64,000 bases of DNA. Source: Gracilaria vermiculophylla (Eukaryota; Rhodophyta; Florideophyceae; Gracilariales; Gracilariaceae). Each line of letters begins with the position of its first letter. Within the stretch, counting starts at the first letter, position 1. The position numbers and the translations under genes were made by a program. The stretch covers positions 5,619,306-5,683,305 of the forward strand of contig JAHNZQ020000308.1 of NCBI GenBank assembly GCA_019155205.2, in the 5' to 3' direction. Under the pieces are notes generated by a model, which saw only the letters and a list, made by a program, of their open reading frames with translations, searched no databases and was not told the origin of the DNA. Shown here piece by piece: positions 1 to 64,000 of this stretch.

Positions 1-240
1 AAGAAGAAAAAAGTTCAATTCGAATACTGCGCCATAGAAAGAATGAAAGCGGATATTTTTACCAAGGCTCTGTCAAGGATTAACCATGAACCGTGTTCGA
101 TACGTATTGGACTACAAGAACGTTCTACTTATGAGGGGGGTGTCATAGAAGAGACTAGAGGCTCCTTACAAATAGCAGAATTCTTGGAGAATCTGAAAGC
201 TATTAAAAGTTTGAACAGAAAACACAACATGCATTTTTAA
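1..240 (+). mobile_element. Ty1/copia retrotransposon, 3' end of pol (RNase H tail) running off the window edge
   Basis: Reading from base 1 in frame 1, the translation contains the segment KADIFTKAL followed by a short basic tail and IRIGL. This is the usual last part of the RNase H domain of copia-type Pol proteins. The preceding FEYCAIERM matches the family pattern just before it. A purine-rich run ending in six G (131-140) is followed by TGTCATAG at 141, which looks like a polypurine tract and the first bases of a 3' LTR. The frame stays open to 240, but the part after 141 is probably LTR rather than protein. The other LTR and the rest of the element lie outside the window. The family call is fairly secure because of the ADIFTKAL motif; the LTR boundary is inference. 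Confidence 0.7.
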
Positions 241-598
241 TATTGTATGAAAAAAGAAGATATGGGACTCGGCAATACAGAAAATATGAAATAGAACTTT
301 ACAGAAGTACGGTTTTAGTAATTGGTTTGAATGAAGAATGAAGTAAAACAAAGATCCTGAAATAACCATCACTGCTTTTATTCAAGGCTGTGTGCTGCAC
401 AACGTGCATTAAGATCCATGGATGCACACCGGTTATGTAACTGACTGCGATTTGTTGTACAAGAAATATGTTGGTGCTCCTTACAAGGCGAGAAAGATGT
501 TAAAGACATTAACAGCAATGATCGCTGAAGCGTGTCCGCCGCCAACCAAAGTTGCGGCCAAGTCAAAGGCGCGTGCGAAACACAACGAGATGAAATTA
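241..598. other. Intergenic, no gene seen
   Basis: Short overlapping open frames on both strands, none with recognisable motifs. Part of it may be the 3' LTR of the copia element that starts near 141. Confidence 0.5.
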
Positions 599-1726
599 TC
601 AATGCGAAATAGCAAACGTTGATGAAAAGTCATACAGCGCGACCAACAGGCAATGATCCCTAGCGACGACATCTACGCCAGTAAGTACGCATCCCCACCT
701 CGAAATCACCTTTTGAAAACACAAGTCGGCCTGAGGTCCGAGCAAACTCCCAAACGCCCAGGGATTGTTAAAGTACTCAAACGCATCAGGATTGAAAAAC
801 TTCTGTAGCACCGAAACCCGTACGGAGGGGTCTAGCTCCTGCGCACTCTCCCGAACAGCTTTCAGCACAAATTTAGAGTAATCGAGATTGTTAATGACAT
901 CCTGTCTGGAGCCAATCACCCCATGTCCCGGAGTAAATACAGCGAAATCCAGCTTTAGCAAATCTTCTTGGGCCGATATAAACTTTTCAAAGTTCATAGC
1001 GATTGTGAACTGCGGCAGAGGAGCTTCCTTTGGGTTGATGATGTCGACCAGGTTGACAATGCCGGGACCATCGGAGGAGGGGCTGATATATGCGACGATG
1101 TCCTCTTTAGTATGGCCGCCCAGAATAAACAAGCTGAGTAGCAAAGAGCGGGAGAATACGATCTTGAGTGGTTTCCAGGGAGTAACAAACAAATCGGGTA
1201 GCGGAATGTCCTCACGATTTCGTTGCAGAAAATTAAAGGTGTCCCGCGTGCCCACCACTTGCAACGGAACGGCCTTGTACGAATGAGACAGAAAGCTGTT
1301 CATGTCCGCTGCGCGCCCAATGTGGTCTACATGGAAATGGGAGTATATCATGAATATTTTTTTGGGGATGGAGTCGCCGACGACGTTTCGGACGGCCGAA
1401 ATAAGACGATAAGTCCCGTCCGGTGCGACGGAGCTGAAAATGTCCGGAAAGTCAATGATGGCCAGTTTTTTGTTTTCGTAAACGATGAGCGAAAAATAGA
1501 TTCCGTCAGAGTAGGAAAAGACTCCTTTTCGGATCTGGGTGAGATTGAAGCCCTGTGCATCCAGGGGGACGGGGCGGTTAGGGTTCGGGAACAGTGCACA
1601 CGTTTTACCGGCATTCAAACTGGCGATGCATTCCTTGGCAGGAATGCACTGTGCGGGGCGGTCAGAGATGGGAGTGGCTACTAACAAGGGCAAGAGCATT
1701 GGCAGAATAATAAGAGCGGCAGCCAT
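599..1726 (-). CDS. Secreted metallo-beta-lactamase-fold hydrolase
   Basis: A 375-residue protein of the metallo-beta-lactamase superfamily, which uses one or two zinc ions to hydrolyse varied substrates. Residues 1-20 (MAAALIILPMLLPLLVATPI) look like a signal peptide. The zinc motif HFHVDH is at 130-135, the second-site GGHT histidine at 205, an aspartate that could bridge the metals at 228 (VDII), and the last histidine in PGHG at 268. This full set predicts an active enzyme. An Asp at the bridging position is typical of general MBL-fold hydrolases rather than of clinical B1 lactamases, which have Cys. The C-terminal roughly 95 residues have no recognised motif. The start was chosen because the signal sequence begins there. 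The substrate cannot be read from sequence. Confidence 0.82.
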   Translation of the reverse strand: MAAALIILPMLLPLLVATPISDRPAQCIPAKECIASLNAGKTCALFPNPNRPVPLDAQGFNLTQIRKGVFSYSDGIYFSLIVYENKKLAIIDFPDIFSSVAPDGTYRLISAVRNVVGDSIPKKIFMIYSHFHVDHIGRAADMNSFLSHSYKAVPLQVVGTRDTFNFLQRNREDIPLPDLFVTPWKPLKIVFSRSLLLSLFILGGHTKEDIVAYISPSSDGPGIVNLVDIINPKEAPLPQFTIAMNFEKFISAQEDLLKLDFAVFTPGHGVIGSRQDVINNLDYSKFVLKAVRESAQELDPSVRVSVLQKFFNPDAFEYFNNPWAFGSLLGPQADLCFQKVISRWGCVLTGVDVVARDHCLLVALYDFSSTFAISH

Positions 1727-4461
1727 ATTGCACGAGGTTGCAGCAGGAGCGAGGGTAAATTGTGTGGGAATTGGGGGCCGATGGCGGCAAAGATGCAGCT
1801 ATTGCAGGCTGCACACAGGTTGGTGAAATAGAGGTTTTCAGAGTGTGCATGACGGCTGTGATATGCTGCACGGGGAGTGGGCGCGACATTTGAGATTCAT
1901 GTTCGAGACGCGGGATTGTCATGTTCTGCGAAGCTGAGTGGGCGAGTGCCGGCATGGCGCTTGTCAAAATTGTCCATTCAGAGCTCAGAGTGGCACGCGC
2001 CCAAATTCGAGGAAATGGTGACGCGCGGAAGCGAAGGAGAGGCGACAGGCGACAGGACATGGCGCTCGCACGCGCTGCATTGGGCGAAGGGCGCAACGCG
2101 GCACAGACTGTGCTCCAAAAACGCCCGCAAAAGCTCTTCTCGAATGCTCAAAGTAGTTTTTCGTTTGTGGATGTGTGACACCGCACCACGACCAAGAAAC
2201 ATGTTTTATGGACGGTCTGGCATCGTTGTTTGCACCGTCCTTATGAGCATGCAATCAACAAGAGCGCCAAAAGCGTACCTTCCTTCGTGCTTGAGCGCGG
2301 TGCCAAATTGAGCACTCGTCGTATCTTGGAGACGTGAACAACAGTACGCATTGTTTCAAATGCTTTGGAGCTATGATATTCGTGGCTTCTGAACGCGGCG
2401 ATTACCCTCTCCCGGCTGCGCACGCAAAAGCGGCACATACGTCGAAAACTGGCGACCAATCCCAGAATGGGCACATTGGCGCCAATGTTTTGGACAGTTT
2501 TTCAACCATGGACACAAAATTCTAACATTTACGCGGTTGCTCTGCGCATGCGCTGAGAGAACAAGAAGTTTTAGTGACACAGATTGAGACTACGCGAGCC
2601 TTCGCAGTGAAGTACAAGAATTTATCAAACATTTTTTGCAAGATTAACTGTTAAAATGTAAGGCCTTTTTTTTTCTTGGCTGCGAATGCTTTGGAGTACT
2701 AACGTCATACTGCATAAAATAAAACTATGAGCATGTGTCAAAAGTACCCTTTGTTTCAACTTTGCCTGCTGGCGAAACGTTTCGATTTCCTGACAGCTCC
2801 AAAATGATTGCACAAATGGAACTTTTTGAGCGCACAATCCATTTGAAAGGGTGCAGTGGGTGCAGCTATATGACACTTTTAACACAAGTACCCTTTTTCT
2901 CTGTTTTGTGTTTTGGTGCATTTCCTTGCACGCTCGTTTCAGGCGAGGCAGCGAACCATGTGCCGTTTGCAACGCAGCAACCGAAAGCCTCACTCTACCG
3001 CAGCACTCTTTCGCAATCATCCCTCAAATCACCTTTCTCAACCACAGTTTGCTCGTTCGCAAGGTACTGTCGCATGCGTGCGGCTGACAGCCCGCGCCAC
3101 GCGCGCGCCCTGGCGCTGCCGCCGCAGCTCGCGCGGCCCGGGAGCTCGCGCGGCCCGTGAGCTCGCGCGGCCCGTGAGCTCGCGCGGCTCGGGAGCTCGC
3201 GCACCCACGTTGGCCATCATGTGCCCAACGTCAGCCGTTCGAGCACAACGCAAGCTCCAACAGCCTCACGCCCGTCGGCATCCCGTGAGCCTCTGCCCGA
3301 GGCAGCTGCCTGCCTGTCTCTGCGCGCGTGCCACGCACAACCACTCTCTTCAACGTGCTACGGTAAGCCATCCTTCCGTACGTCACGTTGATGACGTTTA
3401 CGCGTGTTCGCAATAAAAATCTCAAAACCCTATTCCATCCGCTGGCCCAAAATCATACGGAAAGTAGTCCAGTCTCTTTTTCATATCAAAGCAGAATTAC
3501 GACGAATAACTCTTGTGTGTCGCATCGTTAACCAGGCTTCGGCCTTGGCAACAAAAGCGCACCTCACTTCCGGTTCTCTGCAGCAATGTACATTACTCCT
3601 CACGTTCGATGCGTCATATGAAAGCTGCGTATGTAGCCTTCTTGTCAACAAAATCTTCGCTTGCAACTCACAAAACAAACGTCATCGTATGTGCAACACC
3701 GTGGTGTCCCAAATGGCGCTGTTTTCGCGTACATTTTTGCTGCGTCGCGCGTGCCACGCTCGTGTCAACCGCCATCGCCGCCCGCAGAGCGTGTATGACG
3801 CTACTCAATTCGCTCGCACCTCAATCACTTCCAGCTTCGAGATCCACCGCGGACGATCTGACCACTTACTTTGCGACCCCACCGCCCGCTGTACCCCGCC
3901 GCCTTTACAGCCGGCTCATGTGGAACGCAGTTCGAGGCGCGCTTCTGAGCAGCGCGAAAAGCACCAAAACTTGCGCCTCTGCGTGCCAGTGTCCGCTTCA
4001 AGCTCCCTCAGCGCACCTCTGCGCGCAGCGAGCTCAGGAACGCGACGGAGCTCCGCAGCACTGCCAACACGAAAACTGCCTTTGCTGCTTGGCTTTAAAG
4101 CGTTCTGTAAAACACACTCTGCGGTCAAGTCACGCCCGTTTCAACAGTTTTTCCTGCCTTGTTTTGGCCGAAATTTGCAACTCTGCGTTTTGAGTGCCAG
4201 TCGACGAGCGGCCTTAACCCAAGTACTCATTTGATTTCTACCAAAGCACACTTTATTGAAAGCTAAGTGTTTTTTTTCTCTTTTCACCAAGTTATGGAGG
4301 GAACGGGTCATACGTTTCCGAGAGAGCAAGAAGCTTGCTGCTCGCTTTTCTTGGAATCGCGTTTTGGAAGAATGGCGAGCATGAAGAGGTGTTGAATGAA
4401 ACGACGCATTAAAGTTTTGCGACGCATTACATGTCAAACTGATACATGAGACATCATTTGC
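1727..4461. other. Intergenic, no convincing gene
   Basis: Several open frames of up to about 276 codons exist (for example 3404-4234 +), but two frames are open over the same bases. Their translations are rich in Arg, Ala, Ser and Cys without motifs, as expected of chance frames. A GC-rich patch with a short tandem repeat lies near 3060-3330. Confidence 0.5.
3126..3206. repeat. 17-bp GC-rich tandem repeat, about 4.8 copies
   Basis: Units of AGCTCGCGCGGCCCGTG start at 3126, 3143, 3160, 3177 and 3194. The middle two are identical, the outer ones differ at 1-3 bases, and the last is partial. Each unit holds an AGCT and a CGCGCG core. Confidence 0.9.
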
Positions 4462-4782
4462 ATGTACAAGAGACTCTTGAGAGTTGTCCTTACTTTGATT
4501 TTCGCTGCATGGTATACTTTTAGGGCAAAGGGCGCAGAGGAACATTTCTCGAAGCTGTCTATCGACACAGCAGCCTCTTGCCCGCACGCCCTAAAGTATC
4601 ATCATGCTCTCAACTACATCTGTTCACTTGCGCTTTACGAGCATGGGAAACAGGCAGCTTGTTTGAATGATACCAGGCTAAATACCATCTTTGGACGCAC
4701 ACAATTTCGTGTGGCATTCATCGAAAACGGCAACTTTATGATAATTGACTCCAGCTACATACTAAAGCATCTATGCACGTAA
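4462..4782 (+). CDS. Possible small secreted protein, unrecognised
   Basis: A 106-residue frame that starts with a signal-peptide-like stretch (MYKRLLRVVLTLIFAAWYTF) and then contains four scattered cysteines. I recognise no family. It ends only 13 bases from the stop codon of the convergent bestrophin gene, which is tight but possible. It could equally be a chance frame. The only support is the hydrophobic N-terminus. Confidence 0.22.
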   Translation: MYKRLLRVVLTLIFAAWYTFRAKGAEEHFSKLSIDTAASCPHALKYHHALNYICSLALYEHGKQAACLNDTRLNTIFGRTQFRVAFIENGNFMIIDSSYILKHLCT

Positions 4783-4795
4783 ATCACAGCACTTA

Positions 4796-7700
4796 TTATA
4801 CTTCCGCAGAAATGAACACCCCCGTTTCCCCTTCCTTCGTCGTATGCTCCGATGGAAAGGCTTCTCTATCATCGCGAATGAACGCTTGCACACCATTTCG
4901 GTACAAGTGCAAATTCGTCCGAACAATTTCTGCCGCTTCTTCGGCAAATTGGTGAATGGGCACGTCAGAGATATCATGGCCAAACGGATCTGCCAATTCT
5001 TCCGCCCACTTCGCGGTCCCAACTACTCCATACGAAATAAACACAATCCAGAGTATTGTCAACCAGCCACTGCTCTCCACCAGACCGAGAGGTAGCAATA
5101 ACAACCAGATCACCATAAAGATTCTCAAATGTTGCACGTATCCGAATGGCATCGGGATATTAACGAGCTCTTCACATGCTGTGGCACTATTCTTCAAGAG
5201 ATAGAGGTACCACATAATGGCCCAGTGCTCGTCATAGCTGGCTGGATCAACGACGTCTTCTGCATCACGCCAGTCGTCGCTCTTGATAATGTAGTGGTGC
5301 ATCACATCAAGGCAGTAATCGGCGGGGTCTGGGGCCTTCATTAACTGCTCCGTATCTTCTTCGCTCAAGTACTTTCGATACGTTTCTCGACAATTCTCCT
5401 TTCGAAGTCTCGACATCAGTCCCACGGGGAAAGCCGCAAGGTGCGCTGCGAACCGCTCCAAATCCTTTTCGTGCCACTCATTGCCGCAATAACTTTGGAA
5501 AACTCTGTTCGACAACAGTCGCGTGTGCCCAAGAATGTTGCTCCAAATTTCTGTACCTTTCACATAACGCCCGTGACTTTCGTACAACCAGAAGCCCAAA
5601 AGAAGAAATAGAGCGAATCCGATGTACTCTTGCACAGCGCCACTTATGGAAATCCTGGAGCAAAACCATACGCCGCAACTTTCCTCGACGACTTTGGCAA
5701 AGGGGAATCGTCTGGAAACGGCCCAGGCAACCAAAACCGATAACGTTGTCCATGCAATTATACCGCCAGTCTGTAGCAGAGAGAAAGAATGCCTCGCAAG
5801 CTTCAAGACAGTCCCAATTCCTGATATTCGAGTGCGTCTTTTCACTACCACAGCACGGTTTCCAGATGTTTCCTCCCAAAAATGTTCGATATTTGATTGA
5901 CGAACAAATTCAGTCCCACGTCCGGTGTAGTTACTCTCTACAAACAATATATCAGACACGATATTGTTCGCCATCTCGTTCAGATCCAAATCGTTCAAGT
6001 CAGTCCCAAATGGGAACTGCAATTCTTTTGCAATTTGGTACATACTGTTCAGGTGGTTAGTTTCTCAAATTCGATGACCTCTCGCGAACTGGAAGTACTT
6101 ACCCCAAAACCCCGTATGCGATGATGGGCACCCACAAAATAGTGAACCATCCTACCATAATCATCAACAAGAAGTGTTAGAAGAGGATCTCTTGATATAG
6201 TGCAACTGACTTTGATGAGTACGCGAGTAGAGAGACATACCTGACGATTCCGCAAGAGCAAACGGCAGAACCAGGAACCAGAGGCCAAGGAAGCTGTTGA
6301 GTAGGATAAGAAACCCGGGTGCAATGTCGAAGGACCGCAAAAACTTTGAGTGGCGAATTACCTGCTCGAGTTCTCTGATCTCAAGCTTCACAAACGAAGT
6401 TCTGCTTCCCAATACAGCTGGAACCCTCAAATGCTGCGGGAAACTCATGAACATCATATAATATGACCGAATTACATCAACACAATGGCTAACCATGCTG
6501 TCAGCGCACTGAATCTTAGCGATATCAGAGTAGGACAAAAGTCCTTTAACCTCCCTCAGATCCCTAGAATTTCGCAGCTCACTCTTCAGAACCAGCGGAA
6601 TAGCGGCAATGTGAGCGAGGAGTCTTTTCGAATCGCCATCATGAAATGTTCCCTCACGACAGAGCGTCAAGCAGTGCACAGCGATAGTGTGACAAGAAGA
6701 GCGTAGCCGAGAACCCCAAACACCTCCCGCCGCAATGTACCTCACAAACGCTGCTTGGACAAAGAATCCCAGGAGCATGAACGCCGCAAAGGACACGTAT
6801 GTGGCCACTGTGGTATCGACCGCAAACCGTGACTTCCACCACCTCACGGTTTCGGACTCGTCGCGGGCAAGGTACGATATGATGGTCGCCACTGCTGTCC
6901 ACACTGTGACGTAAAGCAGCACCCACCATGGAACTGACTGCAGCAGGTGAGCATAGAACTTCGGTTTCACTTTGTCGTCTTCCGGTCCCTTGAAAGATGC
7001 TGGAACTTGATCGCCAAACCTGGTATCGCTTTTCTTTCTCTCCAGAAAACGAGCAAGGTTGTACTCACTCCGAACCCCTCCATCTTGCACGATGTACCCT
7101 AAAGTCGGAGCTGATTCATTCTTTTCCTCTCGCACGAGCTCCGTGACACCCCAGTTGATGCTCTCCACTCCCTGGATGACAGAGCTAGCGGCGCTGACGC
7201 ACATGTCCTCGAAAGGAATGTCTATTGCGTCCCTTCCATATGGGTCAACAAGCTTTGCAGCGATCTCCTCAAGGCCGAGCACGCCAAATGAAATCAGAGG
7301 CGCCCACAGAATCGTGTAGAAACCCGTGGTGGGAGTCATCGCGAATGGGAGCAGAAGCAACCATAGCAACGTAAACAGGTGCTGATGTTGCGTGTAACTA
7401 GCAATGACAGGAAAACGTTTGACGCCAATGGCACGGGAAATTGTCTCACGAATTTTCTTCACTCGTGATGCCATCGAGCATGTGACCGACACAGACGCCC
7501 GATCCGCTGAGAGCTCCGGGTGGCCGTCACGCTCTGTAGAATCTTGCAGTAGGATGTACGCTTCAACTGTGTGCAGCAAGTGAATGATCGCGTCCTTGTC
7601 CGCCTCCATTGCACTGTAGTCTTCCTTTGAAAGCAGCGTGGGACTATCATTGGCCATGTTCCCGTCCATGCGCAAGAGCCTGTCACGGAAGGATATGGGG

Positions 7701-10471
7701 ATCTGGCATATGTGCGCCACCACTCTTTCCTTGTCCTTGCGATGGAAAAAGTTTTCCTCGAGACTCTGCAAAAGTTCGATCGCCAGGTTCCTAAGGTTCA
7801 TCTCCATGTCAAAAATAAACATGGCTCCTTCCTCATACCTGCCAATTGCGTCCGACGCCCGGAAACTGAGAATCATGAACAACGCGAAGCCGATATTTGC
7901 CAGCACAGAAAGCTGCACGTCCAACGGACTGCACCACGCACCACAGATATCCCGCTTTGCATCGCTCCACGTGAAGGACAGAGAATAGGATATGACTGTG
8001 GCAATGACAGACCAAATTATAACGACTATCATACCCCTCACAGACACGGAGGGCAGCGAGTCGAACGCCTTGACGAAGGACCCGAGCGGCGAAGGGTCTG
8101 TGTCGTCTCTCTTTGCCTTCAAAGTGTCGAAAAACCTCTTGAAAAAGGCAAACCGCGGGTGCGATTTGGCTGCTTCTTCGGGGGTGGGCTGCTGGTCCTC
8201 GACGAGCTTTGCCTTGAAGGCGTCCCTTGAATATTCAGACTCGCGGACGAAGAAGCGCGTGCCCTTCAGACTGGCGTGGTAAGCATTGTGCACTGAGGAC
8301 CGAATTTCGTCGCACAATGTGTCCAGCGGAACATCCTCCTTGTCAAAGCCGAACGGGTCGGAGAGGTTGTTCCCGATGTGGATGAGGTTGATGATCGAGT
8401 ACGTGATGGGGATGACGTACAGGAAGCCGATAAATCCAGCAAACTGCACCAAGGACAGTGGAAGCAACGCCAGCCAGAAAAACGTGAAGATCTTCAGGTG
8501 CGTGGTGAAGGACTCTGAAATGGGAAACTTGCGCAGCGCCACGCACTCATGCACCACGCCCTCCAGGTCCCAGATGGCGTAGCCCACGCTGTAGATGGTG
8601 CCCGTCATGGGGCAAGACTTCAAGCTCACCAGCTGCTCGTGCGCGCAATCGGCCGTGTTGAGGTACGCATACACCACGTCAATGGCGTGCGCGAAAAAGT
8701 CGTCGGCCTCGTTGAAGGCAGCCACGTCCTGCGGGCCCAGCACTTCCTCCAGCTCGCGCGTGTCGCGCGATGAGCGCAGCTGCATCTTGGCGGCCAGCCC
8801 GGCCGCAACCAGGTGCGAGAACAGGCGCTCGCGGTCCCTCTCGTGCCAGATGCCCCGCTTGCACAGTATGCCAAACTGGAAGGCAAGCTCCTCCACGCAC
8901 GCCTTCACCTTGCTCTGCCACAGCTGCAGCGCGCGCCAGTACCGCCCGTACGCGTCGTTCAGCCAGAAGCCAAGCGTCAGAAAGATGCCCAAACTGACGT
9001 ACGACGTGATTGACGAATCAACGGGGATGTAGTTGCACCACCACCGGCACTCCTCGTCCTCGTTGCCGTCTCGAACGCTCCACGTGAAAAAGAACACGAA
9101 ACAGCTCCACGCCACGGCCGCCAGCAGGTACAGAAGCAGACCTTTGCTGAGGTTGCTGAACGGCGCCAGGAAAATCCTGCGGAGCAAGTGAGCGCGCGCA
9201 GGCTTGTGGTCGCGCGCAGGCAGGGCGGATTCGAGCCACGGGGGCGTTTGGTGGTCGCTCTTGATGACGGACTCGAAGTCCAGCGCGTCCTTGAAGCAGG
9301 CGTCGAGCACCTGCAGCGCGGCCTCGCCCGCCAGGTGGTTGAGCTTCATGTCCTGGATGTCGTAGCCAAACGGATCGCTCAGTGCGTCGCCAATTGTGAA
9401 GAGCATTCCCACGCCGTACGTGGTCAACACGGCCCACAGAATAGTAAACCATCCACTGCTCTGCACGAGCGCGAGCGGGAGGAAGAACATCCAAATGTAC
9501 AGGAAGATGTGCAGGTGGGTGACGTAGCCGAGCGACGGGCTGGAGCGGGCGAGCGAGACGAGGTCGTTGGCGCTGGAGTCGACGGCGTCCACGAGGTCGA
9601 TGAGCAGGTAGCGCACGCCCCAGCCGGCCGGCGTCTCGGCGCAGGCGATGTGGTCGAACCCGTAGCTGTCGTCCTCGGAGGCGCTGATGTAGGCTCGCAC
9701 GACGCGCAGGCAGTGGCAGTGCATGAGGTCGGCGGCCAGCACGTCGTCGACGTCGGCGGGGTGCAGGATGTTGGCCAGCTGCGCGCGCTCGCGCTCGCCG
9801 CGCAGCGTCATCTTGAGGGCGATGGGGAAGGCGACGAGGTGGGCGGCCAGGCGCGAAAAGTCGGCGTGGTGCCACGTGCCGGGCGGGTAGTTTTGGCGCA
9901 GCTGGCGCGCAACCTGGCGCAGCAGGGCGGCGTGCTTGGACCAGTCCAGCTGGGCGCGCCAGTGACGGGTGGAGGCCTCGCGGATGAAGAAGCCCAGCAG
10001 GACGAAGAGCGCCCAGCCGACGGCGTACGACACGGAGGAGGAGACGGAGAGTCGCGAGGTCCAAAATGGGAGGGACAAGGAGGGCAGCTGGCGGTCAGCC
10101 AGGGCGTAGGCGATGAGGGTGACGACGGTGCTCCACAGCAGCTGGAAGGCGAGGATGGAGTAGGGGATGGTGCGCAGCACGGCGATGAACGGGGAGTAGT
10201 CGGCGTGCGTGCGCTCGATGGGGCCTGAGCCCAGTTGGCCGCTTATGGCGGCACTGCGTAGGGTGAGCGCCACGGCTCTGTGTTGAAACAGGTGGTAGGC
10301 GGGGCGCTGCTCGGATGAGCGACGCGGGGACGAGTGCGAAGAAGGCGTGGGGTCGGACGGAGAGGGGTCGGATGGAGAGGGATCGGACGGTGGGCTGCCG
10401 GCGGCGTGCGGGTGGTGGAATTGGGCTTCGGGCGGCGGCGGCGGCGCTGGGGGATGCGCGCGGAGCGACAT
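4796..10471 (-). CDS. Five-domain tandem bestrophin (putative single-chain anion channel), three exons
   Basis: Model: exon 1 10471-6241, exon 2 6151-6103, exon 3 6044-4796, coding for about 1842 residues. Bestrophins are anion (chloride/bicarbonate) channels that form pentamers. After a Pro/Ser-rich N-terminus (1-60), five domains follow at about 95-400, 430-745, 795-1115, 1170-1460 and 1500-1810. Each has a first membrane helix, a pore-helix block of the LGFW...GRYW type, a middle helical block with an AHLVAFPIALK-like segment, a paired helix block of the HLxIFxxIWxxLLPLALVxSSG type, and an ending DPFGxDxxD-like loop. The loops are DPFGYD, DPFGFD, DPYGRD, FPFGTD and DPFGHD. Exon 1 ends inside domain 4 after ALAESSG, and exon 2 supplies the matching helix WFTILWVPIIAYGVLG. 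Domain 5 is wholly in exon 3. The start codon is preceded by GCC. Location could be plasma membrane or an organelle; no clear transit peptide is seen. Confidence 0.9.
6045..6102 (-). other. Intron 2 of the five-domain bestrophin (58 bp)
   Basis: On the minus strand the donor is TTGGG|GTAAGT (6103/6102) and the acceptor is CTGAACAG|TATG (6045/6044). Splicing keeps the frame (GG|T, Gly) and restores AYGVLG followed by the PFG loop of domain 4. The exon between the two introns is 49 bp, not a multiple of three, so skipping it would shift the frame. Confidence 0.88.
6152..6240 (-). other. Intron 1 of the five-domain bestrophin (89 bp)
   Basis: On the minus strand the donor is CAG|GTATGT (at 6241/6240) and the acceptor is TTATGGTAG|GA (at 6152/6151). 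Removing it joins ALAESSG to WFTILW, exactly the sequence found at this point in domains 1 and 5 (QSSGWFTILW, ESSGWLTILW). If retained, translation stops within about 25 codons. Confidence 0.88.
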
Positions 10472-11230
10472 GGCGTCGGCGGCGGCGGCGCGTGGTGCGA
10501 CGAGACTGGGCGTGGGAAGGCGCTAACCATCGGGGGGCGGGAGGGCGGCGGTGCGCAAATATACCATGTGTGGGGCGTGCGCGCGCGCGAGGCGGAGCAC
10601 GCGGATCGGTTGCAACGTGACGCCATGCGGCGTGACGCGGAGCCACCAGAAGCGCGCTGCGCAACGAGCGGCGCGGCGCGGCGCGGTGCGGCGCGATGGA
10701 AGCACGGCGCGGCGCGATGGAAGCACGGCGCGGCGGGGGCGCAAAAGGTGCGCCGCGCGGTGCACGGCGGGGGTGGCGCGGCGCCCACCACTGCCGGCGG
10801 TGGACCTACGCGCGCGCCGCGCGCTGCGCTGTGGCGGTGTGCACACGTGGCGCATTTGCTTCCGCGTGCGCCGCGCGTGTGGTGCCTCCGCCGCGCGTGC
10901 ACGCCACGTGCCGCTGAGCACGCGGAGCGGCCATGCCGCACAGCGCGCACACGTGCGGCGCTTACATACGGCGCGCCGCATTCCACCGTGCTGTGCCGTT
11001 CCACCGTGCTGTGCCACTGCACCCGCCTATCGCCTCGTGTTTGACTTCCGACCGCCGCCGCCTTTTGCTGACCGCCACCGTCCACTGCCGCCACAACCGC
11101 TCCGAGTGCTGCTTTGCGAGCGCGCGTCGCCCAAATTCGCGCACGCTCACCGTTTTTGATCGTCCAATGGCCCCCCGATTTGTTGAACAGCAACAGTATT
11201 GCCTCAGAAAGGTGCCACTGCTCCAAATCT
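10472..11230 (-). promoter_or_regulatory. GC-rich upstream region of the bestrophin gene
   Basis: A strongly GC- and CpG-rich tract just upstream of the bestrophin start, falling off sharply to AT-rich DNA near 11230. It contains a 21-bp direct repeat pair (GATGGAAGCACGGCGCGGCGC starts at 10695 and 10716) and an 18-bp pair around 10982-11017 (CCACCGTGCTGTGCC). No TATA box could be assigned. The promoter role is inferred from position and composition. Confidence 0.4.
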
Positions 11231-13056
11231 AATGTCTGTCCGCCCGCATCAAATGATGCCAAACGATTATTTTTTGAAAGGTTTGCAGAAACGCTTTTTT
11301 TGAATTTCAAGTGCGTTTTTTATGTTAAAAAAGCTTCGTTTCTGAAGCTCTGTTGCAAACTAGGCACATTTTACCGACATATCTCTAGTAGTCCATGTGG
11401 TTTTCTTATCTGTCTACATCTCGCCTTGCAGGAACAACACAGGCTTAAAAGTTTTGCTTATGCAGGTTGAATAACTAGTACAGAGTACAATAGGCGAAAA
11501 AATCCGATCAACATGCCGAGAATTGAAGGAAACGTTGATTGATTTGACCTCATATAGTATATGCCTCGAATAAGATCGCTGGTCCGATAGACACGTAACG
11601 CCCCTGTATGGTAGCACCCCTTCACAAGCGCCTCCAAGCACCAGCTTACACCAACTGCCCTCAATGTACCGTTTGCAGCTCAGCCGCACACGCCGCCCGC
11701 GTCATCTCCGCCCATCGCCGCGTACGCGCAGTACGGTAAACATCACGTCACACGTGGTACTTCACACAGCAAAACACACTTTGCCTCCAAGTAAAATAAC
11801 ACTTGTCTACAGAATGAGTCTACACTTGGTCCTCAAGTACATGCGCTGTATCGAATGTGCAACACACATCCCCTTGAAACGCCTCGCGATGTACGAAAAA
11901 AAGAGCACAAGCAAACCACCTTCTGTTCATACTTGTTTAACACGCTAATTTTGAGCAATCATCTTCAAACCCTCCTGATAATCTCTAAATGCGCAGTCAG
12001 TTGTTCTCTGCCGCCCTTGGCAGATGGTCGTCACAGTCTCGTCGCTTGCAACAAGCCAACAGCCACCAGCCGCCGCCCCCAACCCCTGCCGCAACGCCAC
12101 TTCTTCTTGCATCCACTGCAGTGCGCGAGACTGCTGTAACGCAGGCCCGCAAAACACTTCTTTTGCGCCTTCCTGGCCGTACAACTCCATTCCATGACGC
12201 CATTCCACTCTAGCTAATAATACAATCTTGCGCTGCACTTGCGTGCGTTTCAAACACCTCACAACAAGCAAAACTTTTATATTTATAAAGCGCTATTATC
12301 ACAAAACAGTGAAACTCTATAATGTTACTGCCATTTCAAGCATCATTTCAATAATCCGTTGCTGCTTCTTTTTTATCCGTGACCGTCAGCAACGTGTCCA
12401 CAATAAAACGATACTTTACACTTCACGAATTCTTCAATTTTCGGCCATGCAATTTTTATAGCTACCATCAAGTCTTCCTTAGTCTTGAAATGGCCACACT
12501 TTGCCTAAACGCTCCTCGCTGTTGTCTATCGGCCCGTGTGTAATGCTGCCACGTGATTCTGTTTTGGAGGCTTTGCACCTTTCATAAACGCGTCAGAAAT
12601 GCTGCTTTTGATTTCAACAAAGCCTGTTTTCTCAAGCTTTGTACAAAATTCCACCTATTTTACATTACAACGACACCTCCATTAATACCATCTGCTTTTT
12701 TTTATGTTCTTACTCTTCGTCAAGCATAAACAGCAAAAGATTACAATTTTAGCTATTCAAACACACGTCGAGCATTAATAACAGACAATAAAAGGCAAAA
12801 ACTTCCAGCCAAAACAACTGAAATTGCAGCACAAACCCATTGTTCTGACCTCATGTACTTTATGAGGCCAGCGGTCAAATAAACCTCATGCTCAAATACT
12901 TCGCAACCACGCAAAATATTTCATTTTTTCGGCTATAATAAATTTCTACCGCCCGTCCAGCAATGTTTGCGCACTCGGCACAAATTTCAACGTAGCCTGT
13001 GCGATTCCCCTTGAAATCCGACAGAGCAGCAAAACATCGCAACGCATCGCTATATA
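11231..13056. other. Intergenic, AT-rich, no gene seen
   Basis: Only short frames without motifs are present on either strand. Nothing resembles a known transposon or RNA gene. Confidence 0.5.
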
Positions 13057-14334
13057 CAGACTGTTTCAAAAACATACGACATGCTGTAAAATATCAAAAA
13101 ACTACCAAAAGTATACTGTACGCCTACAAAAATTGGTTTCAGAAAAAAATAAAGTCAAAAAACCGTTTCAAAAACATATGATCATCAATAACAAATCTTT
13201 ACTGCGCAACGCTCAATAGTTTATTTAGCATCCGTTTTGCTGTATAACGATAATGCAACGTTTTGGCATCGAATTGATGTACTTCTCCACAGTTAAAACT
13301 GTTATAGACTTCCAGCAGTTCTTAATACAGTTTTTGAGTTCAACAACTGTCTGAAATTGCCTCCCATGCGCATAAACCATCCTCACCAGCAGTCCCCAAA
13401 CGTTTTCAATTGGGTTCGAATCTGATGAGCGCGCCAGTCACTCTAGAACAGATACTTCAGACTCCTGTAGCCATTTCTTTGATCAAAGACGGAGTGTGTA
13501 CAGGCGCATTATCCTGTTGAAAAATGAAAATTTCTTCATGAAAACATAATACAAACGCCAGCAAGTAATTTTATAGAACTTTTTGATATTTTTCCGCATT
13601 CATATTTGTTTTAATGAAGGCAATTTCCGTTAGACCTTTTTTAGAAATGCCTGCCGAAACCATTACAGAGCCTCCCCCTGAATGCCTGGTATAAAACTCA
13701 TGACATTTATTAGGAAGATCGTGCCAATAAAATTTCTAGCAATCTGGTCTGTCCAAATTAAACTTTTTTTCATCAGCAAAAATAATATTTTTCCATTCTT
13801 TTTCCCAGTAGGCTTTTCCAGCACACTAGTTAACCTGCTTTTGCTTGTGATGGTCTTGGAGAAAGAAAGCTTTTTTCTTCTTTTTTTTAAATAAATTTCT
13901 GCTGCTTATTTGTCTCCATATAGTAGATTTAGAAACGTTGAGACTGAGATTAATTCCAATTTTTTGCACGATACTTTTTCTTTGCACAACTTCCTTGTAC
14001 TTCGTCTCTTATCTGCTGGTTTGGGCTTCTTTGGGCGTTCAGAAGATCGTTATAAGCTATATAGAGTCCGGTTTTTGAGAAAAGTAGCAATCAAGACCCT
14101 AGAACGCTTTAATTTTTTAGCGATAGCACTGTTGAAATGTTTCTTGGCGTTTATCTTGACAATTTGAAGCTGTTCTTGCTTGGAAAGTGGTAGCGGGTCT
14201 CGAGCCATTTTTACTATAAAGAAGACGGTGTACATATCTTTTTGAAACGATTCTACAAAGACTATGTGCAAAATCTAGTCCACAGTACAGTTTTGGCGCA
14301 CTTATGAGGGGTAATATGTTTTATAAACGCACTG
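13057..14334 (-). mobile_element. Tc1/mariner-like transposon, copy 1 (1278 bp)
   Basis: The element is bounded by TA dinucleotides (13055-13056 and 14335-14336). The left end is CAGACTGTTTCAAAAACATA. The right end, read inward, begins CAGTGCGTTTATAAAACATA, so the ends form imperfect inverted repeats. A second copy of the repeat core (GTTTCAAAAACATA) lies about 110 bp inside the left end (13164-13178), and a diverged inverted one lies about 85 bp inside the right end (14235-14249). This resembles the IR/DR layout of some Tc1 elements. Transposase runs right to left. Copies 2 and 3 have the same length within 2 bp. Confidence 0.92.
13225..14208 (-). pseudogene. Tc1-like transposase, copy 1 (broken)
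   Basis: Cut-and-paste DDE transposase, about 328 codons from ATG at 14208 to TAA at 13225. The N-terminal helix-turn-helix begins MARDPLPLSKQEQLQIVK. A stop codon interrupts it near 14050, after RTLYSL. Further on, IIFADEKKF holds the first catalytic Asp, and QQDNAPVHT (about 13500) holds the second, both apparently intact. The C-terminus ends in a segment like KRCIIVIQQNGC. Of the three copies this keeps the most catalytic residues, but the nonsense codon and other frame breaks predict no function. Confidence 0.85.
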
Positions 14335-14336
14335 TA

Positions 14337-15482
14337 CCTCACCACTAGAAGAGCAGAAAGAATTCACCAACTGTCGAGGAGCGCTCTCCACGCGATCACT
14401 TCGTCTTCTCTGAATATAACTCATTTATTTATTTCATTAAAATTTTGCAACATATACCAAACAATCTCAACATGGACAAAATGATTGCCGTTAGTCCAAA
14501 ACAAGCTTACGTCGCGTATAAACTACTGTCTACTTTTGTTGTTCAACGTCTGTTTGAAAATTTGCATTATCCTTAACATACCTTGTGCGACGACTCTTAG
14601 GAAGCACCGGACACACTCAGTCCTGTTTACCATTCTTTTTGTGTGCGTAATGGATCCTCAATTGCTAATTAAATGACTAATTTTTTTGCCTTCCAAATTG
14701 AAAAGCAGATGTGAGATTGGAAAAACAATAATTCAACACCTGCAAAAGACTTTATTACGCTGTTGACGACACTAAAGCATGAACGAAAGTGAAATGGTCA
14801 TGGAAATCCTGTCAACATGTCGAGTTTTACATTTGAGAGCCTCATAATTACATTTATCAACTACATAGCTTTCAAAATGTCTAGAACATCACGTAGATGA
14901 AAACAATACCATTTAAATGGAGAAAAGTGCTTCAAGACTAAAGAAGCTTGCAAGCTTTTATTTGCTATCGATATGCTACGGATGACAACTTTTAGCGGTT
15001 TATCAATCATTTGGAGGAAGGGTATAAAATATTAAGTAATTCAGCGGCACGCATAAGTTGTATGGCTTCAAAACGAAGTTTTCCGTTATGCCGGATGGTC
15101 TTGCAAGAAAATGTTCTAATCATGCATCTGAATACAAAGTGGATAATTTTATATTTCATTCAAATGTTTTTGATTCTAAAACCATGCTCAAGAAGAGTGC
15201 AAATGAAGGTTCAAATTTTATTTTTACTCGCAAGACATCTTTTGTATAAATTTTCAAACCAGTGGACAATACTAATTGATAAAAAAATCAAGTAGCCGAA
15301 TATCATGTTACAGCTCTTCATCCCATGAACACGTTCGTGCCATGTTGACAGTTATAGCAGTAGAAAAAAAAAATCGAAAACAAGCATTCATCGAACTACT
15401 GTGAAGAAGTTCTTGGGCGGTTGACGCATCTGGGGAATTTAATTTGATCTAAATACAGGTACGGTGAAAGTTTTTTAACAAT
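14337..15482. other. Intergenic, AT-rich, no gene seen
   Basis: Short frames only, none with motifs. Confidence 0.5.
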
Positions 15483-16038
15483 TGTAGCACAATGGATCTT
15501 AAGGTGATATTGTCTTGTTGTTTTGCGACGGGATATTACTAAGGAGTGCGCGTATTTTATTAACTGCACCGCGTGGTGCATTATTCAGCCATCGTGTGCT
15601 AAAGTACTACTGAGGAATTGTAGAACTTACATTTATTTTCGTTACTTGGTGCAGCTAATTAATACAGGAATGAGACCTGTCGAAGCGGGCTCCCGGCACG
15701 GTACTTAATCTGTCGGTCGAGCTCCATCTTTGGGGAGAATTAAACCAAACACCTTTGAGTCTTCTTCTAGTTCGTCCGGTTGGAGACTCTTGTCCAATGC
15801 CTTCAGGTTTCTAAACCGCTAATTCCCAGGTTACCTTATAGCAGCGCCTGTGGGAACATTGTTCGCCCAGTGAGCCCCCTTCTCCGCTTGGTGCTTGCGG
15901 CACCACTTTTAAGTTTCCCGCGGCTATTTACCGTGAGTACCGGAGACCACCTTTAGGCACTCGCGCCTTCAAAGTCACCAGAATCTTATAACGGACGTTG
16001 TGCGATGCCACCTCGAGGGAAGAACTGAAGGTTTCACA
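15483..16038 (+). repeat. 5' LTR of gypsy element A
   Basis: Starts TGTAGCACAATGG and ends TTTCACA (TG...CA). It aligns along its length with the LTRs at 23145, 33521 and 35802. Shared landmarks are the GGCGGGCTCCCGG-like block in the middle and TAACGGAC near the end. Confidence 0.85.
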
Positions 16039-16191
16039 CCTGCTCTCCGGACTTAGAAGGTCAGTATTCTAAGGGAATCACAAGAGTCAGGACAGAACAG
16101 CGTTTCTAGTTTGCAACGATTGGAATCTAACGATGGAATTTTTCTTTGAGAGGATTCGGATGTGGAAGGAAATCACCCTCGACCGACTACC

Positions 16192-18110
16192 ATATCGACC
16201 CCCCAGAATCCGCAATGGAAATCCCCCCTACAGGACTCTTAAGCGATCAACTAGGTCGTTGGGCGCAGCACGCGCAGAGCATCCCAGGAGATTGCGGTGA
16301 GACTGGAGGACCCTGAAAGTCTCCTTACGAATCATGGTTCCTCTATGGAGCGTTTCAGGAATCGCCTTAAGATAGTGCACGATCGGAGGCAAGGGGAACC
16401 ACCTGCGACACCTCTGGATAAGGCAGACGTGGAGGTTGAAGAACTGCACACGGCATCGCAGCCGTCATTTCGGGAGCTGCAGGGACGGGAACAACCGGAG
16501 GCTAACTCTCTCCTGGAGTCACAGGCCTCGCGCTTTGCGGACTGGCCCTGACATGCGCGGGTCAAAAGAATACTTGCAGATGTTGAAGCACACTTCGGAG
16601 CGCCCCGCCATGCCCTTGTGGAAGAAGTCGCATTGGAGAGTGCCCATCAAGCCGTAGATGCCTTGCTTGATATGGACCCCTTTCTAGAGGGGATCTCAGA
16701 TGCTTTCCATAAGGAGGTTTGTTACCAGACCGCGTTGCTGCTCCCCACAGCGACGTATCAAAGTCATTCTTTTCTACAGGACAGGCTCCCTCTATCAATA
16801 CCTATGGTGATGCAGAGCAGAGAAAGACAAGATACTGCTGACTCCTACACCAAAGGAGGAAAGGATACTGCTGTAGAGAAACAGAAACACCTCTGGAATA
16901 TTGCTATGAATCGCCTGAACCTATCGCCCTGCGGAGGAAGACAGGATACCGGTCGAGAAGTATTTCATAAAAAGAAAGAGGAACAGGATACTTCTCAGAT
17001 GAATAGCAAAAGCGGGGGTATCGTCAGGCACCCAGGCAACCTCCAGGAAGACGCCGAAAGAAACGGAGGGATACAAGCAGAACGCAAGACACCGATTTGC
17101 AGAGAAGCTCAGACTCTGAATCCGTAAACAGCTCCATCTCGGAGCACGATGTACCTCCCAAGGAGAAAAGCAGAGAGATCAGGAAGGTCGTCCCATTTAA
17201 CGACTTCTTTGCCAAAATGGTGGGCTATGATATCTACTGGTTGAATGATTACTCCCTTATTTAGGACGCATTAGTCGCTAAACGAATTACAAAAATCCAG
17301 CGCTGGATGGATTCTCAGATTAAGCACTCCTTCTCAGGTGAATACCCAATCTCGGTGTTGAAGTTTCTAACACGCTTCCGTTTGGCGTGTAATAACAATG
17401 GTTTCCACGAAGGTGCCGCAGTCTGGTGCTTTCAATTCTGCCTTACAGGTCAAGCGCACTCCCTAGTGCAGCCACGCCACACGAGGGAGAGCACCATTTT
17501 GGATGTTCCTGGGACGAAGATCTGGACGATGTACCCCAAGGTGGTAGATTTCATCCTTAAAAGGTACGCAACGGATGAGGTGATAGGCGACGCTGATGCT
17601 GTAGTCACCTCCAATGGGCAGCATACGGGAATGACCAAAACGGAGTTCTCACAGAAGATGTGGTGTGAGGCCTTAAGTTGCGGGAGCGTGTACTATGAAC
17701 GGCAGCTAAAGTCTTTATTTGTTGAGGGACTCATGCCCTCGATCCGCGCCCGGGTCTGTAGTCACTTGACGACACACGCGGAGACCACCTAAACGAAGCA
17801 AGCACAATTCGCGGGATCCTACGGGAATATCCACCGTGCTGCCTGTCGCAGCCACGCTCCACCTTCGGAGCAACCGACGTCCCTAAGGAACCGTCGAGCA
17901 TCCGCCATGACGTTAGACTCCAGCACCTCAGAAGAGATCGACGAGCTCACGATCGATGTGGAGCAAGAAGCCATTGCTCTCACATAGGCCTCACCTCAGA
18001 GACCACCTTCTAGGACTAGGACATCCTCTTCTTCTACCTCATGTGTCTCGGCAGGATCTTACAGGAGTGTCTGATTCGCAAACCCTCGGGGCTGCCCACG
18101 GCCTTGCAGG
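16192..18110 (+). pseudogene. Gag of gypsy element A (decayed)
   Basis: The frame parallels element B gag (23856 on), including LEDPESLL, SMERFR and HTASQPS. The B start codon position reads ATATCG here, so the start is lost. A capsid-like segment lies at 17307-17792 (KHSFSGEYPISVLKFLTRFR), with several stops between blocks. Short KDTA/QDTG/QDTS motifs recur at 16820-17000. No CCHC zinc knuckle was recognised. Confidence 0.75.
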
Positions 18111-18659
18111 ATTTACTTGTCTTGAGAGCCATTACACTGTACTACTCTCACCCCGGCAATGAGGCCCGCCATCCTTCACGAACGGGAGAAGAATTTACAG
18201 AACCTGAAAGACACACCGACAAAGAGTGGAAGTTACCGCACCGCGTATAATGAGATCCGCTCCCCTGAAGGAAATTACTGTTACCGCGTTCCAGTTGGAA
18301 CGCAGCCTGTCCCATTGGCACATGCTCCGCCAGCACAAGGGCCGGAACCCAAACTGGTTGCACTCCGGAGAAATCGCAACATCCTCATGCGCAACCGCAG
18401 CAGCCATCCCTCACTAGCACTCGGATACCCTCCAACCCAGAGAACCCTCAGGTTCACGCGTTGAGGCTCCACTTGGCTCTTTTCCGCCGAGTCTCGGCCC
18501 AACGAAGGTCGCTTCAAGGTGAAGAGGAGAAGCCATCTGCACGGTTGATGCAGAATTAGCGGACCCCCCAATCAATTTGGACCCATTCGACACCTTTTTG
18601 CACTCTGTCTGCACGTTCCGCCGTGAGAATTATAAGGCTTAGGCCTCCTTAAGATGTTT

Positions 18660-21600
18660 CTCACTTGCCTTCATGACGGTGCGCGCTATCCTCGACACCG
18701 GTTCTGGCCCAAACCTGGTGCATGCCGACGTGCTCTCGCAGTCTGCTCTCGGCTTCATGAGTCCTGGCAAGCCGCCCACGGTTAAATACGTGTCGCGTCG
18801 AGCATTGAAAGTCCGTAGAGCACTATCTGTGTATCTCTGTCTGGGCTCCTTACAGGTGAATATGTGGGTCCTAGTGGCGACCAACCTGGCAGCTTAATGC
18901 ATATTAGGCCCTTCTTTTTGGATCGGTATTGACGTGCAATATACCCACGCCTGCGGAAGATGACGTTTCACGACGCCGCTCATGTAGATATCACGTCTGC
19001 ATCTGCGGGACCGGACGCCAATGCCCGTCAAGTGGGTGGTGTTTTAAAGGAGATGCAATCGAATAAGCTTTGAGTGGTGAAGAGGAGTCAGGCCAAAGTT
19101 TGGGTGCAGACCTCTGCATCTGGCCTCTTATTCCTATAGGGGAATCACATCTGACGACGTAGCAGCACTCCATGGTGGCGATTGGCATTATGGAAACATT
19201 GCCGACTCTTACCTTCAGGGTCATTCTTGCTACCCTGGAGGAGTTGACTTTGCAGATTCAAAAAGGATCTGCCGCCGGATTGACATTACCCGCCCCTGCA
19301 GGACTGGCTCATTTTCCGCGTATAGAAGACCATTCTGAGCGCGTTGCAATCGCCTGCATGGAATCCAAGTCGGCATCAATGACTCCAGTAGAAGAAAAGC
19401 CTGCCACTTGGCAGGAGGAGATCCAAATTGGCAAAGAGTTAAAAGAGTATCGCTACAAGAAAGTGCACATGCCATTCGCTTTTGAAGATAAGTTGTATGG
19501 TCGCCTTGGTAAGGTGCGCCTGGCAAAGCAGCTTATTCAGCTCATGGCTGATGTAAAACCTGTGCGCCAACTTCCGAGAAGGGCCGGGTCTCATGCGCGT
19601 GAATATGAACGCAATGAGGTCCAGCAGATGTTGTATAATAGCGTTACTGAGCCTTCTATTTCCGAATGGGCCTCCCTGGTGGTGTTTTTTTCAAAGAAGA
19701 ACGATAGCGTTTTGAGGTTCTGCGTTGACTATACAGGTCTCAACGAGATAACTGTACGTGATTCGTACCCATAACCCCGTGTGGCTTAATGTATCGACTC
19801 CTTAGAGGATGCGTCCGAGTTCTCCACGCTGGATGTTAACAACAACAGCGGATGCCAACTCCAAAATTGAAATGGATGACTTCGATAAGGATAAGACAAC
19901 GTTCACTTCTCAATTTGGTAACTTCAAATTCCTAAGGATGCCATTCGGATTGAAGAATGCACCCGCTAGGTTCCAACGAGCGGTGTATATAATCCTGTCG
20001 AATCTGAAGTGGCAATACGACCTGATGTATATCAATGACGTCATTTTCTAATCCCGCAGCGTCGAGAAGCACTCTATGCATGTTAAGCACGTGTTCCAAC
20101 TTCTGAAGGATGCTGGACTCACCTTTAAGCTGGATAAGTGTTTCTTTTTCAAGTACTTGGGGGATTACTTGGAGCGCGTTGTGCTCCCGGGTCACAAAGA
20201 GGTTCTCAAAAAGACTCACGAAACCATCAAGGAAGCTCACCCTCTCACAAACCAGACGGAGTTTCGCTCCTTTCTGGGGTTGTGTAATGTCTTTTGGAGG
20301 TTTATTCCGAATTTATTTCGTATTGCAGCGCCGATGAATCGCCTCTTGGACAAAGATAGACCGACGCAATTGGACCCCTTGAAAGGGCGGAGAGTTCAAA
20401 GCCTTCAACACCTTGAAGAAGAGACTAATAGAGACAACGACCTTGGTTCTCCCGAAGGTGAACGGCAGAATGGTGCTGGACATAAACGCCTGTAAATATC
20501 AGGTGGGATTAGCCCTTCTACAAGAAAATCCTGAAGGGGGACTTCCACTTATAAGATACTGGAGTCACAGCCATTTACGGACTGAGCGGAACTATTCTAT
20601 CGCAGGGTGCAACTGCTTCGCAATTTTATGGGAGGTGTTGCTTTTACGCCCATACCTGGAGGGCCTGCGTTTCACCCCTACGAGAGACTATGCATCATTA
20701 AAGTGGATATTATCCTTGGCGGATGCTTCCGGTCGGCTGCAAAGGTGGAGACTAAGCCTTTTGGAATACTAGTTTGACGTTGTCCAATGCTTTGGCATAA
20801 AACACCAGGCGGCGGACGCACTGTCACGTGTCTTTACAGAGACAGAAGTTAAAACACCTTGGGAGGACACCATTTCGCGTTTAGTCATCGACAGCGCCGC
20901 CAGAAAAGAACGATACAAAACAGAATACGTGGGAAATTGTGATCCTGGAGGCATTTTAACTGGACTCCTGAGGTGATGGCACTCGTCGAGGAGGAGAAAG
21001 AAGTTCTCCTAATCACCATAGCGGAGTTCCTAAATGAACAGATGCGTACTGCAAGGAGTGCCTCGCCACCGAGTGGAATCTCATATTGTCATCCAATGTC
21101 GATTGAGACTGCGTATTTGTACGCCGCACTACCCTGGACGGTGCTCTGCAAAACGTGGATTCGGCGAGCCTACAAGCAAGGGCGCTGTATTCTTTGCATT
21201 AACCTCGTCTTGCCGGGCACCCCGGTGGATTTTACATGTACTGAACCATAGGAAGGGAGTTTTATTGGCTGCACATGCTTAATGAGGCCTTCCGAATGTT
21301 GGCGGATCGTCTTTTTTTCGGAGCCGCACAAAGATATATCTTCATTTACCGGACGCCGCTCGCCCTATTACCGCCTTCAGGACCATTGGAGCTCGTGGCC
21401 AAGGATATATTAGGGCTTCTTTCGAAGTCGGAGAAAGGATACCGATTTATCCTCGTGCTCACCAATTAGTTCTAGAATATCACGCGTGCCATTCCCCTCC
21501 GCAGCCCTATGCAGCAGTAGTTGCCGATAACGTTCTAGAAAATCAGGTTTACCTGTAAGGGATCCCGTTGCATCTCCTCTTCAACGACATATACTAGTTT

Positions 21601-22552
21601 GCAGTGAATACATTCAGCGCCATCTCCGGAATGCTGGGGATGAAACGGTTGTTTACCACAGCATACCACCCCCAGACCAACTTATAGGCGTAGAGGTTCA
21701 ACAAAACCCCCGCCTCAAGGTTGAAGCATTACATCGTGTATCACCAGAAGAATTGGGACGCATAAGTGAACCATCTGACTCATGCATACAGCTTGCAGGT
21801 GCACCACTCCACAGGGACCGCTCCTTTAAATCTGGTACTCTCGCCTATCCCGCCTGGTGCCGTTATCGCGGCACGCGCCACGGCGCACCCGGTGGATGGG
21901 CCACAGGCACCAACAGCCGCTCAACCAAAGCGCTTCATTTTAAAGCGCTAAAAGGACGCACTCTCTCTCGCAAAGGGGAGACGCACAGCCTCACAGACGA
22001 GATTTAAACGGGATTCTGAGCGGAAAGTGAAAGAAAGCCCTCCCCTGAAGGAAGGCGACGAGGGTTTCCACGTCAAACTTGGGGAGACCTCCGATGAATC
22101 GCAGGACGTCACGCACAAGTTAGCGCCAAACAACGCATGGACTTAGAACGTCCTTGACGTTTACAGAGACACTGTCACCACCGAGGTAAACGGGCTCCGA
22201 GATTTCGTCTCCCGCGATTCGGTAAAGAAATTCCCAACGCCCAGGGTTTCAGGAATGGCCGCCATCCCACCCCATGGCCCCCCTCGTAGATATTTCTAAT
22301 TCAACCATCTCAGGAGCGACGACCCCCATCGATAAGGGAAATACTATCACATCTCTCGGTGAACCATTGATGGAAGCGCCACAAGCCATCATGACCACTT
22401 TGGGTGCTTTACGTTATGCGGTGGACCATATTTTCTCGCACCGACTGACTCCTGCAGGACTACTGTACCGCGTACGATTATATGGGTACACCTCAAAAGA
22501 TGACACGGAGGAAGCCCCGAAACACATTCCAGAGGATATACTCAGGAGATAA
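18660..22552 (+). pseudogene. Pol of gypsy element A: protease, RT, RNase H, integrase, chromodomain (decayed)
   Basis: Order of recognisable blocks: retropepsin motif LDTGSGPNLVHADVL (about 18694-18740); RT from about 19560, with the catalytic YxDD changed to YIND (about 20030); RNase H with LDINACKYQVGLAL (20470-20520); integrase (21275-21950), whose first DDE region is KDILGLL; and a chromodomain near 22405-22552 with LYRVRLYGY and a DDTEEAPKHIP-like tail. Many stops and shifts separate the blocks, and the YIND change alone would disable the RT. Confidence 0.85.
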
Positions 22553-22865
22553 TACGCTATTCTGGAGCGTAAATGCATTCTCGCATAAGCATTTTTGTTT
22601 AGGAGAGGGATATAGGTACCAAGATGGGGTTTATTTTTGTTCTCTCCTATCTCCCCCTCGCCCGGAGTTCTCGTTTTCACCTCCAGGCCACCTTTTCCTG
22701 CTTTTTCTGCGCTTCTGCGGCCGCATCGTATGCCGGTAGGCGTACGTGCACGGCCAATAAGTACTGAATTCATCCGTCGGGGTGCCACTGGTACACCTCC
22801 AGTGTATTTTTTTCTGTCCCTACGTGCGAATTTTCCGGCCTGGGGTTCTTCCCACGTACATGTCA

Positions 22866-23144
22866 TCAAACCGCGTTGTATGCACCACTTCCAGGCGAAA
22901 CTTTTGCCGTTCGCGCTTGGCTCTCGAAGAACTTTGCCAGGCTCTCCTCGATGACATCCACCAAGGCTCGGTCCGCCCGTGCCTTATTAAGCTCCAAGAC
23001 CAAGTAGAGAGCCTCGCGCAGAGCCTCTACAACAGAAGTATGAGCAGGAGAGCCCATCACCAGATACGTCTGCACCAACGCCTGGAAGTCAGTACCATGA
23101 GCTTCAGAGGAAAATCCGCCCGAGGGTACGCCAGAAGCGGAAAT
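22866..23144 (-). pseudogene. Antisense ORF of element A, C-terminal part (cut by element B)
   Basis: Open on the minus strand from the insertion point to a stop at 22866, antisense to the retrotransposon. Its ending (ALREALYLVLELNKAR, then KFFESQARTAK) matches the antisense frame of element B (ALREAHAWVLELHRSR, then SEVFDSQARTAK). The remainder lies at 34074-35736. No known family. Confidence 0.6.
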
Positions 23145-23699
23145 TGTAGTACAGTGGCTCCTTAGGGAAAAATGGTGATGTGGCCTTGTGGAATGATATT
23201 CCTAAGGAGGGCTCTTATTTTATTAACTGAGCCACATGGTGCATAATCCCGCCCGCGTGCGCTACAGTTTCCTCAAAGGACGGTAGAATTTATATTTATT
23301 TTAGTTAATTTATGCAGGTAATTACCACAGTAGTAAGGCCTGCCGAGGCGGGCTCCCGGCTTGATACTTTATCTGCCGGTTGAGCTCCAGTACTGGGGAA
23401 GTAAAGGCAAGAACCCTTGAGTCTTCATCTTCTTTTCCGGATGGAGACTCTCATCGATCATCCTCAGGATTCTAAGACGCCGATCCTCAGGTCGCATCAT
23501 GGCAGTGCCTGTAGGAGCATTGTCCGCCCAGTAAACCTCTCTCTCCTCTTGGTGTTTGCGGATTCCTTGTAAAAAATCACCCGGCTCGCGACAGCGGATA
23601 TCGGAGACCACCTTTAAGAACACGCACCTTTGGAGTCAACAAAAACTCCTAACGGACATTGTGCTCTACTACCTCGAAGGGAGAACTGACAGTATCACA
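23145..23699 (+). repeat. 5' LTR of gypsy element B
   Basis: Starts TGTAGTACAGTGGCTCC and ends AGTATCACA; 555 bp. Nearly collinear with the LTR at 33521-34073; the two diverge in sequence immediately after the terminal CACA. Confidence 0.88.
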
Positions 23700-23855
23700 A
23701 CTAGGCTCCAGACGTAGAAGGTCACAGTTCCTAACGGATTTGAAAAACTCGCGGCAGAACCGTGTTTCTAGTTTGCAACGACCGAACCCCAACAGTGAAA
23801 TTCTTCCTTAAGGTAATTCGGAAGTGGAAGAAAATCACCGTCGACCTACTCCACT

Positions 23856-25870
23856 ATGGACCACTCAGAACCCCCGATGAAAACTAACCTACAGGATCCT
23901 CAAGCAACCGACTCCATCGGTGGGCGCAGCACGCGCAGCGCTCCCCAGGAGATGGCCGCCACACTGGAGGACCCTGAAAGTCTCTTAAGGAGTCCTGGCT
24001 CCTCTATGGAGCGTTTCAGGAGTCGCTGTAGGAGAGTTTATGATCGGAGGCAAGCGGAAGTCCCCGCGACACCTCTTAAGAACGCCAACGTGGAGGTTGA
24101 AGAACCGCACACGGCATCGCAGCCGCCATCTCGGGAGCAGCAGGGACGGGAACAACCGGAGGCTAACTCTCTCCTGGAGTCACTGGCCTCGCGCCGTACC
24201 GATTGGCTTTCACAAGAGCTGGTCGAGAGAATACCTGCATGTCTTGAAGCTCACTTCGGAGCGCGCTGCCACGTGCTTGCGTAGTAAATCGCCACGGAGA
24301 GCGCTCAGCGTGCTGTAGATGCTTTGCTGGATTCCCACTCTTCCTAGAGGTGATCTCAGATGTTATCCGTGCGGAGGTTAGTTCCCAAACCGCGCAGCTG
24401 CTCCCCGCAACGGCGTTTGAAAGTTATTCTTCCATACAGGAGAGGTTCTTTATATCAACACTTAAGGTGATACCGGGCAGAGAAGGACAGGATACTGCCT
24501 CCTCCTACGTCAGAGAAAGAAAGGATACTGCAGTAGGAGAACGGGACCACCTCAGGAATCTTTCTAGGCACCGTCTGGACCTAACGCGTCGCGAAGGATG
24601 ATAGGATACCGGTCGCGAAGGAATTCACACAAGGACAGAAGTACAGGATACTCCTCGGGTGGATCACGATAACGGCGGTATCGCCAGTACCCAAGACCAT
24701 TTAATGGAAAGACGCCGAAAAAACGGAGGGAGAAAAGAAGAAAGCGAGACACCGATTCGGAGAGAAGTTCAGACTCTGAATCCGTGAACAGCTCCAGCTC
24801 AGAGGACAGTATACCTCCCAAGGAGAAAAGCAGGAGGGTCAGGAAGGTCGTCACGCTTAAATACCTCTCCATCAAAGTGGTGGATTATGACACATAAAAG
24901 TTAAATGATCACTTTATTCTTTACAACGCGTCAGTCGCTAGAAAGACTCCCGAAGATCCAGCGTGGCATGGATATTCAAATGAATAAGCACTCCTTCTCA
25001 GGCGAAGACCATATCTCTGTGATGAATTTTCTCACACGCTTCCGTTCAGCGTGTAATACCAATGTTGTGCATGAACGTGCCGCCATATCTTGCTTTCAGT
25101 TCTACCTCACAGGCCAAGTGCACTCATTGGTGCAGCCGCGACTCACGAAGGAGATCACCATTGTGAATAATCATGGAACGGAGATCTTGGCGACGTACCC
25201 GGAGGCGATCAATTTACTCTTGAAAAGGTACACCACGGACGAGAAGATAGCCGATGCTGACGCTGAAGTCACCTACTATAGGCAGAACACGGGAATGACC
25301 GAAACTGAGATCTCACAGAAGCTATAAACGAAGACCCTACTTTGTGGAAAAGTGTACTCCGAACTGCAGTTGAAGACATTTTATGTCGAGGGACTCATTC
25401 CTTCGATCCGCATGAGGGTACGTAATCACCTGACAATGCACCCAAAGACCATCTATACGGAGCTAGCGCGTTTCATGGAGTCCTATGGGGATACCCACTG
25501 TGCCGCTCTTCGCAGCCACACCCCACTTTCGGAAAAACAGGCGGCCTCAAGGACCCGTCAGGCATCCGCCCTGACGTGGGACTCCAGCACCTCGGAGGAG
25601 ATCGACGAGCTCACGCTCGTGGGAGAGCAAGAGGCCCTTGCTCTCACATATGCCTCATCTCAGAGGGCACCGTCTAGGACGAGAACGTTCTCGTCTCTTA
25701 CCTCGTACGCCTCAGCAGGATCTTACAGGAGTTTCTTATTTACGAACCCTCGAGGCAACCCACCGCCTTGCAGGATTTGCTTGTCTCAAGAGCCAGTAAA
25801 CTGTACGACTCTCACTCGCGCAATGAGGGTTGAAATCCTGCAGGAACGGGAGAAAACGTCCAGGACCTGA
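23856..25870 (+). pseudogene. Gag of gypsy element B (stops present)
   Basis: Starts MDHSEPPMKTNLQDPQ; open for 142 codons, then broken into blocks at 24350-24601, 24905-25327 and 25352-25870. The block with KHSFSGEDHISVMNFLTRFR is the capsid-like core and matches element A. The C-terminal block is Ser/Thr/Arg-rich, with a CRICLSQEPVNC segment too unlike a CCHC knuckle to call. Confidence 0.75.
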
Positions 25871-26280
25871 AGGTCACACCAACATTGAGCGAAAGTTATT
25901 GAACCACGTATTGTGACATCTGCTTCCCTCAATGAAACTACGGGGACCGTGCTCCACTGGGATTGCAGCCTATCCAACTGTCATTTGCACCCACAACGCA
26001 GATGCCGGTATCCAAGCGGGTTGCAGCTCGAAAAAAACACGTTGCATCTCGATGCACAACTGCAGAAACCGTCTCCGACTAGTACTTAGCCCCTCTTCAA
26101 CCAGGAAACCCCTCAGGGCCACGCGTAAAGGCTTCACGTGGCTCCTTACAATCGAGCTTCAGATCCACAGAGGTCGCCTTTAGGAAAGGGGGAGAAGCGG
26201 TTGTTGATAGTTCAAATGGTGAACTGTGCGCCCTGTGTCACAAGAGAGTATAGCGCAAATAGCTCATCTGTTTTCCAACA

Positions 26281-26295
26281 GGTTATGGGCCCAGC
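26281..26295 (+). promoter_or_regulatory. Primer-binding site complementary to the initiator tRNA-Met anticodon arm
   Basis: GGTTATGGGCCCAGC follows the terminal CAACA of the left 79-bp LTR with no spacer. It also contains an ATG that would start a peptide MGPAKR before a stop. This matches the MGPAP start of the copia Gag at 37890. Confidence 0.8.
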
Positions 26296-26328
26296 TAAAC
26301 GCTAGGACCCTGGGTTCGACTCCCAGAA

Positions 26329-26428
26329 NNNNNNNNNNNNNNNNNNNNNNNNNNNNNNNNNNNNNNNNNNNNNNNNNNNNNNNNNNNNNNNNNNNNNNNN
26401 NNNNNNNNNNNNNNNNNNNNNNNNNNNN
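26329..26428. other. Assembly gap of 100 N
   Basis: Exactly 100 undetermined bases, the size commonly used for a gap of unknown length. It lies inside the 79-bp-LTR element, so its missing interior could range from nothing to a full copia coding region. Confidence 0.95.
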
Positions 26429-26559
26429 GTAAGCTTGAGGTCTCGTTCTGTAAGGAAGTACAGGGCGAGGGGGCGTGTTGATAGTTCAAATGGTGAACTG
26501 TACGCCCTGTGTCACAAGAGAGTATAGCGCAAATAGCTCATCTGTTTTCCAACAGCGGT

Positions 26560-29500
26560 CTGCTCCTTCAACGCAGAATCGGCGGGCCCTCCCAATCCTG
26601 CTGGACGCATTCGACAACTTTGAAGATTCTGTTTGCACGCTAAGCCGTGAGAAGTACAAAATGTCCGGCTCTATAGGATGTTCCCCACTCGCCTCCAGCA
26701 CGGTGCGCGCTTTCCTCGATACTGGCGCTGGCCCCAGTCTGGTACACGCCGACGTGCTCTCGCGGTCTGCTCTCGGCTCCTTGAGGATTTACAAGCTGTT
26801 TACAGTGCGCGAAGCGTCGCGTTGAGCATTGAACATCCTCAGCGCAGTCCCCCTGTACCTCCTGTTGGGCTCCTTCCAGGTGAGAGTGTGGTTCCTCGTA
26901 GCGACCAACTTGGCCGCAAAATGCATATTGGGCACTTCCATTGTGGATTGGTTTGTACATGCAATCTACCCACGCCTGCGAGAGTTGACGTTTCACGACG
27001 TCGCCCCAATAGGTATCGTGTTCGCATCTCCGGGACCGGACGCCAACGCGCGTCACGTAGATAATCATCCGTGGGTAATCTCACAAAAGAGACGCAATCG
27101 AATAAGCTCCGGTTGGTTAGGAGCATCGAAATACCCGCGAGGATCAGGCCGAAGTTTGGGTGCCGACCGCTGCATCTTGCCTTTCATTCCTACAGGAGAG
27201 TCCACATCTGAGGACGAAAAAGCACTCCATGATGGCGAAAGGAGTTATAGAAATAACACCGAACATTCCCTTCAGGGTTGTGCTCGCCAACCTGAAGGAG
27301 TCGCCGTTACGGCTCCAGAAAGGAACTGTCGCCGGACTGCCACTCCCCGCTCGTGCAGGACTGGCTCATCTTCCTCGTGCGGAATACATTGCGGATCGCG
27401 ATGAAATAGTCACCATGGAGGCGGAAGCGACTTCCACGACTCCAGAGGAAGAGAACCATGCCCTGTGGCAGCATAAGCTCCAAATTTCCGACGATTTGGA
27501 AGGGTATCGCTAAAGGATAGTGGAGATGATACCCCCTTTTGAGGACATGTGATCTGGTCGCCTGGGTCAGGTCAGCCTGGCCAAGCACAGGATCCAGCTC
27601 ACATCCGATGCAAAACCGGTACATCAACTCCCGAGGAGGGCCGGACCCCATGCGCGCAATTTCGAACGCGGTGAGGTCCACCAGATTCTGGAGAACTGCC
27701 TTATCGAGCATTTCAATTCCCAGTTGGCCTTTTCAATGGTGTTTTTGAAGACGAAAGATGGCTCCTTGTGGTTCTGCCATGATTATAGACGCCTCAACGA
27801 GATGACGGTACGCGATTCGTACCCGATACCCCGTATGGATGAATGTATCGACTCTTTAGGCGATGGGTCCGTCTTCTCCACGCTGGACGCCAACAGAGGC
27901 TACTGGCAGATTGAGATGGACGACTCTGATAAGGATAAGGCAACGTTCACTTCGCACTGTGGGATCTTCAGATTCCTAAGGATGCCATTTGGATTGAAGA
28001 ATGCACCCGCTAGGTTCCAACGAGCTGTAGAAATAATCCTTTCAAAGATAAAGTCGCAGTACGCTTTGGTGTATATTGATGATGTCATCATAGACTCCCG
28101 AATCGTGGAGGAGCACTTCATTCATGTGAAGCACGTGCTCCAACTCCTAAAGGATGCTTGACTGACCCTGAAGCTGGAGAAATGTTTCTTTTTCATGTCC
28201 TCGGTGGATTAACCAAGGCACGTTGTGCTCCCAGGCCGCCTGCAGACTTCCAGACAAACTCAGGATGCCATCAAGGAAGCTCACCCTCCCACAAACCAAA
28301 TGGAGCTTCGCCCCTTCCTGGGGTTTTGTAATGTATTCTGGGGACTCGTACCAAATTTCTCCCGTATATCGCCGCCGTTAACGTGCCTCCTGGAGAAGGG
28401 CAAGCCAACGCAATTAGCTATCTTGACGGACGAGGAGTTTGAAGCCTTCCACACCCTGAAGAGGAGACTAATAGAACTACCGATCTTGGTACTTACGAAG
28501 CGGCATGGCCGAATGGTGCTGGGGACTGACGCCTGTAAATATCAGGTTGAATGTGGCCTCCTACAGGAGCAACCTGAAGGCGGACTTCAACCCATCAGGT
28601 ACTAGAGTCGCAGCCTCTTACCTACGGAATGGAATCATTCCACCTCGGAGCTCGAATTTCTTGCCATCGTGTGGGTGGTTTTAGTTTTACGCCCGTACCT
28701 GGAAAGCGCGCGTTCCACCTTGAGGACGGACCAAGCACCACTGAAGTCAATACTGTCTTTGACGGATGCTTCGGGTCGCCCGGAAAGGTGGAAGGTACGC
28801 CTCCTAGAGTTCGAGTTTGACACTTTCCACCGTCATGGAATAAAATACCAGGCAGCGGACGCGCTCTCGCGAATCTCCACCGAAATAGAAGACAAAACAC
28901 ATTCGGAGGACAACATACCGTGTCTGGTCATCCAAGATGCCGACGGGAAAGAAAGACCCGAGGGAGAATGTTTGGAATGCTGGCAACCTGGAGGAAGGTA
29001 TAGCGGACTCGTTGAGGTGATGACTCTTGTTGAGGAGGAGAAAGATGTTCTCCCCATCACCGTAGCGGAGTTCCTGAAGGAGCCGATTACGGATGCGTAC
29101 TGCTGGGAGTACCCCGCCACTGTGGGGAGTTTAACAAATTCATTCGATGTCGCCCGGGACAGCGTGCTTGTATGCCGCGCTCCCCTGATGGAGCTCTCCA
29201 AAAGGTGGTCGCGACGAAACTACGGGCGAGGGTGCTGTATTTCTCACTCTATTCTCGCCTCGCCGGGCACCCTGGTTGATCGCGGATGTATTTCACCATG
29301 CGGAGGGAGAACTATTGACCAAACATGGCTAACGACGCCTTCCAGACGGTGGCGGACTACTATTCCTATGCCGCCGCCAGGTGTAATATACGAAAACACC
29401 GGACGCCGGTCATCCTGCTCCCATCTTCAGGACCTTTGGAGTTTGTGGCCATAGACATCTTGGGCCCTCTCCCCAATACGGAGCGAGGGCACCGATTTAT

Positions 29501-30640
29501 CCTTGTGATCACGGATCGTTTCTCGAAGATCATGCGTGCAATCCCCCTCCGGAACACCACTGGAGCAGTGATTGCCGACGCCTTTGTGGAACATTGGGTG
29601 TGCCCTTATGGGGTACCGTTGTACCTCCTCACGGACAGTGGCCCCCAGTTCGCGGCGGAGCTCTTCGGGACCGTCTTCGGAATGCTGGGGATGAAAAAGT
29701 TGTTCACAACTGCCTATCACCCTTAGACCAACGGACGAGCGGAGAAGTTCAACAAGACCATCGCCTTGAGGCTGAAGAAACTACCTCGCGGACAACCAGA
29801 AGGATTAGGACGCATATGTGGGCCCCTCACGTATGCATACAACCTGCAGGTGCACCGCTCCACAGCAACCACTCCCTTCAATCTGGTGCTCTCACGCATT
29901 CCGCCAAGTTCCATCATTCCAGCACGCACCACGGCACACCCTGTAGATAGGGAACAGACACCAACAGCGGCGCAAGCCAAACGCTTTATCCTAAGGCGGT
30001 TTGAAAACGCACTCTTCATCGCAAAAGAGAGACTCAACGCCTCGCAGAGGAGATAAAAACAGGACTTCGACCGAAAGGTGATGGAAAGCCATCACCTAAA
30101 CGAAGGCGACGAGGCTTTCCTCGACAAACCTGGGGAAACATCCGACGAACCGCCGGATGTCACGCGCAAAGTAGCGCCGACCACCGCAGGGCGTTAAAAA
30201 GTCCTGGCCACCTATAGGGACACTGTGGCTATTGAGGTAGACGGGCTCCGAGACGCCGTCTTCTGTGATAGGGTGATGAAAGTCTCCACGCCGAGCCCTT
30301 CAGTAATGCCCACCATCCCACCTCAGGGACCACGAGCAGAACGTCTCCGTCCGACCACCTCAGGAGTGACGACACCGCTGGCCACTGGCAACCGCATCAC
30401 CGCTCTCTGTGAACCATTTCTGGAGGCTCCAGACGCCATCATGACGCCTGAGGCTGACACCCTCTACGCGGTGGACTATATTGTCTCCCCCCGAGAAATC
30501 CCCGCTGGAATACTGTACCGCGTCCGCTGATATGGGTACAGCTCGACGGAAGACACGGAATATCCTCCGGAACACAACCCGAAAGACTTCCTTATGCGAC
30601 ACCACGGCAATCAGGTGCGGAATCGCCTGTCTGCATAAAG
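26560..30640 (+). pseudogene. Pol of gypsy element B: protease, RT, RNase H, integrase, chromodomain
   Basis: Better preserved than in A. Retropepsin FLDTGAGPSLVHADVL (about 26712-26758). RT core open at 27724-28161, with FCHDYRRLNEMTVRDSYPIP and the intact catalytic LVYIDDVI (about 28065-28090). RNase H with LGTDACKYQVECGLL (about 28520) and a C-terminal AADALSRI (about 28853). Integrase with AIDILGPLP (first Asp), LLTDSGPQFAAE (second Asp) and NGRAEKFNKT (Glu, about 29740), with a stop just before NGRAE. A chromodomain block at about 30460-30600 reads YAVDYIVSPRE...GILYRVR, stop, then YGYSSTEDTEYPPEHNP. Stops at several sites make it non-autonomous as assembled. Confidence 0.87.
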
Positions 30641-30932
30641 GCTTCCTTTTCGGAAAGAGAGAGGCGGCCCGCAACCGGAGTTGTTTTTCGTCTCCACCGT
30701 CTATCCCCAACCTGGACTTCTCCATTCTGCCTCCAGGATGCCGTTGCTCACCTTCGCGCACGCTCCCGCGGCGGCACTTTGTGTCGGTAAGGGCGCGGGC
30801 ACGGCCTATTCATCTTCGAACTACCGTTCATGGAGCTTTTACTCCAACCGAAGACTCTTTTGTTCCGCTGCTACCCGGAGCTAACTCCCGTCGCTAGGTT
30901 TTTATCACCACCAGGTTCCCGATAGGCGTCGT

Positions 30933-33098
30933 TTACTCCGCTTCAAGGCGCATTTTTGCCGTGCGCGCTTGGCTATCGAAGACTTCCGACAGGTTTTACT
31001 TGATGGCCGCCATCGAGGCTCAGTTTACCCGGGACCTGTGGAGCTCTAAGACCCAGGCATGCGCCTCTCGCAGAGCGGCTACAGGAGGAACCGGAGCAGT
31101 ACAGCCTGTAACCAGACACGCCTGCACCAACTCCTGGAAGGCAGCTTTCCGAGCCCTAGAGGATACTCCGCCCGATGGTGGACCCGATACGGCCACCTCC
31201 ATTGACGGCGTAACAAACGCCATGGAAGGAGCCGCAGACGGCTGACCAGCTGGAAAAGAGGCTCGCCGACATGACTCCGCAGGCTCCGCCGTGGAGTTCG
31301 GCATAGCCAAGCAGGGAGTCGGCGACACCGGAGGTGACGGCGGTGCGGGAACCGGGACGCTCCGCAGGCGAGGCTGAAGAACAGGCTCAGGGACACTCTG
31401 CAGTCCGGGTTGCACCACCGGGGCCGGAGGTACCGCGACGGGAACAATTTCGTCCTCTGCCATGGGAGACACGGCGGCTACCACTGCGGGAGCACTCGGC
31501 ACTGCGGCTGGCCGCGGAGCTATCACCTTAGGAGGTGCGCCCATATCCTGGGACGGAGCCGGTAAACGACGAGGCATATCATGCGCCAGGCTCTCCATCA
31601 AGGGGTCGTAGTTGAGTATTTGGAGCCATGGCACCTGAGGAATCTGACAAGGCGCCAGACGGGGAAAAACTGTGTCAGCTCGCCCGTCATTGTCTCCATT
31701 AGGACTCCTCACTATCGAGTGGAACCTATATTCGCCGTAGTCGTACCAAAGGAAGCCCGGTATGGCATTCCACGCCATCTGCAGGTTGTAATCCAGTAGC
31801 GTCTTCGCTTCGGACTCACTTCATGCGGTGCGCTTCATAGGGTTATGGATGCTAAAGAAGCGCAGGACCCGGATAATGAACGCCGACAAGGGGATTAAAC
31901 GTCCGGCGGTCGCCTGATATAATGAGTCCCAGTAGAGGTGACCGTCGCAGCATCGAGTATAGGAGGTGACGCCTTCGTCCGCTGCTTGGAGATACGCCAT
32001 TAAGGTGCCGACCGCGGATTCCGTCGAGGCGACCAGCATGAAATACTGCCCTAGGGAGTCATGGGGATCCAGAACCTCTGAGGTGTGGTACGCGAAGGTC
32101 ATGGGCGTCGCCACGCAGAGGAGCGGAGATACCCAGTGGTCCCTTCAGGAGTCATTAACCTTGAGGTAGTACTTCGGACGCTGCCCGGAAGGCATGTCAT
32201 GGAATCCCGTGTTATGCCAACCATAGAAGTACCCAGAAGCGGTGCGTACTAGAGTCTCATCCGCAAGGTGCGTCCCCCATCGATTTCGGTTGAGCCAGTA
32301 GAGGCGATCGTATGGGCGATCGAAGGGCAACACCGCGAGGACAGAGCGTCAATCTGCAATGCTTCAGGGTCCCCTCGCTCGTTGGTGTGAGTTCTCATTA
32401 TGAAGGAGTACCAGGAGTCGCGCCTGAACCTCGCGTTTTTCGGAGCACCTCAGATATGGAGTATCGCAGTGTCCCACCGTGGTTGGAGCGTTGTTACTGT
32501 GCACTGAATTTTGGAGCCAGTGAGTGCAAAAGGCGTCCACCCGGTTCCGCTTCTGGTCGTTCCACGCAACCTTCGGTACGGCGCGGAATCGCATCGCCTG
32601 GAGGTATGGGCCAAAGTGGTGAATGTTATCCTCCACGGGGCACGGGAGGCTTACGCGCCGGTCGTGGAACGAGACGAAGAACCGCGTGCCGTGATGGTCG
32701 AACTGCTCCCCTGCACGGAACGGTGCACCGGTCAAGGTGTGATACACCTCAGCATTCGATGGAGAAGCAGGCGCCAGAGTTGGAGAAGACATGCGGAAGG
32801 TATAGGAAGCCGGACGGATGGCGTCCAAACTCGTCGTAGCACCTGAGAAGAGTGATCTGACACCACCAGGGGAGCGGCTGGTGGTTATACGCGCAGCCAG
32901 GGAGGGAGCCGCCTCAAGCCACCCAAAAGGAATTTGCGGAGAGGATGGACGACAGGAGGCAGGCGAGGTATGGGGCAACATGGCGGGGCGGTCGTTCATA
33001 TCCAGTGGAGGGTGACGGGGGCGTAGACGAGAGGATTCTGAGACTTTTAGCTCTACGGAGACTGAACGAACGGACGCGATGAAGTGGGTGTTTTCCAA
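30933..33098 (-). pseudogene. Antisense ORF between pol and 3' LTR of element B
   Basis: Four minus-strand open blocks follow one another (33098-32364, 32333-32145, 32114-31821, 31778-31020) and continue past a stop to 30933. Together they suggest one protein of roughly 700 residues broken by a few stops, antisense to the element. Recognisable stretches (NRNRWGTHLADET, FAYHTSEVLDPHDS, QAADEGVTSYTRC) recur as protein in element A (NRNRWGTHLADET, FAYDTSEILDPNDS, QVADEGVTSNTRC). The last third is Pro/Ala-rich. I recognise no family. Antisense frames between pol and the 3' LTR are known in some plant gypsy elements; whether this is related is unknown. Confidence 0.6.
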
Positions 33099-33508
33099 AG
33101 CAGGACCCGCGAAAGAATCGAAGCGTCACACGCCTTGACGGAGTTGGTGTCCACTCCGGGTTCACCCACGCTCCCGCCACGGAGGTGGAACGCCTGCATC
33201 GCGCACTACAACCTCGAATGCGCGGGAGCTAACGCCGCAACCCGGCGTGGTTGCACCGACAAGATAAGCCGATACGGAGGAGACGCAGCCGAGATAAGAA
33301 AGAGCACGGCCCACTAACACTAAAAGGGATAAAACGCGAGCCCGTGGAGGTACGCTGCACAGGAGTATCAGGAGTATGGAAATATGGAAGAACCCCCGAA
33401 GGAAAGAATGCTTCACACAACCAGAGCCGCGCGTGCATCAAAACCGAAAGGAGCCACCCCGGGGATCGAGGAATTGGAGGATGAACCTCGACGACGTGGT
33501 GCAATTTA

Positions 33509-33520
33509 GGAAAAGGGATG
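33509..33520 (+). promoter_or_regulatory. Polypurine tract of element B
   Basis: GGAAAAGGGATG lies immediately 5' of the 3' LTR, where plus-strand synthesis would be primed. The similar tract GAAAAGGGGTA precedes the LTR at 35802. Confidence 0.65.
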
Positions 33521-34073
33521 TGTAGTACAGTGGCTTCTAAGGAAAAATTGGTGGTATGGCCTTATGAAATGATATTCCCAAGGAGGGCTCGTATTTTATC
33601 AACTGAGCCACGTGGTGCATAATCCCGCCCGCGTGTGCTACAGTTTCCTCAAAGGACGATAGAATTTATATTTATTTTAGTTACTTTATGCAGGTAATTA
33701 CCACAGTAGTAAGACCTGCCGAGGCGGGCTCCCGGCTTGATACTTTATCTGCCGGTTGAGCTCCACTACTGGGGAAGTAAAGGCAAGCACCCTTGAGTCT
33801 TCATCTTCTTTTCCGGATAGAGACTCTCATCGATCATCCTCAGGATTCTAAGACGCCGATCCTCCGGTCGCATCATAGCAGTGCCTGTAGGAGCATTTTC
33901 CGCCCAGTGAACCTCTCTCTCCTCTTGGTGTTTGCGGATTCTTTGTAAGAAATCCCCCGGCTCGCGACAGCGGACCGGAGACCACCTTTAGGAACACGCA
34001 CCTTTGGAGTCAACAAAAACTCCTAACGGACATTGTGCTCTACTACCTCGAAAAGAGAACTGACAGTACCACA
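33521..34073 (+). repeat. 3' LTR of gypsy element B
   Basis: Starts TGTAGTACAGTGGCTTC and ends AGTACCACA; 553 bp, collinear with 23145-23699. Followed at once by the resumed antisense frame of element A. Confidence 0.88.
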
Positions 34074-35736
34074 GCAATGTCCGTCGACGAAACGGCATCT
34101 GCCACAGAAGAAGTCGCAGACGGGAGACCGCCTGAGACAGTGGCCTCCTGAACGGATTCTGCAGGCACCGCCACAGAGGTCGCCGGGGCCAAGGATGGAG
34201 AAGTCGACACCGGGGGTTATGGCGGCACAGGAACCGGAACGCGTCTCAGGTGAGGCTGAAAAACAGGAACCGAAAGATGGAACTTATCTTCGCCTTGGGC
34301 GTACCAGAGGAAACCGGGCGTATCGTGCCACGACACATAGAGGTTGTGATCCAGAACCGTTTCAACCTCAAATTTGCTCCGAGAGGTGCCCTCGACCAGA
34401 TTTTGAATTCTAAGGAGCAGAGGACCCGGAGAATTGGAATCGGAAAGGGGAACAAACGTCCGGCAAGTGGCTGATAAAAAGAATCCCGGTAGAGGCGACC
34501 GTCTTAGCACCGAGTATTAGAAGTTACGCCCTCATCCGCTACCTGGAGACTAGCGGCTAGGGTCTTGACCGCCAATTCCATCGAGGCGATCGACATAATG
34601 AACCGTTTTGGGGAGTCATTTGGATCCAAAATCTCTGACGTATCATATGCAAACGTGATGGGCATCGCCACGCAGAGGTGCAGAGAGACCAAATGGTCCT
34701 TCTAAGAGTCGTTCACCTTGAGATACTACAATGGACGTTGGGCAGACGGCATGTCATTGAACTCCGTTTTGTGCCAACCAAAGAAGTATTCAAAGGCGTT
34801 CTACACTCGGGTCTCATCCGCAAGGTGCGTTCCCCATCGATTGCGATTGCGCCAGTTAAGGAGATCGTTATGGGGATCAGAGGGCATCAGTGCACGGGCG
34901 GAGTAACCATCGGCGATGCTTCCGGGCCGCCCCGCTCGCTGATGTGAGCTTTTTCTGTACAGGATTAGTTGGAGTAGAATCTGCATCTCGCGCAATTTGA
35001 CACACCTGAGGTACAGAATTTTGCAGTGTCCTACCGTGGTCGAAGTATTGTAACCGTGCACCGGAGGGTGGAGCCAGTGAGAGCGAAACGCGTGCACTCG
35101 GTTTCGCATATTGTCGTTCCACGCGACCTCCGGTACGGCGCGGAACCTCATCGCCTTAAAGTCCCGTCCGAAATGGTGAGTGTAGTCTTCCGCGGGGCAC
35201 CGGAGACTTACGCTTCTTTCATGAAAGGGCACAAAGACACGCGTAGCACTGTCGTCAAAGTGCTATACCGTGCGAAACGGCGCACCAGTGGGGGTGTGAT
35301 AAGCCTCAGAATTGGATAGAGACGCAGGAGCCTGGGCTAGAGAAGTCATTTCGAAGGTGTACGTAAGCTATAGTACGGAGCCCGAATGTGTGGTAGCACC
35401 AGAGAAATTTGACGGAAAACCACCGGGGGAGAGGCCCGCCGTTTTTCTGCGCCTCAGAGGAAGGATTCATGTCACGACGCCGGCGAGGAATGCTCGCAGC
35501 GGATGGACGAAGCGATGCAGGCGACGAGATGAGCACCTTAGCGGGGAGCGAGTTTATAGTGGACGGGGGACGACGACAGGGCAGAAGAGAAAGTTATGAG
35601 TGCCTTGTACCCAATGGGGATGGGCAATTGGATTCGACGGCTGGGGCGTTTCCCGAAAGGTATTTTTACAGGAATTGGGATGATAGGTGCTCTAGCACCA
35701 GCGGAGGAGCTCTCTGAAATCAACACCATTGAGAGC
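34074..35736 (-). pseudogene. Antisense ORF of element A, N-terminal and middle part
   Basis: Minus-strand open blocks at 35232-34801, 34692-34504 and 34510-34217 carry the same protein stretches as element B 33098-31020. Examples are NTSTTVGHC, NRNRWGTHLADETRV and HDTPGFLWYAQGEDKFH. This half is separated from its C-terminal end (22866-23144) by the whole of element B. Broken by stops. Confidence 0.6.
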
Positions 35737-35801
35737 CAAATAAGGATCGATCTATGAGAAGATGCATCTTGGGAACGTGGTGCAATTCAAGAAAAGGGGT
35801 A

Positions 35802-36262
35802 TGTAGTACAGTGGATCTTAAGGTTATTTTGTCCTATTTCTTTACAACGGGATATTTCTAAGAAGGGTGCGTACTTTACTGACAGCGCTGCATGGTGTAT
35901 TATTGAGCCAACGTGTGCTAGAGTACTATTGATGAATTGTAGAATTTAGATTTCTTTTCCATAATTGGAACAGATATTTAGTACAGTAGTGAGCCCTGTC
36001 GAGGCGGGCTCCTGGCATGGTACTTACTTTGCCGGTCGAGCTCCACCTCTAGGGGAAGTGAGCCAAGCACCCTTTAGTCTTTTTCTAGTTCTTTCGATTG
36101 GAGACTCTTGTCCAACGCCTTCATGTTTCAAAACCGCCAGTTCCTAGGTTGCCTCATAGCAGCGCCTTTAGGAGAATTGTCTATCCAGCGAGCCCTTTTC
36201 TCCGCTTGATGCTTGCAGACCCCCTTCCAGGATCCCATCGGCTCGTGAACATGGGAAACGGA
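35802..36262 (+). repeat. 3' LTR of gypsy element A, truncated
   Basis: Starts TGTAGTACAGTGGATCTTAAGG after the polypurine tract and resembles the LTR at 15483. Similarity fades near 36262, where the minus-strand copia sequence begins, so about the last 90 bp are missing. Confidence 0.78.
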
Positions 36263-36327
36263 GATGTGCATCGGCATGCAGTACATTCTTCGATCCACTT
36301 GGCAATGTAAGACGCTATTGTCTCGTT

Positions 36328-36567
36328 CTACAAGTTGTTTTTTTCTAGAAGTAGCTTGTAATCTGTAAGTGTCGCATGCCCGCAAACATGCTTGTGAACC
36401 TTTTCAATGACGTTCTTGACCTCGCTCCACGGCTTATCATGTGTTGTCACGGCACTAAGAAATGACAGTGTAGAAGCGCTGTTTCCATTCGTGATGAAGC
36501 GATCAAGCGGTATGTAGCTTAAGAATTCGTGATCAACCAGAGAGATGTAGTCAAAGTTTCCATCCAC
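36328..36567 (-). pseudogene. Copia Pol fragment, integrase N-terminal region
   Basis: The frame ends with HKHVCGHATLTDYKLLLEKN, which looks like the histidine part of the integrase zinc-binding domain (the GH...L pattern before the catalytic core). It is separated by a stop from the protease block upstream. Confidence 0.5.
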
Positions 36568-36651
36568 GACAAAGGCTAGAGTGTCTCGATTCAGATGCTC
36601 TATGTTGACTTTTCTAGTGACATTGCGTCCAATTACCCACTGCGATGACCC

Positions 36652-37338
36652 TTAAAGAACGAGATGGGTTATGTTAATAGAACTGCAACTGTCTGAAGTT
36701 GCTGTTAGAGTAGTTGATCCTAGGATGCGACGAGCTGGACTGGCATGCTCTCCTGTACCATATTGCCAGTGCGTGTGACCTTCAAGTGCTTTGGGTGTTT
36801 CGCTCAGCTCATAATCAATACGAATTGCAGCATGTTCAGAGACGAGGTTGAGTTCAACTTGTTCTATCGTTCCACACGGTGCTCCATCATCAACAAGTGG
36901 TCCGCGTTGACCCGATACGGGTAAAGATGCTGAAGATCGGGATACTGTAGCCATACTGAAAGACACAGTCTTCATCTGGATTCTATCGTCTCTGCGAGAC
37001 TTTCTGTTTGAAGTAGACGATGTTTCAACACCAATGTTTCGTGCATTGGCGGTCTGCGGCGAGTCAAACGATTTGACATGTTGTGGTAATGAATTTTCAG
37101 GGTTGTGGGTCCTTTTCCAGTGACCATATTTGCCACACTTTTCACAAGGAAACCTTATTGTGACGTTGCTCCTATTGCGACGCACTTTTCCGCGAGTAGT
37201 TGTTCCAGCAGAACTGGCGCTACGAGCATTCACATCCTTTGATGCAGGCGACGACCTATCACACTGTTGAACAACAGAAGACACAGATTGATACGTGATA
37301 GAGCTTGAAAATTGGTCGTTTGTGGACTGAGCGTTCAA
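36652..37338 (-). pseudogene. Copia Gag C-terminus with zinc knuckle, and protease
   Basis: A 228-residue frame. FPCEKCGKYGHWKRTHN is a CX2CX4HX4 zinc knuckle whose last Cys is replaced by His. About 90 residues later, LVDDGAPCGTIEQVEL resembles an aspartic protease active site (DDGA in place of DSGA). The sequence between is Ser/Thr-rich. The frame ends at a stop before the integrase fragment. Confidence 0.6.
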
Positions 37339-37536
37339 ATTTACATTAGATGATGAAGCTGCTGCTAGTACTGATACTTACTGAGAGTCGTCGATTGCCG
37401 AGTTTGACAGGAGCATGAAAGCGGTAATGCATTCTGGAAGCTTAGTCTTTGTGGATATTGAGTTGAACTTTGCGACCTGTGCAGAGAATCGGAACTCAAA
37501 GTTCTTCATACTTTCACTATTACCACGAAGAGTATT

Positions 37537-37890
37537 CTATAGAGCGTTGAAAGCGCGATATGCTTCACTGATGAAAGTCAAGGCATCACGTTGATAGACA
37601 CTGCCAACTAGCATGTCCACTGCTCCATTATCTGTTAAGTGGTGGTCAGATATACCAGAGCAAAGATCTTTGGCACGTCCATACGGTTGAGACGTAAGGC
37701 AGATAGCTCGCAGAGCAGCTAGAATTTTACTGCTGTTAGAATCAGGTAAATCATTATGAAACATCTGCCATATACCGACTGAATCTCGGTATTCTTCTTG
37801 ATCACCTTTGCCATCTGTCCAAGGAGGTGATTTTGCATCCCAAGAGAACTTTTGCCTTGACGGCAGATTATTTAACGGTGCTGGGCCCAT
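37537..37890 (-). pseudogene. Copia Gag N-terminus
   Basis: A 117-residue frame starting MGPAP, with KFSWDAKSPPWTD and a following helical stretch like copia Gag proteins. The start codon lies inside the primer-binding site. A stop at 37537 separates it from the zinc-knuckle block. Confidence 0.6.
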
Positions 37891-37893
37891 AAC
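37880..37893 (-). promoter_or_regulatory. Half-tRNA primer-binding site overlapping the gag start codon
   Basis: The minus strand reads GTTATGGGCCCAGC, complementary to the initiator tRNA-Met anticodon stem-loop. The ATG within it is the first codon of the Gag frame. Confidence 0.72.
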
Positions 37894-38192
37894 TAAGGAT
37901 AGTTAGGGTTACGTCTGAAATCGAGTAGGTCGATAACACAAACAAGGTGTAGAACAGTGTACACACAATTACAAGATAGCGTGATCCCGTGTTCGTTTTA
38001 CTCGATGAGAACATATACAAAGGTTCAGTATAAGAGCAAAACATAAAAAATCAATTGGGTGCATTTGCATTAACATAAACAGATCTATCAAATGCACAAC
38101 CATAAATATATGGTTGCATCATAGATTCCATATGAATACAAATATGACTGGTCGTCTTATTTAAATTATGACCAGTCGTCATATTCATAACA
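37894..38192 (-). repeat. Probable 5' LTR of the minus-strand copia element
   Basis: About 299 bp between the primer-binding site and the point where gypsy element C coding sequence begins. It starts TGTTATG on the minus strand. An imperfect palindrome with GACTGGTC and GACCAGTC arms sits near its start (38141-38186). No second LTR is present in the window to confirm the ends. Confidence 0.45.
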
Positions 38193-41100
38193 CCGCTTTG
38201 TTTGTGGCCTCCACATGGGTCCCGCAATGTCGGCCACTTTCTGAAAGAGTGTAACGAGTGCCCAACCTACGAGAAGCGAGCTCTTTTCAAGCGCCATGCT
38301 GAAAAGAAGGCGTCTACCGGGCCCGCCAAGAACACACGTTCGCAGAAGGCGGCTCCCGATGTCAAACAAGAAGGGAACACGGTTAACAGTGTTACTGCGT
38401 TACGTAATGCGGATTCCCTCGCGTTCGATATGACTTTCAGCGATTGTGCTGAGTCTCATGAAGCCCGTGGTTGCGCGGATGACGGAGCCGACGATTCTAT
38501 CATTTCATCCCGCATAGCTGAGAAGACCGCACTGAACGGTATTGGCAGGATCAAAAAAAATCAAGCCGGTTACCATGCAGGTTGCTCTAGAAAACAGATC
38601 TGAAGCACACACGTTCACGTTCTCCAGGTCTCGGACCTCGTACGATGCTCAAACTCGCTGCCGGCCTCTTTGCTCTGCTGAATATGGAATATCTCGTGTC
38701 TTATACCGTCCTCGCCGTAGAGGATGTACATCTCGGACTGCCGGTTCTCCGTCACCTAGTGCTTGACACCAAGACCCTCCTCGAAGAACGCAGGGACCTC
38801 CTCGATGGCTCCGACTGCGCTGGTTTGGAAAAACCAGACCCCGAGAAAACAGGAGGTTAGGTGAGTCACTTGATGATTGCGCGACTAAACCGACTCACGA
38901 CCGACGGATCTGACGATGTAGGCAGCACGCCCTTTGCGGCCAAGGAGCCCGTCGATATTCCGGCGAAACGTCAAACCGCCGTGGACTTCTACGAGGTCCG
39001 TGATCATGAAGACCCGTTTCCAGACCACTTTACACCGGACTCGCTCGATAGCGACCAGAAAAATGACGTCGACGCCGGTATCCAGAAGATGCTCTCCTTC
39101 GCCGACGCGAACGGTTTACCGCCCGGGCGCAAAGGCGAACTTCGTAAGATCGTCACGGATGACACTGACGTTTTCCGCACTGCGTTCTCTGCTGGTCCAC
39201 CGACGAAGGTCGAGCCGCTACGCTTTCAGCTGACTGGGGTCGCTAAGCCGGTTCGAGTCCGTCTACGGAAGTACTCCTTGGAGCAGCGCGCTTTCCTCCT
39301 TCGCTTTGTCGATCAGTTAGTTGCTGCCGGAATGGCGTATTTCAACCCGAGATCTACATGGGCGTGCGCTTCTCTGCTGGTGCCGAAGCCGGGGCCGGCA
39401 ATGTTTCGTTTTACTGTCTACCTCGGCCCTGTGAATCTCTTCACCGTGTAGCACCAGTTCCCAATGCCGAACATCAAGCACGAACTATCAAAGCTGTCAG
39501 CATCCCGGTATTTCGCCATATTCGATCTGTCGCACGCGTACTGACAGCCACCCCTCTCCAAGTGCTCACAGTGTTGTCAATCGTTCATCATTCATGACGG
39601 CATTTACTCTACGACGCGCATAATACATGGCACTACCAACGCCGTTATGTACTTGCAGGCCACACTGGCGGCGCTGCTTCCTTCCGGTCTCCGTTTTTTC
39701 CTTCTCTGGTGGCTAGATGACATCCTCATTCATTCAACCACCATTGACGAACATTTCAAGGCGGTATCCGACTTGTTTGCATTCTGCGCAACGTTCAACT
39801 TGAAGCTGCACCCCGCAAAGTGCACGGTGTTCGCCACAATCATCCGTTGGTGTGCACGGGTCATTTTGGCTGCCGGCGTGTCGTTCGAACCTCGACGCAT
39901 TGAGAATATGCATAACATGACAGCTTCGCAGACGGGTGCTGACTTACAACAGTTTGTTTGTGCCATGCAGTGGATGCGCGTTGGCATTCCTGAGTTTTCG
40001 GCAATCATTCGTCCACTGGCAGACCATGTCAAGGAGTTTTACTCCGTCGTCGGCAAACGCACTGGCCTGGCGGCCGTCCGTGTCTCTATGACGGAAATCA
40101 GCTGGACCTCGGAGAATTTCGTTGCGTTCCAACAGTATAAAGACGCACTGGAACAGCAGGTCACCCTCACACACTTTGACTTCGGCGAACGTCTCTGTGT
40201 GTACAGTGATGCGTCGGACTATTTTTGGTCCGCCGTCGTTACGCAGATTCCAATTTCCGAATCCGACATACCGTGTGCAGAACAGCGTCATGAGCCCTTT
40301 GCCTTTCTTTCAGGGCACTTCTCGGACTCATCTCTCCGTTGATCGACTATCGAAAAGGAGGCGTATGCCATAATCGCGACGACCGATCAGAGGCACTGGC
40401 TCCTCACTTCTCAGTGCGGTCTTGACCTACACACCGACCACAACAATCTAGTCTTCTTCTTTGACCCTTCTTCGGTTGTTGCCGATCTCTCACAGATGAC
40501 TCTCCGCAAAGTTCTTCGGTGGGCCGTCAGTTTGAGCGCCTACTCGTACACATACGTCCACGTTCCCGGTTCCGACAATGTTTGGGCAGACTTGCTTAGC
40601 CGTTGAGTCTGCCTGCCAACTTTACGTCGCCTCGTGACGGTTCCGGCTCACCCCTCTTCGTCGGATACAGCATTCGGATGGCCGACTGCCGCGGAGCTCA
40701 AGTCCGCCCAGATGGCTCACGCGAACGGTTGCCCTGACGAAGTCGAGTACAACGCCGACTGCGTGTACTGTCCTCCGAGCGGTGCCGTCTGGGTGCCGGA
40801 TGCCTCCGAGGGCCTCCAACTCCGACTCTGCATCATCGCGCATACATGCCCTGGCGGCCATCGCGCAGCGTGGACGACCGCCGAGATGGTCGGCGCCCAC
40901 TACAGGTGGCGTACACTAGAGACGGATATCACCAAGTTTGTTCAGTCCTGCATCCACTGTCTTTCGACAACCTGCGGCGTAAAACCCCTGCGGCCATACG
41001 GTCCAGCGATTCACGGCATGTCGGGAAACACTTTGTCACAGTTAGACTACATCACTATTGCCCCGGTGACCTCCGGCGAGCAGTACGTTTTCATGTGGCG

Positions 41101-42158
41101 TGACGACCACTCAAACTACTGCTGGTTCTTTGCCTTTCCGGACTCGTCTGCCGAAAATGCCGCTTGGGCCATCATTGACAGGTGTGCCGCGTTTGGTGTG
41201 CCGTCTGGGTTAGTGTCGGATGGTCCGACTCATTTCAAGAACGAGACATTGCGTCTCGGCGCTAAGGGACTGCGAGTCCCGTACCACTTCACGCTGCCTC
41301 ACGCGCCGTGGGGCAATGGCGGCATCGAGCATCTGGGCAAGGAGCTCGTCCGCATCTTCCGGGCGACGGCTTCCGAATTGCAGCTGACGCATGAGAAATG
41401 GCCTGACCTCTTGCGGCTGGTGCAGAGCGCTATCAACAATGCACCCTCTCCGCAGCGCGCTAATGTACCGCCTATCAAGGCCATGACGGGAATGCCCGCG
41501 ACTCCGCCAATCACGACAATTTACCGTGCGCAGACGATGGGCCCGATAACGATTACCGACCTCAATCGTGAGCGTACACTCAACGTGGAAGAGCTATGTA
41601 CACTGGTCAGTGATCTCCACCCCTTCGTGCAGGAGGCACTTCAGACCGAATCGCCGCCAAGGACGCAAATCAGTCTCGAAAGGGTCGTTGCCAAATTCTA
41701 ACGAAGCCCATTTGGTGCTCGTTGCTCGCAAAGACTTTCACGCTGGTGAAAAACTGTGCCTTCGGTGGCGCAGACACCGTCGTGTCATAAAACCGGTACA
41801 CGAATACGTCTACCTGGTCGTGGATTTGCGCAACGGTTCGATCGATGAGACTCACATCACTAGCCTCAAGTTCTACCACAACGCGTCGCTCGATACTGAC
41901 GCTATTATGTCGCCCGTCGTAACGTTGGAAACCAGCATGATCTTGCACCGTTTGCAGGAGCTCGTTGAAACCGACGATGGTATCGTGATTCGGATCCGTG
42001 GGCGCGGCTTGCCGGATTCCAAAAATACGCTCGAGCCTCTCGCACAGGTGTATGGAGATGTGTCGCAATTATTGTTGAAACTCGTACGCCGCAAAAACAT
42101 CCCGACGGAGGCAGCCGACAAAGCGTGTCGTAAGATTTACCTCTAAGCAAAGGAAGTG
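38193..42158 (+). mobile_element. Ty3/gypsy chromodomain retrotransposon C, 5'-truncated
   Basis: A different lineage from A and B, with its own protease, RT and integrase sequences and higher GC. The 5' LTR and most of gag are missing, cut by the copia element. After the pol stop (42144-42146), GCAAAGGAAG followed by TG at 42158 may be the polypurine tract and the start of the 3' LTR, whose end cannot be placed. Confidence 0.8.
38202..42146 (+). pseudogene. Gag-Pol of gypsy element C: protease, RT, RNase H, integrase, chromodomain
   Basis: Order: Gag end with GHFLKECNECP; retropepsin motif ADDGADDSIISSRIAEK (about 38480-38530); RT with LLVPKPGPAMFRF (about 39373) and catalytic WLDDILIHS (about 39710); RNase H with VYSDASDYFWSAVV (about 40200); integrase open for 355 codons (40634-41701), with zinc motif HTCPGGH...CIHC, then SQLDYITI, VSDGPTHF and GGIEHLGKE for the DDE triad; chromodomain-like tail (about 41900-42100) with RGRGLPDSKNTLEPLAQVY. 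Stops lie at about 39450, 39540 and 40340, and at 40605 before integrase. Another frame change at about 41690 separates the chromodomain part. Confidence 0.87.
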
Positions 42159-42534
42159 TAATAAGGCGATGCCTTACTTCTACAGTATTGACCGTTATGG
42201 TTTTGAAGAATCCGGCAAAGCCTCCCAACACTAATATATAATCATCGAGTGCCGGTCACCGTAGAGTAAAAAGAAAAACGGAGCAGCTCACCTCCACCTT
42301 CATCAGAACCCGAAAAACCACAATAAGCCAGTATCGTTTCATTTCACCAGCGGACTGTCATGTTGTGTATATCTTTGGACTCGAAACCACGTGAACCTCT
42401 TTTGGATTGCGCTTTGTAAGTCTTCGGATCATGCGACAAGTTACCGAGTGAAAAAAAAATTGTGGTCGCCGTCACTCAGAATCATTCGCTCCCATTTGAA
42501 GGTCTTTTAATATGAGCTGGTCTGCTCACAAATA

Positions 42535-43812
42535 CAGACTGTTTTAAAAACATACGACATGCTGTGAAATCTCAAAAAAACGAACAAATTTATACTGTAC
42601 GCCTACAAAAATAGGTTTCAGAAAAAAGAAAAATAAAAAAACATTTCAAAAACATATGATCATCAAGTACAAATCTTTACTGCGCGACAATCAATAGTTT
42701 ATTTTGCATCATTTTTGCTGTATAACGCTAATGCAGCGTTTTGGCATCAAATTGATGTACTTTTCCACACTTGAAACTGTTATAGATTTCCAGCAGTTTT
42801 TAATACAGTTTTTGAGTTCAAAAACTGTCTAGAAATGCCTTCCATGCCCATAAACCATCCTTGCCAGCAATCCCAAAACGTATTCGATTGGGTTCAAATC
42901 CGGTGAGCGCGCTGGCCATCCTAAAACACATACTTCAGACTCCTGTAGCCAATTTTTGATTAAGAATGCAGTGTGTACGGGCGCATTACCCTGTTGAAGA
43001 ATGAAATTTTCTTCACGGAAACATAAACCAAAAGGTAGCAAATATTTGTATAGAACTTCTTGATATTTTTCTGCTTTCATGTTCGTTTCAATAAAGGCAT
43101 TTTTCGTAAGACGTTTTTTAGAAATGCCCGCCCAGACCATGACAGAGCCTCCGCTTGAATGCCTGGTATAGAACTCATGACGTTCCTTACAAAGATCGGG
43201 CCAATAATATTTGTAGCAATCTGATCCATCCAAACTGAACTGTATTTCCTCAGTAAAAATAACATTTTCCCATTCCTTTTTCTAGTAGGCTTTTACAACA
43301 CACCAGGTTATCCTCTTTTGCTTTTAATGGTCTTGGAGAAAGAAAGTTTTCTTCATTTTTTTATATTTAAATAAATTTGTGCTGTTTATTTGCCTTTATG
43401 TAGTTGATTTTGAAACGTTGAGATTGAGATTTGTTCCAATGTTTCTGCACGATACTTTTCCTTTGCATAATTTTCTTTTAATTACTTTATTATCTGCTGG
43501 GATGAGCTTCTTATAGCGTCCAGGAGATCGTTTTAATCCATAAAGAGTCGGATTTTGGAGAAAAGCAGCTATTGTGACTTTAGAACGCTTCAATATTTTA
43601 GCAATAGCACTGTTGGAATGTTTCTCGGCGTTTAACTTAACGATTTAAAGCTGTTTTTGCTTGGAAAGTGGCAGACCTCGAGCCGTTTTTATTAAAAAGA
43701 AGGCGGTGTATATATCTTCTTGAAACGCTTCTACATAGACTACGCGCAAAAACTAGCCTACACTACAGTTATGGCGCACTTTTGAGGGCTAATATGTTTT
43801 TGAAACGCACTG
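42535..43812 (-). mobile_element. Tc1/mariner-like transposon, copy 2 (1278 bp)
   Basis: Flanked by TA (42533-42534 and 43813-43814). Ends CAGACTGTTTTAAAAACATA and, read inward from the right, CAGTGCGTTTCAAAAACATA. Same internal repeat copies as copy 1. The sequence before it is an AT-rich spacer after gypsy element C. Confidence 0.92.
42709..43686 (-). pseudogene. Tc1-like transposase, copy 2 (broken)
   Basis: The start codon position reads ACG. The helix-turn-helix region (43396-43593) and a central block (42829-43233) are open in pieces. Two catalytic residues are lost: the first motif reads VIFTEE (Asp to Glu) and the second QQGNAPVHT (Asp to Gly). The third region WPARSPDLNPIEYV is kept, with its Glu. 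Inactive. Confidence 0.88.
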
Positions 43813-43814
43813 TA

Positions 43815-45991
43815 TATTGCCGACAATCTAAACAAATGTGCGCGTGGTTTTTTTTGATACTGTTGTAAAGAAGTGCCGGAAAGTTTTTTCCTAGTCCCGA
43901 TAATCAAAGTAAAAATGGATGGTTCTTGTGCTTCCAGAGAAAGATTCATATTGAAGTTGGCTATCCTCCCATAATATAGTTGAGATATTTTTCCAGATAT
44001 TATAAGCAATAATAGTCACTTCACAATAACACGAGCCGCTTCTCAACTGTGTTTGACGAAAGTTACGGCAGCCCTCTACACGAGGATAAGATTGTTCTCG
44101 TCCGTCGATAGTTTTGCTCTTGTTCAAACTGAAAGTGCTGTACCTGTGGCGAGAATCAATCAGTATGATGCGATTATCGATAAGGAAGGCTTCAAGCTAA
44201 TATTTACAGAACTGAATACCGTCCACATCTCACAACAGTTTACATCGATGAAACCTGTGAAGGTTGAACAAATGTAAATCTACTAGCAGAGAAAAAGTAA
44301 AAAATACTGATAAAAACCTTTTTTCGAAAGAGAAGAGAAAAAATATTATGAAGAGTTCTCACTCGGTTTTGAAAGTAAGCATTACTCTTGTACATACTGC
44401 AGAACCTACCGGCTTGCAAGAGCCTCACTAACGAAGATAAGCTTTCAGTCACATTTTCTATCTTATCAACGACCAACGAGAAAGACAATGGCTAGGTTTT
44501 CATGTTTCTTTCTGATACTGTTGGCCTTTTTTGTTCTGTGAGAGTTGAAGCCAGTGTTAGAAGTCTGAAATAAAGTCGATGTCGTAATATGTCTTTATCA
44601 CATAACGTCACATGCCCCACTGGGGCGCTTCGTAACAACTGAAAAATACAGAATAAGCTCAAGCATTCTTTGTTCAAGCGCTTATCTCAACCGTTGCTTC
44701 GATTTTCATGGCAATTGCTACGATGGTCGTAGAATAGGTGTTGGATTGCATGCTCAGTAAAAAAACAAATCGTTGCTTTTTCAAGGTTGCTTCTCTGGCT
44801 TAGTATTGAACGAAACAGCAGCAGTCAAGCGAGAAACGTAGCACATTTGAGAATGGCTCTTAGTAATACTTCCAGATTGATGGAGCACACAATAAAGGGA
44901 TACGTACAGGTTTCGGAATGGCCCAAGTTGGCTGAAAACGCTGTGGAGTGCATTCGGACTGCACCGCTTCGAAGACCTTTACGATGTGTTGTGGCCCGGC
45001 AGAAACCCATGTGGCTATCGACCATCCCGAGGGAATAGTTTTGGGCTGTGTTGCAGTCCGTGCTCTTCGTACATGAGGGGGTAGTGGCGTGGATGCATCG
45101 ATTTTGGGCTCATACTATTACTTTACAGTATTTAAGATTGATGTAAAAAGCGCCTCCCAACTTCTTTATATTCCTCAAAATGGTTACGGTTCCCATTTTT
45201 GCATGGGTTGGCGTAAAATTCATCGCAAAATAAACTCTGTGCCCTTCCTAGTTCTGCAGAGAGTGGGCGTCTCCGGAAACACATGGAAATGTTAGTTCTT
45301 CCCTGAATGCCTTGTAGATGATTTTTGTTAACCACAAGAAAGAAAGTTTTTGGTCAAAAATGCACAACTTATAAACGATGGTGGGCTGGAGGAACAGATA
45401 TTAAGGGCGTCCTCAAATGAACTTTGAGCTCACGTGAACTCTTTCGTGCGCAATAACGTAGGCACCGGAGCAAATAGAACCACCCGCAATTTGACTTTTT
45501 CTTCTGCTCCGCTTATGCTTGCCAGAGGAAAAATATAAGATGACAAGGATCCGATCTTTTGCTCCAGCTTGCACTTGAAAAGATTTTCATTTCAAAGGAG
45601 ACTTGGTTTTGGAATTGAATGCCATAATATTGCCGCAGAAAATTAGAAGTGGAATAGAAAACTTTTCTCGATAATGTCGCTCCATACTTCCGGAGATGGC
45701 AAAGGGTAAGGTTGCTGCCAACAGAAGAATGAACTTTGGGTCTTGGGAAATAAAGTTTCGCTGAAAACGTCAATTTTTTGCCATCATTGTTGTTTGCAAA
45801 ATAGAAACATGAGCAATCGCCGCACCCATCACAACTCTAAAAAAATTACCGATATTTTGCTCATTGCTTTCTATTTCATCATAGCTCTATGTATATCATG
45901 TGCAAGATGAAAATAATACCTGCGAACGCATTCTAGTTTCCATTGCGAATAAAAAATTCCCGTATACCGTTTAGATCATGGCCCACTTCGC
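43815..45991. other. Intergenic, no gene recognised
   Basis: AT-rich with short frames of up to 86 codons. A minus-strand frame at 45132-45335 contains LFCDEFYANPCKNG, faintly like a transposase Asp motif, but it is too short to call. Confidence 0.45.
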
Positions 45992-47197
45992 TTATATGCA
46001 AGCAAGTCCAAGAGTACGTCGATTGAGGGCACCAGGGATGCTGATGGCCACACTGTTGGCTGTCAATAGTTTTCTCGTCGGCCTCTGTCCGTCGGACAAC
46101 AAAATGGCACATGCCCCGGCAACGTGAGGGGAGGCCATAGATGTTCCAGATAACCTCCTGGTCGAGCCAGGGCTCAATCCATCAGACAAAATTGAAACTC
46201 CTGGGGCAGACAAATCCGTGCATCGCAAGTCTGAGGTTGCAAAATTTGTGAAGCTGGCGGCGTTCAGATTAATGTCGTGAGCTTGAACAGTGAAAATACC
46301 ACCACCGGGTGTTGATGCTGGCGAAGAGTTACACGCATTCGCAGCACTATTTCCGGCTGCAAGTGCGAAATAAACTCCGAGTTTCCTGGCCTCTGATACG
46401 GCGTCATTTACGGGCTCAAACCGTGGCCCGCCCAACGACATATTGATGACATCACCGTTGGCGAAAGCTCCTCTGTTGTTCGCGGCAAATTCTATTCCCC
46501 TTATGACATTCGAATACGATCCAGACCCATTGTCGCTCAAAACTTTGACACAACTCCGAACAGCGGATGGGGCGACGCCGTACAGCGGACTATTGACAGT
46601 CCCCGCAACATGAGTACCATGCCCTTGATTGTCCTTACAAATAGGTGATCCCCCGTAATACCCTTCGCAAAACCCTCCCGGAGTCGGATTACATCCGGTG
46701 TCCAGCACCCAAACATTCACTCCTGCACCATTATTGCTTGACATGCTGCATGTCCGTAATCCGTCCCTCACTGGATTACCGCTCTGCCTTGCCACACCGC
46801 CATCGGCTTCATCGATACCCCACAGATTGGTAGTGCTCGCAGCTGTGGTGACAATAAAGTCCTGTTGAACCAGATTAATGTTGACATTTCCATTAGTTGA
46901 TCCGACTCGCAGGGCGTTATCAACAACTGCTTCCGACGGCGAGGAAGAAGGAGGGCAGTTGACATCAACGAATGAGAGGTCGCCAATCAAAGAAGCCCTT
47001 GTGGCACGGCATCCTGAAGTGGCCGGGTCCAATTCAAGGGCGGCTCGGATGGCCTGGCGGCATGGACCTGTACATCTTCCTTGTACTTCGGCAATGAACG
47101 CTCCCTGGATTGCCTGACATGAGACCTTGCTAATGATGAGCATGAGCCCCAAAACGAATGCGAACGAAATTCTTTTGGAAAACATGTTGGTAGTCAC
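45992..47197 (-). CDS. Secreted subtilisin-like serine protease (S8, proteinase K-like)
   Basis: A 401-residue protein. A signal peptide is likely at residues 1-28 (a hydrophobic stretch ending KVSCQA). A propeptide region of about 29-125 with several Cys precedes the catalytic domain. The triad is D166 (WVLDTG), H193 (GHGTHVAG) and S353 (GTSMASPHVA), with oxyanion N283 (AAGN). All are intact, so activity is expected. The length and the single compact catalytic domain resemble proteinase K-type enzymes. Met5 is an alternative start that would leave the signal peptide intact. It would act outside the cell or in a vacuole. The nearest upstream gene is more than 4 kb away. Confidence 0.93.
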   Translation of the reverse strand: MTTNMFSKRISFAFVLGLMLIISKVSCQAIQGAFIAEVQGRCTGPCRQAIRAALELDPATSGCRATRASLIGDLSFVDVNCPPSSSPSEAVVDNALRVGSTNGNVNINLVQQDFIVTTAASTTNLWGIDEADGGVARQSGNPVRDGLRTCSMSSNNGAGVNVWVLDTGCNPTPGGFCEGYYGGSPICKDNQGHGTHVAGTVNSPLYGVAPSAVRSCVKVLSDNGSGSYSNVIRGIEFAANNRGAFANGDVINMSLGGPRFEPVNDAVSEARKLGVYFALAAGNSAANACNSSPASTPGGGIFTVQAHDINLNAASFTNFATSDLRCTDLSAPGVSILSDGLSPGSTRRLSGTSMASPHVAGACAILLSDGQRPTRKLLTANSVAISIPGALNRRTLGLACI

Positions 47198-48700
47198 GAT
47201 ACCCTCTTGAGATACAATACTGATCGAAATCTACCACATCGACCCATGACAGACGAGAAGCATTCTTGAGTCATCAGCGTAGCTTAAATAGCAAATTGGA
47301 GATGGTTGGTTTCTGGTGGTTTTCAATTTCTATTATGTTTTCGGTCAAGAAAAGCTTCAATATGACAAACAGGCGTCATCATATTGGTATTCACCCCCTT
47401 GCGGAGACACTCCTCCCGGTTCACCACACAAATGCACTAATTATCTTCTGTCTTAGTGATGACGCAACGATAAATTCGCCCATGAGTTTTGTTCTGCACT
47501 CAAGAAGAGTTTCATAATGTGGGTTCAGTAAAAACCGTTTTGATGAATCAGCGTAATCATTCACTTCATTTTACGTATGAAACGTTTTACTGGAACCATT
47601 CGGACGAGCTTTGCGCCGGTTGAAAATTTATGACGCTTTGAAGATTCTCCAAACGGAGACAATCATTCGTTCATCTGTGATACCATGTGGTACATTCTTT
47701 GATGACAAATACATCGTCCAGGATTCAAAACCCCGAAGATGATTCCCATATGCGACAACGCGTTCGCTCACCAGCTAGACACAAAGCAGGATGGACTGGT
47801 ATCATCATATCGGACCAGTTTATCTAACAGCACTGTTATTCGAAAGTTATTCATTCAATTGGTATGCTCACCATTGATTGATTGCGATTCGTCAGCTGCA
47901 AAATAATTCATACAATGATGTGATATTGAAAATGCATAAACACAAAACATGACGTTCTTTTCTATATTTTAATTATAATTTTGTACATTCGTTTTGTCAC
48001 AGAGCAAATGCTTCGTGTTTTCCGCATCGCACCCACTCGAAAATTCGTAATTAACGAAATGCAGCCTTGGCTTTGGAAATGTATCACTTTAGTGCTCATC
48101 GCACAAAGAGTACACAAATTCAACGAGCTTTAAATCCGAAAAACCCTCGACACACAATTATTTGCAGCACGTTTGGCCACGAAACCTAGAAACACCACAG
48201 AGCTAACTTCATTAAAACTCCTTCACAGCACTACGGCGGACCTGGGCATAAACCCTTTATTTTGAGATGGCTCTGTGGGTGTGACATGGGTGGATGCAAT
48301 TATTTGATCCATTGAAGAAAAATGGGCCACACCTTTTGCTCATCGCTTCATACAGTGGGTCGCTTCGAAAAACACAAATTTGTACCAGCACTCAAATATC
48401 AAAATACGTATTGACAGATTTGATACGACTGAAATGGGCACGCAAAGTCCGTACCAATTCGGCAATTCTCCCACACAACTGTATATTGCGCGCCAAAATT
48501 TGATATTTGTTACATTGGAGCAATCTGTCTGACGAGTGGGTGGCATACCCACTTGGAGCGGTTTGCACACACTCTTTTGGTGCAAATGTTATCAATTTTA
48601 GTACACGCATTTTGCGATTTGTGTTTTTAGGAGTCACCCAGTAAGAATGGTACCAGAACAAATGAAAGCGTCGAACTTGTCGAACAGTATACAGCAAGGG
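47198..48700. other. Intergenic, no gene seen
   Basis: Short frames without motifs. The first few hundred bases presumably hold the subtilase promoter. Confidence 0.5.
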
Positions 48701-48982
48701 TGTAGAACGTAGTACACAGGTGGTCGAGATCTCTGAGGTCTCCCCGCATTTACGAAGTCACATAGGAGTACATGTAGGCTACGAAATGAGTAGACGAGCC
48801 AAGCCTAAGATAACGCCACTAAAGATTACAAGAACTTATAAATGAGGGGACGCCAAGTAGTGATTACAAAAGCTTAATAAATAAGCGGTCGTATTTATAC
48901 TCCGGGCATCGCATTACAACAAAAACTGCTAACGGACATTGTGAGGTAAAACCTTAAAAGGATAACGAACAGTTATACATGC
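48701..48982 (+). repeat. Possible solo LTR of a gypsy relative
   Basis: The segment begins TGTAGAACGTAGTACACAGG and near its end contains CAACAAAAACTGCTAACGG followed by ACATTGTG. This almost repeats the 3' part of the element A/B LTRs (CAACAAAAACTCCTAACGG, then ACATTGTG). The ending ATACATGCA is a guess. No clear target duplication was found. Confidence 0.4.
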
Positions 48983-49916
48983 AAGCAGCAGTTACACAGC
49001 AACGCGAACCAGGTCCATAAACTCGAACCTGAAAAGAGACAAACCGTCTTCAGTAACGAACCCCTTAACATTAAAACATGCGCTATAAACAGCCCTCGTG
49101 CGAAGAAACAGAGCTCTCAAATCACCTCGGACGAACATTAAACGGTGCAGTACTTAGCCACTCTGCGCTATACTCGCTCCAGTTATGTGTCGCATCAGCA
49201 ACTCACGACGCAGGCGCCGCCACATGCGGCGCAGCGGTATCAGGTTGTAGTTTTTGATTGCCACCATTGTTGCTGTACCGCCAGCAGCTAATAGACAACA
49301 GATGGAGTAAAAGCTGCGGCTTGCCACGATGACTGCACGAGGGTCAAGATGGTCTCCCGGTGGCCGTTCCGTAACGCAGCGATGGCCCTGCCGCGGCCTA
49401 TCACGCATTGAACGAAGAATTCCAGTGCCAAACGTGTTCGGGACAGTTTTCGTTAAATTGTTTTCCCGTTAAAGTAAAACCCATATTCTATACACGATTG
49501 CACCCATAGATGATTTGCAGAAATTCCCTATTGTTTGTTAAAAACCTCCGTGGCCTATAGCAACATTCATTCGCGACTCTTTCAGAGCAAAAACCGAATT
49601 CAACTGTCGTATTGTGCGTGTTCTCAGTCACAACTCCTCGATCATCAACTCGGCGCTTTCTTCGAAGGCACACGTCATTCCTCGCCGTCTGCGCCCATGC
49701 GCAGCTGACTTACAGTGCACTCAACGCCGCCCGCTATTGGCACACACGCGCCAAGCAGGCGCTGACGCTGCTTGCGCCTTACAGCGCGTCCACTTTTGCC
49801 TCTTGAGCCTCACCGTCGGTAAACATACACGGGAGCGCCGGCGGGCGAGCGAGCGCGGCTTTGCTGACGCCGCGCTCAACAGCCCACGTGCGGCAGCTCA
49901 CGTTGAGCAGCGCTGC
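48983..49916. other. Intergenic, no gene seen
   Basis: No motifs on either strand. The last part is the 3' flank of the Sel1-like gene. Confidence 0.5.
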
Positions 49917-51689
49917 TCAATGCGCGTCTCTCAACTGCGCCCACTTCTGCTCACTGCTGCGGCACACCAGTCGACCAAGTCTACGCAACTCTTCCCCGTC
50001 TGCTTCTTCCTGCACCCCCTTCCACAGCCGCCACCCGCGCTCCACGTCCTCGTCGCTCGCCCCCTTTTGCTGCGCCAGCGCGTTGCCCAACATGGCCCGC
50101 GCAGACACGTCGTTTGTTTCGCTCACCGCGTCGCGCAGCATCTGCATCCCCGACTCCCAGTCCCGCTGCACCCCCGCCACCCCGTTCATCAGCACGTACG
50201 CACAATTCAACTGCCCCAGCAGCCGCAAGTTGCCGTCCATCAAGCCCTCCAGCACGCCCACGCACTCGTGCTGCCTCCCCTCCGTCTCCAGCAGCAGGCT
50301 GGCCAGGTTCAGGCACGCCAGGTCCGCTATGCAAGTGAACACCCTCATCGCGTTGCTCACGCACTCCAGCCCGCCGTGGAACGGCAGGTCAAACCGGCAG
50401 CGCCGCGCGAACGGTAGCACAAAGCTGTACACATTCACATCCCGTCTCTTTCTATCGCGCTCAAACCGCTCCAGCGCCCTCAGCCTGTCCGCCGCGCACT
50501 CTCTCTCGCTCAGAATCACCGCGTCGCTGAAGCACACGTCTTCTATTCTGCTGTCGAACGTCTCCATCAGCGCGCGCGCCCGCTTTCTGCCCCCGGGGTG
50601 CAGACTCAAGTCGTATCGCAGCATCAACGAAAAAACCCCATGCCTGGTCCACTGGTGTATGTCCAGTATGCGCAGCGCCTCTTTGCGCTCGGACACGCTC
50701 CAAAGCACCTGCGCCATGAGCACCAACGAGCCCAGGTTCCTGTTCTTTTGCACGTCCTTGAGGCAGAAGTCGTGCACCCGCACGCGATTGTCGGGCGTCG
50801 CCGCGCGGCAGCCGAGCAGGTTGTGCACGAACTTGAACCGCGCCGCCCCCGAGTCGAAGCGCAGAGCCGCCGCTTCGTACAGATTCACCCCGCGCTCCAC
50901 ATCCACGCTGCGCTTCACGTACAGATCGGCCAGCTCCAACATGGTCAACTCGTGCTGCTCCTTTTCCAGAGAATCTTCCAGCAGGCGAATGGCCTGAGTC
51001 ACATCGTCCTCGTCTGCGTCGCCGTCCAGCATGAGCAGCGCTAAATTGAAGCGCGGCGCCGCGTCGTCGCACCGGTTGAGCGAGCGCATAAACCACTTTC
51101 GAGCCTTTGACGCGTTCGCCTTCAAGACGCACGTCCCCTCGCTGTATTGCAGCCCCAGCCGATTCATGACCAGCGGGTCTGCCGTCATGTCTATTGCTTT
51201 CCTGTACAGCTTCAACGCGCGCCGCCTGTGCTGGTGCATGGACGGCGCTTGGAGCAGCGCAATGGCCAGGCTTTCCATGAGGTACGGGTCTTGCTCAAGT
51301 CTCAGCGCCCTCTCGAACAGCCCCGCGGCATGCGCCGCGTCCTTGCGCACGCCCTTGCCGTAAAGGTACAGCAAGCCCAGTCTGTGCAATATCTCGGGGC
51401 GCTCATCTAGTCGCAAGGCGCGCTCAAGCAGCGGCGCGGCGAGCGAGGCGGCGCCGTTCACTTGTTGGTCGGTGAAGAACTTGGCGAGGAAGTACATTGC
51501 GTGAGGGTGGCGTCCTTGCTTGATTGCGCGATTCAAAAACTGAACGCCCCGCATGCGCTGCGAGGCAAACACGTCCTCGAACACCATCATGGTACCCAAG
51601 TCGGTCATGGCGTCGATATCGCCATGCCGTCGCACAGCCCTCTCGAGCGCGCGCGCCTTGGCCAATGTCTCATTCTTGTCAGAATCCAT
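49917..51689 (-). CDS. Sel1/TPR-like helical repeat protein
   Basis: About 590 residues from the ATG at 51689 (MDSDKNETLAKARALERAV). It is built from alpha-helical repeats of roughly 36-40 residues of the Sel1 type: APLLERALRLDERPEILHRL with GLLYLYGKGVRKDAAHAAGL, then AGLFERALRLEQDPYLMESL, RALKLYRKAIDMTADPLVMN, and others to the C-terminus. Sel1 repeats form curved scaffolds for protein-protein contacts; no enzyme domain is seen. The frame stays open upstream to an ATG at 51902, giving an Arg-rich, acid-free 71-residue extension that could be a targeting peptide or chance. I prefer 51689. The partner is unknown. Transcribed divergently from the S1 protease at 52297. Confidence 0.82.
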   Translation of the reverse strand: MDSDKNETLAKARALERAVRRHGDIDAMTDLGTMMVFEDVFASQRMRGVQFLNRAIKQGRHPHAMYFLAKFFTDQQVNGAASLAAPLLERALRLDERPEILHRLGLLYLYGKGVRKDAAHAAGLFERALRLEQDPYLMESLAIALLQAPSMHQHRRRALKLYRKAIDMTADPLVMNRLGLQYSEGTCVLKANASKARKWFMRSLNRCDDAAPRFNLALLMLDGDADEDDVTQAIRLLEDSLEKEQHELTMLELADLYVKRSVDVERGVNLYEAAALRFDSGAARFKFVHNLLGCRAATPDNRVRVHDFCLKDVQKNRNLGSLVLMAQVLWSVSERKEALRILDIHQWTRHGVFSLMLRYDLSLHPGGRKRARALMETFDSRIEDVCFSDAVILSERECAADRLRALERFERDRKRRDVNVYSFVLPFARRCRFDLPFHGGLECVSNAMRVFTCIADLACLNLASLLLETEGRQHECVGVLEGLMDGNLRLLGQLNCAYVLMNGVAGVQRDWESGMQMLRDAVSETNDVSARAMLGNALAQQKGASDEDVERGWRLWKGVQEEADGEELRRLGRLVCRSSEQKWAQLRDAH

Positions 51690-52296
51690 GTGCGGTTGTG
51701 CGCAGTGTCGGAGAAGCCATGAAGGGGCGGTAGGCCGTGCGTATAAGTAGGGATGCGGAAGGGCAATGCGCTGCGCAGAGCCGCGTGCGGCCACACGGGG
51801 GAGCGGGGGGTGGGGTGTTGGGCGATGAAGCGACAATGGCGCACACGCGGTGCACCGCCAATGGCGCCGAGGTGCAGCGAGACGCCTGGTCATCCTCATC
51901 ATTGTGCCACCATGCCGGGCACTGTCTTACACGTGCACGTCGTTTTGAACACACGCGTGCAACCCAAGCAATCCGCCAGCTCCTATCCACGTCTCACAGT
52001 TACCAACGTGGAACAGTGTGCCACGTCTGCCACGTTACGCACGCGCGCTGTGCCTCAAACCACCGGCGATGCACAGCGGTGCAGCGCCCCACTATGCTCA
52101 GCGCAGCGGGCCGCTCGAACACCCGCGCCCTTCTTCTCACGCAACAGCCAAGAGCGCCGCCGCCGCTTGGGGCGACGAAGGGCAACGCCGTCGCCTCTTG
52201 CCTTCGCTCGCCCCCTTAACGGCCGCCGTCCCGGCCTCTCCATCTCCGCAACAATGACTTCCGTCCGCGCCCTCACCCCCCTCGCCGTCCGCCGCC
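51690..52296. promoter_or_regulatory. Shared intergenic promoter region of the Sel1-like and S1 protease genes
   Basis: A 607-bp GC-rich spacer between two divergent starts. A TATAAGTA sequence lies at 51740-51747 on the plus strand, too far from the protease start to assign with confidence. The bidirectional role is inferred from arrangement. Confidence 0.4.
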
Positions 52297-53324
52297 ATGA
52301 AGTGCGCGTCCGTCCTGAGCGCCACGACGCTCGCGCTGCTCGCTCTCCTCATTGCGCCGCACGCCCTTGCGCAGCAGGTCGTCTTCGCAGAGGCTGACGC
52401 TTCCTCTCAAGCGCCCGTCGTCGTCTCCTCGCACCAATCAGACCCCGCTTCCAACGCCGCCGCCCAGCCGCGCCGTGAGGGTCCCGTCATCCACCACGGC
52501 CGCGCCGCAAACCTTCCCCGCGATGATGAGCAACCGCCCGCCGCGCCCACCATCGTCGGCGGTAAGAGAGTCCCCGCCAAGCTGCGCAAGCACCTCGCCC
52601 GCGTCGTCATTGAAACCTCCGACGGGGGAATCGTCTCCTGTTCCGGCTCCGTGCTGTCGCCCACCTTCGTGCTCTCCGCCGCGCACTGTTTCGTCGACCC
52701 GGGCCGCATCGACGTCTCGCGCTCCTACGTGCTCGTGGCCGAGCGCACGACCAACATCAGGTACTTTTCCTCGCCGCCGAACAAGATCTTCATGCGAAAC
52801 GTGTTTGTGCACCGTCGCTACCGAGACAACGGCTTCTTCGCGGACGATGTGGCGCTCGTCGAGCTGCAGCAACCCATTCCGCAGCGCTTTCTGAGCCCCG
52901 TTTCGCTCGTCAGCCCGCCATCGCAGTCGGGGCGAAGCTGCAGGCCGCCGGTTACGGCGTCAGTGCGTCCAACGGCAACCAGCCGCGTCGCGTGCGTCGC
53001 ACCGACGTCCTGTTTCAGCGCTGGTCTGTGTGCGATGATTTTGCGGGCTTGCCTGTCGCAAACAATCGCCGCCGCGAGATGTGCTACACCTCGTTGGATT
53101 TCCCGGATCGGGGGAGGACTGGTACGTGCTTCGGGGATTCGGGCGGCCCCATCATGAAACGGGAGGGCGGCCAGTTCAAGCAGGTCGGTATTACGAGCTA
53201 TTTCGTGGGCGACCGTTGTGAAAGCGCGGGCTCTGTCATGGTCGCTATGCAAGTGAGCAGGTATCGACAGATGATTCGTCGAAAGGTGCTTAGAGGTCGC
53301 AATCGCGGATGGCGCCGTCTGTGA
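52297..53324 (+). CDS. Secreted S1A serine protease, frameshifted in this assembly
   Basis: Trypsin-fold protease with a signal peptide (residues 1-25, MKCASVLSATTLALLALLIA and on), a propeptide, and the activation end IVGG at 86-89. Catalytic H130 (SAAHCF) and D184 (ADDVAL) lie in the first frame. The reading frame breaks at the GGGG run at 52929-52932, and the second frame supplies CFGDSGGP (catalytic Ser, about 53135-53158) up to the stop at 53322. Alignment with the paralogue at 54929 is gap-free across the break if one base is missing, so it is either a recent mutation or a homopolymer sequencing error. The residue six before the Ser is Gly, not the Asp of true trypsins. The propeptide is about 60 residues. 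Confidence 0.85.
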
Positions 53325-54928
53325 GCATGTGTTGGCCCCCGCGCGTGCGCTACGCAGCCGTTTGGGCGCGTTTTGGCTGTTGTAACTGTAAGACCGACGG
53401 GTCCGTTGCTGTTGTTCTTACGAGAGAGAGACGGAAGTTCGTTTTGGCCCGGTTCTTTCTCTCTCGATGGTCTTGTTAGCGTTATCCTCCGCGTTTCTTG
53501 GCTTGACCAGTTTTGTTGGCTCATCAATCATGGTGGATGAATCGTGCTCCTATTTAAACATATGCCGTTGTTCCATCAAACCCTGAGTACCAGTCTTTGC
53601 CAGCGCGGGAAGACGCGCAGGTGTTGCATTGCACTTCGCGAAGCGAGTGCCGAACGTACTTTTAGTGACCCCCTCGTTCCCCCGCCGTGCGAGGCAAGAG
53701 ATGAGCGTCGCTCTTACTTGCTCGCTTCATGTTGTCCGATGCATTTCCTTTTCGCAGGTCGTGAGGCGCATTGCCTTGCTTTGATGCTTGGCGGCATGCA
53801 TAGGTCTTCAGTAGAGCTACTGAGGACTTTACAAATCATCGGCACTGATTTCGGGGGTGCGAGGGTTTCTGGCCCCTTCAAACATATGTCTGGCAAAAGT
53901 GTCGGACAATTGTAGTTCTTGATTGGCGGAAACCCGTCCACTCGCTACGGCTCACTCACCCTCGTACTTTGGGCTCCTAACTTCATCTCGAATCCGTAGG
54001 CCTACCTTCGGTACCTTCGCTAGTACACTTTAGCTGTCTTGCTGACACACCGTCCATTGCTGTACGTTTACGTGTACAAGCTCCATTGTTACTTCTCCTC
54101 ATTATTGGGCCTCCCCGCAGGTCTTCGACTGGAGACCGAATTTACCTCACGCAAAGTAATACATTTCTTGTTTCCTTGTCGTTGAGCCACATCAAGCTTT
54201 ACTTGCCACGCGCTTCATCGCTATCATCGCTTGGCGACCCAAACGTACCATTTCTTGCCGTAGCAGCTGTCAACCCCTCTACAATTCTCAAATGAGGGTC
54301 ACGTCCCCTTGACGCCCACGCACGCCGTCCCATTCTTTCCAATTACACTGGCGTCGTAGTTTTGGAGCGAGCACCGAAGACCTCCATTTTGGCCCTCGAT
54401 TTGCCCCTGTAAAGCCACCGTGGCCGAAGAAAGTAGGTACCTCTTCATTTCGAGCCTTCCTCGCAATTTCACAGTGAACCACTTGCGACTAGTTCATGTG
54501 ACGTTGTCGGGCCCACGTGAGGATTGTGTTTTCGATAATTCTCATCACATAACCCATAATACCTCAAATGCGGTCGCGCAAGAATACTCGAACAGCCAAC
54601 AAACCTCGATTAACCTGTTCGCGAAGTCAATCATGGGGCCGCTGCTACGGATAATAATGGCTTCAGGCGAGAAATCTTTCCCCGTGTTACAGGCAAACCT
54701 TGCGCTTGCTTTTGTTCGTTCGACATGTGGGCCGAAAGTGCATGTTCTTACCATCATTTCCGTCATGCTCGGTTGAATGTTCAATACAACATTCAAGAAA
54801 GATTTGAAAGCCCCACTGACCCTCTCTCCGCAACAGCGGGTCATGCGCCCTTTCCAATAACCGGAGCAGCGCAATGCCCCCGCGCAAAGCATTGTTGTGG
54901 ACGAGCCCGGCGTGCGCCCAGCTCAGCC
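53325..54928. other. Intergenic between the two S1 proteases, no gene seen
   Basis: Holds the 3' flank of the first and the upstream region of the second protease gene. Short frames only. Confidence 0.5.
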
Positions 54929-55882
54929 ATGCGCGCGTCCTCCCTCACCACAACTCTTGAGGTTGTCGTCTTGCTGTTCTGCCTCGCGCACGCATCGTTC
55001 GCACGCTTCGAACGCCACCCGTACAAGCAGCGCCACGGAAAAGCATCGCGGCTCCGCGAGCGTCCCGAGCCGCGGCGCGCGCGCGAAAAGCGCATCGTGG
55101 GCGGCGGCGCCGTGCCGGAAACCGTGCTCAGACGCCTGGCGAGAGTGGTGGTCAAGGACGACGGCGACGAGCTCGCCTCGTGCACGGGGTCGGTCGCCGC
55201 GCGCACGTACATCATTTGCGCTGCGCACTGTTTCGTCGACGGTGACGCACAGGTTGACGTGCAAAACTCGTACGTTCTTGTTGGCGAGAGAAGCAGCAGA
55301 CTTCGGTACTTTGAATCGGCGCGAAACAAGTACTTCATACGCGCTGTGTACGTGCACAGAAAGTACAGAGACGATCGCACGTTTTCCTACGACGTTGCGC
55401 TGATTCAGCTCGTGGATGGGATTGAACGCGATCTGTACAGCCCGGTGTCGTTGGGAAATCCGCCATCAAACGATGCAACAAAGGTTCAGGCAGCCGGCTA
55501 CGGCGTGAAGGGCTCTAGAAAGAGGCAACCCAAACGAGTAATGCAGACCACCGTGCTATATCAATCGTGGAGCAGATGCAAAGATCGTAGAGGACTCCTC
55601 ATTGGCAATAGCCGCACGCGAGAGTTTTGCTACACCTCGTTGGACTTTCCGAAAAAGGGAAGAACCAATACATGCTTTGGAGACTCGGGAGGCCCCATTC
55701 TGCACAAGAAGAAGGGAAAATACGTGCAAGTTGGGATAACCAGTTATTTCGTGGGTGATCTTTGCGAATCGGCTGGCACAGTGAGCGTGGCGCAAAACAT
55801 TGGAGCATTCAAAAAGATGATGCGAAGGAAGATAAGGCGTGGTCACAACAGGGGCTGGAGGAAACTGCCAAGCCGATTGTGA
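54929..55882 (+). CDS. Secreted S1A serine protease
   Basis: A 317-residue paralogue of the protease 1.6 kb upstream. Start chosen at 54929 because a signal peptide begins there (MRASSLTTTLEVVVLLFCLA, cleavage near residue 25); the frame is open further upstream, but that part is Cys/Pro-rich leader. A basic propeptide ends KR at 54-55 before IVGG at 56-59. Triad H100 (CAAHCF), D155 (SYDVAL), S253 (CFGDSGGP). The position six before Ser is Asn247, and the 214-216 segment reads SYF, so the S1 pocket is neither trypsin- nor chymotrypsin-like. A basic tail (MMRRKIRRGHNRGWRKL) is shared with the paralogue. Tandem duplication is the likely origin. Confidence 0.92.
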   Translation: MRASSLTTTLEVVVLLFCLAHASFARFERHPYKQRHGKASRLRERPEPRRAREKRIVGGGAVPETVLRRLARVVVKDDGDELASCTGSVAARTYIICAAHCFVDGDAQVDVQNSYVLVGERSSRLRYFESARNKYFIRAVYVHRKYRDDRTFSYDVALIQLVDGIERDLYSPVSLGNPPSNDATKVQAAGYGVKGSRKRQPKRVMQTTVLYQSWSRCKDRRGLLIGNSRTREFCYTSLDFPKKGRTNTCFGDSGGPILHKKKGKYVQVGITSYFVGDLCESAGTVSVAQNIGAFKKMMRRKIRRGHNRGWRKLPSRL

Positions 55883-55944
55883 CTCCTCCAGAAGTATGTT
55901 TTCAAGGAATCGGTTACGATAAACCGCCGCGTGTAGAGTAGTGT

Positions 55945-55966
55945 GGGGGGGCGGGGGGGCGGGGGG
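55945..55966 (+). other. G-rich tract, possible G-quadruplex in the protease 3' region
   Basis: Runs of 7, 7 and 6 G separated by single C, starting 63 bases after the stop codon. An AATAAA follows at 56015-56020, so the tract would be in the 3' untranslated region. Confidence 0.5.
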
Positions 55967-56014
55967 TGACCGACCATTTTGAACATGGGCGCTAACACCT
56001 GAACGTGGAAAGTA

Positions 56015-56020
56015 AATAAA
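56015..56020 (+). terminator. Candidate polyadenylation signal AATAAA
   Basis: 133 bases after the stop codon of the second S1 protease. A second AATAAA-like site follows near 56068. Confidence 0.35.
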
Positions 56021-58059
56021 ACATTAATCAGTTTCACGGAAGAAGCAGATAACACACAAAAACTGAAATAAAACGAGCTTTATCGCCGCTGTATTCTCTC
56101 AGTACTGTTACTGTACTTAATGCTTCAGTACTTTATTGTTGAGAATGAAACGCTGACTCGGTACTGCACATTTATTTTAGTTTTCTTTTTTTTCACTTTT
56201 TTTCTCATTTCATTGGAATGTATTTGCAAAATTAGCATGTTAAGCTTTCAATTATATTTATATAACAGTACTTTTTCTACTGAAATCAATCATCTGCTTT
56301 TTCGGGATGAGTGTCTCAACATAGAACGGTAATACAAGATATACACTTGATTTTATTTTTTCAAACGCTGAATATGAGCAGCATGTTCTACTGTACTTTA
56401 GGACGAACAACCTCACTAAAGGCCAACCGGTCAAATGGTTCTCTTGGTACAGCGACGCGGACAAATTGTGCTTTTTCATGCTTTGCACACGTTGTGAAGC
56501 GTTTGCAAATACAACAGCGCCACATGCTACACTGCTTCTTGCCGTTTGCAAATGGGGGTTTCAACAAATGAGAAGGAAGTTTGCAGCTGTTAGCTTTATT
56601 TTTGCTTTAGCCCGTGAAGAGAAAAACATAAAAAAGCAAGCCATATCTGAATGAATACTAAAGTACACGATATAGTAGAAGAGGCTTCTTTTTGAGACCA
56701 TTTACCCACTCCAGGACCAAATGATATGCGAAATAAAGAAAGCTACAACAGTATTCTTTATTGCAGCAAATACTCAGATTGTGCGAGAGGCCGAACAAAC
56801 CAAAAAACTTGCACAAAAACGAGATTTTCAATATAGTTTGAATCAAACTATGCTTTAAATGCTAAACATTAGAAATTGTTTCCTGTAAAAAATTATAAAA
56901 ACGACAAACTTCAGTATCCTTCACAGACTATGGTTTTGTGGCTGAATTGCGCAGAAAAAGTACATTCCATACTCACTGGTGCAACCGAGAAAAACGTTCA
57001 AATATTGATGGTAAATGATATTTTTCCACTTTTAGCAGAGCTACATGCGGTAGATTTTTTCTCATATGTTTTCTTTTATTCTGAGCAAATACTTTTCATT
57101 AAAAGTAATAATCAACTGGGAGAAAAGCCTTTCAAAATTTGGTATGTGTTCTTCAATGGAACTGACGATTTCTTCTCAAAATACGATTTGTTTTCCAGTT
57201 CTTGGTTTATTCAGAAGTTTCAAAGCTTTGGCATGGTATATGAAGTAATAGTTTCAATTTGGAAAGCTAAATAAATTTTATGAACGCATATAAGTTTTCC
57301 AAGTAGATCATGCAGTGATCTGATAATTCTTTGGTCAGTGCTGTAAAGGAAATTAAAGCCTGTAAAAATGAGTTTTTAAGCGAATCGAATAACTTTTCTT
57401 TGGGCGAGACAGTGCCAAGAGGTCATCAAATCCAACCACTTGCAAGCAGTCTACGCAAGCATATTTTGAAGAACGTAAATTTAGATTGCGCGCGTAGCAC
57501 CATCACCGCAATCTTGAAGCTTAACACGCGTTTCATCTGCAAATATTACATCATTCCCAGTTCCAAACCACGCAATGAACTCGGACAAACCCAGCGAGAG
57601 CTACTGTACGACAAAAAGAATCTGCTCTGCAATGTGCCCAGTCTGCCACTTTTCGACTAATTTTGAAACCTTTGGTGAGCCCGTTCTTGCTTGCCCTTTT
57701 CATGAGGCGTTTACCATCAACCGAGTGCCGATGACGGAGCTCAAGACATCAAGAATCCGTCTCGAGCCTTTTCATGAGGGACCGAGCCTTGCTGCTCTCG
57801 ACTTGCAGTCGAGTCTAGTTTACGAATGTTTTTTTAAATAAACCTCGCTTTTCGCACTGGTGGAATATAGTAGCCTATCATCTGTGAGCGTTTTCGCGTC
57901 GTAGTTCATGCTTTCAGAGGATAATGTGAATAAATGAAATTCAATGGATATCAGACGATCTCGATTGATATCACACGCAAAAGAGTCGGAAGATAGATAA
58001 ACTGATAGATGTCAGCACACATACAGAGCGAAAACTATGGCTTGAATCACTTTCAGCAT
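56021..58059. other. Intergenic, AT-rich, no intact gene
   Basis: No convincing gene. A transposase-like fragment is noted separately at 57483-57599. Confidence 0.45.
57483..57599 (-). pseudogene. Possible remnant of another Tc1/mariner-type transposase
   Basis: The minus-strand translation reads WFGTGNDVIFADETRVKL before a stop, resembling the first catalytic Asp region (VIFxDExR) of Tc1-like transposases. It is different in sequence from the three full copies. No terminal repeats were found. Weak call. Confidence 0.3.
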
Positions 58060-59028
58060 TTAATATCCAAGAGAGCGGTCTACGGTTGGGAACGGTTGTT
58101 CGCCGCGTTCTATTCGTCTGATATTTTCAGCCACTCTCTTTGCTGACGATCGGGCAAAGGCTTGGCCGGATATGTGAGGTGTGATGACCACTCTGTCTTC
58201 CGACCAAAATTTTGAATTGAGTGGCAATGGTTCTTCTTTGAAGACATCAAGGACAGCTGCTCTGAGATAGCCATCATGGAGCGCATCCAGAATGGCTTCA
58301 TCAACAACTGTATTTCCACGCCCCATATTTATGAAAATAGCTCCTCGTTGCAGAGTGCGAAGTAACTGTGCATCAACCATTCCACGAGTGTCATCCGTCA
58401 GAGGAAGAACATTCACTAGCGCATTGCATTTAGCAGCGAACAAGTACATTTGTTCTTTCTTAAATGTTTCTACAGTTTTGTAGTTGCGCCCTGATCGACT
58501 CAAGGACAATACGCGATATCCCATTGCTAAGAGAGCATCGCAAACAGCACGTCCTGCAAATCCCATTCCCATCACTCCAACAGTAAATTGACTTCTGTCG
58601 ACGTAACCCGGACACTTTTTCCATACACCATTAGCTTGTTGTCGGAGATACTGGTCGAAGCAAAGATGGTAGTGCATGACCCAATGTAACGCATACGCAC
58701 CCATATCGCGAGCGACTTTGTCATCAACAAGTCGTACTATAGGAATGTGAGAGGCTAGAGCGTCGACGTCTTTGAGATGATCTGTACCTGAGCCGATTAA
58801 TAATACAGCGCGAAGCCTTGGTAACTTTGCCAACTCACTGAACGGAATAGCCCACATGACAACGAACTCAACCTGCTCAAGGTCTTTCTTCATTCGGTCG
58901 TTTAATCCTGTGGAATCTTCCCACACCACTATACTGTGATCTGGTAAGAGGTTGTTCAACTCGGTTTTCCATTCAAAATCTCTGTATCCTTCTTCCTGAT
59001 ACAACTCTAGTAATACTGATCCAACCAT
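58060..59028 (-). CDS. D-isomer-specific 2-hydroxyacid dehydrogenase family protein
   Basis: A 322-residue NAD(P)-dependent oxidoreductase that would interconvert a 2-oxo acid and a D-2-hydroxy acid. The Rossmann motif GVMGMGFAG is at 151-159. Catalytic residues fit the family: R237 (NMGRGNTV), E266 (DVFKEEPLP) and H285 (TPHISG). Length is normal, and no targeting peptide is seen, so it is probably cytosolic. The N-terminal half is less conserved but includes the IGSGTDHLKDVD-like segment typical of glyoxylate/hydroxypyruvate reductase relatives. After the Rossmann Gly motif the strand ends in LSRSGR, with basic residues rather than Asp, which hints at NADPH preference. Divergent from the flavin oxidase at 59545. 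Confidence 0.92.
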   Translation of the reverse strand: MVGSVLLELYQEEGYRDFEWKTELNNLLPDHSIVVWEDSTGLNDRMKKDLEQVEFVVMWAIPFSELAKLPRLRAVLLIGSGTDHLKDVDALASHIPIVRLVDDKVARDMGAYALHWVMHYHLCFDQYLRQQANGVWKKCPGYVDRSQFTVGVMGMGFAGRAVCDALLAMGYRVLSLSRSGRNYKTVETFKKEQMYLFAAKCNALVNVLPLTDDTRGMVDAQLLRTLQRGAIFINMGRGNTVVDEAILDALHDGYLRAAVLDVFKEEPLPLNSKFWSEDRVVITPHISGQAFARSSAKRVAENIRRIERGEQPFPTVDRSLGY

Positions 59029-59544
59029 AACAAAAGTAATTGAGTTCCTTCAAGATCTCATGTACTTCTTCTGTCTTAAGCTTAGAAAAAACGACCTAGG
59101 TTCGTTTCTACAGGATGGTGATGAATTCATACTTTTTTCTCTGTGGCTGTGAAAATTTGAATTACACTCAACCGAACATTGAAGCATAATCGCCGACAAA
59201 CAGGCCCGAAGGCCATAATGTCTCGAGAGAGTAAACATACGAGTTTCTCAAAATGTGTGGTACGGAGTGGCGAAGCACAGCTCTTTTCGGGCAGTTACAT
59301 ATCGGATCTATATTTTGTCTATTTTATACCGTTACAGACTCTTGAGATTGTAACAATCTCCTTTCTGTTTATTAAAACATTTGCAAGCTACCTCAAAAGT
59401 TAGAGAAAAATGCCTGCTACGGACATTTATTTAAGAGTGAAAAATATGGCTTGGGCACCTGGTCATGAATGAGCAGACTTTGATGTGGACTATGTCGAAA
59501 CTTGAAAGCAGTTCCTTCCAGAGTTCCTTCTACATTATTCTCAA
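59029..59544. promoter_or_regulatory. Divergent promoter region between dehydrogenase and oxidase
   Basis: A 516-bp spacer between opposite start codons. No specific site was recognised; co-regulation is inference. Confidence 0.4.
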
Positions 59545-61221
59545 ATGGATGTCCTGAAACAACAAAATATCGATGTTGCAATTATCGGAGCCGGAGCAGC
59601 AGGTCTGTTTTGTGCCTATCGCCTTTTAACGGGTTTGGATGTAGACGGTAATCCCAAGAACGTTACAGTCGCAGTATATGAAGCTAGACAACGAATAGGA
59701 GGTCGAATTAACTCGGTGAAGCTTCATCCCAACTCCGACACTGTAGAACTCGGGGCAATGCGCTACTTGTCAAACCAGAAATTGATCAATTGTTTGATAG
59801 AGAATGTTATTGCGAAGAACACACTTGTCTCAACCACTGACTTTGAATTCGTCACCTTCTATCATGAAAACGGGCGCCTTCGAAGGAATCTCAGCCTTGA
59901 AGTTATGAAAAGCAATTTACAATCTATTGATTCTAAAAACCGCAGCAGATGGGTGGGAAAGTCTACTGATAGTATTCTAGAAACGGTTGTATCTGATGTA
60001 TTGATGGCTGACGGATTTTCTCTAACAAGTTTGAGAAATGATCTTACCGAGAGCCACAAAAAATGGAACGAGATGAAGAAAACGCTAACCTACAGATTTT
60101 CAGGGCCGTATGAAAACTGTTTACTGAATGATATGTCTTTAGATCAAGTTCTATGCGATCAACTAGACAAAGAGACTTATGAATTCATTCGGCGCTGTGA
60201 TGGTTACGATTCACCTTACTACTCTTCTGCTGGTTACGGCTTCGAAGCGACTGTTGAATATTTCACTCAAAATTGCAAATATCGTACAGTGAAAGGCGGT
60301 CTCGGAATCGTGATGCAATATCTTGAAAACGAGATCACAAGATTGGGGGGTAAAGTTTATCGCGGACACAAACTGCGTGCTTTTAAGAAGAACAGCTCTT
60401 TGACGCCAGGATATGAGCTTATTCTTGATATTGCCCCAAAAAGCACCAAGCGAGTGATCTTCGCGAAAAACTTAATTCTCTGCGTCCCTCCACGGGGAAT
60501 CGAGCTCTTGGACCGCTCATCTTATCTTTTTGCTAAAAATTCTTCCAGGAGTGTGATTTTGAGAAATGCTTTGGATAGCGTCCAACGCGTCCCTTGTGTA
60601 AAATTATATTTCATTTTCAACGAGCCATGGTGGAAGAAAAGCATAGGTGAGAAGGCAAAAATTGTGTCTAATCTACCCTTCCGAGAAAGTTACTACATAC
60701 CTTCGGAAAGAAAGTCAGGCTTGTCAGCTGTTTTAGTTTGCTACGTTGATATGCAATTATGCACTTGGTGGAAGCAGTTGCAAGGCCAAGACGATGTTCG
60801 GAAAGAAACTACCATAAATCAAGCAAACCAATCGAACATAATTAAATATCAAGAGCGAGACTATGAGCCAGCAAAGTCATGCGTGGTTGAGGAGGTGATG
60901 TCACAAATGCGGCAAGTACACTCTCCCGATGTCGAAGTGCCTAGACCGGTGACAACAGCATACGTAGATTGGTCAAACGATCCAGAAGGCGCCGCGTATC
61001 ATCATTGGAAACCTGGAGCCAAAGGATGGGAAGTAGCTCCGTTCACAAGGAGGCCATTTTTGGATGAGAATATTTTTATAGCTGGAGAAGCCTATTCAGA
61101 CCGCCATGGTTGGGTTGAAGGAGCCCTTTGTTCAGCTGAACTTGTGCTTCGTGAATGGTTCTCCATGCGCGCTCCAGATTGGTTAGACGAAGAGACACAG
61201 CCGTATTACTTGGGTTGGTAA
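59545..61221 (+). CDS. FAD-dependent amine oxidase family, L-amino-acid-oxidase-like
   Basis: A 558-residue flavoprotein. The FAD dinucleotide motif VAIIGAGAAGL is at 11-21, followed by the YEARQRIGGR ribose/flavin motif (45-54) and ELGAMRY (68-74), the form seen in L-amino acid oxidases. Near the C-terminus, AYHHWKPGA and then AGEAYSDRHGWVEGALCSAE form the second FAD/active-site region. The expected reaction is oxidation of an amino acid or amine to a 2-oxo acid or aldehyde with ammonia and hydrogen peroxide. The substrate cannot be read. There is no signal peptide, so it is probably intracellular. Red seaweeds are reported to use amino acid oxidases in defence, but this one lacks an export signal. 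Confidence 0.9.
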   Translation: MDVLKQQNIDVAIIGAGAAGLFCAYRLLTGLDVDGNPKNVTVAVYEARQRIGGRINSVKLHPNSDTVELGAMRYLSNQKLINCLIENVIAKNTLVSTTDFEFVTFYHENGRLRRNLSLEVMKSNLQSIDSKNRSRWVGKSTDSILETVVSDVLMADGFSLTSLRNDLTESHKKWNEMKKTLTYRFSGPYENCLLNDMSLDQVLCDQLDKETYEFIRRCDGYDSPYYSSAGYGFEATVEYFTQNCKYRTVKGGLGIVMQYLENEITRLGGKVYRGHKLRAFKKNSSLTPGYELILDIAPKSTKRVIFAKNLILCVPPRGIELLDRSSYLFAKNSSRSVILRNALDSVQRVPCVKLYFIFNEPWWKKSIGEKAKIVSNLPFRESYYIPSERKSGLSAVLVCYVDMQLCTWWKQLQGQDDVRKETTINQANQSNIIKYQERDYEPAKSCVVEEVMSQMRQVHSPDVEVPRPVTTAYVDWSNDPEGAAYHHWKPGAKGWEVAPFTRRPFLDENIFIAGEAYSDRHGWVEGALCSAELVLREWFSMRAPDWLDEETQPYYLGW

Positions 61222-61769
61222 AAGTAGACGTGTGAATAACAAACCATCAAATTATTACATCTGTCTTCATTGCACAGAACTTGTACGATAAAGTCTGTTT
61301 CAGAAGTAAACGACACCTGGCATTCTGATGCAACTCGTCGTTTTTAGTACTGTAGTGCTACCAAAATCAGTTTTCAAAAAACTTCAAGTTAAAAAGCCGT
61401 TTCAATGTCATAGGACATTTCACTTTCATGCTTTATTTTGCCGTCTTCAGTAAAGTAGTTGATTTTTGCTTTTTTCTACTGAATAATACTAATTCAACCT
61501 TTTTGCATTGCGTTTCTCAGACGTCTCATACTAAAAATATTCATAGTTTTCGAGTTATTTTCATTGCTTTTATTTTAATCAAAAACTGTTCAGAATGGCC
61601 TATAATGGCCATAAATCATTCCAACGAGTACATCTCATTCATTTTCAAAGGGATTCAAGTGAACCAAATGCGTAAATAACTGCGTGGCATTAATGTATAG
61701 CAGCAAGGAACATTCTTCATTGTCATAGACTACTAAATTGTGTCGCTCTCATGGTGAAAAAGCAATGTA
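61222..61769. other. Intergenic, no gene seen
   Basis: 3' flank of the oxidase gene and AT-rich spacer. Confidence 0.5.
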
Positions 61770-63049
61770 CAGACTGTTTCAAAAACATACAACATGCTGT
61801 GAAATCTCAAAAAAAACTACTAAATGTATACTGTACGCCCACAAAAATAGATTTCAGTAAAAAGTTAAGTCAAAAACCGTTTCAAAAACATATAACTATC
61901 AATAACCAATCTTTACTGCACGACGCTCAGTAGTTTATTTTGCATCCTTCTTGCTGTGTAACGCTGACCCAACGTTTCAGCATCGAATTGGTGTATTTTT
62001 CTACAATTGAAACTGTTATATATTTCCAGCAATTATTAATACAGTTTTTGAGTTTAACAACTGTCTGGAATTGCCTTCCATGCGCAAAAAACAACCTCGC
62101 CAGCGGTGGCCAAACGTTTTAAATTGGGTCCAAATCTAGTAAGCGCACCGGCCACTCTAACTCAGATACTTCAGACTCCTGTAGCCAATTTTTGATTAAA
62201 GATGAAGTGTATACAGGCGCATTATCCCGTTTAAAAATGAAATTGTTTTCATAAAAACATAAACCAAATGATAGGAAATAATTTTACAAAACTTCTTGAT
62301 ATTTTTTAGCATTAATGTTTGTTTCAATAAAAACAATTTCCGTCAGACCGTTTTTAAAAATGCCCGCCCAATCCATTACAGAGTTCTTCCTTGAATGCCT
62401 GGTAGAAAACTCATGACGTTCTTTACGAAGATCGTGTCAATAAAATTAATAGCAATCTGGTCCGTCCCAAATTGAACTTTTTTTCGTCAGTAAAACTAAC
62501 ATTTTCCCATTATTTTTTCCTGGAGACTTTTCCACCACACCAGTCAACTCTCTTCTGCTTGTTATGGTCTTGGAGAAAGGACGTTTTTTCAAATGTTTTA
62601 TATTTAAAAAACTTTATGTTCTTCATCTGCCTCCATATAGTAGATTTAGAAACGTTGAGATTGAGATTTATTCCATTTGTTTTGCACGATATTTTTCCAT
62701 TGCACAACTCTCTTTTATCTACTCTTTTATCTGCTTGCCTGAGCTTCTTCGGGCGTCCTGGAGATCGGTTCAAGCCATAAAGAGTCAGATTTTTGAGAAA
62801 AGTAGCACTTTTGACCCTAGAACGCTTTACGTTTTTAGCGAGAGCACTGTTAGAATGTTTCTATGCCTTTAACGTTACGATTTGAAGCTGCTCTTGCTTG
62901 GAAAGTGGCGGGCCATGAGCCATTTTTACTAGAAAGAAGACAGTGTACATATCTTTCTGAAACAATTCTACATAGACTATGTGCAAAATCTAGTCTGCAG
63001 AACAGTTTTGGCGCTCTTTTGAGGGGTAATATGTTTTTGAAACGCACTG
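61770..63049 (-). mobile_element. Tc1/mariner-like transposon, copy 3 (1280 bp)
   Basis: Flanked by TA (61768-61769 and 63050-63051). Ends CAGACTGTTTCAAAAACATA and, inward from the right, CAGTGCGTTTCAAAAACATA, with the same internal repeat copies as the other two. Confidence 0.92.
61927..62933 (-). pseudogene. Tc1-like transposase, copy 3 (broken)
   Basis: Starts MAHGPPLSKQEQLQIV at 62933. The second catalytic motif reads KRDNAPVYT, with the Asp kept but neighbours changed. The frame is broken by several stops and shifts, including in the central block, and the conserved helix-turn-helix is only partly open (62510-62773). Confidence 0.85.
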
Positions 63050-63051
63050 TA

Positions 63052-64000
63052 CATTTCTAGTCAGATATGTGAATGTTTCTAAAACGTTGTGTGAAAGCAT
63101 TTTTTAAGCCTTTTTGAGTCTATATTGCCTACTTGAAAAGCTTTGTATGAAGTTTTTTTCATCTATATTCCAGACCGTAGCATGATACTAACCCTAATAG
63201 AACTTTACTATGTTCAAGTTTTGTTTGGTCTTTTTCGCTTATGATAGAAATACATGAAACAATGTTGTTCATCTAGAGCGAAGTTTTGCTCAAATTAAAA
63301 TGCCTTCTTTTTGCCTTTTCATGCTCATAGCACACTGTAGTTTTTTTGCGGGCTTACGAAAGAAAATATTCTTCAGATTTGTAGCCCAAAAGAGTTTTTA
63401 AGCGTTTTAATTACTATTGTATTCGTCTTTTGTGAACGTATCTTTTTTAAATAGATGTAGTAATGCAAAATACAGTGTCAGGATAATAATCTTGCAAAGT
63501 TTTATGCTTCTTATTGTAGCTGAGCTTTGTAAAGCTTATATTAAAACACTATGTTTATAACACAGTAAATATTTAGATCAATGGTTTGAAAATGAGAACG
63601 ACGGCCTAGATCAAAGGTACTCTTGAAGTATTGTGTTATAAGCTTTTAATTTAGAAGATCTTAAGTCTTTTGAGGAAACAAAAGAATATGTTGTGGAAAT
63701 AATCATGGGCGAGTGCGAAATGTCCTATACCTTTGAAACGCGATGATTTTGACGAACAGGGGTGGCTGGCGTAGTCAAAAATCTAAAAGTTTTCGCGCTT
63801 TTGCACTGTTTTATACTTTTGAAAATCACTGTACATGTACAGAACGATAAGAAAAAAAGGCCCTGGCAAAAGCGTGCAAAATTTTCGTAACTTTGACTAC
63901 CTTAGCTACAGTGCGCTACAATTTCAAAAATCCCTAAAACACACGCCGTTAGGTAGTAGTGATATGGAATGCTTTTTGCATAACAAATAAGTAAAACCTG
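63052..64000. other. Intergenic, AT-rich, contains one inverted repeat
   Basis: No gene. The inverted repeat at 63771-63900 is listed separately. Confidence 0.5.
63771..63900. repeat. Inverted repeat around a perfect 14-bp palindrome
   Basis: Imperfect arms at 63771-63804 and 63866-63900 (both starting GTAGTCAAA when read inward and ending near GCTTTTGC) flank the palindrome CTGTACATGTACAG at 63829-63842. It could be a small fold-back element or MITE. Confidence 0.55.

Follow-up and report, generated by a model that had tools for sequence, protein, structure and literature searches.

A gene for five tandem bestrophin domains in the red alga Gracilaria vermiculophylla, probably encoding a one-chain pseudo-pentameric channel

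The described bestrophins closest to the red algal gene reported here carry one bestrophin domain per chain. The original paper on bestrhodopsins is reportedly that of Rozenberg 2022. In these proteins (PDB 7PL9), according to parts of one account, one or two rhodopsins are fused to a single bestrophin domain and the chains form pentamers (PMC12291454), whereas the protein analysed here has no rhodopsin match (Pfam scan of the spliced protein, E 0.001) and has five bestrophins in one chain. KpBest of Klebsiella pneumoniae (PDB 4WD7/4WD8 and mutants) is a homopentamer with one domain per chain, described in sections of its source as Na+-conducting and not Ca2+-sensitive (PMC8496536); the algal protein differs in its five unlike domains on one chain, and in having, by alignment, an aspartate at the place of D301, where KpBest has alanine. 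VCCN1 (PDB 7EK1) is similar in being a bestrophin of a photosynthetic lineage, with a profile E-value of 3e-18, and is described, in the portion of the source available, as a thylakoid Cl- channel that is a pentamer of single-domain chains and lacks the acidic Ca2+ cluster (PMC9076864). The animal BEST1 and BEST2 resemble the algal domains in their hydrophobic neck and in having aspartates at the D301 and D304 places, beyond the PFG loop, but are homopentamers of single-domain chains and only 9-12% identical in structural alignment. A further comparison lies outside the family: the one-chain pseudo-tetrameric Nav/Cav channels are the fused and diverged subunits of tetrameric cation channels, and are alike in that the subunits of a symmetric channel became one chain of fixed order, although they have an unrelated fold, conduct cations, and contain four domains rather than five.

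The window, meaning the whole stretch of 64,000 nucleotides that was analysed, contains a gene on the minus strand that runs from an ATG at 10471 to a stop codon ending at 4796. The first-pass annotation had given exactly this extent, 4796..10471, without stating the strand. Two introns with standard borders are predicted, and the spliced coding sequence of 5529 nt encodes 1842 aa. Exon 1 (6241..10471, 4231 nt) is a single open frame comprising an N-terminal tail, the first three domains and the greater part of domain 4; exon 2 (6103..6151) is a 49-nt micro-exon within domain 4, WFTILWVPIIAYGVLG; and exon 3 (4796..6044, 1249 nt) holds the rest of domain 4, all of domain 5 and the stop. Between them lie intron 1 (6240-6152, 89 bp, GTATGT...TAG) and intron 2 (6102-6045, 58 bp, GTAAGT...CAG), all of these features being on the minus strand. 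The Pro/Ser-rich tail (aa 1-88, 10208..10471) has no recognised domain, and is followed on the same strand by bestrophin domain 1 (aa 89-439, 9155..10207), domain 2 (aa 437-779, 8135..9163), domain 3 (aa 791-1142, 7046..8101), domain 4 (aa 1153-1499, 5828..7015, both introns inside it) and domain 5 (aa 1513-1841, 4802..5788). Along the gene, divided into fifths, GC content at third codon positions drops from 0.89 to 0.53, with a weaker drop, or hardly any, in the three paralogues described below.

The claim that one spliced frame carries five bestrophin domains, for which five profile matches had been expected, was borne out: exactly five stretches of the spliced protein match Pfam PF25539 (Bestrophin_2; E 5.5e-166, 551.6 bits, the cut-off being 27), and each domain by itself exceeds this cut-off in a profile search of the genome. 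No other family was detected by the Pfam scan at E 0.001, NCBIfam matched nothing in the two exon frames, and Rfam found no family within the window; the animal bestrophin model PF01062 had no match here, nor in any control genome, and is hence uninformative. Each domain has, as noted from the sequence at the outset, its own PFG/PYG loop, at residues 366, 705, 1076, 1437 and 1779, with a PFG-to-PFG spacing of 339-371 residues. Given these profile scores, and the 60 homologues described below, a chance match is excluded. By sequence and by fold, as far as these were tested, the protein is a bestrophin, but its build differs: in place of the single domain per chain of the homopentamers, five domains lie in one reading frame. 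Tandem repeats are prone to mis-assembly, and the array might thus have been an artefact, or a recent tandem duplication of one bestrophin. However, the domains are only 22-31% identical to one another, having diverged as the first-pass annotation had held, and are therefore old repeats; position-specific clades extend across species, and comparable proteins are present in other assemblies. This explanation has negligible probability, and can be regarded as already refuted. Between genes the similarity is greater, with the domains 48-52% identical to those at the same position of the paralogue C22, and with 68% identity to P0001 of Gracilaria domingensis; protein identity places the organism near Gracilaria.

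A protein search with the window protein found 60 homologues, all matching PF25539, by scoring the 7987 candidates that shared most words, an approach biased toward query-like proteins; its length limit of about 3200 aa would let through a protein with six domains (about 2150 aa). Those with species names are from Gracilaria domingensis, Gracilariopsis chorda and Agarophyton chilense, and most others come from "lgn" contigs, which we take to be Logan assemblies of public reads. Relatives are already labelled by automatic annotation, for example as "Bestrophin/UPF0187" or "hypothetical protein", meaning such sequences are public. Position-specific profiles, trained on ten proteins (four from the same genome and six of the 60), read every one of the 60 homologues as a contiguous stretch of the series 1-2-3-4-5, with no sixth domain or altered order in any of them. 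All five positions were found in 45/60, the first domain often being partial, and the other 15 were cut to 1234, 2345 or 345; among the 54 homologues outside the training set, 39 had all five positions. Including the four genes of the G. vermiculophylla genome, 49/64 proteins had all five positions, with 1234 in 11, 2345 in three and 345 in one. In eight of the 60, P0008 and P0009 among them, each of the five domains covers more than 200 profile positions, and exactly five PF25539 stretches occur in all five proteins that were scanned (the window protein, P0001, P0002, P0008 and P0009). Most partial first domains begin between profile positions 246 and 266, while fourth domains, where cut, stop near 58-72 or about 240-257; by eye these places coincide with introns of the G. 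vermiculophylla genes, and the cuts look like the product of intron-unaware gene calls. In P0003, P0006, P0010, P0015, P0049, P0052 and P0060 the cuts fall elsewhere, perhaps at contig ends or through gene calls. Started from the divergent member P0059, a homologue search recovered P0059 itself and P0060 only.

These homologues also bear on whether the domains belong to one product. Both splice junctions are predicted, and the domains might instead belong to separate genes or transcripts, or to shorter alternative products, joined by predicted splicing only. P0004, with a GEZJ accession (GEZJ01002761) that by its form is presumably from a transcriptome assembly, is consistent with such products in reading only domains 1-4 before a frame shift near the micro-exon. 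Yet domain 1 to most of domain 4 lie in one open frame that needs no splicing; P0008 and P0009, on contigs of 8.3 and 6.4 kb, each have five complete domains in one protein; and in both Gracilaria domingensis and Gracilariopsis chorda there are annotated proteins with five domains and about the same length as the window protein. We therefore regard separate products as highly improbable. P0004 itself passes the first splice site (FSGWFTI) before entering the shifted frame, and its tail, HVPNCQRIAIPIRNG, is similar to the shifted frame of exon 3 in the window gene, YVPNCKRIAVPIWD. Hence the message appears to be spliced at both sites, and this apparently transcript-derived sequence is compatible with both predicted junctions. 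From the sequence, its micro-exon appears to have undergone a short length change, through error, an allele or alternative splicing. The frame shift might also reflect a genuine alternative product that stops once domain 4 is complete.

The window gene is one of four five-domain genes in the same genome. A PF25539 search of the 44.8-Mb assembly gave 26 matches, of which 23, being whole domains or exon pieces, fell in four clusters: the window gene, C14b (L021; C14:5949903-5955332, plus strand, modelled as 1793 aa), C21 (L022; C21:428106-433255, plus strand, 1805 aa) and C22 (L023; C22:1501197-1506522, minus strand, 1788 aa). C14b is on the same contig as the window gene, about 320 kb away, and the models of all three paralogues have the 49-nt micro-exon at the same place in domain 4. 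The number of domains, claimed beforehand to be five, neither more nor fewer, with the same count anticipated in relatives, thus holds in the window gene and its three paralogues, and no homologue among those found exceeds or reorders it, with the incompleteness of 15 noted above. The remaining three matches fall in two single-domain loci on contig C11: L025 (C11:208000-212500), a 436-aa bestrophin with five introns in its gene model, and L024 (C11:302500-307500), in which single-domain pieces lie in several frames. A search with the L025 protein found 19 relatives, of which two are named (Agarophyton chilense P0061 and Gracilaria domingensis P0068). Separately, C14b and C22 are modelled with one more intron within the TM2 region of domain 4, and C14b with a further one in domain 1; both are absent from the window gene and C21. 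A single inherited intron at the SSG-W site of domain 1 (in C14b) and of domain 4 was considered and dropped: on our reading the two positions are four bases apart and in different phases.

The history of the array was reconstructed from an unrooted maximum-likelihood tree (LG+C20, 324 columns, quick search, SH-aLRT support only) of 90 rows, comprising 75 domains from 16/64 five-domain-family proteins and 15/20 single-domain rows, five of the latter being dropped because they covered too few positions; 5/16 proteins had no usable domain 1. Although 28/87 inner branches were unsupported, the domains at each of the five positions were set apart from all other rows by a single branch (SH-aLRT values of 99-100), the position labels denoting order along the chain rather than similarity. 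No domain swap or conversion between positions was seen among the 16 proteins in the tree. Twelve single-domain rows (L025, P0061 of Agarophyton chilense and ten others) formed their own clade outside the arrays, and the distant single-domain rows P0077-P0079 stood apart. These position-specific clades indicate that the array already existed in full before the separation of the window gene, the paralogues and their divergent relatives, with number and order maintained since. The order of the five non-identical subunits was thus set before these genes diverged, as would be expected of a covalent ring, which supports the proposal that the chain fixes this order. On the plainest reading, with the tree unrooted, the array would have derived from a single-domain bestrophin. 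Between the window gene and C14b, synonymous differences are saturated in every domain (pS 0.78-0.91) and non-synonymous differences are low (pN 0.19-0.26); raw pN and pS are given in place of dN/dS because of this saturation. Few protein-changing differences alongside saturated silent ones, in all five domains, support a pseudo-pentamer.

How the five domains are arranged was approached through structure prediction. AlphaFold2 modelled domains 1-3 with a pTM of 0.84 and pLDDT of 85.1, and the D3'-D4-D5 segment of the relative P0060 with a pTM of 0.75 and pLDDT of 74.2, pLDDT being below 50 for 196/1038 residues. Such pTM values across three domains suggest the relative placement of neighbouring domains is predicted with confidence. 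The helix pattern has four long helices per domain, the fold of domain 1 is similar to known bestrophins, and the models thus have the bestrophin fold, with four predicted transmembrane helices. Counting segments simply by hydropathy yielded 17 rather than 20, but the method is crude and merges neighbouring helices. An even number of helices per bestrophin domain gives all domains the same orientation. A different assembly can be envisaged, in which the domains of one chain each associate with domains from four further chains, giving five adjacent pores built from five chains (25 domains), the number five being accidental; this accords with the known bestrophins, which parts of the literature describe as homopentamers of identical subunits (PMC8496536). 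However, it gives no reason for the constancy of five, a sixth domain or changed order being seen in 0/64 proteins (15 of them incomplete, where loss is possible), and high pTM values were obtained for neighbouring domains of one chain. We consider it distinctly unlikely. Chains of five domains might also combine with other chains. As to location, the first 40 residues of 13 N-termini, 12 from the five-domain family and one single-domain, contain 2-10 acidic residues. This is atypical of plastid transit peptides and, for the 12 family members, counts as a difference from the thylakoid protein VCCN1; we weakly favour the plasma or vacuolar membrane.

The residues expected to line the pore were placed by alignment to the KpBest neck, I62/I66/F70 (chain index being residue number + 3). 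Domains 1-5 of the window gene read W/V/F, L/L/F, F/M/F, F/M/F and F/L/F, meaning all 15 residue cells are hydrophobic. Across the family, 570 neck cells in 192 domains include 539 hydrophobic, 30 other and one charged (D, E, K or R). The letters are position-specific, with Trp in 11/11 first domains and Leu in 41/44 second domains, only 12/192 position-labelled domains being domain 1; the middle residue of domain 4 is Thr in 22/45 relatives. The aperture region (KpBest I180) aligns poorly, and its letters vary between domains; this and the Thr of domain 4 weigh somewhat against a one-chain channel. This irregular aperture, together with the Trp in the domain 1 neck, would suit a pseudo-pentamer that lost its channel function and now serves as a membrane scaffold, transporter or sensor, but the single charged cell among 570, and the few protein-changing differences in every domain, argue against such a loss, making it distinctly unlikely.

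Ion selectivity is less clearly indicated. The middle neck residue in domains 1-5 is V, L, M, M and L, and in none is it the Phe of animal Cl- bestrophins, hence anion selectivity is not settled by the neck. Going by excerpts on the two channels, KpBest, with Ile at this position, conducts Na+, and Phe introduced there favours Cl- (PMC8496536), whereas the plant Cl- channel VCCN1 has Leu, in a P/L/F neck (PMC9076864); the observed row therefore does not decide between Cl- and Na+. Asp is found at the places of animal D301 and D304, belonging to the Ca2+ clasp, in all five window domains and in most relatives, the share at the D301 place ranging from 38/45 for domain 2 to 12/12 for domain 1. 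The other clasp ligands are, in the sections consulted of one source, backbone carbonyls (PMC8496536). Hence Ca2+ gating through up to five non-equivalent putative sites is possible. The likely role is a regulated monovalent anion (Cl-/HCO3-) conductance, of which we infer the anion selectivity.

Taken together, the window gene is best explained as encoding a one-chain pseudo-pentameric bestrophin channel, which we hold to be probable, and the interpretation offered from the sequence alone is supported. Five homologous four-helix subunits would have been duplicated from a single bestrophin, have diverged, and have been joined head to tail. The resulting single polypeptide, with 20 transmembrane helices expected, would replace a homopentamer of five chains, with five parallel domains side by side around one central pore, linkers fixing their order and the covalent chain setting which subunit occupies which of the five places; we infer the closure of the ring, ion conduction, one pore per chain and the membrane site. 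It is also likely that red algae possess a natural family of such channels, expanded to at least four genes in one genome, in which the five pore positions, and as many as five Ca2+ sites, are not equivalent.

The first-pass annotation knew of no described five-bestrophin chain, and no description of tandem or five-fold bestrophins was found in the open-access papers searched. If the pseudo-pentameric reading is true, a homopentameric channel became a single chain in the course of evolution, as happened with tetrameric cation channels, and the result is a five-fold equivalent of the Nav/Cav channels with their four fused domains. It would then be possible to alter the five pore or Ca2+ sites one at a time, without concatemer engineering, to ask why the symmetry of the ring was broken, and the single-domain relative in the same genome would allow the states before and after fusion to be compared. 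The presence of four such genes in a single seaweed also points to an ion-transport system for which no description was found in the open-access papers searched.

Elsewhere in the window, several open frames were recognised by eye. Those at 28606-29454 and 39545-41701 are retroelement-like (RNase H/reverse transcriptase- and integrase-like). Close together lie protease frames, one subtilisin-like (45992-47230, minus strand) and two trypsin-like (52258-53324 and 54614-55882, both plus strand). The others resemble Sel1-like repeats (49917-51926, minus strand), a D-2-hydroxyacid dehydrogenase (58060-59049, minus strand) and an amine oxidase (59506-61221, plus strand).
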